Positions 1-42,995 of a DNA stretch of 42,995 bases are shown here, piece after piece (the first letter of the stretch is position 1; every line of letters begins with the position of its first letter). Under the pieces are notes generated by a model that saw nothing but the letters and a program-made list of their open reading frames with translations, searched no databases and was not told the origin of the DNA. Location: IMG/VR virus record IMGVR_UViG_3300037153_000610, positions 1 to 42,995 of that record; one strand, 5' to 3'. The DNA is from a virus. Position numbers and translations under genes: made by a program.

Positions 1-253
1 GCGACAGGAGCGTGATCAGCACGCGGAGGTTCGCCGGCTTGCCCGGCCCCTCGCTGAACGGATCGCCCGCGTGCCACAGGTCCATGCCAGTCGGCAGCTG
101 GAGGGTGACGCTCGCAATGGTCTCGCCCTGCGCCTGGACCGGATAGAGCAGGTCGATGGTGCGCGGGAACGTCCGGCTGTATTCCTCGATGCGCTTCGAC
201 TGGACCTGTGCCTCGACGAGTTCCTCGGCGCTCAGGTCCTCGGTCGTGCCGGT
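1..253. repeat. Terminal direct repeat, left copy
   Basis: These 253 bases recur at 42743-42995. The only differences I see are at 128-129 (CT here, GG at 42870-42871). The repeat lies inside one gene, the tail-assembly chaperone, and reads through in frame when the ends are joined, so the sequence is circular or a head-to-tail concatemer and the overlap is probably an assembly overlap. A true terminal repeat is possible but less likely, because the terminase is of the lambda GpA type, which usually makes short cohesive ends. Confidence 0.9.
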
Positions 254-265
254 GCCGTTCGTCAT
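1..265 (-). CDS. Tail assembly chaperone, 5' part (cut by window edge)
   Basis: This is the N-terminal 88 codons of a Mu gp41/P2 gpE-type chaperone. The ATG at 265 overlaps the stop of the tail-tube gene (TGATG), so translation is probably coupled. The protein begins MTNGTGTTEDLSAEELVE and is acidic at first, then contains a predicted beta-rich core. The reading frame runs off the window at base 1 and continues at 42742 once the ends are joined; the rest is annotated at 42585-42995. The full zero-frame product would be 140 residues. Chaperones of this family coat the tape measure protein during tail assembly. Family assignment rests mainly on position between tube and tape measure and on the downstream frameshift. 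Confidence 0.85.
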   Translation of the reverse strand, partial: MTNGTGTTEDLSAEELVEAQVQSKRIEEYSRTFPRTIDLLYPVQAQGETIASVTLQLPTGMDLWHAGDPFSEGPGKPANLRVLITLLS

Positions 266-678
266 CAGGCGGCCTGCGGGAACGGCCGCGGCGCGGTGCC
301 GCTGCCGAGCAGCTCTTCGGCGGCGCGGCCCTCGAAGCGGAACTCGATCGACCCGTCGGTGGTGTCGAGCGGGTTCGCCTTCGTGCACCAGGCGTTGCGG
401 AGCACGTAGACCTTGCCGTTCAGCAGCTCGACGGTCACGGTCACGTTGCACATCGCCTGCAACTGTTCGATCGCCAGGTCTGGCGAGTCGGTGATCTTGC
501 CCTCGACAAAGGCGACCGCGGGGCGCTCGATGTAGCCGTGCACGCCGTCCTGGCCGATGACGGCTTCGCGCTCGAAGTTCGCCATCGACACCTTGATCTC
601 TGCCCGCGCGCGCAGCTGGCGGCCGTCCACGCGCAGGTAGACGACGCCAGCGACAACCGGGCAACTGGAATTTGCCAT
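265..678 (-). CDS. Phage tail tube protein (Mu gpM-like)
   Basis: A 137-residue protein lying directly after the sheath gene, which is the standard place for the inner tail tube of contractile tails. The start at 678 is preceded by a strong ribosome site (AGGAGGAGAAGG). The sequence has the features usual for this family: an early segment VVYLRVDGRQLRARAE, a central segment with ERPAVAFVEGKITDSPD, and a C-terminal half rich in beta strands ending with FRFEGRAAEELL. Such proteins stack as hexameric rings around the tape measure to form the DNA channel. It is coupled by a TGATG overlap to the chaperone gene. Mu-like tube proteins have a similar length. Confidence 0.85.
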   Translation of the reverse strand: MANSSCPVVAGVVYLRVDGRQLRARAEIKVSMANFEREAVIGQDGVHGYIERPAVAFVEGKITDSPDLAIEQLQAMCNVTVTVELLNGKVYVLRNAWCTKANPLDTTDGSIEFRFEGRAAEELLGSGTAPRPFPQAA

Positions 679-691
679 CGGCCTTCTCCTC

Positions 692-2203
692 CTAGGCCGC
701 CGCGGCGGTGGCCGACGACGGATACTGCAACCGGAACTGCACGAGCATCGCGAAGATGCGGAGCTGGTTGACGAGGTCCGGCGGGAACAGGACGTTCACG
801 CGATTCGGGTCCGTCGCGTCGCGCTCGACGACGAGGTAGGTCTTGAACGCGGTCATGTTCTCCGCGAGCGCCGCTTCCTCGAGCTCGCTGTAGAGGGCCA
901 CCAGCTCCGCCCGGATCGTGGACGGCGTGACGACCGACTGGCCGGCGCCGACGCGCGTGCCGTCGTCCGCGAGCTTCGCGCGCGGGAACTTCGACAGGAT
1001 GCGATTCCGCGTCTCGCGGACGATCAGCTGGAGCGTGGCCGGCGTCTGCACATCGAGCCAGGACGGATCCGCCAGGCCCCACGCATCGCGCTGGTACGTG
1101 GTGATCGACCGCTGGATGCGGACCACGTCGTCGGGGCCGGCGTAGCAGGTGGCAATGCCCGCGAAGAGCAGCGACTGGTCGTCCTGAATCGCGAACCGCT
1201 GGCCGCGCGGCGCGATGATCGTGCCGATCAGCGGGAGGGTCTGGAGCGGGCGCGCGGGATCAGCGCGGAGCCCGACCGCGGCCTCGGCCGTCAGCGCCGC
1301 GCACATCCGCCAGGGCGGCGTGGGCGAGCCTTCGGGATAGCCGAGAATCGTCATGTGCGGGTCGTTCCGCGTCTTCCCGAACGTGACGAGGTTCGACGCG
1401 GTGTCCGCGCGCGCGCTGAAGGCGTGGCCGTAGAGCTGGATATTCCACGCCCACCGGCCGCTGCCCTCGCCGAATGCCTCCTGGGAGGCGTCGAGGGTGG
1501 TCGGATCGGACCACGGAATGCCGACGAAGTCGTACTCCGCGTCCGCGAGCTGCGCGAGCGCGTCCGTGATGTCCGGGTCGCCGCTGCCGCCCGTGAACGG
1601 CGTCACTGTCACGGTGAGGCCGGCCGGCACGTACTCGCCGCCGACCAGGCCGCGGAGGTTGACGCCGACGAACGTCGCGTTGCCGATGGTCCCGGCCGAC
1701 CGCGCCGTCAGCGTGACGGCGCCCGCCGCCGCCGCGGCCGAGCACTGCGCGAACGGATCGGCCGCGATGGCCGCGGCGAGCGCCGTCGCGAGGGAATCCG
1801 CCGTGCTGGTCGTCGCGACCGGCACCGGATAGCGGCGATCGCCCACGTAGACGGCGACCGTGCCCGCCGCCGTCGCGGTGCCCGCGAACGTCAGCGTGCC
1901 GCTGGCCTTCGTCCCGGTCGGCTCCGGGACGGCGATGCACCACAGCTCGCCGGCCGGATCGTTCCGCCGGTAGACGTCCACCATGTCGGCCAGCATGGAG
2001 CCGCTGCCGAAGAGCGCCGCGGCGACGTCGGAGGACGACACCAGCGTGATCTCGTTCTCGTTCGCGGGGCCACCCGGCAGCTTGTGCCCGAGCAGGCACG
2101 CCGGCTGCGGCAGCTGGAGGTAACTCGCCTGCGTCGCGTCGAACTCCGCCCAGAAGAGCGGCACGCGCAGATTCGGCGGAATTCTGTTGAAGCTGACGGC
2201 CAT
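692..2203 (-). CDS. Contractile tail sheath protein (Mu gpL-like)
   Basis: A 503-residue protein followed immediately by the tube gene. Its N-terminus (MAVSFNRIPPNLRVPLFWAE) and the next stretch with LLGHKLPGGPA are typical of Mu-type sheaths, and the C-terminus has the conserved features around DPSWLDVQTPATL and NVLFPPDLVNQLRIFA. A variable inserted domain sits around residues 95-195. Sheath subunits form the outer contractile helix, and contraction drives the tube into the cell. The ATG at 2203 overlaps the stop of the upstream gene (TGATG), so I preferred it to longer versions of the frame. The length agrees with the family. This gene makes the phage a myovirus. Confidence 0.92.
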   Translation of the reverse strand: MAVSFNRIPPNLRVPLFWAEFDATQASYLQLPQPACLLGHKLPGGPANENEITLVSSSDVAAALFGSGSMLADMVDVYRRNDPAGELWCIAVPEPTGTKASGTLTFAGTATAAGTVAVYVGDRRYPVPVATTSTADSLATALAAAIAADPFAQCSAAAAAGAVTLTARSAGTIGNATFVGVNLRGLVGGEYVPAGLTVTVTPFTGGSGDPDITDALAQLADAEYDFVGIPWSDPTTLDASQEAFGEGSGRWAWNIQLYGHAFSARADTASNLVTFGKTRNDPHMTILGYPEGSPTPPWRMCAALTAEAAVGLRADPARPLQTLPLIGTIIAPRGQRFAIQDDQSLLFAGIATCYAGPDDVVRIQRSITTYQRDAWGLADPSWLDVQTPATLQLIVRETRNRILSKFPRAKLADDGTRVGAGQSVVTPSTIRAELVALYSELEEAALAENMTAFKTYLVVERDATDPNRVNVLFPPDLVNQLRIFAMLVQFRLQYPSSATAAAA

Positions 2204-2898
2204 CAGTGCGTCCTCCCCTCGGTCTCGGTCTCGCAAAGCAGCTCGTCGACCGGGCCGCCGGTGACCTTCGTGCGCGGGACCATGAACTCGACCTCGATGC
2301 GCCCGTCGGGGCCGGGGTAGCGGATGTTCGGATCCGCGGCCGGGTCGATCACGTCGACGTCGAAATGCAGGCGACAGAGGAAGTCCGGGATTACCGGGTC
2401 GTAGTTCCGGCCGAAGGTCAGGACGGCGTTGATGGTGCCGCCCATGGTGCGCCGGTCGGTATCCTCGACGCGGCCGAGCACGCCAGTCGTCTCCCACCGC
2501 TCGACGCCCTGGAACATCGCGCAGGAGTGGCCGTTGACGTGCAGCGTGTACCACGCCGGATTCGGCAGCAGCGCGTTCGTGATCTGCTCGCAGAGGTTGT
2601 CGAACGACTGCTGGCTGTCGACCATCAGGCGCGCGGCGGGCTCGAGGTCCTGCGCCACGGGCGTCTCCACGATGACGTCGATCGCCAGCTTCAGCGCGTA
2701 GCGGAACTGGAACGCGCCGACCACGCCGCCGTCGATGCCCTCGCCCGTTTCGTCGAGCGTGTAGACGCCGATCGCCGGCAGTGGCAGCTCGCGGCGGTAG
2801 GGAATGATCGGCGTCGGATAGACGCGGTCGCCCGCCGCGGTGCCCGCGGCCTTCAGCACGGCGACGGTGGCGAGACGGATGACGTGCCGGTCGAGCAT
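2203..2898 (-). CDS. Probable tail terminator/completion protein
   Basis: A 231-residue protein located between a head-tail joining protein and the sheath. In Mu-like phages this place holds the gp37/gp38 neck and tail terminator proteins. The protein starts MLDRHVIRLATVAVLKAAGT and has a conserved-looking core with YALKLAIDVIVETPV and a beta-rich C-terminus. The start at 2898 was chosen because longer versions of the frame run back into the previous coding sequence. No catalytic motif is visible. The terminator role (capping the tube and sheath and docking with the head) is inferred from gene order, not from sequence similarity that I can prove. Confidence 0.7.
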   Translation of the reverse strand: MLDRHVIRLATVAVLKAAGTAAGDRVYPTPIIPYRRELPLPAIGVYTLDETGEGIDGGVVGAFQFRYALKLAIDVIVETPVAQDLEPAARLMVDSQQSFDNLCEQITNALLPNPAWYTLHVNGHSCAMFQGVERWETTGVLGRVEDTDRRTMGGTINAVLTFGRNYDPVIPDFLCRLHFDVDVIDPAADPNIRYPGPDGRIEVEFMVPRTKVTGGPVDELLCETETEGRTH

Positions 2899-2902
2899 GG
2901 GC

Positions 2903-3343
2903 TCAGACCGGCTCGCCGCTGCTGTCCACAAAACGATACTTTGTCGGGACCGGCGTGGGCGACGGAATCGGCGCGGGCTCGTCGACGGGCGGCAGCGGGG
3001 CCGTGCTGCCTGGACCGACACGGAAGCAGCGGCACTTCACGTGCCCACCGCCGTCGGGCTCGACGTCGGAGACCTCCCAGCGCGCCCCGCGCGCCTCGAA
3101 CTGCCAGCCCTGCGCGGGCATCTCCGCGTTGGGCAGCTCGAGGATCCGAAAGCCGACCCAGGGCGCTTGGTTCGACAGCTCGACGCCGATCGCCAGGTCG
3201 GCGTGCGCGGGCGGCGAGTCGAAGATGCCGCGCACCGCGGCGCCCGCCGGATCGCCACCGGGGACGAAGAGCAGGACCGGCTCCGCGAACGCCCACATCT
3301 GGCGTTCGAGAGCCAGGTCCTGCTTGTTCCAGAAGCCGAGCAC
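2903..3343 (-). CDS. Head-tail joining protein (gpFII-like)
   Basis: A 146-residue protein with a GTG start at 3343. The N-terminal region (FAEPVLLFVPGG, then RGIFDSPPAHADLAIGVEL) resembles the gpFII-like head-tail attachment family, in which a short beta barrel attaches to the lower end of the portal. It lies between the capsid cement protein and the tail terminator, which fits that role. The last 35 residues are rich in proline (PPVDEPAPIPSPTPVP) and look like a flexible extension. I am fairly sure of the class and less sure of the exact family. Confidence 0.7.
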   Translation of the reverse strand: MLGFWNKQDLALERQMWAFAEPVLLFVPGGDPAGAAVRGIFDSPPAHADLAIGVELSNQAPWVGFRILELPNAEMPAQGWQFEARGARWEVSDVEPDGGGHVKCRCFRVGPGSTAPLPPVDEPAPIPSPTPVPTKYRFVDSSGEPV

Positions 3344-3347
3344 GGGA

Positions 3348-3695
3348 TCAGGCGGTGGACGCGACGAGCTTGACCCAGGACCGCGTCGCGTCGTCCGGCG
3401 ACACGCCTTCGGCCGCCGACGGCGAGCCGACGCAGTAGCCGATGACCTTGCCGCCCGTCGCCACGATCAGCTGCGTGGTCTCGTCGAAGCTGACGGCGGC
3501 GCCCTCGGTGAGGGTGACACCGCCGGTGCGCTTGAACGAGAACACGCCCTCGACCGAGATCTCGGCATCAGCGCCCGCCGCCACGTCCGTTCCGGCGACG
3601 CCGAACGCCTTGCCGACCACGACGCCGTCGCCCGATTTGAGCGCGCGCGGCGCCTTCAGCGTGACGGTGTTGCCCGGCTGTACGAAGTTCTGCAT
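3348..3695 (-). CDS. DUF2190-type capsid decoration/cement protein
   Basis: A 115-residue protein beginning MQNFVQPGNTVTLKAPRA. The pattern of a Gly/Val-rich beta domain with SGDGVVVGKAFGVA and a C-terminal region GYCVGSPSAAEG is that of the DUF2190 family, which is found after capsid genes in many phages and decorates or stabilises the capsid, like lambda gpD. It starts seven bases after the capsid gene ends, so the two are probably co-translated. No catalytic residues are expected in such a protein. Confidence 0.85.
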   Translation of the reverse strand: MQNFVQPGNTVTLKAPRALKSGDGVVVGKAFGVAGTDVAAGADAEISVEGVFSFKRTGGVTLTEGAAVSFDETTQLIVATGGKVIGYCVGSPSAAEGVSPDDATRSWVKLVASTA

Positions 3696-3701
3696 GGGGC
3701 G

Positions 3702-5873
3702 CTACTCCTTGTGCGCGCGCGCCGACGTGTGCGGCGTCGCGGCCTCCGTCTGCGCCATGGCCTCGAACCCCGTCGGCAGCGCGCCCGGGTTCTTCACCAG
3801 CCCGCGATAGTCGAGCGCCTTCGCGGCGAACTCCTCGCGCGCTTTGTACTCCTGGCCGTCGATGTCCCACCCTTCGCGCGTCTCCAGCGTGGGGCCGCCC
3901 GACGGCGCACCTTCCAGGTAGTCGTACTCGATAGTGTCCATCTGCGCGGGCGACGCGGCGAGATACCAGGACAGGTCGGTGATGCGTGGATCGACGACGA
4001 GCTGGAGCGACTTGTAGGCCGACGGCGTGACGTCGATGGCCGCCCCGACGATGGTGATCGGCGCCAGGAACTGGAGGGCGTAGAGCTCCTGCTGCGGGCC
4101 GACGATCAGGAACGCCGGCGTGATGCCGATGTACTGCCCGTCGGGCGACTTCTGGTTCATCATCGCGGCGCGCGCCGTGGCGACCGAGGCCACGTTGATC
4201 GGTGCCGCGGTCATCAGATTGCCGTGCTGCGTGGAGAACAGCGCGAAGCCGTCCGCCATGTTCGGATTGCCGGTGAGGATGCCGTACACCACGTCGCTTT
4301 CCATCTGCGCCGCCGAGTTGCCGAAGAGCTGCGGAATGCGGCTGAAGAGGCCGACGTCGTCGTTGATCATCGCCTCGCGGGTGAACGCGAGGATGCGGCC
4401 GTACTTGTCGAGCTTCATCGACTCCACGGGCGCGGTGGTCATCGGACCGCGGGTGTACTCGCCGTGCTCGTCGACCTTGATCATCTTCGGGCCGACGCCC
4501 ATCGAAATTTTGTAGGTCGGCCGGAAGTCCGGCAGCGTGCCCTGGCGGGTCCACTGCGGGAACGTGCGCGGCGCCACCGCATAGCCGGCGGTCAGCTGCG
4601 CGCGGCCGACCGTCGCGAGCAGCGCGGCGAAGTCCGAGGTCGAGAGGAAGCTGTGCGGCCCCTCGCGCACCATGCCGGGGCTCGTGAGCCCGAGCGCGAA
4701 GGCCGCCAGCTCCATCCGCCCCACGCCGCGCTGGCGGAAGCCGCGCGCCTCCAGGCACGCGCGCCCCATCTCCATCAGCGTGCGGCCGTGCCAATCGCGG
4801 GCCGCGTCGAGCAGCGCTGCGCGCCGATCCTCGGGCACGTGCGCCTTCAAGTGCATCTCGTGCGTGGCCGGCGCGATCCGCTGGAGCAGCGCGTGGAACA
4901 TGCCCTCGCGCATGCGGGTCAGGCCATCGGCGCCGATCTCGATCACGCTGCGGGAGACGGTCGGCTGTTGCCGCGCGCGCTCCGCGAGCACCGCCGTCCG
5001 CACGTCCGCGACGCTCGTGCCGTCGTCGATGAACGGGTCCGCGAACGTGTCGGGCAGGCCGCCCGCCCGCACCGCGTCGCGAATCTCGCGGATGCGTTTG
5101 CGTTCGTCGGCGCGGGCCGCGCCTTCGGTCTTGTCGTCCTCCGCGGGCTTCGGCGCCGGGGGCGGCAGGTCCTCTTCGCCCTCGTCGTCGGGCGGCTCGT
5201 GCTGCGGCTCGCCGGGCGGGCGTTCCTCGGCGCGCGTGCGGGCGCGCTTCCCTTTCGGCCGCTCGACCGTGGCGGTCGGATCGTCTGCGCCCATGAGAGA
5301 CCTCCCTGTGATCTGGCACGGGTAGCGCGTGCCGTCGGCGTCGCGGACCTGCGCGCCGGCATCGGCGGGGACCGCGACGAACGACAGCTCCGTGGGCTCC
5401 CAGCGCGTCGCGCGGTAGACGGGCGGCTCGCCCTTCCGCCGTTCCTGCCGCTCCAGCTCGTGTGTGATGTAGCCGACCGAGACGTTGCGGATGATGCCGT
5501 CTTTCACGTCGTGCCAGAGGGGCTCGACGTCCGGGCGGCTGGAGAACCGCACGCGCGCCACGCCGGCCCGCTGCGCGCCGCTGCCCTCGAGGTGCGCGTC
5601 CTCGACGACGCCGATGACGCCGTCCAGTCCCCAGCGATTGTGGCCGGCGAGCACCGGCGCGCCGTTCTGGAGTCGGCTCAGGTCAACCGCACCATCGTCG
5701 AGCGCCAGTTCCTCAAACCAGGGTTCGTCATCCCAGAACCCCATGCGCTGCACGCGCGCGCCGGTCGTCCAGATCAGCTCGACGGTGCGGGTGTCGGGCC
5801 GAATGGACGCCGGCGCGATCGCGGCCCGAGTGAAGCCGACCGGAATCGAAACCTGGCGCGCAGCGTCGCCCAT
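3702..5873 (-). CDS. Prohead protease / major capsid protein fusion
   Basis: One uninterrupted 723-codon frame encodes both the head maturation protease and the capsid protein. Residues 1-180 form the protease: the likely catalytic His is H78 (VLAGHNRWG), the likely Ser is S132 (RNVSVGYITHE), followed by the family's WEPTELSFVAVPADAGA. Residues 190-290 are acidic, proline-rich and coiled (scaffold-like delta domain). From about residue 290 on the sequence is a Mu-like/HK97-fold capsid subunit with segments such as ILAFTREAMINDD and FALFSTQHGNL. Self-cleavage is expected to release mature capsid. Fusions of this kind are known in other phages, so it is unusual but not unprecedented. I see no frameshift. 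Confidence 0.9.
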   Translation of the reverse strand: MGDAARQVSIPVGFTRAAIAPASIRPDTRTVELIWTTGARVQRMGFWDDEPWFEELALDDGAVDLSRLQNGAPVLAGHNRWGLDGVIGVVEDAHLEGSGAQRAGVARVRFSSRPDVEPLWHDVKDGIIRNVSVGYITHELERQERRKGEPPVYRATRWEPTELSFVAVPADAGAQVRDADGTRYPCQITGRSLMGADDPTATVERPKGKRARTRAEERPPGEPQHEPPDDEGEEDLPPPAPKPAEDDKTEGAARADERKRIREIRDAVRAGGLPDTFADPFIDDGTSVADVRTAVLAERARQQPTVSRSVIEIGADGLTRMREGMFHALLQRIAPATHEMHLKAHVPEDRRAALLDAARDWHGRTLMEMGRACLEARGFRQRGVGRMELAAFALGLTSPGMVREGPHSFLSTSDFAALLATVGRAQLTAGYAVAPRTFPQWTRQGTLPDFRPTYKISMGVGPKMIKVDEHGEYTRGPMTTAPVESMKLDKYGRILAFTREAMINDDVGLFSRIPQLFGNSAAQMESDVVYGILTGNPNMADGFALFSTQHGNLMTAAPINVASVATARAAMMNQKSPDGQYIGITPAFLIVGPQQELYALQFLAPITIVGAAIDVTPSAYKSLQLVVDPRITDLSWYLAASPAQMDTIEYDYLEGAPSGGPTLETREGWDIDGQEYKAREEFAAKALDYRGLVKNPGALPTGFEAMAQTEAATPHTSARAHKE

Positions 5874-5958
5874 TCCGCGCGCCGCGTCTCATGACGACGA
5901 CACGCAAGCAATGGACCTTGCATAGATTTCGTGACCCGACGGTGCTAGACGGTGCTCG

Positions 5959-6150
5959 ATGGACCAGCCGCCGGTGTCTCGCGACCGGATGATCGGGCTG
6001 ACGAAGGCGGCGCGCGACCTCGGCCTGGCGCACCGGACGTTGCGGCGCGCGGTATCGAGCGGCGAGCTACCGACCTACGTCTTCGGGCAGCGCGCGCGCG
6101 TCAAGGTGACCGACCTGCGCGCCTGGATCGAGCGCCACCGCCAGCGCTAG
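5959..6150 (+). CDS. Excisionase-like helix-turn-helix protein on the opposite strand
   Basis: A 63-residue protein with a classic excisionase/MerR-type winged helix: LTKAARDLGLAHRTLRRAVS, then ELPTYVF and VTDLRAWIERHRQR. It is the only plus-strand gene inside the minus-strand head operon, placed between portal and capsid. Its TAG stop (6148-6150) overlaps the TAG stop of the portal gene in the palindrome CTAG at 6147-6150. Start could be the ATG at 5959 or at 5989; neither has a clear ribosome site. Just upstream are two copies of GACGGTGCT (5938-5946, 5948-5956), spaced one helical turn. It may be a regulator or a lysogenic accessory gene; no partner is evident. Confidence 0.75.
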   Translation: MDQPPVSRDRMIGLTKAARDLGLAHRTLRRAVSSGELPTYVFGQRARVKVTDLRAWIERHRQR

Positions 6151-7706
6151 CCGGCGACGTCGTGCCCGTTCGTGAGCGGCCGACCGCGCGCGGGCGGCGG
6201 CGGTGGCGCGCCTGGGAGCGGCGGCTCGCCCGGCGCCGCGGCCGATTCGGCCGGCACGCCGGCGCCCTGCTTCGTCGTGCGGCGCGGGTCAATGTCGCTG
6301 ACCAGCTTCAAATCGTCGAGCATCTGCGCGAACTGCTGCCACTCGCGCAGAATCGTCTCCGGGTCATAGCCCAGCTCGCGGATCGCCTCTTGCGGCGACG
6401 TGAGCGTGGCGCGGACCGCGTCGATTACCGGCGTGGTCTCGCGTGCCGGATCGACCAGCGGGCGGCGCGGCGTGGTCCAGATCATGGACACGTTGCTCGT
6501 ATCGTAGCCGGCGATGCGCGCCCCATCGAGGAACCAGCCGAACACGCGGTCGCAGAAGCCGGGGATGATCACCTGCCACTGGAGTTCTTCGACGAGCGCG
6601 TAGTAGGCGCCGCGGCTCATGCGGCCCGACGAGAAGTTGAACTGCGAGAAGTCGCCCGACAGCTCTTCGTAGGGCACGCCGGTGCCCGCGGCGACGGCCT
6701 GGAGCCCGATCCGCATCACGTCCGCGTAGCCTTCGACGCCGGGCGGGCTCGCGAAGGTGACCTCGTAGCCGGGCGGCAGCTCTTCCACCATGCCCGGCTC
6801 GACGTGATCGCAGAGCGGGCTCTGGCGCGAGCGCGTGCCACCTTCGGGCGTCGAGTAGAAGGCCGCGAAGCACGCCGCGATCTTCTGCCGCACCTGATGC
6901 GCGTCCTTGCACTCGTCGAGGTCGCGGAGCGCGATCATGGCCGGCGCGAGCAGCGGACAGCCGCGCCCCTGGCCGGCGCGCTCCTCGTCAAAGATGTGTG
7001 CCACGTCCTCCGCGGACACGCGCGTCGGCGGCTGCATGCCGCGCATCCAGGCCCAGGCGTCGCCCGGATGGTACGGCAGCAACCAGTACGCCACCGGGCG
7101 GTCGTACTGGTCGTACTCGATGCCGGCGCAAATCCGGTGCCCGCCCAGCTCGAACTCGCGCGGGTAGAGCATCGCGTCGAGGTAGTCGGCCTCGAGGACC
7201 TGCACGCGGAAGCCGAGCGGCACGTCGGGGTCCCACACGCGGCGCGCGAGGACCTCGCCCGACTCGCAGAACGTCCGCGCGACGAGCCGCTGCAAGCCCG
7301 CAAACGACTGCTTGCCGCGCTGGTCCGCCGTCTGCGCGTCGGCCCAGGTCCCCCACAGCTGCTGGAGCGCCGACGCTGTCCGCTTGTTCTTGCCCGTGAT
7401 CGTGCCCGTCAGGCCGTAGCCGACGAGGCTCGACGCGAGCGCCCGCACCACGCGGCGCCCGTAGGGGTTGTTCCGCACGTGGTCGCGGCTGCGGTCGCGG
7501 AGCAGCGGCAGCGCCGTCGCCAGCTCCGTGTTGGCCGACGTGCCCGGCGCGACGCGCCAGCCCTCCATCCGCCGCGACTTGGCCGCGCCTTCGTAGTCGC
7601 GGACGGCGCCGAGCGCCACGCGGGCGCGCGACCGGCGCAGCGCGCGCATGGGCGACGCCCACGCGATCAGGCGGTCGAGCCGCGTCAGCGGAGGCGCGTC
7701 GGCCAT
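6147..7706 (-). CDS. Portal protein (lambda gpB family)
   Basis: A 519-residue portal protein. Typical family features are the N-terminal arginine-rich helix (MRALRRSRARVALGAVRDYEGA), the segment DHVRNNPYGRRVVRALA, the conserved EADYLD, and the region GVPYEELSGDFSQFNFSSGR that is a hallmark of lambda-type portals. Twelve subunits form the ring at one head vertex, through which DNA is packaged and ejected and to which terminase and connectors bind. The C-terminus is a proline-rich tail. It is preceded by two small connector-type genes and followed by the protease-capsid gene, as in lambda. Its ATG overlaps the last bases of the upstream gene. Confidence 0.95.
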   Translation of the reverse strand: MADAPPLTRLDRLIAWASPMRALRRSRARVALGAVRDYEGAAKSRRMEGWRVAPGTSANTELATALPLLRDRSRDHVRNNPYGRRVVRALASSLVGYGLTGTITGKNKRTASALQQLWGTWADAQTADQRGKQSFAGLQRLVARTFCESGEVLARRVWDPDVPLGFRVQVLEADYLDAMLYPREFELGGHRICAGIEYDQYDRPVAYWLLPYHPGDAWAWMRGMQPPTRVSAEDVAHIFDEERAGQGRGCPLLAPAMIALRDLDECKDAHQVRQKIAACFAAFYSTPEGGTRSRQSPLCDHVEPGMVEELPPGYEVTFASPPGVEGYADVMRIGLQAVAAGTGVPYEELSGDFSQFNFSSGRMSRGAYYALVEELQWQVIIPGFCDRVFGWFLDGARIAGYDTSNVSMIWTTPRRPLVDPARETTPVIDAVRATLTSPQEAIRELGYDPETILREWQQFAQMLDDLKLVSDIDPRRTTKQGAGVPAESAAAPGEPPLPGAPPPPPARGRPLTNGHDVAG

Positions 7707-7885
7707 CAGCTCGCCTTCGTGCGCTGCACGTAGTCCAGCAGGGCGGCGAGCACGGATGGTTCAAGGACGATCACGTTGGTGGCCCGGATGCCGTCCTCCG
7801 TGGTCAACACGAGATCGCCGTACTGGCTCCAATCGGCATACACCGCGTCACCGAGATATATCTTGCTGGGCGGTGCGGCGGCCAC
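7706..7885 (-). CDS. Small conserved phage protein (IYLGDAVYAD family)
   Basis: A 59-residue protein with a GTG start at 7885 that overlaps the TAG stop of the previous gene (TAGTG). The sequence reads SKIYLGDAVYADWSQYGDL, then LTTEDGIRATNVIVLEPSVL, which matches a widespread small protein family found in phages and prophages whose function is unknown to me. Its position between the gpW-like protein and the portal suggests a head or head-tail role, but members of this family also occur outside structural clusters. No enzyme motif is seen. Confidence 0.75.
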   Translation of the reverse strand: MAAAPPSKIYLGDAVYADWSQYGDLVLTTEDGIRATNVIVLEPSVLAALLDYVQRTKAS

Positions 7886-8241
7886 TAGCGCGCGCGCTCC
7901 CAATCGACGTCGGTGGTGCGCGTCGGATCGCACGGCGCGCCGCGCGAGAAGAGCACGTCCACGCCGGGAATCTCCTGGTGCTCGAGGGCGCCCCATCCGC
8001 CGTAGCCGGTGTTCAGCCCTTTCGAGAAGCACGCGCCGCGCCGGATCGGTGTGCCGCCTGGGAGGCCCAGGTTCGCCCGGCTCCAGTCCCACGCCTTCAG
8101 CAGGTCGCTGATCGAATGGAACTTGACGGAGCGGTCGGCGTAGTCGACCTGCTGCACGCCCGCGGCGATCGCTTGCGCCAGGCCCTGAATCAGCAGCTCG
8201 ACGACCTCGGGCGGCAGCAGCGTTCCATTCCCGTTCGCCAT
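7885..8241 (-). CDS. gpW-like head-tail connector
   Basis: A 118-residue protein. Residues 22-58 (AIAAGVQQVDYADRSVKFHS followed by ISDLLKAWDWSRANLGL) follow the gpW pattern: helix, short beta hairpin with a DRxVxxxS signature, helix. The usual gpW has about 70 residues, so the last 50 residues here are an extension. Lambda gpW is added to the filled head and makes the platform for tail binding. Location next to the portal supports the call. The assignment is based on a short pattern only, so other connector types are possible. Confidence 0.65.
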   Translation of the reverse strand: MANGNGTLLPPEVVELLIQGLAQAIAAGVQQVDYADRSVKFHSISDLLKAWDWSRANLGLPGGTPIRRGACFSKGLNTGYGGWGALEHQEIPGVDVLFSRGAPCDPTRTTDVDWERAR

Positions 8242-8277
8242 GAGCGGCCCCCTAGCATGCCGCGCGCGGCTTGTCTC

Positions 8278-8643
8278 CTAGCGCCGCCGATCCCGCGACG
8301 ACGACCGCCGCCACGTGACCGGCGGCCCCTTGGTCGGCGTCGGGACTATCTGCGCCGTCGGCGGCGGCGCCACCGTGCGATGGAACAGCCACTGGCCCTC
8401 TGGGCACCGCCAGTGCTCCTCCCACTGGCCGAGCTCGACGACACTCGGCTGGAGAGAAGCGAACTGCATCAGGCGCGCGCAGTGACGGCAGAGCGGCGGT
8501 GTGACGTCGTCGCTCCTGGCGGCCGCCTCAGCCTCGCGGCAGCGATCCAGGAGCTCCCGCGCCAGCCGTGCCTCGGCCTCGGCGATCCGCGCCGGCGTCA
8601 TGTGCGGGTTCTTGCCCCGGATGTCGCGCCATCGCGTCGTCAT
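8278..8643 (-). CDS. Small protein with helical N-terminus and possible zinc site
   Basis: A 121-residue protein. The first 45 residues (MTTRWRDIRGKN, then ARIAEAEARLARELLD) resemble the N-terminal helix of some antitoxins of the HigA/XRE type, but no helix-turn-helix follows. A Cys-His cluster (LCRHCARLMQF ... HWRCPEGQWLF) could bind zinc. The C-terminus is basic. The start codon overlaps the stop of the upstream gene (ATGA), so the two are translationally coupled. It is the last gene of the cargo block, 36 bases before the gpW-like gene. I do not recognise a function. Confidence 0.65.
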   Translation of the reverse strand: MTTRWRDIRGKNPHMTPARIAEAEARLARELLDRCREAEAAARSDDVTPPLCRHCARLMQFASLQPSVVELGQWEEHWRCPEGQWLFHRTVAPPPTAQIVPTPTKGPPVTWRRSSSRDRRR

Positions 8644-8999
8644 GATTGTCCGGATGCCGCGCGCGGTCGCCCGCCTCGCCGACCGTTGCGGCGGGCCGCC
8701 GCCGCCTTCGCCGCGCTCCGTACAATGCCGCCCAGACGGCCTGTCGCCTGGCGGACAGGGCGCGCGAGCAGGTCGCTGACCTGGCCGAGGAGCGCGCGGA
8801 CCTCGGCCACCTCCGCGCAGTCCTCGGCGGCGATCGGGAGGATCGACGCATGCGGGAGCGCCTTCCCCTCGGCGGCGGCGTGCAACTGGTCGAGCACCCG
8901 CTCGGGCGCCCCGACCGCGCCGGCGAGTTGATAGGCCTCCGCACAGACGCCCTCGAGCTCCGCGACGCGCTTCCGCACGTCCACGGTGTCGGTTCCCAT
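8640..8999 (-). CDS. Unknown protein downstream of hicA
   Basis: A 119-residue protein starting MGTDTVDVRKRVAELEGVC. It is mostly helical, with a weak coiled-coil tendency at the start and a strongly basic tail (AAAARRNGRRGGRPRAASG). Tails of the RRNGRRGGRP type occur in small DNA-binding or regulatory proteins. It begins ten bases after the HicA stop, so it is in the position where a HicB antitoxin would normally be, but I see no HicB fold or C-terminal ribbon-helix-helix/HTH. It may be a non-standard antitoxin or an unrelated passenger. It overlaps the next gene by four bases. Confidence 0.65.
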   Translation of the reverse strand: MGTDTVDVRKRVAELEGVCAEAYQLAGAVGAPERVLDQLHAAAEGKALPHASILPIAAEDCAEVAEVRALLGQVSDLLARPVRQATGRLGGIVRSAAKAAAARRNGRRGGRPRAASGQS

Positions 9000-9009
9000 A
9001 TGTCCCCGC

Positions 9010-9198
9010 TCAGACCTTCCAGCCGGCCTGCCGGGCGATGCTGTTGAGCGTGCCACGTTTGAGCTCCTCACTCGGATGTCCGGCCACCGTCACGACGCCC
9101 GGGCGGTCCGGATGCTTGAACTGTCGATGACTCCCGATCTGGCGCGCGACGTACCAGCCCTCGGTGTGCAGGCGGCGCAGCACGTCGCGAACCTTCAT
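9010..9198 (-). CDS. hicA: HicA-family mRNA interferase toxin
   Basis: A 62-residue protein with the complete HicA (YcfA) pattern: KVRDVLRRLHTEGWYVARQ, then GSHRQFKHP with the catalytic His at about residue 24, then VVTVAGHPSEELKRGTLNSI and a final Trp. HicA is a small double-stranded RNA-binding-fold ribonuclease that cleaves mRNA and is normally held by HicB. Its ATG at 9198 was chosen because the family starts MK and because a promoter lies just upstream (9212-9240). The leader would be only about seven bases long. No standard HicB is encoded on either side; see the genes at 9254-9484 and 8640-8999. Confidence 0.88.
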   Translation of the reverse strand: MKVRDVLRRLHTEGWYVARQIGSHRQFKHPDRPGVVTVAGHPSEELKRGTLNSIARQAGWKV

Positions 9199-9211
9199 CC
9201 TGCAGAGGAGA

Positions 9212-9240
9212 CGTATGAACCCAAGGTGTTGGGTTGTCAA
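9212..9240 (-). promoter_or_regulatory. Promoter of hicA
   Basis: On the minus strand there is a perfect -35 box TTGACA (9240-9235), a 17-base spacer and a -10-like CATACG (9217-9212). The expected transcript starts about seven bases before the hicA ATG. The -10 is only a partial match to the consensus, but the same CATAC core follows TTGACA in the early promoter at 24158-24185. Confidence 0.65.
9218..9235. promoter_or_regulatory. Palindromic operator in the hicA promoter spacer
   Basis: The bases between -35 and -10 form the perfect inverted repeat AACCCAA-ggtg-TTGGGTT. A protein bound here would cover the promoter face, so it is a good candidate for autoregulation by a toxin-antitoxin complex. 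HicB proteins are known to bind operators over their own promoters. Which protein binds here is unknown. Confidence 0.65.
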
Positions 9241-9253
9241 ATGGGCGGGTGCT

Positions 9254-9484
9254 TCAGGCGCCGTCGGCGGGACGCCCTGGCAGGTCCTGGGCGTCGAGGA
9301 TCGGACGCTCGAGCGCGGCCTTCCGCGCGAGGTCCAGACTGGCCAAGAGGTCGTCCAGGGTATCGCCGACGAAGCCGCATGGCCGCTCGGAATACACGCT
9401 CGGCGCGCCCGCCTCGTCGTAGTAAACCTCGTGGAGCGCGTGACTTCCGTCTTCGTGGCGGATGACGCGGTAGTTCCAGCTCAT
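9254..9484 (-). CDS. MSWNYR-type small protein, possibly HicB-like
   Basis: A 76-residue protein beginning MSWNYRVIRHEDGSHALHE and continuing VYYDEAGAPSVYSERPCGFV, GDTLDDLLASLDLARKAALE. This is a recurring small bacterial/phage family of unknown function. Its order of strand, strand, glycine-containing turn, then a GDTLDDLLASL helix, is the same order as in HicB antitoxins (PGCVxxGDTxEEAL). It lies just upstream of hicA, ending 13 bases before the hicA -35 box. A role as partner of HicA is my inference. It lacks the extra DNA-binding domain of usual HicB. Confidence 0.7.
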   Translation of the reverse strand: MSWNYRVIRHEDGSHALHEVYYDEAGAPSVYSERPCGFVGDTLDDLLASLDLARKAALERPILDAQDLPGRPADGA

Positions 9485-9488
9485 CGCG

Positions 9489-9848
9489 CTAGTCGTACAC
9501 GATCACGCAGTCGCCACGGATGCGCGTGCGGTGCCCGGCCGGGTCCCGGAAGGCGATGCCGCTCCAGCCGCGATCGACGGCGCCGTCCGAGCGGCCCTCG
9601 TAGATGAGCTGCCCGTTCGAGAAGCAGCGCACCGTGGCGGGCCCCAGTGCCGGGACCGCGGCCGTGAGCAGCCAGCCGAGCCCGAGGCCCGCGGCGATCG
9701 CGCCGAGCCCCATGGCGAGGACCCAGAGGAAGGGCGGAAGCGTGATCCGTCTTCGAGGGACCGCGGCGGCGGCCGCCTTCTGCGCGAGGTCCTCAGGCAC
9801 ATTGGCGGCGCGCAGCGCCTGATAGAGGTCCGCGTTGACGAGGGTCAT
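9489..9848 (-). CDS. Membrane-anchored small protein
   Basis: A 119-residue protein: a soluble helical N-terminus ([20 protein letters not shown]), one long hydrophobic segment at about residues 37-66 ([20 protein letters not shown]), and a small C-terminal domain with [19 protein letters not shown]. The membrane orientation is not clear. It overlaps the upstream gene by four bases (ATGA), so both are translated together. Single-span phage proteins in moron positions are often superinfection-exclusion factors, but nothing in the sequence proves that here. It has no detectable signal-peptide cleavage site. Confidence 0.7.
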
Positions 9849-10264
9849 TCTGGCGCAGCCGGCCACAAGAACCGGATGATGTCGAGCGTCTGGGCCGCCT
9901 CGTGACCGACGGCCAGGCGCTCGAGGCCGCCGCTGACCCGCGCGAGGCGGCGCTCGATCTCGGCCGCGTCGCCCGCGAGCACGGCCTCCGCAATCCTCTC
10001 GAGCTGTGCGGCGCCGTCCCGCTGCCGTGCGGCGGCCGTCCGGAGTGCCGCGGCGAGTCGCGCCGCGATGGTCTCATGGTCCCAGCCGGTCATGCGTGTT
10101 CCCTCCCTTGCGTCCCTGACGGCCGCGGGCTCCCAGGTCTCCAGGTTCCCGAGGACGATGTCGTTACAGAGGGCGATGCACTCGTTGCAGATCTGGACGT
10201 CCGGGCCAGCGATCAGCTTCCGCACGTCGCGGCGCGCCTTGCCGCAGAAGGAGCAGGCATCCAT
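9845..10264 (-). CDS. ClpX-type zinc-binding domain protein
   Basis: A 139-residue protein. Residues 1-38 copy the N-terminal zinc-binding domain of ClpX almost word for word: C4 and C7 (CSFCGK), the core [17 protein letters not shown] with C26 and C29, and ALCNDIV. The AAA+ ATPase part of ClpX is absent. In ClpX this domain dimerises and binds adaptors and some substrates. The rest is helical ([15 protein letters not shown] and so on). GGAGGG precedes the ATG at 10264. A second, very good ribosome site (GGGAGGG) precedes an in-frame ATG at 10093, so a shorter 82-residue product without the zinc domain may also be made. Confidence 0.82.
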
Positions 10265-10280
10265 CTCGACCCTCCGAGAC

Positions 10281-10314
10281 GAGCGTCTACAATTTAGTTC
10301 AATTGTAGACGCTC
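10281..10314. repeat. 34-bp perfect inverted repeat
   Basis: Left arm GAGCGTCTACAATT (10281-10294), loop TAGTTC, right arm AATTGTAGACGCTC (10301-10314): 14 paired bases without mismatch. It covers the stop codon of the gene at 10294-10986 and the leader of the ClpX-domain gene. There is no T-run, so it is not a usual intrinsic terminator. It contains TACAAT on both strands. It could be an operator, an RNA hairpin controlling the next gene, or a recombination scar or site. Confidence 0.85.
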
Positions 10315-10986
10315 CCGCCAGCGTCGTTGCCGGGTCGTCTTCCCCGAAACCGGGCCGTTGAATCGCGGACGACCGGCGCCGCGTCGCGCGAGTCGCTCGC
10401 GGAGATAGCGCAGTTCGTCGCCGGAGTATCGCGACCGAAGCCGGGCGGCTTCGGCGTCGAGCGCGCGTCGGCGCGCGACCGGGAGATCGAGCGTCCGCGT
10501 TCGATAGTATTCGGCGCGCCCGCGCCCGGCCGGCGGCGCGTCTTTCGCGAGCGTGAGCCGATACGGCGAGACGGGCGCATTGAGTAGCGTCGGAGTCTTC
10601 CGGTCGCGTCGGAGCCAGCCGTGATGGCGTGCGAGATCGAGGAGCGAGACGCCGGCCGGTGCGCCCCACTGCTTGGCAGCAACGTCAATCGGGCGCCGGT
10701 GCGGGCCGGCCGGGTCGGTCATGGCGGCGGCGATCGTCCCGATCGTCTCGACCCGTGTCCACGTGAGGAGGCGCGCGACATCGCTGTAGTCGGCGCCACA
10801 GGCGATCAGGAAGTAGTCAAACTCGTGGGCGCGCCAGCGGTCATGCGACACGGCGGTCCGATAGTCGCGCCAGATACCGGACGCGAACATGGCGACGACC
10901 GTGTCGACGTAGGTTCCCATCCGGCTCGCGTTGCGGAGCGCCGACATGAAGCTCACAACGCCCTGACCGCGTCCGTCAAGCGCCAT
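10294..10986 (-). CDS. Unknown 230-residue cargo protein
   Basis: The start at 10986 overlaps the end of the helicase gene by 11 bases; a later ATG at 10947 is also possible. Visible features are a helical N-terminal half ([35 protein letters not shown]), a central segment with [20 protein letters not shown], and a very basic C-terminus ([23 protein letters not shown]) of a sort common in DNA-binding proteins. I do not recognise the family. Its close coupling to the HNH-helicase suggests that the two products work together. The stop codon sits in the 34-bp inverted repeat. Confidence 0.7.
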
Positions 10987-13132
10987 CGCCGTCGTCGAGG
11001 TCTTCCAAGTCGCGGTCGCTCGTGAGCCAGGTCGGGCGCGGGATGCCCGTCTGCTCGCAATAGGCCGCAATCCATCGCTCTGCGTGCGCGAGGGCCTGTC
11101 GGAGCTGCTTGGGTGTCGCCCGCGGACGGCCGCCGCGCCGCGGGAGCCCGGCGCGGGCGTTGCACTCGGCGACGAAATCATTGACCGCGATGCTCGTCAT
11201 GTTGAGCTTGGCCCAGCCCGCAGCCCGCTGGAGGCGCTCGCCGACGACCGCCGCGATGCCGGTCACGCCAAGTGGCGTCGTCTGGGGCGCGGCGTAGTGG
11301 CGCGGTGCCGGGGGCTCGGCCAGCGCGGCCTCCTCTGGCCGGACCGGACGAAAAGGATCCTCGTCGCGGTAGTCGCGCGCGCCGCGGCGTGCTGCCTGGA
11401 TGGCACGGAGCATGTAGGTCTCAGGAATGCCTGCCGCGCGAGCGTGGGGCTCAGCCGCCCGAATCAGTGCCGGCCTCACGCCCTCGTCGTCGTCGATGCC
11501 GGTCGCGAAGGCATTCTCCTCATCAATATCGCGGACGTCTTCGACCGCATAGCGCGGCGTCCGCCAATCGCAAGTAATGATGTCTTCGTCGTCGGGGCCT
11601 TGGCGACGGCGTTTCTCGTCGTCGTCGGGGCCCGGGCGTTCCTCGTCCTCGTCCGCGAACTCGTGGCGCATCGGGGCCAGGATGTTGCGGACCTTCTCGA
11701 TCACCTCCGGCACATCGGGAGCGATGACGGTCGCGACAATCGGATGTCGGCCCGGCGCGCGTTCGTACGCGGTCACTCGTTGCGCACGGGCGATGATCTG
11801 CCGCACATAGAGCTCCGACGTGATGGCCGTCGCATAGCCGATCACGGCGATCGACTCGCAATCGAATCCCTCCGAGACCATGTTGACAGTACAGAGGACG
11901 CCGGGACGCGCACTCTGCTTGAATGCCTCCAGCGCGGCTTTGCCGAGCGGGCCGTCGTCGGAGACGGCGACCGAACTCATCGATGTCCAGCCCCGCGCAC
12001 GGAGGAGCTCCGCGGCCGTGCGTTCGAGAAGCTTCGCGTGGTACTGCCGGCCCGCGACGATGAGCGCCTTCGCGTTCGTCTGCCGCTCGCCGAGGTCGCG
12101 GTAGGCGCGTTCGAGCCGGTCGAGGACATCGCCAACAAATCGTGCGCGCCATTCAGGCCGCTCCGGCAAGTCCTTCAGCACGGCGCGGCCGCCTGGGACG
12201 TTCAGCTCGGCGATCCGCGACACCGTGCGCGTCTCCCGCCAATCATCGCGGAGCGTCACGGTCGCGCCGACGCGGAAGAGATCGACGCGGCGGAGCTCAC
12301 CAGCATCGATCAGGTCGAGCGCGGTAATGTCATGGTCGACGTCCGACAGGATTCTGCCGTCGGCCTCGGTGACGTAGCGCACCGTCGCGATCCGCTCCGT
12401 GGTCTTCGAGCGCCAGAGCGTGCCGGAGAGATTCAGGACGCCCGCGACGGAGAGACCGACATCGACGGTCCCGACGAGCTGGCGGATCCAATGGGTCCAC
12501 CCCGGCAGCTGGCGCCCGACCCGTTCGCCGAGGTGGTGCACCTCATCGAGGATGACGAGGGTCGGCTTGTCCGCCGCCACGCATTGGTGGTTCCGGAGGC
12601 TCTTCGGCGTGAGCGATTGATACGTGACGACGACACCGTCTGTGCCGGGAAGCTCCTGCGCGACATCACGGTGGAGCTCGACGTGCCGCTGGCCGAGAAG
12701 TTTCTCGTGCCACTGGTCGACCAGCGTGCGATTGGGGACGAAAACGACGACGCGGTCGACGTGCCCGATGGCATAGAGCTGTTCGTAGACGAAACAGGCG
12801 AGGAGCGTCTTCCCGGCGCCGGGCGCCGCCGCGACGGTCGCCGCGCCACTCCGGACGATCCGTTCGACGATCGCCGGGATCGCCGCGCGCTGCCAGGCAC
12901 GCGGCACGACGCGCGGATCGCGGACGTCATGCGCGCCCTGGGCCCAGTTGCACGCGGCGCACCACGCTTCGAGATTGTCGACGATCGCCGGCCCGCCGTT
13001 CGCGTGCGCCCGGAGATGCGCGGCGTGGAACGTCTCGATCGCGATCGGGACGCCGCAGCGCTGGCAATGTCCGTCCGCACGCAGATAGAGCCACTCGCGA
13101 TCGGTCCGCGACAGCCGACGTCTCTCGGACAT
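10976..13132 (-). CDS. HNH nuclease-SF2 helicase fusion
   Basis: A 718-residue protein. Residues 20-70 are an HNH nuclease with two CxxC pairs (C23-C26, C58-C61) and HAAHLRAHANGG plus N53 between. Residues 76-470 are a superfamily 2 helicase of the ResIII/COG1061 type: Walker A PGAGKT (104-109), DEVHH (196-200), LSGTLWR (motif III-like), and motif VI YVRQIIARAQRVT. An acidic linker (about 485-520) leads to a C-terminal part of unknown fold with GRPRATPKQLRQALAHAERW. A strong site GGAGG lies before the ATG at 13132. The domain pair suggests a DNA translocase that cuts, as in restriction-like defence enzymes; a role in recombination is the alternative. Confidence 0.9.
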   Translation of the reverse strand: MSERRRLSRTDREWLYLRADGHCQRCGVPIAIETFHAAHLRAHANGGPAIVDNLEAWCAACNWAQGAHDVRDPRVVPRAWQRAAIPAIVERIVRSGAATVAAAPGAGKTLLACFVYEQLYAIGHVDRVVVFVPNRTLVDQWHEKLLGQRHVELHRDVAQELPGTDGVVVTYQSLTPKSLRNHQCVAADKPTLVILDEVHHLGERVGRQLPGWTHWIRQLVGTVDVGLSVAGVLNLSGTLWRSKTTERIATVRYVTEADGRILSDVDHDITALDLIDAGELRRVDLFRVGATVTLRDDWRETRTVSRIAELNVPGGRAVLKDLPERPEWRARFVGDVLDRLERAYRDLGERQTNAKALIVAGRQYHAKLLERTAAELLRARGWTSMSSVAVSDDGPLGKAALEAFKQSARPGVLCTVNMVSEGFDCESIAVIGYATAITSELYVRQIIARAQRVTAYERAPGRHPIVATVIAPDVPEVIEKVRNILAPMRHEFADEDEERPGPDDDEKRRRQGPDDEDIITCDWRTPRYAVEDVRDIDEENAFATGIDDDEGVRPALIRAAEPHARAAGIPETYMLRAIQAARRGARDYRDEDPFRPVRPEEAALAEPPAPRHYAAPQTTPLGVTGIAAVVGERLQRAAGWAKLNMTSIAVNDFVAECNARAGLPRRGGRPRATPKQLRQALAHAERWIAAYCEQTGIPRPTWLTSDRDLEDLDDGDGA

Positions 13133-13162
13133 CCCACGTCCTCCTCTTCAGCAACGGATCCA

Positions 13163-13183
13163 CGGAACGTTCCGAACGCTTCG
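13163..13183. promoter_or_regulatory. Palindromes before the helicase gene
   Basis: The perfect 12-base palindrome CGGAACGTTCCG (13163-13174) is followed by CGAA-cgc-TTCG (13173-13183). Both lie in the 79-base gap between the ribbon-helix-helix gene and the helicase gene. A small dimeric repressor such as the one encoded next door could bind here. Confidence 0.5.
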
Positions 13184-13211
13184 CCATTCGTCGCGCGCCA
13201 GCCGACGACCG

Positions 13212-13379
13212 CTACGCGGCGCGTCGCCGGGCGCGACGCCGCGGGAGACGAGCCAGTCGCTCCGCGAGCACGACGCGCACCCAGTTACTGACTGACCGAT
13301 CCTCGGCGCGGGCAGCCGCGCGCAGTCCCTCGAGGAGCTCACGCGGCATACGAACCAGCAGGCGCCTCTCGTCGGTCAC
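13212..13379 (-). CDS. Ribbon-helix-helix (Arc/CopG-like) regulator
   Basis: A 55-residue protein with GTG start at 13379 (ATG at 13349 possible). It has a beta strand RRLLVRMPRELLEGLRAAAR, then EDRSVSNWVRVVLAERLARL and a basic tail. This is the ribbon-helix-helix pattern: strand, helix, turn with SxSxW, helix. Such proteins bind operators as dimers and often act as antitoxins or autoregulators. A good promoter (13390-13419) would start transcription about four bases before the GTG, giving a leaderless mRNA. Its place in front of the helicase suggests that it controls that gene. Confidence 0.75.
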   Translation of the reverse strand: MTDERRLLVRMPRELLEGLRAAARAEDRSVSNWVRVVLAERLARLPRRRARRRAA

Positions 13380-13389
13380 ACTGGGGTCG

Positions 13390-13419
13390 ATCGTACGCCT
13401 CGATCCGGGGGGCGGTCAA
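13390..13419 (-). promoter_or_regulatory. Promoter of the RHH-helicase module
   Basis: Minus strand: -35 TTGACC (13419-13414), 18-base spacer, -10 TACGAT (13395-13390), with five and four of six consensus bases. It lies in the gap after the large terminase gene, so the cargo genes can be transcribed without the late operon promoter. Confidence 0.55.
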
Positions 13420-13426
13420 TGCGATC

Positions 13427-13448
13427 CTGTCGGTTTCGTGGCCGACAG
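13427..13448. repeat. Inverted repeat after the terminase gene
   Basis: CTGTCGG (13427-13433) and CCGACAG (13442-13448) are separated by eight bases. The hairpin lies between the terminase stop and the RHH promoter. It may be an operator or a weak transcription stop; there is no T-run. Confidence 0.5.
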
Positions 13449-13472
13449 TCGTCAGCCTGCCGCGTGCAGCCG

Positions 13473-15464
13473 CTACGAGCGGCGCGGGCGATCCCAGAAC
13501 GACGACCGCCGCCAGCCCGGATGCGGCGCGCCCGCGCCGGGCAGCGGGACCGTCGGCGGTGCCGGCGACGGGGCGCTCGGTGGCGGCTCGGGCGGCGCAG
13601 ACGGCCCCCCGAGCGGCGCCTCCAGCCGCCGCCAGTCGTCCTCCGTGAACCGATCGATCCCGACGAGATGCGCCGCGGCGCGCGCGTAGTTCCGGCAGTC
13701 GCTCGCTTCGTCGCGGCGATGAATGTTGATCCATTCCAGCTTCTCGACGCCGCGCACCACGCGCCGGACCAGCGCATGCGCGACGAGCTGCTGCACGAAC
13801 TCGTCGCCGACCGCGGGCAAGCTGACCCAGCCGGCCGGCGTTGGCATGCCTGGCGCCGGGGCGTCCAGCTGGAGCCAGCCGTAGAACTCCAGCCGCAACG
13901 CATGCACGTTGACTTGCCAGACGCGGAGCCCGCGCCGCCGCCGCCGCACGCGCCCGCGCGTCTCGATCGCTTCGGCCGCGCGCGGCAGCGAGACCAGCGT
14001 CGGCCCCGGTGGCCCCCCCCGGACCAGCATGACACGCTCGGGCGGTTGCGTCCGTGCCCAGCGGTGCGCGGGCGCAGGCGCGAAGCCCGTATCGATGGCG
14101 ACCTTCGCGAGCGGCATGGCGAGCGCACCCGCCGTCGGCCAGGTCCGCGCACAGAGCGCCGTCAATGCCTGCCAGCACTCCTCGGCGGCCGGATCGCCCT
14201 CGAGGACCTGGTGGTCGACGAGCCAGGAGCGCAACCCGCGGCCCCACCCCCACAGGCTGACCTCGAGGCGGTCGCGCTGGATGTCGACGCCGGCCGTCAG
14301 GAACAGCACGCCGGGCGGCACCGTGCCCAGCGGCGCAGTCGTCTGGCGCTCGCGCAGCCGGTGCCAGTCCGGTGCCTCGCTCGGCGCCGCATACGTCTCG
14401 CCGAGCACCGTGTTCGTAAAGGTCTGCATCCGCTGCTGGTCGCCGGCCGCCTTCTCGGCTGCGGCAGCGATCTCCGCCCAGGAGAGCCAGCCGACCGGCG
14501 AGTAGAGGGCGTTCAGGTGGAAGCCAGCAACGCCCGGATCGGCCGTTGGCGCGGTCGCGCGCCATTCGCCCCGCCCCAGCATCCTCGTCTTCGCGCCCTC
14601 ACGGATGAGCTCGTGACATGCTGCGCAGCGATAGCGCGCCGTCTTCGGCCGCCCCGGCTCCCACTCAAGGCGCGGGAACTCGAGCACCTGGAACGCCCCG
14701 CAGTGCGGGCACGGGACGAAGTAGCGCCGCTGGTCCGTCGCGAGGAACTCCTGCTCGATGCGTGAGAGCCCGGCGACCGTCGGAGTCGACATCACGAGCT
14801 CCTTCCGCCGGCTGCCGTACGTCCGCGCCCGCGCCTCCGCGAGCGCGAGGGGATCCCCCTCGCCCTCGACGTTCGCCGGGTAGCGGTCGACCTCGTCGAA
14901 GGCGAGATAGCGACAGGAGAACGCGCACAGGCCCGCCGCGGAGTTGGCGCCCGTGATCGCGACGAGGCCGCCCGGAAACTCCTTGAGGAGCACCGTGTTG
15001 GCCGCGTCGCGACTCCGCGGCGTCGAGACCCGCGCGCGCAGCGCCGGGCTTTCCGTGATCGACGTGTCGATCCGCTGGCGCGAGAGCCGCTTGCCGAGCT
15101 CGACGGTCGGCTGCACGAACAGGAACGGTGCCGGCGCGAGGCAGATCGTGTACCCGAGCCAGTTGACGGCCCCCTCGGTAAAGCCGAGCTGCGCCGCCTT
15201 CTGGACGACGACGCGCCGGATCGGCGAGCGCGCCGAGAGCGCATCGCAGACCGCGCGAAGGTACGGCGTCCGCTGCGTCCGCCAGCGGCCCGGCTCGGCG
15301 GCGCCGCGACCCGAGAGCACCCGATGCTCGTCCGCCCACGCCGAGACGCTGAGCGGCGGGTCCGGGCGCAGCCCATCGCAGAGCGCCGCCTGAATGGCTG
15401 CGGTATCGGCGCTCGTGGGCTCAGAACGCAACGCGGTGGTTGGCGAGCTCGGTGAGGAGGTCAC
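13473..15464 (-). CDS. Terminase large subunit (lambda GpA family)
   Basis: A 663-residue packaging motor. The ATPase has the GpA-type Walker A variant QKAAQLGFTEG (88-98) and Walker B YLAFDEVDRYP (186-196). Then comes a zinc-ribbon-like pair CPHCG ... CAACH and the C-terminal nuclease beginning LFLTAGVDIQRDRLEVSLWG, with the metal-binding Asp of that motif. It cuts concatemers and drives DNA into the head. The GTG at 15464 overlaps the small subunit gene by 44 bases; no better start is visible. The last 60 residues are proline-rich. GpA-type enzymes generally cut at cos sites. Confidence 0.95.
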   Translation of the reverse strand: MTSSPSSPTTALRSEPTSADTAAIQAALCDGLRPDPPLSVSAWADEHRVLSGRGAAEPGRWRTQRTPYLRAVCDALSARSPIRRVVVQKAAQLGFTEGAVNWLGYTICLAPAPFLFVQPTVELGKRLSRQRIDTSITESPALRARVSTPRSRDAANTVLLKEFPGGLVAITGANSAAGLCAFSCRYLAFDEVDRYPANVEGEGDPLALAEARARTYGSRRKELVMSTPTVAGLSRIEQEFLATDQRRYFVPCPHCGAFQVLEFPRLEWEPGRPKTARYRCAACHELIREGAKTRMLGRGEWRATAPTADPGVAGFHLNALYSPVGWLSWAEIAAAAEKAAGDQQRMQTFTNTVLGETYAAPSEAPDWHRLRERQTTAPLGTVPPGVLFLTAGVDIQRDRLEVSLWGWGRGLRSWLVDHQVLEGDPAAEECWQALTALCARTWPTAGALAMPLAKVAIDTGFAPAPAHRWARTQPPERVMLVRGGPPGPTLVSLPRAAEAIETRGRVRRRRRGLRVWQVNVHALRLEFYGWLQLDAPAPGMPTPAGWVSLPAVGDEFVQQLVAHALVRRVVRGVEKLEWINIHRRDEASDCRNYARAAAHLVGIDRFTEDDWRRLEAPLGGPSAPPEPPPSAPSPAPPTVPLPGAGAPHPGWRRSSFWDRPRRS

Positions 15465-15927
15465 GTACCTGGTCCTCGAGGAGCGTCGTCACGGCGTGCG
15501 TGTCGAGCTCGAAGGCCGTCGCGAGCGCCGCGCCGATCCGCACGGGCCACGTTTGGCAGCTCTCGCGGAGCGCCCGCGCGAACTCGTGCGCCGTGTGTAG
15601 CGCGCGCGCCCGCGAGACGAGCTCGCTCCGCAGCCGCGCGACCTCGAGCTCGTGCCGCTCGGCGTCCGCGAGGGCGCGGCGCCGACGTGCCTCCTCGAGA
15701 TCGACCACGGTCGCCTCGGCGATCGGCGCGTGCTGTCGCGTGTGCGCCGCCCATGCCCGGTCGGCAGCCACCGGATCGATGAGGCCGTCCGATCCACGCC
15801 GGATCCGGCCCTCCTGGAGTGCTCGCTGCACGGTCCGCCGGCCCACGTGCCGGTGGCGGGCATACGCGAGGACGGTCATGCCCCCGGGCGGCCGGGCGGC
15901 CCGTTTCCGCGCTGTTACGCTGGGCAT
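15421..15927 (-). CDS. Terminase small subunit (Nu1-like)
   Basis: A 168-residue protein upstream of and overlapping the large terminase gene. After a basic start comes a helix-turn-helix (MTVLAYARHRHVGRRTVQRA, then LQEGRI) like the winged helix of lambda Nu1, a long charged helix (VVDLEEARRRRALADAERHE) that probably dimerises, and a C-terminal helical region that should bind the large subunit. The ATG at 15927 fits the family; longer frames extend through unrelated sequence. The small subunit chooses the packaging site. A palindrome lies 50-70 bases upstream, in the only non-coding gap nearby. Confidence 0.85.
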   Translation of the reverse strand: MPSVTARKRAARPPGGMTVLAYARHRHVGRRTVQRALQEGRIRRGSDGLIDPVAADRAWAAHTRQHAPIAEATVVDLEEARRRRALADAERHELEVARLRSELVSRARALHTAHEFARALRESCQTWPVRIGAALATAFELDTHAVTTLLEDQVRDLLTELANHRVAF

Positions 15928-15977
15928 TTTTCGCGGGGCGCCGCCTCGCTGTTCGCCGCCGCCGGGAAGGACCCGAG

Positions 15978-15997
15978 CAATTTTGCTAGCAAAGTTG
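15978..15997. other. AT-rich palindrome upstream of terS, candidate cos site
   Basis: The sequence TTTGCTAGCAAA (15982-15993) is a perfect 12-base palindrome and extends as CAA...TTG with one mismatched pair to 20 bases. It is notably AT-rich for this genome and sits in the 82-base gap just before the small terminase gene, which is where cos lies in lambda-like phages. Lambda cosN also has rotational symmetry. An operator is the alternative. Confidence 0.4.
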
Positions 15998-16009
15998 GGT
16001 GCCTCGCGA

Positions 16010-16183
16010 TCAGCGCCTGCCGCGCGTGGGGGCGCGCGGGACGTGGTGCCCCGCGGCCCGCGCCTTCGAGAGGTTGACGGCGGTCTCCTGGCGCTTCGCC
16101 GCCGCCTTCGTCGCGTGGCGCCCGAGCACACGGCCGCCGCCGCTCGTCCGCAGCACGAACTTGCCGTGCTCCTTCCGGATCAT
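16010..16183 (-). CDS. Small conserved phage protein (VLGRHATKAAAKRQE)
   Basis: A 57-residue basic protein: MIRKEHGKFVLRTSGGGRVL, then GRHATKAAAKRQETAVN. It matches a frequent small phage protein in which a two-stranded unit ending in VLG is followed by a TKxxAxxRxxxVN helix. The function is unknown; the basic charge suggests nucleic-acid binding. The ATG at 16183 has a very good ribosome site (GAGGAGG, eight bases before). It is placed between GpZ and the terminase. Confidence 0.75.
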   Translation of the reverse strand: MIRKEHGKFVLRTSGGGRVLGRHATKAAAKRQETAVNLSKARAAGHHVPRAPTRGRR

Positions 16184-16233
16184 CGGAGCAGCCTCCTCTC
16201 GTCGGCCGCCAGTAGCACACGCAACGTCGCGCG

Positions 16234-16803
16234 TCACGCGCGGGGCTTGGTCTTGCCAGCCTCGAGCCGCGCCTGCCGGTCGAGCTGGCGCTGGAGGTTC
16301 GTGGTGAGCCGGTCGCGGAGCAGCAGCAGCACGACGGGGAGGACGTCACGCCGCCGGTACATGCCGGGGACCGAGGGGCCGAAGAGCTCGCGGATGGGGC
16401 CACGTTCGCGGCCGACCCGCTCGAACACGGCCTTGTGCCCGGTCTTCATGGTGGCGATGAAGGCGTGGCGGTAGTTCTCCGTCTTCCGGGCGATCCGGAC
16501 GTTCACGCCGGTGCGTTTCGTGTCCTTGGGGCGGAACTCGATCAGCGGGATTGGCCGCCCGGTCGCGACGAGCGCGGCATGCAGGGTGGAGGGCCGCGCG
16601 GGCACCACCTTGAACGACTCCTTCACGACGGCGCTCTTCACGCCGAGCAGCGGTGCGACCTGCTTCGTCGCTTGGACCTGGCCGTTGCGCGCGGTATCGG
16701 TCAACGCCCGCGCGGCGACCTTCCCGAGCGTCGGTTGCTGGAGCGTCGCGAGCACGGCCTGGAAGGCCGACGTGTCGACCGTGACGCGGAGCTCGAAGGC
16801 CAT
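16234..16803 (-). CDS. Prophage minor tail protein Z (GpZ family)
   Basis: A 189-residue protein with the GpZ pattern: an N-terminal helical part in which residues 25-50 read LGKVAARALTDTARNGQVQA, a central strand IPLIEFRPKDTKRTGVNVRI, and the typical FIATMKTGHKAVFERVGRER followed by IRELFGPSVP. GpZ proteins in lambda and relatives complete the head-proximal end of the tail. In those phages the gene lies among the head-tail genes; here it is 8 kb away, upstream of the terminase. The ATG at 16803 is four bases from the previous stop, so translation is probably coupled. Confidence 0.85.
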   Translation of the reverse strand: MAFELRVTVDTSAFQAVLATLQQPTLGKVAARALTDTARNGQVQATKQVAPLLGVKSAVVKESFKVVPARPSTLHAALVATGRPIPLIEFRPKDTKRTGVNVRIARKTENYRHAFIATMKTGHKAVFERVGRERGPIRELFGPSVPGMYRRRDVLPVVLLLLRDRLTTNLQRQLDRQARLEAGKTKPRA

Positions 16804-16806
16804 GGC

Positions 16807-16974
16807 CTACTGGTGCGCGGCGGGGAGCAGGAAGGCCGACAGCACGAGGAGCGCGAGCCCGAGCGCCGTCAGGTTGATCTTGATGTCCTGTGCCGACTGC
16901 GGCAGCGCGGGCCAGATCGCCGCGAGCAGGAAGACGATGAAGTCGACGCCGATCAGCGTGTCGCGATAGGGCAT
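16807..16974 (-). CDS. Small two-span membrane protein (possible holin)
   Basis: A 55-residue protein with two hydrophobic stretches, VDFIVFLLAAIWPALPQ and LTALGLALLVLSAFLLPAA, joined by a short polar loop with QDIKIN. This is the size and shape of a class II holin, but it lies far from the lysin, next to GpZ. Its start overlaps the end of the upstream zinc protein by 22 bases. It may also be an inner-membrane accessory protein. Function not recognised. Confidence 0.6.
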   Translation of the reverse strand: MPYRDTLIGVDFIVFLLAAIWPALPQSAQDIKINLTALGLALLVLSAFLLPAAHQ

Positions 16975-17180
16975 ACCGGCGACTCCTCCGCGCGCGGCGT
17001 GCGCGCGGGCGGCGCGGTCCAGTCGTGGCAGGCGCCGCAGTATCCTTCGGCCAGGTCTGTCGGATGGTGACTGGTACGCCGGCAGCGCGGGCAGGTGAAG
17101 CCGGGGGAGTGCCGTCCGCCCCGGGCTCGTGTCGGAGCGGACGGCCTCTGTGATGGGGTGCGGTGAGGTGTGTGTCCCAC
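16953..17180 (-). CDS. Zinc-ribbon protein (FTCPRC...GYCGACHDWT)
   Basis: A 75-residue protein with a GTG start. The centre reads FTCPRCRRTSHHPTDLAEGY, then CGACHDWTAP: two CxxC pairs 17 residues apart. This motif recurs almost unchanged in small proteins of actinobacteria and phages; its job is unknown. The first 25 residues are low-complexity and basic, so the true start may be later. It is the first gene of the GpZ-terminase group. Confidence 0.7.
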   Translation of the reverse strand: MGHTPHRTPSQRPSAPTRARGGRHSPGFTCPRCRRTSHHPTDLAEGYCGACHDWTAPPARTPRAEESPVCPIATR

Positions 17181-17192
17181 GCGCCCCGCCTT

Positions 17193-17300
17193 CTAGCACG
17201 TCGTGGGCCAGCTCGCGATGGCGAAACGGACGTCGCCCATGAGCGCCCGCACGGTGCCGCGCAGCGCCGTCGGTCTGTGCTCGTGCTCCTCTCGGGTCAA
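17193..17300 (-). CDS. Possible very small protein
   Basis: A 35-codon frame with a TTG start overlapping the stop of the replication gene (TTGA). The product would begin TREEHEHRPTALRGTVRALM. Only the coupling and lack of other genes in the gap support it. There is no recognised motif. Confidence 0.25.
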   Translation of the reverse strand: MTREEHEHRPTALRGTVRALMGDVRFAIASWPTTC

Positions 17301-17998
17301 GCCTGCGAGATCTCCTGCGACCGCTTGGCCGCCGCCGCGGCGAGGATGTCGCCGAGCAGCGTGGGCGGCCCGCCGCGGGGGGGCAGTGGCGCCGCGCGGG
17401 CGGGCCCGCGGCGCATGCGCTGCGCGCTCCGGCCGGGCTCCGGGTCCCGCGCGCGCGTGCGGCCCTCGACCCTAGTCGCGCGCGCGCGCGCGTCCGGATC
17501 CGGATCTTTTTCTTCTATAGGGGAAGGGGAAGGGGAGGCGTCGTTAGTAACGGCGTTACCGACGGCGTTACAGCCGGCGTTACCGCCGCCGCCTGCGCGA
17601 TGCTTCTGCACTCGGGCTCGGCTGGCGGCGCGTCGCGCAAGGACCTGAACGCGCGAGGGATTGTACGTCAGGTAGTCGTGGATCTCCCATTCCTCGCCCC
17701 GGTCGTGCCACAGGCCAAGGGCTGCAAGATGAGCGGATATCGCCTGCACATCGGGCGCACGCGTTCGACACTTCCGTGCGCTACGCGTGCGCATTGGGAC
17801 GCCCGCATCGTTCCCCGGCGCCACGTAGACGCCGCTCAGGTTGAGCAAGCAGGCGACCTTGTGCTTCGGGAGCCGGCCGTCGGTGAGGTTCCGCGCGCAC
17901 CAGGAGATGGCCGCGGTATGGAGCAGCAGCCCGAGCGCGCCGGCCCGGCCGATCTTCCCGTTGTCGAGAATCGCGTCGTCGATCGCCGCCCAGGCCAT
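17297..17998 (-). CDS. Phage replication protein (replisome-organiser type)
   Basis: A 233-residue protein. The N-terminal 120 residues follow a pattern common to phage replication proteins: WAAIDDAILDNGKIGRAGA, then ISWCARNLTDGRLPKHKV and, near residue 100, LGLWHDRGEEWEIHDYLTYN with PSRVQVLARRA. This is a winged-helix N-terminal unit that usually precedes a DnaD-like or helicase-recruiting part. Here the second half is low-complexity and ends GDILAAAAAKRSQEISQA, so a folded second domain is not obvious. A HerA-type ATPase and RusA are in the same operon. Confidence 0.75.
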   Translation of the reverse strand: MAWAAIDDAILDNGKIGRAGALGLLLHTAAISWCARNLTDGRLPKHKVACLLNLSGVYVAPGNDAGVPMRTRSARKCRTRAPDVQAISAHLAALGLWHDRGEEWEIHDYLTYNPSRVQVLARRAASRARVQKHRAGGGGNAGCNAVGNAVTNDASPSPSPIEEKDPDPDARARATRVEGRTRARDPEPGRSAQRMRRGPARAAPLPPRGGPPTLLGDILAAAAAKRSQEISQA

Positions 17999-18004
17999 CC
18001 CGGC

Positions 18005-18244
18005 TCACCCCCCTGACGGCTCGCGGTTCTTCCCGCTGAAGCGGTCGCGCTCTTTGCAGGTCAGGAAGTGCGAGATCCACACCGACGGGCCGCGCTCGAC
18101 ACGCGGCGGCCGCCCGGGATCGCTCATCCCGGCCGCCTCGACGCGGTAGCTGTAGACCTGCTCGAGGGGGATGTCGGCCCCTGCCGGCGAGACCGCCCAG
18201 GTGATCGGGCGCCCGCAGCCCTTACAGGTCGCCGGCGCACTCAC
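18005..18244 (-). CDS. Small zinc-finger protein (CKGCGRPITWAV)
   Basis: A 79-residue protein that begins MSAPATCKGCGRPITWAVSP, followed by AGADIPLEQVY, and has a second part with a further Cys (SHFLTCKERDRF). CxxCGxPIxWAVTxxGxxxPLD is a common pattern in short phage proteins encoded in replication regions. It probably binds zinc and perhaps nucleic acid. It shares ATGA with the end of the ATPase gene, so it is translationally coupled. Confidence 0.75.
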   Translation of the reverse strand: MSAPATCKGCGRPITWAVSPAGADIPLEQVYSYRVEAAGMSDPGRPPRVERGPSVWISHFLTCKERDRFSGKNREPSGG

Positions 18245-19971
18245 GTGAAGAGCTCCTCGCTGGCACGCAGCTCGCCGCGGCCCTCGACGAGCTCGAGCGT
18301 CCGCAGCCGGCTCAAGTAGGTATCGAACGTGCCGCTGCGATCACTGAGCCCGGCGCGGGCCGCGAGCTCGGCCCGCGAGAGGGCCGCCGGGTACGCATCG
18401 GCGATGACGCGCAGCATGCGCGCCGCGCCGCTATGCCCGAGCTCGCTGAGCCAGTGCGCGAGCAATCCCTGACCCGTCGGCAACGGCTCGAACGCGCCCA
18501 GGGAGGCGACGCCGTCGGCGGTGATCGTCAACGCGCTCGCCGACCCGGTGATCCAGCCGGCCGCCCGGGCCCGGCTCAGGTACGTGTCGAACGTGCCGCT
18601 GCGACTCGACAGTCCCGCGCGGACGCCGAGCTGGCCCCGCGACAGGCCCTGGGGCCGCTGGGCGAGCGCGACGAGCATCCGCCGGAGTCCGCTCTGACCG
18701 ATGCGGAAGTGCGTGCGCGTCGCGGCCGGCGGGCCGCCGTTGGGCGCGGGGCGCGGGGGATATACCGCCGTAAGGGATGGTTTCAGAGTAGATCTCGCCG
18801 CCGTGTGGGCACGGTCGAGCAGCTGGGCGAGCGGCTCCCGCAGATCACTGAGGATGCCGGCGAACGTGCCGACCTGCGCGCGCGTGGTGTTGCTGAGCTC
18901 GCCCAGGCCGTCAACGCAACGATCGATCGCGGCCACGAGACGCTCCACCGTTCGCGTGTCCTGCTCGGAGAACACGGCCACCTCGACGCGCTGGGCCGGT
19001 GCCTGCGGCGGCCGGGCGGCGGCGCGCTCGAGCTCGGCGATCCGCTGGCGCAGCCGACGCGGATCGTTCGCCTTCGCCTGCTCGACGGTCGACGCAATCC
19101 GGCCCTTCAGCACCTCGAGGTCGACCGGCGCGAGCGCCTTCGGCTCGATCGGGTGCGCGTCGGCGGTCGGCGTCGCCGACGAGTCGAACGTCCGCCGGCG
19201 GCGGACCTTCACTTGCTTGAAGAGGTCGAGCCAGCCCGGCGACCACCACCAGGCCGTGCCGATCGGCAGCGACGGCAGTGACGCCATGAGCTGCTGGCGC
19301 TGCGCGGGCGTTCCGTGCACCTGGACCCAGGCGTCGATGGCGGCGCGGTCCTGCGGCGCGATCGTGCGGAGCGCGACGAGGACCTCGACCTGCGTGAGGA
19401 CGTCCTTGTTCAGCACGGCGGCGCGTTGCGTGACGAGCGAGACGCCGAGCCCGCGGGCCCGGCCGCGGCGGACGAGATCCTCGACCGCGCCGAGCATGCG
19501 TTCCTGGCCGCGCATCGGCCGCTGGGGGGCAAACGCATCCGCCTCGTCGAGCACGACGTGCAGCGGCGCGCGGTTCTTGTGGTAGAGGCGCTCGCAGAAG
19601 TCCGCCATGAAGCGGACCTGCGCGCCCTTCCGGAGGAGCGAGAGATCGAGGACCGCCGACTGCGCCTCGGCGATCAGCCAGTCGGCGATCGTCTCGCCGG
19701 CGGTCTCCTCGAGCGGCACATCGCCGTGGTCGCCGCCGAAGACGACGATCGGAATCCCGGGCCCGGTCCCGGCGGCGTTCGCCCGCAGGCCCCACGCGAC
19801 ACCGACGGGATCGGCGACGACGACGCGCTGGCCCGCGCCGAGGAGCTCCTCGACGAGCACCAGCGCGCAGTACGTCTTCCCGGCGCCTCGCTTGGCGAGG
19901 ATCCCGAACGTCTGCGAGACCGCCTCCAGCGGCAGCGCGAGCCCCGGCCCGATGGCGAGCGTGTGCGCCAT
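18241..19971 (-). CDS. HerA-type ATPase with two tandem winged-helix repeats
   Basis: A 576-residue protein. The ATPase (about residues 1-260) has Walker A KRGAGKT (27-33), Walker B VVLDEADAFAP (139-149), and a HerA-like sensor segment SLVTQRAAVLNKDVLTQVEV. HerA proteins form hexameric DNA translocases. Residues 425-576 contain two related units, each with GLSxRSGTFDTYLSRxR, which look like duplicated winged-helix DNA-binding domains; a helical linker with QRIAELERAAARPPQ lies between. No NurA nuclease is encoded nearby. Since no DnaB-type helicase is seen in the phage, it may serve replication or DNA processing. The ATG at 19971 lies two bases after the RusA stop. Confidence 0.85.
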   Translation of the reverse strand: MAHTLAIGPGLALPLEAVSQTFGILAKRGAGKTYCALVLVEELLGAGQRVVVADPVGVAWGLRANAAGTGPGIPIVVFGGDHGDVPLEETAGETIADWLIAEAQSAVLDLSLLRKGAQVRFMADFCERLYHKNRAPLHVVLDEADAFAPQRPMRGQERMLGAVEDLVRRGRARGLGVSLVTQRAAVLNKDVLTQVEVLVALRTIAPQDRAAIDAWVQVHGTPAQRQQLMASLPSLPIGTAWWWSPGWLDLFKQVKVRRRRTFDSSATPTADAHPIEPKALAPVDLEVLKGRIASTVEQAKANDPRRLRQRIAELERAAARPPQAPAQRVEVAVFSEQDTRTVERLVAAIDRCVDGLGELSNTTRAQVGTFAGILSDLREPLAQLLDRAHTAARSTLKPSLTAVYPPRPAPNGGPPAATRTHFRIGQSGLRRMLVALAQRPQGLSRGQLGVRAGLSSRSGTFDTYLSRARAAGWITGSASALTITADGVASLGAFEPLPTGQGLLAHWLSELGHSGAARMLRVIADAYPAALSRAELAARAGLSDRSGTFDTYLSRLRTLELVEGRGELRASEELFT

Positions 19972-19973
19972 GA

Positions 19974-20474
19974 CTACGACGCCACCAGCGGGAGCGCGGG
20001 CTGTCCGCGATCGGCGAGCGGCGTCACGCGGATGCGCACGCCGATCGGCAGGCCGCCATCGGCATAGAGCTTGTGGAGCTCCTCGTCCACGATCTGCGCA
20101 TCGTCGAACCAGAGGATCCCCGTGCAGGCATCCTCGACGGCGCGCGCGAGCTTCAGGACGTCGGGCTTCGTCGTCGGAACCATCGGAGCGCTCGGCAGCA
20201 GGCCCCGCTTGCCGTGGTGACCCTTCGGGCGCCGGACGAAGAACCACAGCGCGAGCCGCAGCGCGCCCCGATAGGCAGCGGCACGTCGGCCGACGGCATC
20301 CACCTTGGGTGCCGCCTCGGCGGCCGCGAGCCGAATCGCCGCGCGCCACTCGACGCCGCGCCGCCCACTCATGTCGGTGACCCCGACGTGGAGTGCGCCG
20401 TCACGGCCGCGAATCGGGAACGCGCGTTTGGAACCGCCGGGGACCGGCGCGCCGGGCACGAAAAACTCGATCAT
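19974..20474 (-). CDS. rusA: RusA-family Holliday junction resolvase
   Basis: A 166-residue protein. It begins with the family's MIEFFVPGAPVPGGSKRAF and has the acidic active-site arrangement in TTKPDVLKLARAVEDACTGI followed by WFDDAQIVDEELHKLYA: Asp residues in KPD, in VEDA and in DDAQ. RusA cuts four-way junctions made during recombination and replication, so that concatemers can be packaged. It is longer than E. coli RusA (120 residues) because of an insertion around residues 30-60. Its start overlaps the upstream zinc protein by four bases. Confidence 0.92.
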   Translation of the reverse strand: MIEFFVPGAPVPGGSKRAFPIRGRDGALHVGVTDMSGRRGVEWRAAIRLAAAEAAPKVDAVGRRAAAYRGALRLALWFFVRRPKGHHGKRGLLPSAPMVPTTKPDVLKLARAVEDACTGILWFDDAQIVDEELHKLYADGGLPIGVRIRVTPLADRGQPALPLVAS

Positions 20475-20656
20475 GCCGGCCGCGGCTCGCCCAGCGGCAA
20501 CAGTAACGGCTGCTGCTTCTCGTGCGCCGCGCGCAAGACCTCGACGCTCACGCGCAGCTGTTTCGCGCGGGCTCTGTGCTTGTGGCAGGAGCAGCAGAGG
20601 CCCCCCTCGCCGCGTCTCCGGCAGCGGCAGTTCGCTCCACAGATCGGACACGCCAT
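20471..20656 (-). CDS. Cysteine-rich small protein
   Basis: A 61-residue protein, MACPICGANCRCRRRGEGGL, then CCSCHKHRARAKQ, with eight Cys/His that could hold one or two zinc ions. The following helix is basic. The ATG at 20656 has a strong ribosome site GGAGGG. Coupled to rusA by a four-base overlap. Function unknown; nucleic-acid binding is likely from the composition. Confidence 0.75.
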   Translation of the reverse strand: MACPICGANCRCRRRGEGGLCCSCHKHRARAKQLRVSVEVLRAAHEKQQPLLLPLGEPRPA

Positions 20657-20666
20657 GGGGACCCTC

Positions 20667-21095
20667 CTATGCGGCGTCTTCGGCGCCGCCCAGCTGCGGC
20701 TCGGCGAGCACGGCGGCCAGCGGGAGCACGAGCCGCCGGAACGTCGCGCGCCGGGCCGGCGTGAGCGCATGGTAGGCCCGGAGCAGCGTCGCGAGCCCGG
20801 GATCGGTTGGCGGCGCCGGGCGGGCGCCCAGCTCGGCCACGCAGGCGACGAGCGCGAGCGCGGTCGGTGCCACGGCGCCTTCGAGCTGCGGCACGGCGGC
20901 GGCGAGTGTGTGGAGCACCTTCAAGACTGAGAGCAGCGGGACGCCCGCGCACCGGCCGCTCTCCATGCGCGAGACGAGACCTTGGCTCGTGCCGGCGGCG
21001 GCGGCGAGGTCCTGCTGGCTCAGGCCGAGGAGCTTGCGCGCCGTGCGGACCTGGCGGCCGAGCGTGGCGACGAGCGCCGCCCAGTCCGGCGTCAT
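20667..21095 (-). CDS. XRE-family helix-turn-helix regulator
   Basis: A 142-residue protein. Residues 13-70 are a clear XRE domain: GRQVRTARKLLGLSQQDLAA, then GTSQGLVSRMESGRCAGVP and a final helix LLSVLKVLHTL. The C-terminal half is helical and rich in alanine, without a peptidase motif, so it is not a LexA-like cleavable repressor. It is the second gene of the replication operon. It may control that operon, like a cII or cro-type switch protein. The ATG at 21095 overlaps the previous stop (ATGA). Confidence 0.88.
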   Translation of the reverse strand: MTPDWAALVATLGRQVRTARKLLGLSQQDLAAAAGTSQGLVSRMESGRCAGVPLLSVLKVLHTLAAAVPQLEGAVAPTALALVACVAELGARPAPPTDPGLATLLRAYHALTPARRATFRRLVLPLAAVLAEPQLGGAEDAA

Positions 21096-21298
21096 GCGTG
21101 GGGCCTCCAGCGCTTGTCCCGCGGCCGCTTCGGCGTGCGCGGCTCGTCGAGGACAAGGAGCTCCTGCCCGCAGCGCCGGCAGCGCATCCGGGGCGCGCCC
21201 CGGCCGCCCGGCTGGTACTCGACCGCGCTCTTCGGGTGCCGGCACGGCCGCCCCGCGCCCGCGCTCCGCGTCTCGCCCTTCGTCCGCCGCCGCCCCAT
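21092..21298 (-). CDS. Small basic zinc-finger protein
   Basis: A 68-residue protein starting MGRRRTKGETRSAGAGR. It has a Cys-His pair (PCRHPKSAVEY) and, 20 residues on, MRCRRCGQEL; together these four ligands could make one zinc knuckle. The rest is basic. It is the first gene downstream of attP on this strand and so may start the replication operon. A GC hairpin (21303-21321) lies directly before it. Unknown function. Confidence 0.6.
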   Translation of the reverse strand: MGRRRTKGETRSAGAGRPCRHPKSAVEYQPGGRGAPRMRCRRCGQELLVLDEPRTPKRPRDKRWRPHA

Positions 21299-21455
21299 CG
21301 TCGGGGCGGGCGGCCCGCCCCCCAGCACCGCCGCACGGGGAGGGAACGGGCCGGGGGCGGCTCGTTGTGTGCGGGCGTGCCGGCCACCTCGTGCCGCCGC
21401 CATCCACGGGGACGCCGCGGGCCGCCCGGGGGACGGCGTCGCGCGCGCGCGCCTG

Positions 21456-21487
21456 ATGTCACCACTGTCGGCCGCATGTCACCACTT
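21456..21487 (+). repeat. Left arm-type integrase sites
   Basis: ATGTCACCACT at 21456-21466 and ATGTCACCACTT at 21476-21487, spaced exactly 20 bases. The same motif appears three times on the other side of the core (21677-21738). Repeats that flank the core at a helical spacing are what arm-type sites of tyrosine integrases look like. Confidence 0.75.
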
Positions 21488-21590
21488 CGCCGGGAAACCG
21501 GGGGCCCCCCGGGAAGCACGCCGGGGAGCCGCCGCCAGGGTTTCCGCGCAGTTGGGGCCCGCACTTCCCGCGCGGCACCCCCCTGCGACG

Positions 21591-21634
21591 GACTCTTAAT
21601 CAGCGGGTCGCAGGTTCGACTCCTGCGCGGCCCA
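21591..21634 (+). other. attP core: 3' half of tRNA-Lys(CTT)
   Basis: The sequence begins in the anticodon stem, includes the loop CTCTTAA (anticodon CTT), a full T-arm GCAGG-TTCGACT-CCTGC and the acceptor end GCGGCCCA. The upstream half is absent: no D-arm, and the 5' side of the anticodon stem does not pair properly. This is the usual attP of a phage that integrates in the 3' part of a tRNA gene and restores it. The integrase is next to it. Left edge is approximate. Confidence 0.88.
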
Positions 21635-21651
21635 TCTTGGTATTCACGCAC

Positions 21652-22965
21652 TTAGACGTCCCCGCCGTCCTCGCCCATGTCACCATTTCGGCGAAATGTC
21701 ACCACTTCCCCGCCGACCGCGTCCCGCCGTGGTGACATCGGGGCCTCGGGCGTCCCGTCGAAGAGGCCGACCGCAGACGCCGGGAGCTTCGGGCGGGCGG
21801 TGACGCCGTAGGTGTTGACGGTGAGCTCGATCCCCGCGTGGCCGAGCTGGCGCTGCACGTAGACGGGCGAGACGCCGGCGTCGATGAGCCGCGTGCCGTA
21901 GGTGTGGCGCAGGTCCTGGGCGGAGAGCGGGTGGGCGAGCCCCGCCTGGCGCCCGAGGCGGGCGAGGGCGCGGGCGACGTTCCGCGCCTGGACGGGGCCC
22001 CCGTCGCGGGACGGGAAGAGCCAGCGGCCGACGGGCGTGCCGGCCTTGAGCGCCCGCTTCTTGAGCCCGGCGACCTGGGCCCGGAGTACGGCGACGAGTT
22101 CCGGCGACCCGGAGAGGTCGACGTCGCGCGGGCCGAACTTCGGCGGCTCGAGGGTCATCCGCTTGTAGTCGAAGCCTTGGCGGACGTGGAGCACGGGCGG
22201 CTCGGCGCGGAAGTCGGAGACCTCGAGCGCGATCGCCTCGCCGAGCCGGAGCCCGGCGCGGGCGTAGACGAGGAGCAGCGGATACCAGGCGCGCGCGCGG
22301 TCGCGGGTGGTCGTCGTGAGCGCGGCCAGCTCGGGGAGGGCGAGCACGCGCTGCTCGATCCGTTGCACGCGCTCGCGCGTCGTCGGCTCGAAGCGCAGTC
22401 CCCGGGCGCCGCCCAGCTTCGCGGCGGGGTTGGCGGCGAGGAGGCCGTCGTCGACCGCGGCCTGCAGGGCGGCGCGGAGCGCGGCGTAGACGTGGCGGAC
22501 GGAGCCGGGCGCGAGTGGCCGCGCGGCGTGGGGGCACGGGATCCCGTGGTCGGCGCGGGCCCTGACGCACGCCGCCCGGGAGCACGGCGCGCGGCCGTCG
22601 ACCTGGACGCCGAGGAGGAAGTCCTTGAGATCGGCGCGCTGGAGCCGCGTGACGCGGACGTCGCCGAGCGCGGGGACGATGAAGCGGGTGCAGGCGCGCT
22701 CGTAGGCGTCCCACGCGCGAGGCTTGAGCGTCGCGCGCTTCTGCCGGAGCCACCGGGCGACCCACTCCGCGAGCGTCATCCGGGGATCCAGCGCCACCCG
22801 CCGCGCTGGCGGGCCCTGCCTGCGGCGCTGCGCGGAGTAGGGGACGAGCGCCTTGAAGGCGTCCTCGGCCTCGGCCTTCGTCCGGAAACGCTTCTGCTGG
22901 CGCACGCCGTGGGCGTCGCGGAAGTCGAGGTAGTGGGCGCCGCGGCGTTGGACGACCTTCGCCAT
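21652..22965 (-). CDS. int: Tyrosine integrase
   Basis: A 437-residue phage integrase. The N-terminus has an arm-binding-type region (VVQRRGAHYLDFRDAHGV), then a SAM-like core-binding domain (65-175) and the catalytic domain: R240 in AGLRLGEA, R353 in DLRHTYG, H376 in LGHAG, Y386 in VNTYG. The usual His of the HxxR box is Gln here (Q350). Residues 128-146 form an unusual Cys/His-rich insertion (C128, C133, C144, H146). The C-terminal 25 codons overlap three arm-type repeats. Coupled by TGATG to the small membrane protein upstream. Confidence 0.95.
   Translation of the reverse strand: MAKVVQRRGAHYLDFRDAHGVRQQKRFRTKAEAEDAFKALVPYSAQRRRQGPPARRVALDPRMTLAEWVARWLRQKRATLKPRAWDAYERACTRFIVPALGDVRVTRLQRADLKDFLLGVQVDGRAPCSRAACVRARADHGIPCPHAARPLAPGSVRHVYAALRAALQAAVDDGLLAANPAAKLGGARGLRFEPTTRERVQRIEQRVLALPELAALTTTTRDRARAWYPLLLVYARAGLRLGEAIALEVSDFRAEPPVLHVRQGFDYKRMTLEPPKFGPRDVDLSGSPELVAVLRAQVAGLKKRALKAGTPVGRWLFPSRDGGPVQARNVARALARLGRQAGLAHPLSAQDLRHTYGTRLIDAGVSPVYVQRQLGHAGIELTVNTYGVTARPKLPASAVGLFDGTPEAPMSPRRDAVGGEVVTFRRNGDMGEDGGDV
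21677..21738. repeat. Right arm-type integrase sites, inside int
   Basis: ATGTCACCATTT at 21677-21688 and ATGTCACCACTT at 21696-21707 are direct copies 19 bases apart. ATGTCACCAC lies in inverse orientation at 21729-21738. They are within the 3' end of the integrase gene and match the left arm copies. Confidence 0.75.
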
Positions 22966-23201
22966 CAGCGCTTCTCCCGCGTGACCGCGGCAGCGATCTC
23001 GGCGATCGATTCAGCCGTCTGGGTCTCGATCGAGGCGTTCGCGATCCCACCCATCGCGGCGACGATCACGAGGACGTTGACCCACAGCGGGAACAGGTTG
23101 AAGGCGTGGCAATAGGCGAGCAGCCCGGTGGTGACGGCGCCGCCGATGAGCCCGGCGACACCGGCACGCTGCTGCATGCGCTTGGTAGGAGTCGCGACCA
23201 T
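22965..23201 (-). CDS. Small two-span membrane protein next to int
   Basis: A 78-residue protein with two hydrophobic helices: GVAGLIGGAVTTGLLAYCHA and LFPLWVNVLVIVAAMGGIAN, flanked by charged ends. The tail ESIAEIAAAVTREKR is helical. It is encoded between the repressor-like gene and int, with TGATG coupling to int, so it is likely made in the lysogen. It could be a superinfection-exclusion protein or a holin; the lysogenic context favours the first. No known family recognised. Confidence 0.65.
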   Translation of the reverse strand: MVATPTKRMQQRAGVAGLIGGAVTTGLLAYCHAFNLFPLWVNVLVIVAAMGGIANASIETQTAESIAEIAAAVTREKR

Positions 23202-23434
23202 CAGCTAGCTCCCCGGGCGCGCCGGGAAGGCGTCGGCCGCGCCGACGTCGACGGGTTCCCCGCCGCCCCGCGATCGGCGTACAGCGTGAGGGCGGTGACG
23301 GCGAGGGGCGGGATCGGGTTGGTCCCGGTCTCCCACCGGGAGACGGTCATCATGCGGACGCCGAGCGCGTCCGCGAGTGCGTGCTGGGTCAGGCCCAGCC
23401 GGCGCCTCAGGCGCCGCAGGTCGGTGTTTGTCAT
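23201..23434 (-). CDS. XRE helix-turn-helix repressor (Cro/CI-like)
   Basis: A 77-residue protein: LRRLRRRLGLTQHALADALG, then VRMMTVSRWETGTNPIPPLA. This is a full XRE domain with the conserved QxxLA and SRWE positions. There is no oligomerisation or peptidase domain; the C-terminal 25 residues are unstructured. Located between an excisionase-like gene and int, it is a candidate lysogeny regulator. It is overlapped almost entirely by the extended frame of the upstream gene. Confidence 0.88.
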   Translation of the reverse strand: MTNTDLRRLRRRLGLTQHALADALGVRMMTVSRWETGTNPIPPLAVTALTLYADRGAAGNPSTSARPTPSRRARGAS

Positions 23435-23819
23435 GCCCGGGACTATACCCGGAGGCTAACCCGATGGGAAATGGCCGCGCCGCGTCGCGATGGGCCGCGC
23501 GGTAGGCGCGCGCGTCGGCGAGCCGGACATGGCGCCGCCGCCCGATCCGCTCCACGGGGAGCGCGCCCGCCGCCATCAGGTTCGCCGCGGTCTTCTCGGC
23601 GACGCCGAGCTCCGCGGCGAGCGCCGCCGCATCGAGCGGGCGTTCGGCATCGGGCCCCGCCCGCGCCGCGTTCACGCGGGCGAGATGCACCGCGGCCAGC
23701 GTGGTCCAGCCGGCGAGCTTCGCGAGGAACGCGACCACGTCGCTCTCGAGCGCCTGCGTGAGGTCGGGATCGGGGAGCGCCACAAGATCCGCTACGGCGA
23801 CGCTCCCCTCGCTGCCCAT
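23205..23819 (-). CDS. Excisionase-like HTH protein with long overlapping tail
   Basis: A 204-codon frame. Residues 1-128 look real: a helical N-terminus (DPDLTQALESDVVAFLAKLA) and an excisionase/MerR-type DNA-binding unit (AAALAAELGVAEKTAANLMA, then LPVERIGRRRHVRLADARA). From residue 129 on, the frame runs out-of-phase through the whole repressor gene at 23201-23434 and looks like low-complexity read-through (RTRGRARRPHDDR). Either the two genes overlap by 230 bases or a base is missing near 23440 and the true protein ends there. The likely role is directing excision or early gene control. Confidence 0.6.
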   Translation of the reverse strand: MGSEGSVAVADLVALPDPDLTQALESDVVAFLAKLAGWTTLAAVHLARVNAARAGPDAERPLDAAALAAELGVAEKTAANLMAAGALPVERIGRRRHVRLADARAYRAAHRDAARPFPIGLASGYSPGHDKHRPAAPEAPAGPDPARTRGRARRPHDDRLPVGDRDQPDPAPRRHRPHAVRRSRGGGEPVDVGAADAFPARPGS

Positions 23820-23863
23820 TGCGGCGGTCGGCCTAGCGCCGCACGGGCGGGTGTGTCAAGGTA

Positions 23864-23899
23864 CCAACGTGAAGGGTTGGCGTTGCTGCAATAGCAGCA
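23864..23899. promoter_or_regulatory. Two inverted repeats before the excisionase-like gene
   Basis: CCAAC-gtgaagg-GTTGG at 23864-23880 and the perfect TGCTGC-aata-GCAGCA at 23884-23899 lie side by side in a 116-base gap, next to AT-rich sequence. They are candidate operators, or a hairpin ending the upstream RHH transcript. Confidence 0.5.
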
Positions 23900-23935
23900 T
23901 GTCGCATTATTTACGTCGCGTAGGATTGGCGCGGC

Positions 23936-24103
23936 CTATCGTGTCCTCGCCGCGAAGCGCTCGGCTGCCTTGCGGAGCACGGTGCGGATGAGCTTCGCCG
24001 TTGATCCGCGTTCACCAGGATCGGCTTGCCGTGCGGCTTCTTTCACGAACGCCGCCCAGACGTCGGGGTCGAGGTAGAGCGTGGTCTTCTTCTTCCGAGG
24101 CAT
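23936..24103 (-). CDS. Ribbon-helix-helix protein
   Basis: A 55-residue protein: MPRKKKTTLYLDPDVWAAFV, KEAARQADPGERGSTAKLIR and a final helix with TVLRKAAERFAAR. The strand KKTTLYLDPDVW and the GSTAKLIR turn are typical of the RHH fold. It is transcribed away from the early operon, and the gap between them has direct repeats and a palindromic promoter, so it probably represses the early operon, its own gene or both. No toxin is adjacent. Confidence 0.8.
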   Translation of the reverse strand: MPRKKKTTLYLDPDVWAAFVKEAARQADPGERGSTAKLIRTVLRKAAERFAARTR

Positions 24104-24112
24104 CGCGGGCTG

Positions 24113-24137
24113 TCAGTGGCAAATTGCTGCTTCAGTG
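24113..24137 (+). repeat. Direct repeats TCAGTGrCAA in the divergent gap
   Basis: TCAGTGGCAA begins at 24113 and TCAGTGACAA at 24132, 19 bases apart, so on nearly the same face of the helix. RHH proteins often bind such direct repeats in pairs. They lie between the RHH gene and the early promoter. Confidence 0.5.
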
Positions 24138-24157
24138 ACAATTCGCGCGAAAATATC

Positions 24158-24185
24158 TTGACAGTATCCGGATAATGACCATACA
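24158..24185 (+). promoter_or_regulatory. Early promoter with palindromic spacer
   Basis: -35 TTGACA at 24158-24163, 16-base spacer and -10-like CATACA at 24180-24185. The spacer contains the perfect palindrome TATCCGGATA (24165-24174). The layout is the same as at hicA: operator between the boxes and a CATAC -10. It would start the plus-strand early operon. Confidence 0.6.
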
Positions 24186-24237
24186 AGGCGGCTTTCGCGC
24201 CCCAGCTCGCGCGCAGAGGAGAGGAGGTTGCCGCGGT

Positions 24238-24633
24238 ATGGCGGATCGTCTGACGAAGGAGGAGCAGCGGTGGCGGGCGGCGATCCGCGCGCGGCGCTAC
24301 GACGAAGCACTCGCCATCTGTCGCCGAGTCGAGCCCCTGCTTGCAAGTCTCGTCGCTGAGTCGCACGGCGCGCGACGCGCCGACGGACGCAGGAAGGCCG
24401 CCTCGCTTGGTGGGAGCGTGGGACCGCTCGGCGCGCCCAGTGTCTTGAACGGCTGGATTCCGGCGCCCGATCTCGCACGCGAGGTGGGACTCGACACGCG
24501 CACGATCAAGCGACAGCTGACGGGCCACGTCTTCGCGTCGCCGATCAGCGACCGCGTCACGCTCGTCCATCGCGAGAGCTACTTCGCCTGGGTTGCTGCC
24601 GGGCGTCCGGCGCCCCAGCCGCAGGCGAGCTGA
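24238..24633 (+). CDS. Small DNA-binding-type early protein
   Basis: A 131-residue protein. I start it at the ATG at 24238, which has GGAGAGGAGG in front. The first 45 residues are a charged helix pair (MADRLTKEEQRWRAAIRARR). Residues 75-125 look like a helix-turn-helix (IPAPDLAREVGLDTRTIKRQ) with a following strand DRVTLVHRESYFAWVA, as in excisionase-like domains. It is the first gene of the recombination operon and is coupled by ATGA to the exonuclease gene. Possibly a regulator or a replication accessory. Confidence 0.7.
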   Translation: MADRLTKEEQRWRAAIRARRYDEALAICRRVEPLLASLVAESHGARRADGRRKAASLGGSVGPLGAPSVLNGWIPAPDLAREVGLDTRTIKRQLTGHVFASPISDRVTLVHRESYFAWVAAGRPAPQPQAS

Positions 24634-25535
24634 TGAGCGATCGCACTCGCAGTCTCGGCGCGTCCGACGCCGCTGCCGCGGTCGGCCGCGACCCGTGGCG
24701 CACGCCGGCGGATCTCTACCTCGAGAAGACCGGGCGGCTCGGCCCGCAGCTCCGCGCCTCGCCGGCGATGGAGGCCGGAACGTTCCTCCAGGACGGTATC
24801 CTCGACTGGGCGGCGCACACGCTCGGCCTGCCGCTCGCCTGCCGGCAGTGGGCCCTCGTCCATCCCACCCACCCCGAGCTCTCGGCCACGCTCGACGCCG
24901 TCCTGGATGACGGCGCGCTCCTCGAGGCGAAAACGGCCGGCCTCGTCGGCGGGACGGGCGAGCACCTCGCCGCGTGGGGCGATGCCGGCACGGACGACGT
25001 GCCGACGCATGTCCTCCTCCAGGTCCACCACCAGTTCGCCGTCGCCGCCGCACAGCCCGACTGGCCGGCAGGCCGAGAGCCGCGGCGCTGCTACGTGCCG
25101 GCCCTGCTGGCCCGGCGCGGCCTGGTCCTCTTCCTCGTCGAGCGGCACGACGCCCTCGTCGACGCCCTGATCGAGCGCGAGCGGCAGTTCTGGCGCGACT
25201 ACGTGCTCGCGGACCGCTGCCCGCCCGACAGCCTCCCGACGCTCGACGTGCTGGCACGGATCGCCCGTGAGCCGGCCGTGACGGTGCCGATTCCAGACGC
25301 CGCCGTGCGCGCGTGGCAGGAGGCCAAGGCCAAGGTGAAGGACGCCGAGGCGGCGGAGTCGGCCACCCGCCGGACCGTGCTCGCCGCCCTGGGGACCGCC
25401 GAAGCGGGCACGTGCACGCTCGGGACGGTCCTCTATGTCGAACGACAGCGCCGCGCCTACGAGGTCCCGGCGTCGACCTACCGCCAGCTCACGTGGAAAC
25501 CCGCCCCCGGGCGGGAGCAGGAGGCCGTCCCATGA
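24633..25535 (+). CDS. YqaJ/lambda-Exo-type recombination exonuclease
   Basis: A 300-residue protein. It begins with the family's GASDAAAAVGRDPWRTPADL and contains the nuclease core LSATLDAVLDDGALLEAKTA, where the Asp and the ExK are the metal-binding residues of the PD-(D/E)xK fold. The helix AGTFLQDGILDWA has Gln at the place where relatives usually have Glu. The enzyme should resect double-strand ends 5' to 3' and load the annealing protein encoded next. The C-terminal 70 residues are helical (AWQEAKAKVKDAEAAESATR). ATGA coupling on both sides. Confidence 0.88.
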   Translation: MSDRTRSLGASDAAAAVGRDPWRTPADLYLEKTGRLGPQLRASPAMEAGTFLQDGILDWAAHTLGLPLACRQWALVHPTHPELSATLDAVLDDGALLEAKTAGLVGGTGEHLAAWGDAGTDDVPTHVLLQVHHQFAVAAAQPDWPAGREPRRCYVPALLARRGLVLFLVERHDALVDALIERERQFWRDYVLADRCPPDSLPTLDVLARIAREPAVTVPIPDAAVRAWQEAKAKVKDAEAAESATRRTVLAALGTAEAGTCTLGTVLYVERQRRAYEVPASTYRQLTWKPAPGREQEAVP

Positions 25536-26389
25536 TCGAAGGCACACCCGCGATCGTCCCGACGACGGCGCTCGAGGCCGTCGCGCGGGCCGAGATCGAC
25601 ATCCAGGTCGCGACGGCGAAGCGCTATCCCCGCGAGGTCGCGCGGGCTGTCGCGCGCGCGGTCGAGATGGCCACCGCCTCGCCCGACATCGCCGCGCAGT
25701 GCTTCTACGTGCTCAAGCGGAAGGACAACCGGACGGGCAAGGTGACCACCATCGAGGGCCCGTCGATCCGCCTGGCGGAGATCTTCGCCTGCACGTGGGG
25801 GAATCTCGCCTACGGGTTCCGCGCCATCGCCGACGACGGGCGGGCGGTCGTGCTCGAGGGGGTCTGCGTCGACTACGAGACGAACCTCCGCTGCACGAAG
25901 CAGGTGCGCCGCAACGTGCTCGACCGCAACGGGCGGCGCCTCTCCGAGGACCTCGTCACCGTGACGACGATGGCGGCCGGCTCGATCGGGTGCCGCAATG
26001 CGATCTTTGGGGTGATCCCGGGCGTCTACGTCGAGGAGGCGTTGCGCGCCGCCAAGCACACCGCCGTCGGCGTGGCCACGAGCGTTATCATCCGCCGCGA
26101 CAAGGCGCTCGCGTATTTTGCCAAGCTCGGGATCGAGGAAGCACGGGTGCTCGGCGTGCTCGGGCGGGAGACGGTCGACGCCATCACGGACGAGGACGTC
26201 GCGACGCTGCTGGGGCTCGCGACGGCGATCCGCGACGGCGAGAGCACGGTCGAGCAGGCCTTCCCGCCGCTCGCGCCGCCGGCGGGCTCCGCGGCGTCAG
26301 CGACGGCCGAGGCGGGCAGTCGCGCGGACGCGCTCGCCCACGAGTTGGCTGGTGCGGCGCCCCCCGAGACCACGCCGGAGACGCCATGA
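25532..26389 (+). CDS. Probable single-strand annealing protein
   Basis: A 285-residue protein coupled to the exonuclease. The visible core is KRYPREVARAVARAVEMATA, then CFYVLKRKDNRTGKVTTIEG, PSIRLAEIFACTWGNLAYGF and a region VTTMAAGSIGCRNAIFGVIP. Phages that carry YqaJ-type exonucleases nearly always have a partner annealase beside it, and this family occurs in that place. It does not show a textbook RecT, Beta or Erf motif, so the function is from context. The last 40 residues are disordered. Confidence 0.7.
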   Translation: MIEGTPAIVPTTALEAVARAEIDIQVATAKRYPREVARAVARAVEMATASPDIAAQCFYVLKRKDNRTGKVTTIEGPSIRLAEIFACTWGNLAYGFRAIADDGRAVVLEGVCVDYETNLRCTKQVRRNVLDRNGRRLSEDLVTVTTMAAGSIGCRNAIFGVIPGVYVEEALRAAKHTAVGVATSVIIRRDKALAYFAKLGIEEARVLGVLGRETVDAITDEDVATLLGLATAIRDGESTVEQAFPPLAPPAGSAASATAEAGSRADALAHELAGAAPPETTPETP

Positions 26390-26523
26390 CAGACGGCTGC
26401 TGGATCGGTCTCGGCTGGCTCCTTGGGGCCGCGGTCGGCTACGGCTGGGGCTGGATCAGCGGTCGCCGGCACGTCACGCGGCGGCGGCGGGGGCTCCAGC
26501 TCGACGTCCGGGCGGTCCGATGA
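26386..26523 (+). CDS. Short single-span membrane protein
   Basis: A 45-residue protein overlapping the end of the annealase gene (ATGA). It has one membrane segment with glycine and tryptophan (WIGLGWLLGAAVGYGWGW), followed by a strongly basic tail (GRRHVTRRRRGL), so the tail probably stays in the cytoplasm. No family recognised. Translation coupling is the main support. Confidence 0.55.
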   Translation: MTDGCWIGLGWLLGAAVGYGWGWISGRRHVTRRRRGLQLDVRAVR

Positions 26524-26689
26524 CGGCATGAGGCGCCTGAGATGCCGACACTGCGACGCGCGAGGGGCGGGTTGCTCTATGCGATCTGCTGCGTGTTTGA
26601 CACATTCAGTACGAACCCCGGCATCTAGTCAGGGCATGAAGACCAAGCAGGCCGCCCGAGGCCCGCGCCGCCCCTCGAGGGGGCAAGCC
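26524..26689 (+). other. Gap with possible promoter
   Basis: 166 bases before a secreted-protein gene. A perfect TTGACA is at 26597-26602, but no good -10 follows at 16-18 bases. An in-frame upstream extension with CRHCDARGAGC exists from 26528; it has no ribosome site, so I left it out of the gene. Confidence 0.35.
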
Positions 26690-27145
26690 ATGAGGCGGGC
26701 TCTGGTTCTCGCGCTCGCCTGTGCCACGCCGGCCGGCGCCTCGCGAGTCAACGTTTCGCGCCTCGAACGGCAAGCCTTCTATTGCGCGCTCTGGGTGCGG
26801 GCCCGCTCTGGCCTCGGGAGCCGCTTCAACTACGCGCTCCGTCCGAACCGGGACGGCACGGTGACGCTCGAGTCGTCGGAGCTGCCCGGGAGCGGAGAGA
26901 GCGCGGCGTTTCGGCGGTGCCTGCGTGAGGAGGGCAATGACGTCCAGCGCGCGCCCGAGCCTTCGCGCGCGCAGGAAGAGGCGGCGTGGCGGCGCCGGTG
27001 CTCCTGGATTCGGAGCCCGATCGACATGGAGTGGAAGGACTGTTACCCGACCCCGGCGGAAGACGCAGCCGCGCGCCGTGTGCGATGCCGCATGCCCGAT
27101 CTTGATGAGCAGGAGGCGGCGGCGAACCACTGTCCAGCGCCCTAG
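26690..27145 (+). CDS. Secreted cysteine-containing protein
   Basis: A 151-residue protein with a classic signal peptide: MRRALVLALACATPAGASRV, with cleavage likely after AGA. The mature part has a charged helical body with five or more Cys (FYCALWV, RRCLREEG, RRRCSWI, WKDCYPT, NHCPAP), which may form disulfides in the periplasm. The ATG at 26690 is preceded by AGGGGGC. I do not recognise the family. A secreted protein in an early or lysogenic operon may change the host surface. Confidence 0.65.
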   Translation: MRRALVLALACATPAGASRVNVSRLERQAFYCALWVRARSGLGSRFNYALRPNRDGTVTLESSELPGSGESAAFRRCLREEGNDVQRAPEPSRAQEEAAWRRRCSWIRSPIDMEWKDCYPTPAEDAAARRVRCRMPDLDEQEAAANHCPAP

Positions 27146-27155
27146 CGCGCATGCC

Positions 27156-27341
27156 ATGAGGACCCGGCTCTCGGCGCGCGAGGCCCGCGCGGGCGTGCGG
27201 CGCCGCGCGCCGTCGTGCCCGCATCCCCCGGCGCGCACGTTCTGGCAGGAGGGCGACTACGCGACGCCCGACAAGCTGGTGTGCGGGCGCTGCTTCGTCG
27301 TGCTCGCGCAGCGGACGCACGCGCCGCCGCCGCGGCGCTAG
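27156..27341 (+). CDS. Small zinc-finger protein
   Basis: A 61-residue basic protein. SCPHPPARTFW and KLVCGRCFVVL give Cys and His ligands for one zinc. Similar short proteins with a CxH...CxRC arrangement occur in phage early regions. Its TAG stop overlaps the stop of the convergent DUF3309 gene in CTAG at 27338-27341. Function unknown. Confidence 0.6.
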   Translation: MRTRLSAREARAGVRRRAPSCPHPPARTFWQEGDYATPDKLVCGRCFVVLAQRTHAPPPRR

Positions 27342-27487
27342 AGGCGCCCGAGCAGAATCAGAATCAGCACGACGATCAGCACCGTGCCGACCGCGCCGGT
27401 CGGGGCGTAGCCGTACTGGTGGTATCCCCAAGTCGGCAGGCCGCCGACGAGCAGCAGAATCAGCAGCACCAGGAGCACGAGTCCCAT
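27338..27487 (-). CDS. DUF3309-family two-span membrane protein
   Basis: A 49-residue protein: MGLVLLVLLILLLVGGLPTW, then GYHQYGYAPTGAVGTVLIVV and LILILLGRL. The two hydrophobic helices with LPTW and a GYxPxG loop are the signature of DUF3309, which is widespread in bacteria and of unknown function. In the phage it follows the endolysin and a zinc protein, so it could be the holin. The ATG overlaps the previous stop (TGATG). Confidence 0.85.
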   Translation of the reverse strand: MGLVLLVLLILLLVGGLPTWGYHQYGYAPTGAVGTVLIVVLILILLGRL

Positions 27488-27690
27488 CAGCGTGTCCTCA
27501 TGCGCGGCGGACGCCGCGGCTGGCCCGTACAGACCGGACACCGCTCGCGGCGCGCGCGCTTGCGGCCCGGGCGCCCTTCGCAGCTCGCGCAGACGAGGTG
27601 CGAGCATTCGACATAGAGCGTCCAGCCGGCGTCCTCCGGCGGCGGCTTCTCGCAGACGATGCAGACGAGGAGGAGAGGAAACTCCGGCAC
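27487..27690 (-). CDS. RING-like zinc protein
   Basis: A 67-residue protein with GTG start at 27690. It contains VCIVCEKPPP, then VECSHLVCASCEGRPGRK and RERCPVCTGQP: a C-x2-C ... C-x-H-x2-C-x2-C ... C-x2-C arrangement, as in RING fingers and related treble clefs. A different frame in the same place (ATG at 27699) gives a Ser/Arg-rich product without motifs and was rejected. It is coupled to DUF3309. A phage protein of this kind may bind another protein; no enzyme activity can be inferred. Confidence 0.65.
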   Translation of the reverse strand: MPEFPLLLVCIVCEKPPPEDAGWTLYVECSHLVCASCEGRPGRKRARRERCPVCTGQPRRPPRMRTR

Positions 27691-27697
27691 CGTACCA

Positions 27698-28297
27698 TTA
27701 CGCCGCCTGCGCGGGCGGGGGCGCCGTTGCCTCGCACGGCGTCCACGTGAGCGCCACGTTGAACTTCTCCGCGTAGCCCTGGATCGTGCCCGCCTTGTCG
27801 GTGCCGTTGACGATCTTCCGCGCGTTGTAGAAGTCGGTCCCCTGCGCGTTGATGTAGTCCGACAGCTTCCGCCCCGTGAAGGAGCCGTGCGTCATGCCGT
27901 AGAAGATCACGTCGGTGGCGATCTCCAGGTCGAGCGCGTGGTCCGCGACCTGCACGATATCCTTGCCCCACTGCGCGCCGCACGCCGCCTGCATCGTCTG
28001 GTAGTTGGCGAGCCACGTGAGCTGGACGAAGCCGCGGCCGTAGTAGCACTGGTCGTACGGCCCGGCCGGCTGGCCGTAGGGATAGCCTTTGCCCTTCCCG
28101 TACTCCGCGATCGGCGCCATCGTGCACGCCGTCTCGTGGTACGTCGTGGCGAGCACGTAGGCGAACTGCCGGTAGTCCAGGCCGACCTCGTCGGCGCGAT
28201 CGATCAGGCAGTTGAGGCCGTCGACTTGCTGCTGGGTCAGGTGCCCGCCGAAGAGGGACGCCCGCACGCTGTCGAAAAAATACTTCCGGTGAATCAT
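27698..28297 (-). CDS. Endolysin, glycoside hydrolase family 19
   Basis: A 199-residue chitinase-like lysin. The likely catalytic pair is E55 in TTYHETACTM and E65 in IAEYGKGKGYPYG; the typical YYGRGFVQLTWLANYQTM of the family follows. It should cut the glycan chains of peptidoglycan at the end of infection. There is no signal peptide, so a holin or similar is needed for release. The ATG at 28297 has GTGGAGG at the right distance; a GTG 15 bases upstream is less likely. Confidence 0.95.
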   Translation of the reverse strand: MIHRKYFFDSVRASLFGGHLTQQQVDGLNCLIDRADEVGLDYRQFAYVLATTYHETACTMAPIAEYGKGKGYPYGQPAGPYDQCYYGRGFVQLTWLANYQTMQAACGAQWGKDIVQVADHALDLEIATDVIFYGMTHGSFTGRKLSDYINAQGTDFYNARKIVNGTDKAGTIQGYAEKFNVALTWTPCEATAPPPAQAA

Positions 28298-28301
28298 CGC
28301 A

Positions 28302-28445
28302 CTAGCCTCCACGACGCTCCGTCGCTGGCGGGCACGCCTTCGGCGCCGGACAGGTCGGGCAGTCCGGGCACGCGGGTTTCCTCAGGCAGCATGCGCCCAG
28401 CACTGGGAGCAGCAGCACCAGCAGCAGGGTCGCTTTCGCTCGCAT
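28302..28445 (-). CDS. Small lipoprotein, possible outer spanin (Rz1-like)
   Basis: A 47-residue protein with a lipoprotein signal peptide (MRAKATLLLVLLLPVLGACC, lipobox LGAC). The mature part is short and rich in proline and cysteine (RKPACPDCPTCPAPKACPPA), as in Rz1. It lies immediately before the endolysin gene. Outer spanins bridge to an inner-membrane partner to fuse the membranes; the partner could be the single-span protein encoded just upstream, though that is much larger than usual. The ATG has AAAGGGGA upstream. Confidence 0.7.
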   Translation of the reverse strand: MRAKATLLLVLLLPVLGACCLRKPACPDCPTCPAPKACPPATERRGG

Positions 28446-28468
28446 CGTCGTCAGTCCCCTTTCCCGTT

Positions 28469-29119
28469 TTATCGGTACACCACGAGATGTTCGGCCGCTT
28501 CCTGGAGCGCGACGCGGGCACTGGCTTGCTCGCGCTGGTCGAGCTGGCGCGGATAGAGCGCGCCGATGACCCCGATCAGCGTGCCGGGGCCGGGCGGGAT
28601 GCCGGCCAGGCACGCGAACTCGATGTGGCCGACGAGGCTGAAGGGTTCGCCGCATACCGTCTCGCCGTCGAGGATCGCGACCATCATCAGGTTCGCGTTC
28701 CGCTGGCGGACGAACAGCGGCGCGACGTGCCCGCCGATGGTCTCGCCTTGAAACTCCGCCGGCAGCGGCGCGTCGCCTTTCGTCCAGACCAGCAGCGTGC
28801 GCCGGTTTACCTCCAGCTCGACTTTCCAGATGCCGACGCCGTAGTCCGGCGCGAACGGGTTGACGAGTCGCTGCGCCGTCTGGCGCATCGTCTCGACGTC
28901 CGTCAGGACCAGCTTCGGTGGCGCCGCGAAGAACGCCGCCGCCGCGTTCGTCAGCCGGTCGCGCGCCTGCCAGACGACGGCGCCGAAGAGTGCGCTCAGG
29001 CCGAGGACGATCAGAATGAGCGCGCGCTGCCAGCTCTGCACGCTGAGCACCGCCTGGAGAATCGCCGCGAGCGTCGAGCGCGGCTCAGGCAGCGGTTCAC
29101 GCGGCGGCTCGTCGGTCAT
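28469..29119 (-). CDS. Membrane protein of the lysis region
   Basis: A 216-residue protein with one membrane helix (about residues 33-52, ALILIVLGLSALFGAVVWQA) and a large outer domain containing DYGVGIWKVELEVNRRTLL and NANLMMVAILDGETVCGEPF. The orientation is probably N-in, C-out. I do not recognise the family. Overlaps the upstream gene by four bases. It might be a regulator of lysis, an unusual inner spanin or an exclusion protein. Confidence 0.65.
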   Translation of the reverse strand: MTDEPPREPLPEPRSTLAAILQAVLSVQSWQRALILIVLGLSALFGAVVWQARDRLTNAAAAFFAAPPKLVLTDVETMRQTAQRLVNPFAPDYGVGIWKVELEVNRRTLLVWTKGDAPLPAEFQGETIGGHVAPLFVRQRNANLMMVAILDGETVCGEPFSLVGHIEFACLAGIPPGPGTLIGVIGALYPRQLDQREQASARVALQEAAEHLVVYR

Positions 29120-29490
29120 GCCGGCGGCTCCGGGGCGTCGACTGATGCTGCGACTGGTGACGAGGGCGGCGCGGGCGGCAGGACCGGCGCGCGCGGCGGG
29201 GCTGCCGGTAACGTCGACAGCACCGGCCCCGTGCGCGTCACCTGCGCGGCGCTCACCGGGTCGAGCGGCGTGCCGCCGTCGCCCGCGAAGCGACGCGGGT
29301 CGAGGCGCCGACGGTACTCGTCATAGGCATAGACAAAGTCCTTCGGCGTCGGCACGACGTCGGCGGTGGGTTTGACGATTGTGGTGCCGTCCTCCGCGAG
29401 GATCGGCCCGTACAGGCCGGTCAGGTCCTGGTCGTCCTGATGATACGCGAACACCCAATCGTCGCCCGGATAGACCACGTTTTGCGCCAT
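29116..29490 (-). CDS. Small protein following the tail spike
   Basis: A 124-residue protein. Residues 1-75 are conserved-looking (MAQNVVYPGDDWVFAYHQDD, PTPKDFVYAYDEYRRRL), and the remainder is proline/alanine-rich (PAAPPRAPVLPPAPPSSP). It comes after the spike gene and may be a chaperone or head of the fibre group, but there is no clear motif. AGGAGCGGGGG precedes the ATG at 29490. Confidence 0.6.
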   Translation of the reverse strand: MAQNVVYPGDDWVFAYHQDDQDLTGLYGPILAEDGTTIVKPTADVVPTPKDFVYAYDEYRRRLDPRRFAGDGGTPLDPVSAAQVTRTGPVLSTLPAAPPRAPVLPPAPPSSPVAASVDAPEPPA

Positions 29491-29505
29491 CGCCCCCGCT
29501 CCTGC

Positions 29506-30786
29506 CTACGGCCCGAAGCCCGTCCACACCATGCTGTTCGTGTTCCCGAGCGTGTCGTGCGCCGGACTACACGCGCCGAAATTTCCGAGGTTCAGCGTGG
29601 GCGTATCCGCGCGAATGAAGCCGAAATGGCTCGCGAGGAAGGTGAGCGGCGTCGAGCCGTTGTACGCAGACCAGTCGCCGCTGCCGCTGCCACTCGCAAT
29701 GATCGTCGCGTTGTCGTTCGCTTCGACGGCGTTGGTGTTGACCGAATTGTGCACGGTGATCTGCCGCGCGCGCAGTTCTGCGCCGCTCCCGCTGACGCGC
29801 ACGCCCTGATTCACGCTGTCGATCACCACCGTGTCGATGTTCGCGCTGCCGCCGGTCAGCATGAGGCCGGCGACGTAGTAGGGGCCGCCGCCTGCCGCGA
29901 TGTTCTGCACGGTCAGGTTCGACCCGAGGGCGGTGGCACCATCGACGCACGCCAGCCCGCCGCCGGCACAGTTGAGGACGTCGAGGTCAGCGAAGCCGAG
30001 ATAGCCGTTCCCATCGACGATGATCCCCTCGCCGCCCCAGCTCTGCGCGAGCACGTTGGAACAGTAGATCAGGTGCCCGCCCGTGATGTGCAAGCCGCGC
30101 GTGCCGGCCGCATTCGCCCCGACAATCGAACAATTGGTCAGGGCGTTCAGCTTCCCGAACAAGACGACGCCGTGCGACCCCGACGGGAACGACAGAATCG
30201 TCCCGCCCTCGCTCGTGCCGTTGATGGTGATGCGCTCCCCGTTGGGGTGGTCGATCGAGAGCGACCCGCCAAAGGTGTACGTGGCGTCGACCATCGCGAG
30301 CGTCACGTACGCGCTGGGCGCGATCGCGTAGGCGGCGAGGAATTGCAGCGCGCTCGCCAGGTTGTTGAACGGGTCGCCCGCAAACGGATTCGCCGGGTTC
30401 GCCACGCCGCCCGGCGCGATCAGAAACGTGACCGGCGACGTGATGACGTGGAAGTCTGCCCGCACCGTCGGGTTCGGGTAGCTCCCGCGCAGGTCGCCCC
30501 CCGCCGGCCCGCTGGGCGGCAGCGTCGTCGGGATGGTCGGCGCGAGCGCCAGACACATCGCCTGGATACAGCGCCAGAGCATCGTCGGGTCGCCCTTCGC
30601 TGGGCCGACGCCCGCGTGCGCGAGGAGCGCGTGCAGATTCAAGATCAGCTCGTTGAAGTCCTCGGCGGTCGGGATCGTGCCGGCCCCGCCGCCGCAGTCC
30701 TGAAAGAACCCGTTCGGATGCGGGCCAGGTGCGGAGATTGGCGGACAGACCGTCGCGGCGTCGGCGTTGTCAGGCAGCGTGAACAT
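29506..30786 (-). CDS. Tail spike with right-handed beta-helix
   Basis: A 426-residue protein. The N-terminal 110 residues (FNELILNLHALLAHAGV and so on) should attach it to the baseplate. A linker with GGDLRGSYPNPTVR follows. From about residue 160 there are repeating rungs such as ITINGTSEGGTILSF, LTNCSIVGANAAGTRGLHIT and LTVQNIAAGGGPYYVAGL, typical of a pectate-lyase-like beta-helix. Such spikes bind, and often cut, surface sugars. The GSYPNP linker also occurs in the collagen-like fibre at 32544-33803. Confidence 0.85.
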   Translation of the reverse strand: MFTLPDNADAATVCPPISAPGPHPNGFFQDCGGGAGTIPTAEDFNELILNLHALLAHAGVGPAKGDPTMLWRCIQAMCLALAPTIPTTLPPSGPAGGDLRGSYPNPTVRADFHVITSPVTFLIAPGGVANPANPFAGDPFNNLASALQFLAAYAIAPSAYVTLAMVDATYTFGGSLSIDHPNGERITINGTSEGGTILSFPSGSHGVVLFGKLNALTNCSIVGANAAGTRGLHITGGHLIYCSNVLAQSWGGEGIIVDGNGYLGFADLDVLNCAGGGLACVDGATALGSNLTVQNIAAGGGPYYVAGLMLTGGSANIDTVVIDSVNQGVRVSGSGAELRARQITVHNSVNTNAVEANDNATIIASGSGSGDWSAYNGSTPLTFLASHFGFIRADTPTLNLGNFGACSPAHDTLGNTNSMVWTGFGP

Positions 30787-31480
30787 CGGCCGGGTCCTCC
30801 GGGGACGGCGCGGCGTCGCGCGCGGCGTACAGGTAGTTGAACGTGACGACGGTGTGCGCGGGCGCGGCGCGCCGGATCACGCACTCGAGGACGGACGGGT
30901 CGAACGGCCCGGCGGCGAGCACGTTCACCTCCCACCAGAACTCGCACGCGCCAATCTGCGGGATCGAGTTCCCGGCGGTCTGCGGCGGACAGAGCTGATC
31001 GAGGCCGAGGCGCCAGGGCCGGTGCTCCGTGATCGTCACCGTGAAGCCGTAGGCCGCGGCCAGCGCGATGAAATAGGCGCGCGACTGCCCGCCGCGCGCG
31101 GCGAGCTTCGCGCACACGAGCTGCTGCTGCTGCTCGACGGGGACCGGCCAGTACGCTTGCGTGCAGACGTCGGGCAGGCCGACCATCGCCTCCCACTCGG
31201 GCAGGAGATCGACGGCGCCGCACGGGAACGACTCCGCCTGCAAGTGGCAATCGCTCGCATGGACCAGCGCGTACTCGTCGGCCGGCACGAACCAGAAATT
31301 CCAGAGCACCGTGCCCGCGATCCGCGGCCAGGCCGGGCCGCGCGGCAGGAGGTCGAGCAGCAGCTCGTGGAAGTCGTCGGCCGAGAGCCCGCAGAGCGCC
31401 GCCGCTTCGGGCGTCTGCGGCACCGGCCCGGGCGCGAATGGCCCGGCGCCCACGACCGAGGACCCTGCGTCAAGGGACAT
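30770..31480 (-). CDS. Baseplate protein, Mu gp48 (DUF2313) family
   Basis: A 236-residue protein. The segment LLDLLPRGPAWPR and, further on, DLLPEWEAMVGLPDVCTQ are the signature of the DUF2313/YmfQ family. Mu gp48 follows gp47 and closes the baseplate wedge, anchoring the fibres. The C-terminal domain (EFWWEVNVLAAGPFDPSVLE) is likewise conserved. The start overlaps gp47 by 11 bases. Confidence 0.92.
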   Translation of the reverse strand: MSLDAGSSVVGAGPFAPGPVPQTPEAAALCGLSADDFHELLLDLLPRGPAWPRIAGTVLWNFWFVPADEYALVHASDCHLQAESFPCGAVDLLPEWEAMVGLPDVCTQAYWPVPVEQQQQLVCAKLAARGGQSRAYFIALAAAYGFTVTITEHRPWRLGLDQLCPPQTAGNSIPQIGACEFWWEVNVLAAGPFDPSVLECVIRRAAPAHTVVTFNYLYAARDAAPSPEDPADVHAA

Positions 31481-32540
31481 AGGTCACCGTCCCGAGCACC
31501 GCGAGGTAGCCGATCGGACAGACGACGTCGCCCGGCGGCACGATGATGTGGTGGTGGCGCTCCCCGACCGCGACCGAAACCGCTTCCCAGAGCCACGAGA
31601 CGTAGATGGTCGCGCCCGGGATGGCGTTGCGGCGGAACGTGTCCACGAGCTCGGCGTTGGCGGCCGCCTGCACGTCCGGCCTATCAGGAGGAAAGAGATC
31701 CTGCACCGTGACGTTCACTGGGAGCGGCAGCGGCGCCAGCACGTAGACCTGCGCCGTCACCGGCCGCATGAGGTCCAGATGTGCCTGGACGATTGCCACG
31801 TCGGCCGGCGTCGGAAAGCCGTCGGGTGCGCGCACGTCGTCCATCATGAAGCGGACGACAACGGTGCCGGCCCCGAACTCCTGCGGATAGACCCACGCGC
31901 GCGTCACGCCCGGCACCTCGAGCGCCCATTCGACGTAGTCCGAGGCCGAGCCGCCCTGCGGCGGGAGTTGAATCCGCAGCAGCAGGCGCGCGCGGAGGTG
32001 CTCGTCGGTCTCGACGTCGGCGCCGCCCGCCAGGCCGGGCTCCGCGACCATCGCGGCGCGCTGCACGCCGGTCGCCGTCGTCACGGCCTGGACCTGCGTA
32101 TTGGGCGCCGCATTTCCCGCCGCGCCGGCCACGGAGGCCGTCACCGGCACCGCGGCCGTGCCACCGGCGCCGATGGTCGCCGCCGCGTCGGCGTCGTAGA
32201 GCACGTTGTCCGACCGCTGCCAGGTGGCGCTCTCGGGGACGACGGCGCCGGGCGTGCCGGTGACCGTCAGCGTACCGACCGCGAAGGCCGCGGGCTCGCG
32301 GTCGACGCCCCAGATGGACGCCCAGCGATCGAGGAAGACGGTCTCGCACGTGTCGGGGAACAGTTGGCCCGCGAGCCACGTCTCGTAGTCGAACTGTGCG
32401 TTGGAGAGTTCCGCCAGCACGTCCGCGATGACGCGCAGGTTCGACTGGCGGAGCAGCGCGTCGGCGCCGGGGAGCCGCGCGCCGAAGTCCTGGCGGATGC
32501 GGTCGCGCAGCTCCGCGAGCGTGGGGCGCGTGAACGGCAT
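31470..32540 (-). CDS. Baseplate J-like protein (Mu gp47)
   Basis: A 356-residue protein. Family features are the N-terminal LAELRDRIRQDFGARLPGAD, the middle segment GTLTVTGTPGAVVPESATWQ, and ETDEHLRARLLLRIQLPPQG followed by GSASDYVEWALEVPGVTRAW. It forms wedges around the hub and triggers sheath contraction. Normally it follows gp46; here four fibre-type genes are between the two. Confidence 0.95.
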   Translation of the reverse strand: MPFTRPTLAELRDRIRQDFGARLPGADALLRQSNLRVIADVLAELSNAQFDYETWLAGQLFPDTCETVFLDRWASIWGVDREPAAFAVGTLTVTGTPGAVVPESATWQRSDNVLYDADAAATIGAGGTAAVPVTASVAGAAGNAAPNTQVQAVTTATGVQRAAMVAEPGLAGGADVETDEHLRARLLLRIQLPPQGGSASDYVEWALEVPGVTRAWVYPQEFGAGTVVVRFMMDDVRAPDGFPTPADVAIVQAHLDLMRPVTAQVYVLAPLPLPVNVTVQDLFPPDRPDVQAAANAELVDTFRRNAIPGATIYVSWLWEAVSVAVGERHHHIIVPPGDVVCPIGYLAVLGTVTYVP

Positions 32541-32543
32541 CGA

Positions 32544-33803
32544 TTACGCCATCTCCAGCGCGAGGAACGAAATGCCCGCGAGACTCGTCGTCGTGCCGGT
32601 CGTGTCCTGCCCGGTGATCGTGATCGTGTGCGCGCCGGCGGCGACTCCTGCGGCGAAGTGCACCAGCGTCGGACTCCACGCGAGCGTGTTGCCCTTGTTG
32701 ACCGTCACGGCGCCCGGCGCGAACGTCGCGACGGTCGTACCGTCCAGCTTGAGGCGCAGCGTCACGGTATGGGTTCCGGTGGCGGGCACGTCGGCCAGCA
32801 GGAGGGTCACGCACGCGAGCAGGAGCAGGCCGCCGCCGTTCGTCGTCGTGATCGCCTTCGTGTAGAGCGTCGCCTCCGTTGCCCCGACGGCGGTCCCCTG
32901 TGCGGTGACGGTCTGTGCTTGCGCGGCACCCGTCGACGCGCCCGCGGCGAGCTGCGCGAGCGTCACCGCGTCGGTCGCCAGGCCGGGATTCGGATAGCTG
33001 CCCGATAACGATCCGCCGGCCGGTCCCGTGCTGGGGCCGGGCGGCCCTTGCGGCCCCGTCGCACCCGTCGCACCTTGCGGCCCGGTCGGGCCGGTCTGCC
33101 CTTGTTGCCCTTGTTGCCCCGTCGCGCCCTGCGGCCCTTGCGGCCCCTGCGCCCCCTGGTCGCCCTTCGCACCTTGCGGCCCGGTTGGTCCCGTCGAGCC
33201 GTCCTGGCCTGGCTGTCCTGGCGGCCCCGGCGGCCCTTGCTGACCCTGCGCCCCTTGCTGCCCTTGCGGCCCCGGATCGCCCTGCGGCCCGGCTGGCCCT
33301 TGCGGCCCCTGCGGCCCTGGCGGCCCTGGCGGCCCAGGCGCCCCGCCGCCCGTGGGCGGCAGATAGACGAGCGTCGGGCCGTCCGCGACCGACAGCACGC
33401 TGCCGACGTCGCTCGCGGTCGGCGTCGGCGGAATCCCCGGCGCCACCAGCTTGCCCGGTACCGTCAGCCCCTCGCTGTCGAACGTGGCGACGACGTTGCC
33501 GGCGCATTCGACCTCGCAGGCGCCGGCCACCTCGAGCGTCAGGTCATCGCCGTCGGCCTCGATGCACGGGCACTGCTGCGAGGGATTGCCGAAGTGGACC
33601 GCCGAGTCGTTCGCGAGCGACAGCGAACGGTCGGGCGGCACCGGCGACATGAGGCCGCTCGACGCATTGTCCTGCCAGAGCGCACTGAGCCCGGTGCCCG
33701 CCGTCCACGCCTGGCCGTCCCACGTGTAGATGATGCCGTTCGGCGCGGTGTACTCCTGGCCGATCGTCAGCGGCGGCGGCGGAAAGACGAGCGCGGCGCT
33801 CAT
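32544..33803 (-). CDS. Collagen-like tail fibre
   Basis: A 419-residue protein with three parts. Residues 1-150 are a baseplate-attachment-type head with [20 protein letters not shown]. Residues 153-257 are 35 uninterrupted Gly-X-Y triplets rich in Pro and Gln, which should make a collagen triple helix. Then [20 protein letters not shown] leads to a C-terminal beta domain ([17 protein letters not shown]) that probably trimerises and binds the receptor. Bacterial prolines are not usually hydroxylated, so the Gln-rich triplets may stabilise the helix. Confidence 0.9.
33030..33342. repeat. Collagen-coding triplet repeat
   Basis: About 315 bases of nine-base periodic sequence encode the Gly-X-Y region of the fibre at 32544-33803. 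On the plus strand it appears as GGCCCTTGC-like units. Such repeats change length easily by slippage. Confidence 0.9.
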
Positions 33804-33816
33804 GTCGTCGACTCCT

Positions 33817-34566
33817 TCACGGTGCTTGCGACGAGACCGCGCGGCGGCGCCACGTCGGGGTGGTCCCTGTCCACACCTCGGCGAGGGCTTGCGACGCCCG
33901 GACCGCCGTCGGCGCCCCGGTGTTCGTCGCCCACACCTCGGTCAAGTCCTGTGACGCGTAGACACTCGTCGGCGGCTGGTTTTGCGCCCACACCTCGACG
34001 AGGGTTTGCGACGCGCGAGCAACCGGCGTGTCGGCAACCCACACCTCGGGCACGACTTGACTCGCCCGGAGGTCGGGAATGACCACCGGCCCCTCGAACG
34101 CGACGTCGATCAAATAAAAGTCGTTCGGGCTCGTGCCGCTTGGATACGCCGATTGCGACCCGCTGACCCAACACCCCCCGGCATATTTCATGATCGTGCC
34201 GAGTTGCAGGTTCGCGTTTGCCGAGTCGCCCCCCCGATACCCCCATGTCCCGGTGTTGTGAGAAATGCCGATCCGGTATCGCGCGTTCGCGGTGACGGCG
34301 ACGGGTGTCGTTAACGTAACGGTTTGCCACCCCGACGACGTCTCGCCACTAAACGCTTGACTCCCGAGCAACGTCGGTCCGGTTTCCGACCAGAGAAAGG
34401 CGGTGTGGGTCCCGGTATCGGAGGAGTCCTTGTAAAACGAAATCGCGTTCACGTTGCCGTTGTACCCGGGAATCCAGATTTGCCCTTGCACGGTATTGCC
34501 CGTGCCGTTGTAGCTATAGGAACCGGGGTTGGCGCCCGCAAAGAACGTGTAGACCTGTGTTGGCAT
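33817..34566 (-). CDS. Fibre/adhesin with DUF4082-like domain and ASQ repeats
   Basis: A 249-residue protein. The N-terminal 165 residues ([60 protein letters not shown]) match the DUF4082 type of carbohydrate-binding-like jelly roll. The C-terminus has four copies of an ASQxxxEVW unit of 17-20 residues ([40 protein letters not shown]). It is likely a surface-binding protein. ATG at 34566 lies five bases after the previous stop. Confidence 0.8.
33866..34075. repeat. Four tandem ASQxxxEVW-coding repeats
   Basis: CACACCTCG recurs at 33872, 33932, 33989 and 34040 with spacings of 60, 57 and 51 bases, always in frame with the adhesin gene. Confidence 0.85.
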
Positions 34567-34571
34567 TGCGC

Positions 34572-36104
34572 TTAGAGCGTCACCCTTTGCCCGACTTGCA
34601 TCGCGTTCACACCCGCGAGCGTCCACGCGACCCCGGTCGCCGGATCGACGGCATCGACCCGCGAGACGTAGGTGTACGTCGAGCTAATCGCGGTGTCGGT
34701 GCCCGCGACCTCGGTCGAGGCGGATTTGACGCGCACCTGCGCCTGGCGGGTGCCGGCGTCGGATTTCCGCATGTAGACTTTCGACACCACGGCGAGCACG
34801 GCGAAGGGCGTCACGGCGAGCGGCGACACGGTGTACAAATCCTCGGCGTTGACCACCGAGCTATACACAAAGTCGGTGTCGCCGTTCGCGAGGGGTTCCG
34901 CCACGGCGGCGGCGTTCATGCCCATCGTATGCGTGCAGCCGGCCGTGTTCCCGCCCGTCTCGGTCGAGGCGGGGCACGATGCCGGGAACCCACTCGCGAA
35001 GGGTTGCGCGAGGGCCAAGTGATCGTTCAGCCCGTAAATCCACGCGCTCGTCGTCGTCGAGAACGAGGCACTTGCCAGCAAGCAGACCCACACTTGCGAC
35101 GTCGGAAGCAGATAAACGCCGGGCGTAAACGGGAGGTCGAGCACCCCGGCGCCGGGGTTCGTGATGATCGCCGACGTGCCGAGGCGGGTGCCGGGATCGT
35201 TCGCGTTCCCCCACGGCCCCGCAGTCGAACGCGCCGTCGGTCCGTCATTCGCGTAGATGGCCGCTTGAATCTGCCCCGTAAGCGCCGACTGGAGGATGAT
35301 CGTCACCTTCGTCACGACACTCGCCCGCGCCGGGAGCGCCATTTGAATGGGCAGGATCGTGTTCGCCGGCATGGTGATGTTGCCAGCGCCGCCCGAGGTT
35401 GGCGACGTCACGATGCCCGCGAGCGAGGTAGCAAAGTCTTTCTGTGCGGTATCGAACGCCGCCAGTTGGCACACCCCCCGTACGTCGCCCACCCAATCGT
35501 TCGGCGCGGGTGCGCTGCCTGAGTACACGAGGAGATCGTCGACGCGCGGGGCGTTCGCGCCCCCCGTCACCACAATGACGTTCGCGTAGTTGTTTGCCGT
35601 ACCGCCGCGCGTGTTGAGGTTCGTCGGGCTCGCGAAGCTATCGGACGTCTGGCCGTTCTTCCGCACGGTCAGCGAGCCGGCGGTGTTCGAGATCACGACC
35701 CGAATCTGAAAATGCGTCCAGACGTCCTGTGCAAACGCGCCGGTGTACGTTGCGAGCACTGTCCCCGTCTGAATCCCTGATTTCAGCACGATGTTGCCGC
35801 TGGATTCCAGCACGATCGTACACTGCGCCGTGGCGCCGTCGCGAAGAATGACGTACACCTCAGGCGTCGTCCCGGAGAGGGCACCGGGACGATAGTAGGC
35901 CAGGGTGAGGAAGATCGTTGCCTCGTTCGACGACAGATTTTTCTGCAAGCTCACGCCGCTGAGATTCGTAATTCCTTGTCCCGTCCCGAAACGCGTATTC
36001 GCCCCCGTGGTGAAGGTCGGCAAACTGGTCACCGAATCCCACACGCTGCGCGCCACGTCGGCGGTCGAGCCGTAGTAGTCGAAACTGTCCGCGACGATCC
36101 ACAT
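34572..36104 (-). CDS. Large tail fibre with lectin-like N-terminal domain
   Basis: A 510-residue protein. Residues 1-200 have a concanavalin-like layout (MWIVADSFDYYGSTADVARS ... WTHFQIRVVISNTAGSLTVR) as in LamG-type tail proteins. Then follows LLVYSGSAPAPNDWVGDVRG, a DUF4082-like region (ALTGQIQAAIYANDGPTARS) and a C-terminal beta domain with YTYVSRVDAVDPATGVAW. It should bind the cell surface. Coupled to the upstream gene through TAATG. Confidence 0.8.
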   Translation of the reverse strand: MWIVADSFDYYGSTADVARSVWDSVTSLPTFTTGANTRFGTGQGITNLSGVSLQKNLSSNEATIFLTLAYYRPGALSGTTPEVYVILRDGATAQCTIVLESSGNIVLKSGIQTGTVLATYTGAFAQDVWTHFQIRVVISNTAGSLTVRKNGQTSDSFASPTNLNTRGGTANNYANVIVVTGGANAPRVDDLLVYSGSAPAPNDWVGDVRGVCQLAAFDTAQKDFATSLAGIVTSPTSGGAGNITMPANTILPIQMALPARASVVTKVTIILQSALTGQIQAAIYANDGPTARSTAGPWGNANDPGTRLGTSAIITNPGAGVLDLPFTPGVYLLPTSQVWVCLLASASFSTTTSAWIYGLNDHLALAQPFASGFPASCPASTETGGNTAGCTHTMGMNAAAVAEPLANGDTDFVYSSVVNAEDLYTVSPLAVTPFAVLAVVSKVYMRKSDAGTRQAQVRVKSASTEVAGTDTAISSTYTYVSRVDAVDPATGVAWTLAGVNAMQVGQRVTL

Positions 36105-36838
36105 TAGAGTGCCCCCCGGAGCGTCCAGGTCGGATCGGCGAGCGTCGCGTCGGCTGGCGTCGCGGCGATGATCTCGATCCGATCGCCCACGCCGACTGCG
36201 ACACTCGTCGCCCACACGAACGTCGCCACCGTCGCGCCCGCCGCCCACTGAATCTTCCCCTTCGACGCGCCGTTCACCTGGACGTCGAAGAGGGTCAGCG
36301 CCGTCGCCGCGCCCTTCGCGAGCGCCTGGCTGCCGGTCAGGCCGGCCGGCAGCGTGAACGCCATGGCCGCGTCGTAGAGCGCGACCGAGAGGCCGGCCGT
36401 CGGCACGCCGCCGAGCGAGCCGGCAAGCAGGTAGAACTGGCCGCCGATCAGCTTCCCGACACTCGCCATCGCCGGCACGAACTGCGACGTCACGCCGTCG
36501 TTGTAATAGACGTACAGGTTGCCGTCCGTCGTGCGCCACCAGAGCTGGCCGACCACCGGCGACGCCGGCGCCGAGGGCCCGATGACCACCGGCGGCGGCG
36601 CGCCGGGCAGGCTGTTGAACGCGGTCACCAGGTCGTTGTGCGCCGCGAACACGGTGTCCAGGTCCGCGTCAACCTCGCTGTCGTGAATGATGTCGTACCC
36701 GAGCGCCACCTCGGTCACGTACTCCCGCGTGCCGCCGCTCTTCACCGGCCGCAGAATGGATGCGGGCGTCCCGCTCCGCACGCGCCCGATCGTGATCGCG
36801 CGGCGCGCCGCGTTCCGCGTGAGTCTATCGTCCGTCAT
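36104..36838 (-). CDS. Tail fibre/receptor-binding type protein
   Basis: A 244-residue protein. The middle segment VVGQLWWRTTDGNLYVYYND followed by GVTSQFV is common to many phage fibre proteins (GxLWWxxxxGxLYVYYxDG). The C-terminal 120 residues are beta-rich (GGQFYLLAGSLGGVPTAGLS) and end in WTLRGAL. The ATG at 36838 overlaps the gp46 stop (ATGA). It is the first of four fibre genes inserted between gp46 and gp47. Confidence 0.8.
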   Translation of the reverse strand: MTDDRLTRNAARRAITIGRVRSGTPASILRPVKSGGTREYVTEVALGYDIIHDSEVDADLDTVFAAHNDLVTAFNSLPGAPPPVVIGPSAPASPVVGQLWWRTTDGNLYVYYNDGVTSQFVPAMASVGKLIGGQFYLLAGSLGGVPTAGLSVALYDAAMAFTLPAGLTGSQALAKGAATALTLFDVQVNGASKGKIQWAAGATVATFVWATSVAVGVGDRIEIIAATPADATLADPTWTLRGAL

Positions 36839-37422
36839 CGGCCTTCCTCCCACGGGTCGATGTTCCAGCGCGCGACGTTCCAGACCGTGTGGTGCCGCGG
36901 CGGCGCCGGGGCGATCGGCGGCGCGAGTGGCAGGAAGAGCTGGTCCCACGCCCATGCGTAGCGCATGTCGTAGGTCGTCCCGTCCTGGCGGAGGATCCGA
37001 ATCCGCATCCCGAGGTAGCCAGGCGGGAAGCCCTGCGCGTCGAGCCACATTGCTTGAATGTCAACGCGCGCCGCGACGCCGTCCGCGGTCATCCAGGCGA
37101 GCGCCTCGGCGGCGTACTGGCACGCGCGCTGCCGCGTCTGATCGGTCGCCTTCTCCCGCGCGAGTAACCAGAGGCGCGAGCCCATCGCCCCTTCCGGGGG
37201 CGCGTCCTGGTCGCCCACCGGGCCGGTGTTGCCCCACCACCCGCGGCGGTCGTCGCTCATGTCGGGGAGCACGTCGTCGACGCGCGCACTGTTGTCCGTG
37301 AACAGCGAGAGAATCACCGAGGTCTGGAGATCATGGTCGGTCTCCAGGCCGGGCGGGTCCATCATCCAATCGGCCGCCCAGGGCGCCGTGTCCGGGTTCC
37401 ACGCGGTGCGCACGTCGGGCAT
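36835..37422 (-). CDS. Baseplate protein, Mu gp46 family
   Basis: A 195-residue protein. It has the gp46 features LQTSVILSLFTDNSARVDDV and the Trp-Gly-rich RRGWWGNTGPV, followed by GSRLWLLAREKATDQTRQRA. In Mu the protein is a small wedge component similar to T4 gp25. The last 60 residues are an unusual extension with MRYAWAWDQLFLPLAPPIAP. Confidence 0.92.
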   Translation of the reverse strand: MPDVRTAWNPDTAPWAADWMMDPPGLETDHDLQTSVILSLFTDNSARVDDVLPDMSDDRRGWWGNTGPVGDQDAPPEGAMGSRLWLLAREKATDQTRQRACQYAAEALAWMTADGVAARVDIQAMWLDAQGFPPGYLGMRIRILRQDGTTYDMRYAWAWDQLFLPLAPPIAPAPPRHHTVWNVARWNIDPWEEGR

Positions 37423-37425
37423 GCG

Positions 37426-37716
37426 TCAGCCTCCGACCTTCGTCGAGCCGGAGCCGCCGACGCGCGCATGCCCGCAGGTGTCGACGTCCTGCGTGCGGAT
37501 GACCGCCTGGTTGGCGATGCGCACCGAGCTGCTGCCGCCCGCCGTTGCCCAGACGTTCGCGCAATGCGCGTTGACCTCGGGGCACGGCGGATGCGCGCTC
37601 CCTTTCGATCCGACGACGGCGACCACCAGGCCGTCGACCCGCACGAACGCCTGCGGGATGGTCTGGATGATGCCGCCGCCGGCGTTCTGGTCCGTCATCC
37701 GTTGGACTGCTGGCAT
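37426..37716 (-). CDS. PAAR-like spike tip protein
   Basis: A 96-residue protein. VVGSKGSAHPPCPEVNAHCA, then VRIANQAVIRTQDVDTCGHA and GGSGSTKV fit a PAAR domain, whose His and Cys bind a zinc ion at the tip of the central spike. It follows the gp45 spike gene directly, so it probably caps that protein. The start may be ATG at 37716, GTG at 37719 or ATG at 37698. Confidence 0.8.
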   Translation of the reverse strand: MPAVQRMTDQNAGGGIIQTIPQAFVRVDGLVVAVVGSKGSAHPPCPEVNAHCANVWATAGGSSSVRIANQAVIRTQDVDTCGHARVGGSGSTKVGG

Positions 37717-37719
37717 CAC

Positions 37720-38166
37720 TCAGCTCTCGTTCACGTCGACCGAGGGCGACGTCACCTTGACCGACTCGCTCGCGTCGATCGTCAGCTTCTTGCAGGTGAG
37801 CTTGTATTCGTCGCACGTTACCTCGACGACTTTCCCGCGCTTCAACACCACCGACGTCCCCTCGTCCGTGTAGAGCGCCACCTCGCCCGGCTGGAGGTTG
37901 CGGAGCCGGTAGCGGCGGTCGTCGGTCACGATCGCGATCGGGTGCGAGCGGTTCCCGCCGAGGAAGAGGACGATGGTCTCGGCGCCGCCTTTCGGGACGC
38001 TCGTCACCCCGTAGGGCTGGAAGTGCTCGATGTCGTCGATCGTCTCGTTCGAGAGCACGCGCACCTGGTGCCGCTGCATCTTCTTCTGGTCGTCGGTGAG
38101 CGCGACCAGGCCGCGCCCGGCGCCCATGACAGCGCGGCTGTACGTGTCGTCGGTGATCTGGCTCAT
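37720..38166 (-). CDS. Baseplate spike, Mu gp45 family
   Basis: A 148-residue protein with an OB-like region (QRHQVRVLSNETIDDIEHFQ, YGVTSVPKGGAETIVLFLGG) and a short beta-prism C-terminus (CKKLTIDASESVKVTSPSVD). Mu gp45 trimers make the membrane-piercing spike. The ATG at 38166 overlaps the gp44-like gene (ATGA). Confidence 0.93.
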   Translation of the reverse strand: MSQITDDTYSRAVMGAGRGLVALTDDQKKMQRHQVRVLSNETIDDIEHFQPYGVTSVPKGGAETIVLFLGGNRSHPIAIVTDDRRYRLRNLQPGEVALYTDEGTSVVLKRGKVVEVTCDEYKLTCKKLTIDASESVKVTSPSVDVNES

Positions 38167-39407
38167 GGCTCGTCGTCGCCCGCGCTGCCGTTCCCCGCGG
38201 CGCCTTCGTCCCACGCCTGCTTCGTGTCCTTCGCGTCGCCGCTCGCCGGCTTCGAGGCCCGGTCGATCTCTTGCTCGGTCGCCAGGAACGCGCCCGGCAG
38301 CGTCAGCTCGAGGTCCGTGCGCGTGCCGCCGTCGTCCTTCACGAACTCCACCGAGGCGATCACCAGCGACTCGTTCAGGCCGAGGAACTTGGCGTCGATC
38401 GGCACCGTATCGCCGGCATGCCAGAGCGTGCCGTCCGGCTGTGTCCAGCCCTGCACCGTGACGCGCGCGCGCTTCGAGCGGCCGATGCGCCGGGCCTTCT
38501 CGTATTCCGCGCGCTGCTTCGCCTGCGCCGCGTCCATCACGTGTTCGCCGTAGATGATGACCGGGCGATTGCGCTTCACCGCGGGATCGGTGACGGTGGC
38601 GCTGGGGGCGACGAGGGTGTCGGGCTCGCCGCCGCCGCCGTCGCCGCCTTCGCCTGAATCACCACCGTCCCCACTGTCAGGGTCCCAGTCGGCGGCGTCG
38701 TCGGTGTTCTTGTTGTGGGCTTTGACGGTGTACGAGCTGCCGCGGTCGCTCCAGTCGAACTCGGCGCTGGCGGCGAGAATGTTCTGCCCCTGGACCAGCT
38801 TGCCCGAAGCGCCGTGCGCGCCAGGCCGGGTAACGACGAGATTTCCCCTCTCGTCATCGCTGACCAGAACGCCGAGCAGGCGGGACAGCCGTTCGAGAAA
38901 CGCATGGCGAGTCTCCCCTTGCTGGATCTGCACGTCGGGCAGCTTCTCGCCGGCCGGCGCATCGTAGACGACTTTGATGCCGAGCGGCTTCATCACGCGC
39001 TCCGCGATCTGTTGGAACGTCAAGCCCTGCAACTGCCCGGCGTCGATCTCGACGGAGCTGTCGACGGCGTCCTCGGTGAGCGAGCGGCCGCGCGCTTCGA
39101 CGCGGTGCGAGCGCGCATCGAACGCCACGGTGTAGGCGTCGACCCAGCCCGTGTTGACGAGCATGCCGTCCAGAATGACCTCGCACTTCTGGCCGGGGCT
39201 GATCGGCCACGGCTTGTCCTGGCCGGGCCACCGCTCCGAGACCTCGCACGCCCACGGCGACGACGCTTCCTCGATGCTCCGCCGCACGCGCACGGACGTC
39301 CAGCCGCCGTAGTCGGTGCCCTCGATGCGGAGCACCAGGCCCGTCGCATCGGTGAGGCGCGACGCGCTGACCTCGACCTCGGGCAGCTGCGTAACGGCCT
39401 GGCTCAT
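38163..39407 (-). CDS. Baseplate hub, Mu gp44 / P2 gpD family
   Basis: A 414-residue hub protein. Early residues GLVLRIEGTDYGGWTSVRVR and the ISPGQKCEVILDGMLVNTGW segment are typical. The middle has LTFQQIAERVMKPLGI and FLERLSRLLGVLVSDDERG. An Asp/Gly-rich insertion (DPDSGDGGDSGEGGDGGGG) sits around residue 240. Hub trimers join the tube to the spike. Confidence 0.93.
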   Translation of the reverse strand: MSQAVTQLPEVEVSASRLTDATGLVLRIEGTDYGGWTSVRVRRSIEEASSPWACEVSERWPGQDKPWPISPGQKCEVILDGMLVNTGWVDAYTVAFDARSHRVEARGRSLTEDAVDSSVEIDAGQLQGLTFQQIAERVMKPLGIKVVYDAPAGEKLPDVQIQQGETRHAFLERLSRLLGVLVSDDERGNLVVTRPGAHGASGKLVQGQNILAASAEFDWSDRGSSYTVKAHNKNTDDAADWDPDSGDGGDSGEGGDGGGGEPDTLVAPSATVTDPAVKRNRPVIIYGEHVMDAAQAKQRAEYEKARRIGRSKRARVTVQGWTQPDGTLWHAGDTVPIDAKFLGLNESLVIASVEFVKDDGGTRTDLELTLPGAFLATEQEIDRASKPASGDAKDTKQAWDEGAAGNGSAGDDEP

Positions 39408-40771
39408 AGTGCCGCCACGACGCCCGACACGGGCAGGAAGCCGGGATGGACCGCGTGCGTCCGCGCCACCAGCTCCGCGCCGCGCGACGGATCCTGATAG
39501 AGCCGCATCGCGAGCACGGGCGCCGGCTGCGGCGCGTTCGTCGTGTAGGTGCGGAGCGGGCGGAGATTCGTGCCGCGGCGGCTCAGTTCGCGGCTGATGC
39601 TCGTGCGCAGCGCCGCCATCGTCCGGCAGACGTCGGCCGACGCGCCGAGCTCCACGTCGTCGAACAGGTCCATCACCCACAGGCGGAGCGCCGCCAAGTC
39701 GCCGTACGACGTGAGCGGTACCGTGCGGATGGGCTCGATCAGGCCGGCCAGCGCGTTCTGGTTGACGAGCGCCGTCAGGGCCGCCGAGTTCGCCGCTTCC
39801 TGCGCCCGCGCGGGCGTGGGCGGCACCGGCGGCGCGACGTCGCGCGGCACGCCGAGCGCCGCCAGGCGGCGGCTCAGGACCGGTGTCGGGCCGGGCTGCT
39901 GGCCCTCGACGAACTGGCGCGCGTTCGCCGTCACCGGAAAGCGCAGCCGCCCGAGCACGCCGAGCAGCGTGATCGCCTGCGCCACCGGCTTCGCGCCGGC
40001 GATGATCGACGTCCCCTGTTCGATGAACTTGATGATCGACGCCGGCGAGAGGTCCGACGGCAGGAGGCGCAGCAGCGTCCCGATCGCTCCCATGGCCGGC
40101 ATCGGGAGGCCCATCCACCCGAGCACGTCGACCAGGCTGCCCAGGTCTTTGATCGCGGAGAGCGACACGAAGTCCTGCAGCCCCGTCGCTTTCCAGATGC
40201 CGCCGAACCAGTCGCCCGCGGCGCCGAGCAGGCCATCCGCGGCGGTGCCCAGCGCGGCCCCCGGCGCCTCGATGGGAATGGGCGCCGCGGTCTCGCTCGA
40301 TTCGGAGAACGCCAGGTCGAAGCGGCAGATGCCGCCCTCGTCGCTGCCCTCGCGCGTGCGGTAGCCGTCGACGCAGACGTTCAGCTCGCCCAGGTACGGA
40401 TGCACCAGCTTGCCCGGGCCGCCCGCTTCGAGCGCCGCGAGCAGCCGATCCCGCGCGCCCATGTAGTCGTCGCCCAGCGTGTAGCCGCGAATCGCGTAGC
40501 GCCGCGCCTGGCGGCCGAGGTCTTCGGAGAACGGGAGGTCGCGCCCCGGATACTCGAAGTGCACCCAGCGCCGCCCGCCTTCGCCGTTCGCCTCGTCGAC
40601 CCCGAACGGCACGCCGCGGAAGGATGCCGGCTGGAGCCGCTGGCGCCAGGGCGCCGGGAACGTCTGCGGCGGCGGCGTGCCCGTCGGGTCGCTGTCAAAG
40701 AAGCCGACCGGCCACGACACCGCGCCTTTGATCAGACCGACGGCCTGGCCGACGAGGCTATCGTCTGCCAT
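39404..40771 (-). CDS. DNA circularisation protein (Mu gpN type)
   Basis: A 455-residue protein. The N-terminal 150 residues (LQPASFRGVPFGVDEANGEG, WVHFEYPGRDLPFSEDLGRQ, LAALEAGGPGKLVHPYLGEL) are the DNA_circ_N domain. In Mu, the N protein is a baseplate and tail part, and the name reflects an old observation on DNA circularisation. The C-terminal part is helical. Coupled by TGATG to the tape measure gene. Confidence 0.93.
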   Translation of the reverse strand: MADDSLVGQAVGLIKGAVSWPVGFFDSDPTGTPPPQTFPAPWRQRLQPASFRGVPFGVDEANGEGGRRWVHFEYPGRDLPFSEDLGRQARRYAIRGYTLGDDYMGARDRLLAALEAGGPGKLVHPYLGELNVCVDGYRTREGSDEGGICRFDLAFSESSETAAPIPIEAPGAALGTAADGLLGAAGDWFGGIWKATGLQDFVSLSAIKDLGSLVDVLGWMGLPMPAMGAIGTLLRLLPSDLSPASIIKFIEQGTSIIAGAKPVAQAITLLGVLGRLRFPVTANARQFVEGQQPGPTPVLSRRLAALGVPRDVAPPVPPTPARAQEAANSAALTALVNQNALAGLIEPIRTVPLTSYGDLAALRLWVMDLFDDVELGASADVCRTMAALRTSISRELSRRGTNLRPLRTYTTNAPQPAPVLAMRLYQDPSRGAELVARTHAVHPGFLPVSGVVAAL

Positions 40772-42480
40772 CAGCCCACGCTCGCCAGGTGGGGCATCGA
40801 GTAGCCAACGTTCAGGCTGGTGCGGAGCCCGCGGCCCTTCGTCTGCTGCGTCGCGCGCGAGCCGGCCGGCGCGCCGTTGATGTGCAGGTTGACGTCGACG
40901 GTGCCGCCGGGCGGACGCGCGTAGGGAATCCCCTTCCAGGGCTCCGCGGGCGCGCCGGCCGCTGGCTGGCCGGGCGCGCCGGGCGCCGCGCCGGGCGGCG
41001 TGCCGGCGAAGAGGTCCTGCAAGCCGCCGAGCGGATTGGCGAGAATGCCGAGCAGGCGCAGCATCGGATGCTCGCGGAGCCGGCTCCAGGCGTTCGTGAA
41101 GCGATCCACCACGTCGTCGAGCACGCGCGTCACGACGTCGCGGATGTTCCCGAGCTGCTGCGCGATGGCGCGATAGAGCGCCCCCCAGGTGACGTCGGTG
41201 ACCTTCTGCACCACCTTCGAGTAGTACCGGACCCAGTGCGCGATCTTGTTCCAGTAGAGGTAGACGATCGTCGCAGCCTCGATCAGGAAGAAGGTCAAGG
41301 CGATCCACGGGTTTTTGTACATCGCGAGCGTGATCGCCTTGATCCCCGTCGCGACGGTTAAGAGCGCCGCGCCGAACTCGAGCACCTCGGACACGACGAG
41401 CAGGCCGCCGAAGATCAGGAGCAGGCGATTCACGCCGCCGAGGCGGGCGACGATATCGAGCGCGTACTGCCCCCACTTTTTCCACTTCTCCAGCTGCGCG
41501 GTCCAGTTGACCGCGCGCAGGTTCTGCCAGAGCTTCGCGACCGCGTCGGCGCCCTTGTTCACGTACACGTGGATCTGCTGCGTGAGCCACTGGCGATTGA
41601 CGACGATCCACTCGCGCACCGCATCCACGGCCTTCTTCGTGTACGGCGCGAGCGCCGCGCCGATGATCTCCTGCACGCGGCTGAACGCGCGGTGCAGGCG
41701 GATTTGCGATATCTCCAGCTCGTGCGCTTCGTGCGTCTCCGCGGCCGTCATCCGGCCGAGCTGCTCCATGTCCTTGCGCGCCAGGGCGAGCCCGCGCGAT
41801 CCCAGCGCGAGCATGGGAATCAGGGCTTGTCCGCCCTTTCCGAACGCCGCGACCGCCAGGCGGGCGCGCTGCGCCGGGTTGTGAATGCGCGCGATCGCGT
41901 CGGCCAGCTGCGGCATCACGTCCGCGGCGCTGCGCACGTGGCCCTTCGCGTCGCGCGCGTTGAGGCCGATGAAGCCGAAGACCTTGACCGCTTCCTTGTT
42001 CTTGCCCGCGGCCACCTGCGCGAGCACCCGGTTCAGGCGCCCGAGGTTCGTGTCCAGCACGTCCGTCGGCACTTTCACCAGCGACGCGGCGTACTCCAGG
42101 TCTTGCAGGGTACTGACCGTGGTGCCGATGCGCGTCGACACCACGTTCAACCGCGAGCCTTCTTCGACGAAGCGGTTGAGGCCCTCCGCCAGGTCGAAGA
42201 GCCCGGCCACCGTCGCGCCGCCGGCGCCGAGGCCGAGGATCGGCAGCATCATGTGGACGAACTCCTTGCCCACCTTGATCGCTTCGTCGTGGATGGAGTG
42301 CAGCAGGCCGGGCAGCTTCGAGAGCCCGCTCTGCGTGGAGAACGCGCGGAACTGGCGGCCGATGCTGGACGCGACGGTGCCGAGGCTCGCGAGCTTCCGC
42401 TGAATCGCGGTGACGGGCGCGGTCGCCTTGTCGACGACCGCGATGACGGTGGTGACCCGGGAGACGACGTCGGTCGCCAT
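40771..42480 (-). CDS. Tail tape measure protein
   Basis: A 569-residue protein. It starts with helical coils (VTAIQRKLASLGTVASSIGR), has the conserved FGKGGQALIPMLALG typical of Mu/P2-type tape measures, and two or three hydrophobic segments (LLLIFGGLLVVSEVLEFGAA, WIALTFFLIEAATIVYLYW). Its length sets tail length; at this size a short tail, roughly under 100 nm, would be expected. The C-terminus is Pro/Ala-rich. Confidence 0.93.
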   Translation of the reverse strand: MATDVVSRVTTVIAVVDKATAPVTAIQRKLASLGTVASSIGRQFRAFSTQSGLSKLPGLLHSIHDEAIKVGKEFVHMMLPILGLGAGGATVAGLFDLAEGLNRFVEEGSRLNVVSTRIGTTVSTLQDLEYAASLVKVPTDVLDTNLGRLNRVLAQVAAGKNKEAVKVFGFIGLNARDAKGHVRSAADVMPQLADAIARIHNPAQRARLAVAAFGKGGQALIPMLALGSRGLALARKDMEQLGRMTAAETHEAHELEISQIRLHRAFSRVQEIIGAALAPYTKKAVDAVREWIVVNRQWLTQQIHVYVNKGADAVAKLWQNLRAVNWTAQLEKWKKWGQYALDIVARLGGVNRLLLIFGGLLVVSEVLEFGAALLTVATGIKAITLAMYKNPWIALTFFLIEAATIVYLYWNKIAHWVRYYSKVVQKVTDVTWGALYRAIAQQLGNIRDVVTRVLDDVVDRFTNAWSRLREHPMLRLLGILANPLGGLQDLFAGTPPGAAPGAPGQPAAGAPAEPWKGIPYARPPGGTVDVNLHINGAPAGSRATQQTKGRGLRTSLNVGYSMPHLASVG

Positions 42481-42486
42481 CGTCGC

Positions 42487-42657
42487 TTACCGCTCCTGCG
42501 CGCGCTCGAACGCCTCTGCTTCGGCGCGCCGGATGCGCGCCACGTGCGCGGCGAGCCGCGGCAGCATCGTCAACGGGAGGGCCATCACTCCCCCGAAGTC
42601 TCCGAAGACGTACGCAAGATCGACAGCATGTCTTTCAGCTTCTCTGCCGATGGCGCA
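42487..42657 (-). CDS. Tail chaperone -1 frameshift extension (E'/GT type)
   Basis: This frame is open for 56 codons from the slip site and reads CAIGREAERHAVDLAYVFGD, then FGGVMALPLTMLPRLAAHVA and RIRRAEAEAFERAQER. The segment upstream of its internal ATG (42585) is protein-like, so the extension probably belongs to a fused product of 173 residues rather than a separate 32-residue gene. Mu, P2 and lambda all make such frameshifted chaperones. The extension usually binds the tube protein while the short form coats the tape measure. Confidence 0.8.
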   Translation of the reverse strand, partial: CAIGREAERHAVDLAYVFGDFGGVMALPLTMLPRLAAHVARIRRAEAEAFERAQER

Positions 42658-42995
42658 AAAAGGGGGAGCAGCGCCGCTTCAATCGTCTTCAGGTCCGGCA
42701 CGGAGAAACGTTTGATCGACGACTCCGGGACCGCGGCCAGGCGCGACAGGAGCGTGATCAGCACGCGGAGGTTCGCCGGCTTGCCCGGCCCCTCGCTGAA
42801 CGGATCGCCCGCGTGCCACAGGTCCATGCCAGTCGGCAGCTGGAGGGTGACGCTCGCAATGGTCTCGCCGGGCGCCTGGACCGGATAGAGCAGGTCGATG
42901 GTGCGCGGGAACGTCCGGCTGTATTCCTCGATGCGCTTCGACTGGACCTGTGCCTCGACGAGTTCCTCGGCGCTCAGGTCCTCGGTCGTGCCGGT
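42585..42995 (-). CDS. Tail assembly chaperone (cut by window edge)
   Basis: The 3' 136 codons of the Mu gp41/P2 gpE-like chaperone whose start is at 265 in the first copy; only MTNG is missing here. The product includes TIDLLYPVQAPGETIASVTL, where the left copy has QAQGE, because of the two mismatches in the terminal repeat. It ends KLKDMLSILRTSSETSGE. At 42657-42666 a CCCCCTTTTT run allows -1 slippage to the extension frame. Confidence 0.88.
   Translation of the reverse strand, partial: TGTTEDLSAEELVEAQVQSKRIEEYSRTFPRTIDLLYPVQAPGETIASVTLQLPTGMDLWHAGDPFSEGPGKPANLRVLITLLSRLAAVPESSIKRFSVPDLKTIEAALLPLFAPSAEKLKDMLSILRTSSETSGE
42657..42666 (-). other. Slippery run for -1 frameshift
   Basis: Minus strand CCCCCTTTTT, read as CCC CTT TTT in the chaperone frame. 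Slipping one base back after TTT leads into the open extension frame starting TGC. It is the longest homopolymer pair in the gene and in the expected place. It is not a textbook heptamer, since only the A-site TTT re-pairs fully. Confidence 0.65.
42743..42995. repeat. Terminal direct repeat, right copy
   Basis: Same 253 bases as 1-253, with GG instead of CT at 42870-42871. In the chaperone this changes a Gln codon to Pro. Confidence 0.9.

Follow-up and report, generated by a model that had tools for sequence, protein, structure and literature searches.

The window, the whole stretch of 42,995 bases analysed here, is an IMG/VR virus record of a soil-type phage. Its minus strand carries the genes for TerS, TerL, the portal, the capsid/protease and the tail sheath, and the window also encodes an integrase, a replication initiator, a HerA-like ATPase and a RecE-like exonuclease. 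Between the TerL stop (13473) and the portal start (7706) there is an RHH ORF, an HNH-SF2 gene, a gene that we call orfB, and several small genes. The HNH-SF2 gene (10976-13132, minus strand) encodes the 718-residue fusion described in the original prediction, with an N-terminal HNH-type zinc domain (Pfam HNH, E 5.9e-6), a RadD/XPB-like SF2 motor (Pfam ResIII, E 3e-16, and DEAD) and a C-terminal helical domain. The predicted overlapping gene is orfB (10294-10986, minus strand); its first 11 nt are shared with the end of the helicase gene, and its 230 aa product is a basic protein, predicted to be mostly helical, that is assigned as a partner by homology to the helicase's downstream neighbour in relatives.

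Upstream of the helicase, an ORF of 55 aa with a GTG start (13212-13379, minus strand) matches Arc (E 7e-5) and RHH_1 (E 1.4e-4) and is the small RHH (Arc/CopG-type) protein that was expected. The sigma-70-like promoter claimed for it, TTGACC-N18-TACGAT (13390-13419, minus strand), is present as a candidate with nine of 12 consensus matches, and the region holds two sites of this type against 0.3 expected. There is no RHH homologue near the modules at the relatives' loci scanned, and we therefore rejected it as a conserved third gene. All three ORFs of the proposed three-gene system exist, but conservation as a unit extends to the helicase and orfB alone, with the RHH ORF as an accessory. Only one 12 bp palindrome, CGGAACGTTCCG (13163-13174), lies between the RHH ORF and the helicase, where a pair had been reported; it is a possible operator, but with 44 such palindromes in the window and about 0.08 expected in this gap its occurrence is near chance. 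At the orfB stop there is an inverted repeat that had been missed (10281-10314), with perfect 14 bp arms and a 6 nt loop. It is the sole perfect repeat in the window with 14 bp arms and a loop of 3-10 nt, folds far better than shuffled sequences (z -4.5), and is a candidate terminator or operator without a U tract.

The motor core (residues 76-475; 11708-12907, minus strand) was delimited by columns that are near-invariant in 28 homologues. The motifs are I, PGAGKT (K108); II, DEVH (D196, E197); SGT (236-238); and VI, Q445..R449..R452. K108, T109, D196, E197, G237, T238, Q445, R449 and R452 are invariant or nearly so in these homologues, and motifs I, II, III and VI are intact as far as sequence can tell, which is consistent with an active motor. 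A seven-sequence profile searched against the PDB gave RadD as the best match (6jde, E 3.9e-18), followed by XPB, and Foldseek with the AF2 model (pLDDT 82.7) also gave RadD (8h5y, E 2.9e-13). Profile and fold thus both place RadD (YejH), a DNA-repair SF2 protein of E. coli, closest to the motor among solved structures, although identity is only about 18% across the 420 columns aligned. RadD has no N-terminal HNH in the aligned region, and the window motor, unlike RadD, comes with a phage partner gene. Additionally, the C-terminal zinc ribbon of RadD is not apparent in the window protein, where inspection finds no CxxC pair past residue 61, and for this reason we stop short of classing it as RadD. 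Its mode of action may nevertheless be like that of RadD, which is described in one report as speeding up RecA strand exchange (PMC8887467).

The PHROG 'DNA helicase' family phrog_16 matches residues 72-562 (E 2e-27). PADLOC 2023 gives partial matches to the helicase domain only (best PbeA, E 1.8e-11; the DinG model also matches in part, its best stretch being residues 76-144) and none to orfB or the RHH protein, in keeping with the view that this is not a catalogued defence system. Among the window proteins scanned with Pfam and PADLOC there is no cas family match.

In active HNH (beta-beta-alpha-Me) nucleases a metal-binding Asp (or His) precedes the general-base His, and there is a distal Asn. 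The HNH domain of the window protein (residues 12-66; 12935-13099, minus strand), placed by alignments and column counts, keeps four Cys (C23, C26, C58, C61), the general-base His (H39) and the distal Asn (N53), but the metal-binding position before H39 is Ala38 (codon 13019-13021, minus strand), which aligns with D40 of EndoVII and D1020 of ZRANB3. This position is Ala in ten and Ser in one of the 11 phages of the window's subclade, and Asp in 28/28 other members; the Asp-less group is one clade in a 48-row tree (support 99/98). H39, N53 and the four Cys are kept in all 11 subclade phages. H43, put forward earlier as the catalytic His, is present in 4/11 and 4/28, and the conserved His is H39 (11/11 and 28/28). 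At matched motor divergence, HNH identity is about 50-52% in the Asp-less group versus 65-69% in the Asp group, which is consistent with relaxed, not absent, constraint. The D40A change leaves T4 EndoVII inactive with DNA binding retained (PMC6083498), and D1020A abolishes cleavage by human ZRANB3 (PMC5481773). By analogy with these proteins, the fixed Ala or Ser suggests that the window protein has probably lost cleavage, and the reading of the domain as an active nuclease is not supported.

Dozens of uncultured phages carry the HNH-SF2 gene together with orfB, as do actinobacterial plasmids and a single cultured phage. With tblastn the relatives were Saccharomonospora phage PIS 136 and Streptomyces plasmids, each with a gene for a 200-426 aa protein at once after the helicase. 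The window protein alone, as query against viral contigs, found zero relatives; with an alignment as query there were 80 viral loci, and a further query picked out ten contigs of the subclade to which the window belongs, including three from the first set of loci. A search of 50,697 phage records at E<=1e-5 returned one relative, PIS 136, which leaves annotated phage genomes of little use for context. In most of the 80 viral loci the helicase gene and the next one overlap or lie end to end, and the proteins encoded by these next genes link into one family across 69-70 loci, the window orfB included. The helicase is followed by orfB in all ten subclade loci. Homologues of orfB in this position range from close (L009, 40%, E 3e-42; L010, 38%, E 3e-28) to more distant (L011, 39%, E 5e-9; L017, 27%, E 1.7e-4). 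The data bear out the proposal that the helicase and the next gene are a unit, and the two proteins may form a complex.

The orfB protein has no Pfam, PHROG, PADLOC or PDB-sequence match. Its AF2 model is mostly helical (pLDDT 77.5, part at low confidence), and the fold search against the PDB gave nothing (best E 1.4). Pfam searches with 35 members of the partner family gave isolated weak matches only, one of them HTH_23 at 3e-5. We rejected the idea that orfB is truncated: the HTH-like tail of the L009 to L011 proteins is also missing from L252 and L258, and the tail is therefore variable. A helicase-orfB fusion in L283 was set aside as evidence, as its odd linker looks out of frame.

The genes two and three places after the helicase in relatives (n=68) match phrog_9474 (11), phrog_2447 (6), phrog_3926 (6) and phrog_2509 (5), these counts overlapping, and all four are replication initiator matches; some primosomal families are also found there. 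Coordinates compared by hand place an initiator directly after the partner in 10/50 records. It is chiefly the Asp-bearing and HNH-less lineages that show this link, and not the window's subclade, in which the neighbours include integrases, RecT, RusA and an exonuclease. Upstream of the module there is no recurring function in the relatives.

In the window the pair adjoins late genes and lies outside the replication block. A relative of the window phage (L169; identity 70% in TerL, 69% in the portal, 54% in the capsid/protease and 68% in the sheath) has an empty site, with a TerL-portal distance of about 1.3 kb as against 5.8 kb in the window. Neither the helicase nor orfB was detected at any of 80 TerL-relative loci or in 15 whole records, although records may be fragments and an empty result for the whole records is weak. 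Taken together, the empty site and these absences suggest that the pair is an accessory insertion in the window, probably acquired as a cassette. The original prediction had named, as the finding that would count against it, placement in a known family of phage replication or recombination helicases that is essential in the lytic cycle. This applies only by half: the family match exists, to phrog_16, but the nearest phages to the window lack the pair, which speaks against an essential role in that phage type.

The best bacterial match is an HNH-SF2 protein of Saccharopolyspora kobensis (L089). It belongs to the same subclade, is 33-36% identical to the window protein and also has Ala for the Asp, but it is chromosomal and CRISPR-linked, lacks orfB and has a shorter C-terminus. 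The gene is preceded by Cas4-Cas1, Cas2 and a DUF5343-like gene (at Pfam E 9.8e-5, a match that does not reach the curated cut-off), and a CRISPR array and Cmr-type genes follow; a putative orfB partner at this locus turned out to be translated CRISPR array. At E<=1e-100, subclade members were found in 9/392 genomes of the S. kobensis family, 4/399 of the order sample and 1/395 of the class sample, these sets overlapping. The order Cas4-Cas1, Cas2, DUF5343, helicase is present in six of the nine chromosomal members of this one actinobacterial family. Repeat arrays lie near all six loci, and Cmr-type genes are within the stretch read at four (L089, L271, L272 and L282). Of the other three members, two encode an orfB homologue, either downstream of the helicase or fused to it, and the third has neither the cas order nor orfB.

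The helicase tree has 20 rows and leaves out the cas-linked L272, in which the Walker motif fell outside the search pattern. The cas-linked members are one clade (100/98) nested among partner-bearing lineages (81/81, 90/91, 100/97). This position suggests that the phage module came first and that loss of orfB and recruitment to the cas genes followed. It is a tentative proposal, rather short of probable, that CRISPR adaptation operons took up a RadD-like phage motor, its HNH cleavage-dead, as a new accessory, with loss of the phage partner in the process, and it is with similar reserve that we suggest a role for the motor there in making or inserting spacers. The idea that proteins of this style have to do with immunity is borne out in broad terms by the cas linkage in six of nine family members; anti-phage defence by the window's copy itself is not supported. 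A limited search of the open-access literature found no paper on DUF5343 with CRISPR, and no description of either the two-gene module or the cas-linked gene.

For the phage pair, we give somewhat better than even chances to an accessory phage module that processes recombination or replication DNA. The best match to RadD by profile and fold, the initiator and recombination neighbours, the fixed loss of the Asp and the empty site all point this way. The RadD/XPB-like SF2 motor would carry an N-terminal HNH/EndoVII-type zinc domain that is probably cleavage-dead and would hold on to branched DNA or DNA ends. Its dedicated partner, the helical orfB protein, would work with the motor, probably as a DNA-targeting or loading subunit, and the two together would remodel phage DNA recombination or replication intermediates. 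In the window this pair appears to have been inserted between terminase and portal, behind the RHH ORF and promoter-like site and before a strong hairpin. Against the DNA-processing role, conserved H39 and N53 are unexpected in a domain that only bound DNA, the window copy sits beside late genes while the initiator link is mainly from other lineages, the RadD zinc ribbon is not apparent, and the orfB model is in part of low confidence with no fold match.

As a temperate-phage moron for anti-phage defence or superinfection exclusion, the pair would attack incoming DNA while the RHH protein holds the promoter at a low level. We consider this unlikely, and give it some weight because the pair is inserted among the genes of a late operon, with a promoter-like site of its own and a flanking hairpin, and because a sister lineage is fixed in CRISPR-Cas operons. 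The integrase gene in the window and a preQ0-type gene cassette that, from a reading of the sequence, lies near the same genes in another close relative (L170) also fit, but the HNH is probably cleavage-dead, no PADLOC system matches, the RHH is not conserved, no self/non-self component is seen, and many homologous pairs lie by replication initiators or recombination genes. Less probable again is an aid to DNA packaging that resolves concatemer branches ahead of the terminase. Terminase-linked HNH proteins help DNA packaging in some phages, the module is directly downstream of TerL in the window and upstream of and near it in L009 and L011, and the zinc domain is of the EndoVII type; but the terminase linkage is not conserved (0/80 TerL-relative loci), most homologues are not beside a terminase, and the cleavage residue is missing. 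The HNH domain, patchy presence and insertion between conserved phage genes could also mark a selfish mobile element, a gene for a homing-type HNH endonuclease that acquired both a helicase and a regulator. We regard this as very improbable, given the missing catalytic Asp, the conserved second gene and motor motifs, and the recruitment into cas operons.

These findings tie a widespread, almost uncultured phage DNA-processing module to the acquisition of CRISPR spacers. If its role is as proposed, setting the phage pair beside its cas-linked counterpart would reveal how a RadD-like motor serves recombination and spacer capture. The Asp-less clade is additionally an experiment of nature, since its nuclease domain has been retained without the metal ligand, and orfB is an orphan family, unmatched in Pfam and in the PDB by sequence or fold, that can be approached functionally alongside its motor.

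Besides RadD and the S. kobensis gene, three known systems resemble the module. Human ZRANB3, an ATP-dependent structure-specific endonuclease, joins an SF2 motor and a four-Cys EndoVII-like HNH in one protein; it acts at stalled replication forks, and bacterial ZRANB3-like proteins are mentioned (PMC5481773). Its motor is of the SNF2 type and its HNH is C-terminal, with D1020 present and needed for cleavage (PMC5481773), in contrast with the N-terminal HNH and Ala of the window protein. In type IV-A2 CRISPR systems DinG-HNH also combines an SF2 motor and an HNH that work with a CRISPR system (PMC10910872), but it has a DinG motor, an active C-terminal HNH and a role in interference, whereas the window and cas-linked family has a RadD-like motor and an impaired N-terminal HNH, and the cas-linked version adjoins adaptation genes. 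Finally, PIS_093/PIS_094 of phage PIS 136 has the identical gene order and family. It differs from the window in keeping the Asp (WHADH), in its 27.7% identity, in having no RHH and in lying in the early region. Its HNH appears once the annotated start is extended upstream, and annotated starts conceal all or part of the HNH domain in S. atratus and S. yangpuensis as well.

Helicases of the window's HNH-SF2 subclade, in which the metal-binding Asp of the HNH domain is replaced, are also found beside cas genes. In the homologous locus L089 (3228-8290), genes for Cas4-Cas1, Cas2 and a DUF5343-like protein precede such a helicase, and it lies 3' of the same genes, in the same order, in L271, L272, L273, L279 and L282. 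CRISPR arrays adjoin all six of these loci and Cmr-type genes are located near the helicase in four of them.

The HNH-helicase fusion has been hidden in databases because annotated starts were set too far downstream. In three helicase genes (PIS_093 of Saccharomonospora phage PIS 136, JX006077.1; and OG593_RS00210, NZ_CP108279.1, and NRK68_RS34120, NZ_CP102515.1, of Streptomyces) the HNH domain is wholly or partly cut off in this way. In another relative, L283, a single open frame (7490-10180, minus strand) holds both the helicase and the homologue of its partner gene, orfB, and the HNH domain is more decayed, with His and Asn gone. The linker appears from the sequence to be out of frame, so this fusion may be a frameshift.

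In the window, the orfB stop is overlapped by a perfect 14-bp inverted repeat (10281-10314), the only one there with a 3-10 nt loop. It has no U tract and is a candidate terminator or operator. Directly 3' of orfB is a ClpX-type C4 zinc finger gene (9845-10264, minus strand; Pfam E 5.2e-17), which was not found in the examined loci with a related large terminase (TerL).

Elsewhere in the window, a RecE-like exonuclease (phrog_434) is followed by a 285-aa phrog_3657 protein, possibly its annealing partner (24633-26389, plus strand). Genes for a HerA-like ATPase (18241-19971) and a replication initiator, phrog_2447 (17297-17998), lie on the minus strand 5' of the terminase genes; a large gene in subclade locus L011 matches the same family, phrog_2666. 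Tail genes leave the window at its left end (1-2554) and resume on the same strand at its right end (27338-42995); the record may therefore represent an almost complete phage genome in permuted form. L170 is a close relative of this phage (TerL 79% identical). Directly 5' of its TerS is a putative preQ0/7-deazaguanine-type cassette (4389-8463), whose members read as QueC-, QueD-, QueE-, FolE-, ParB- and TGT-like proteins.
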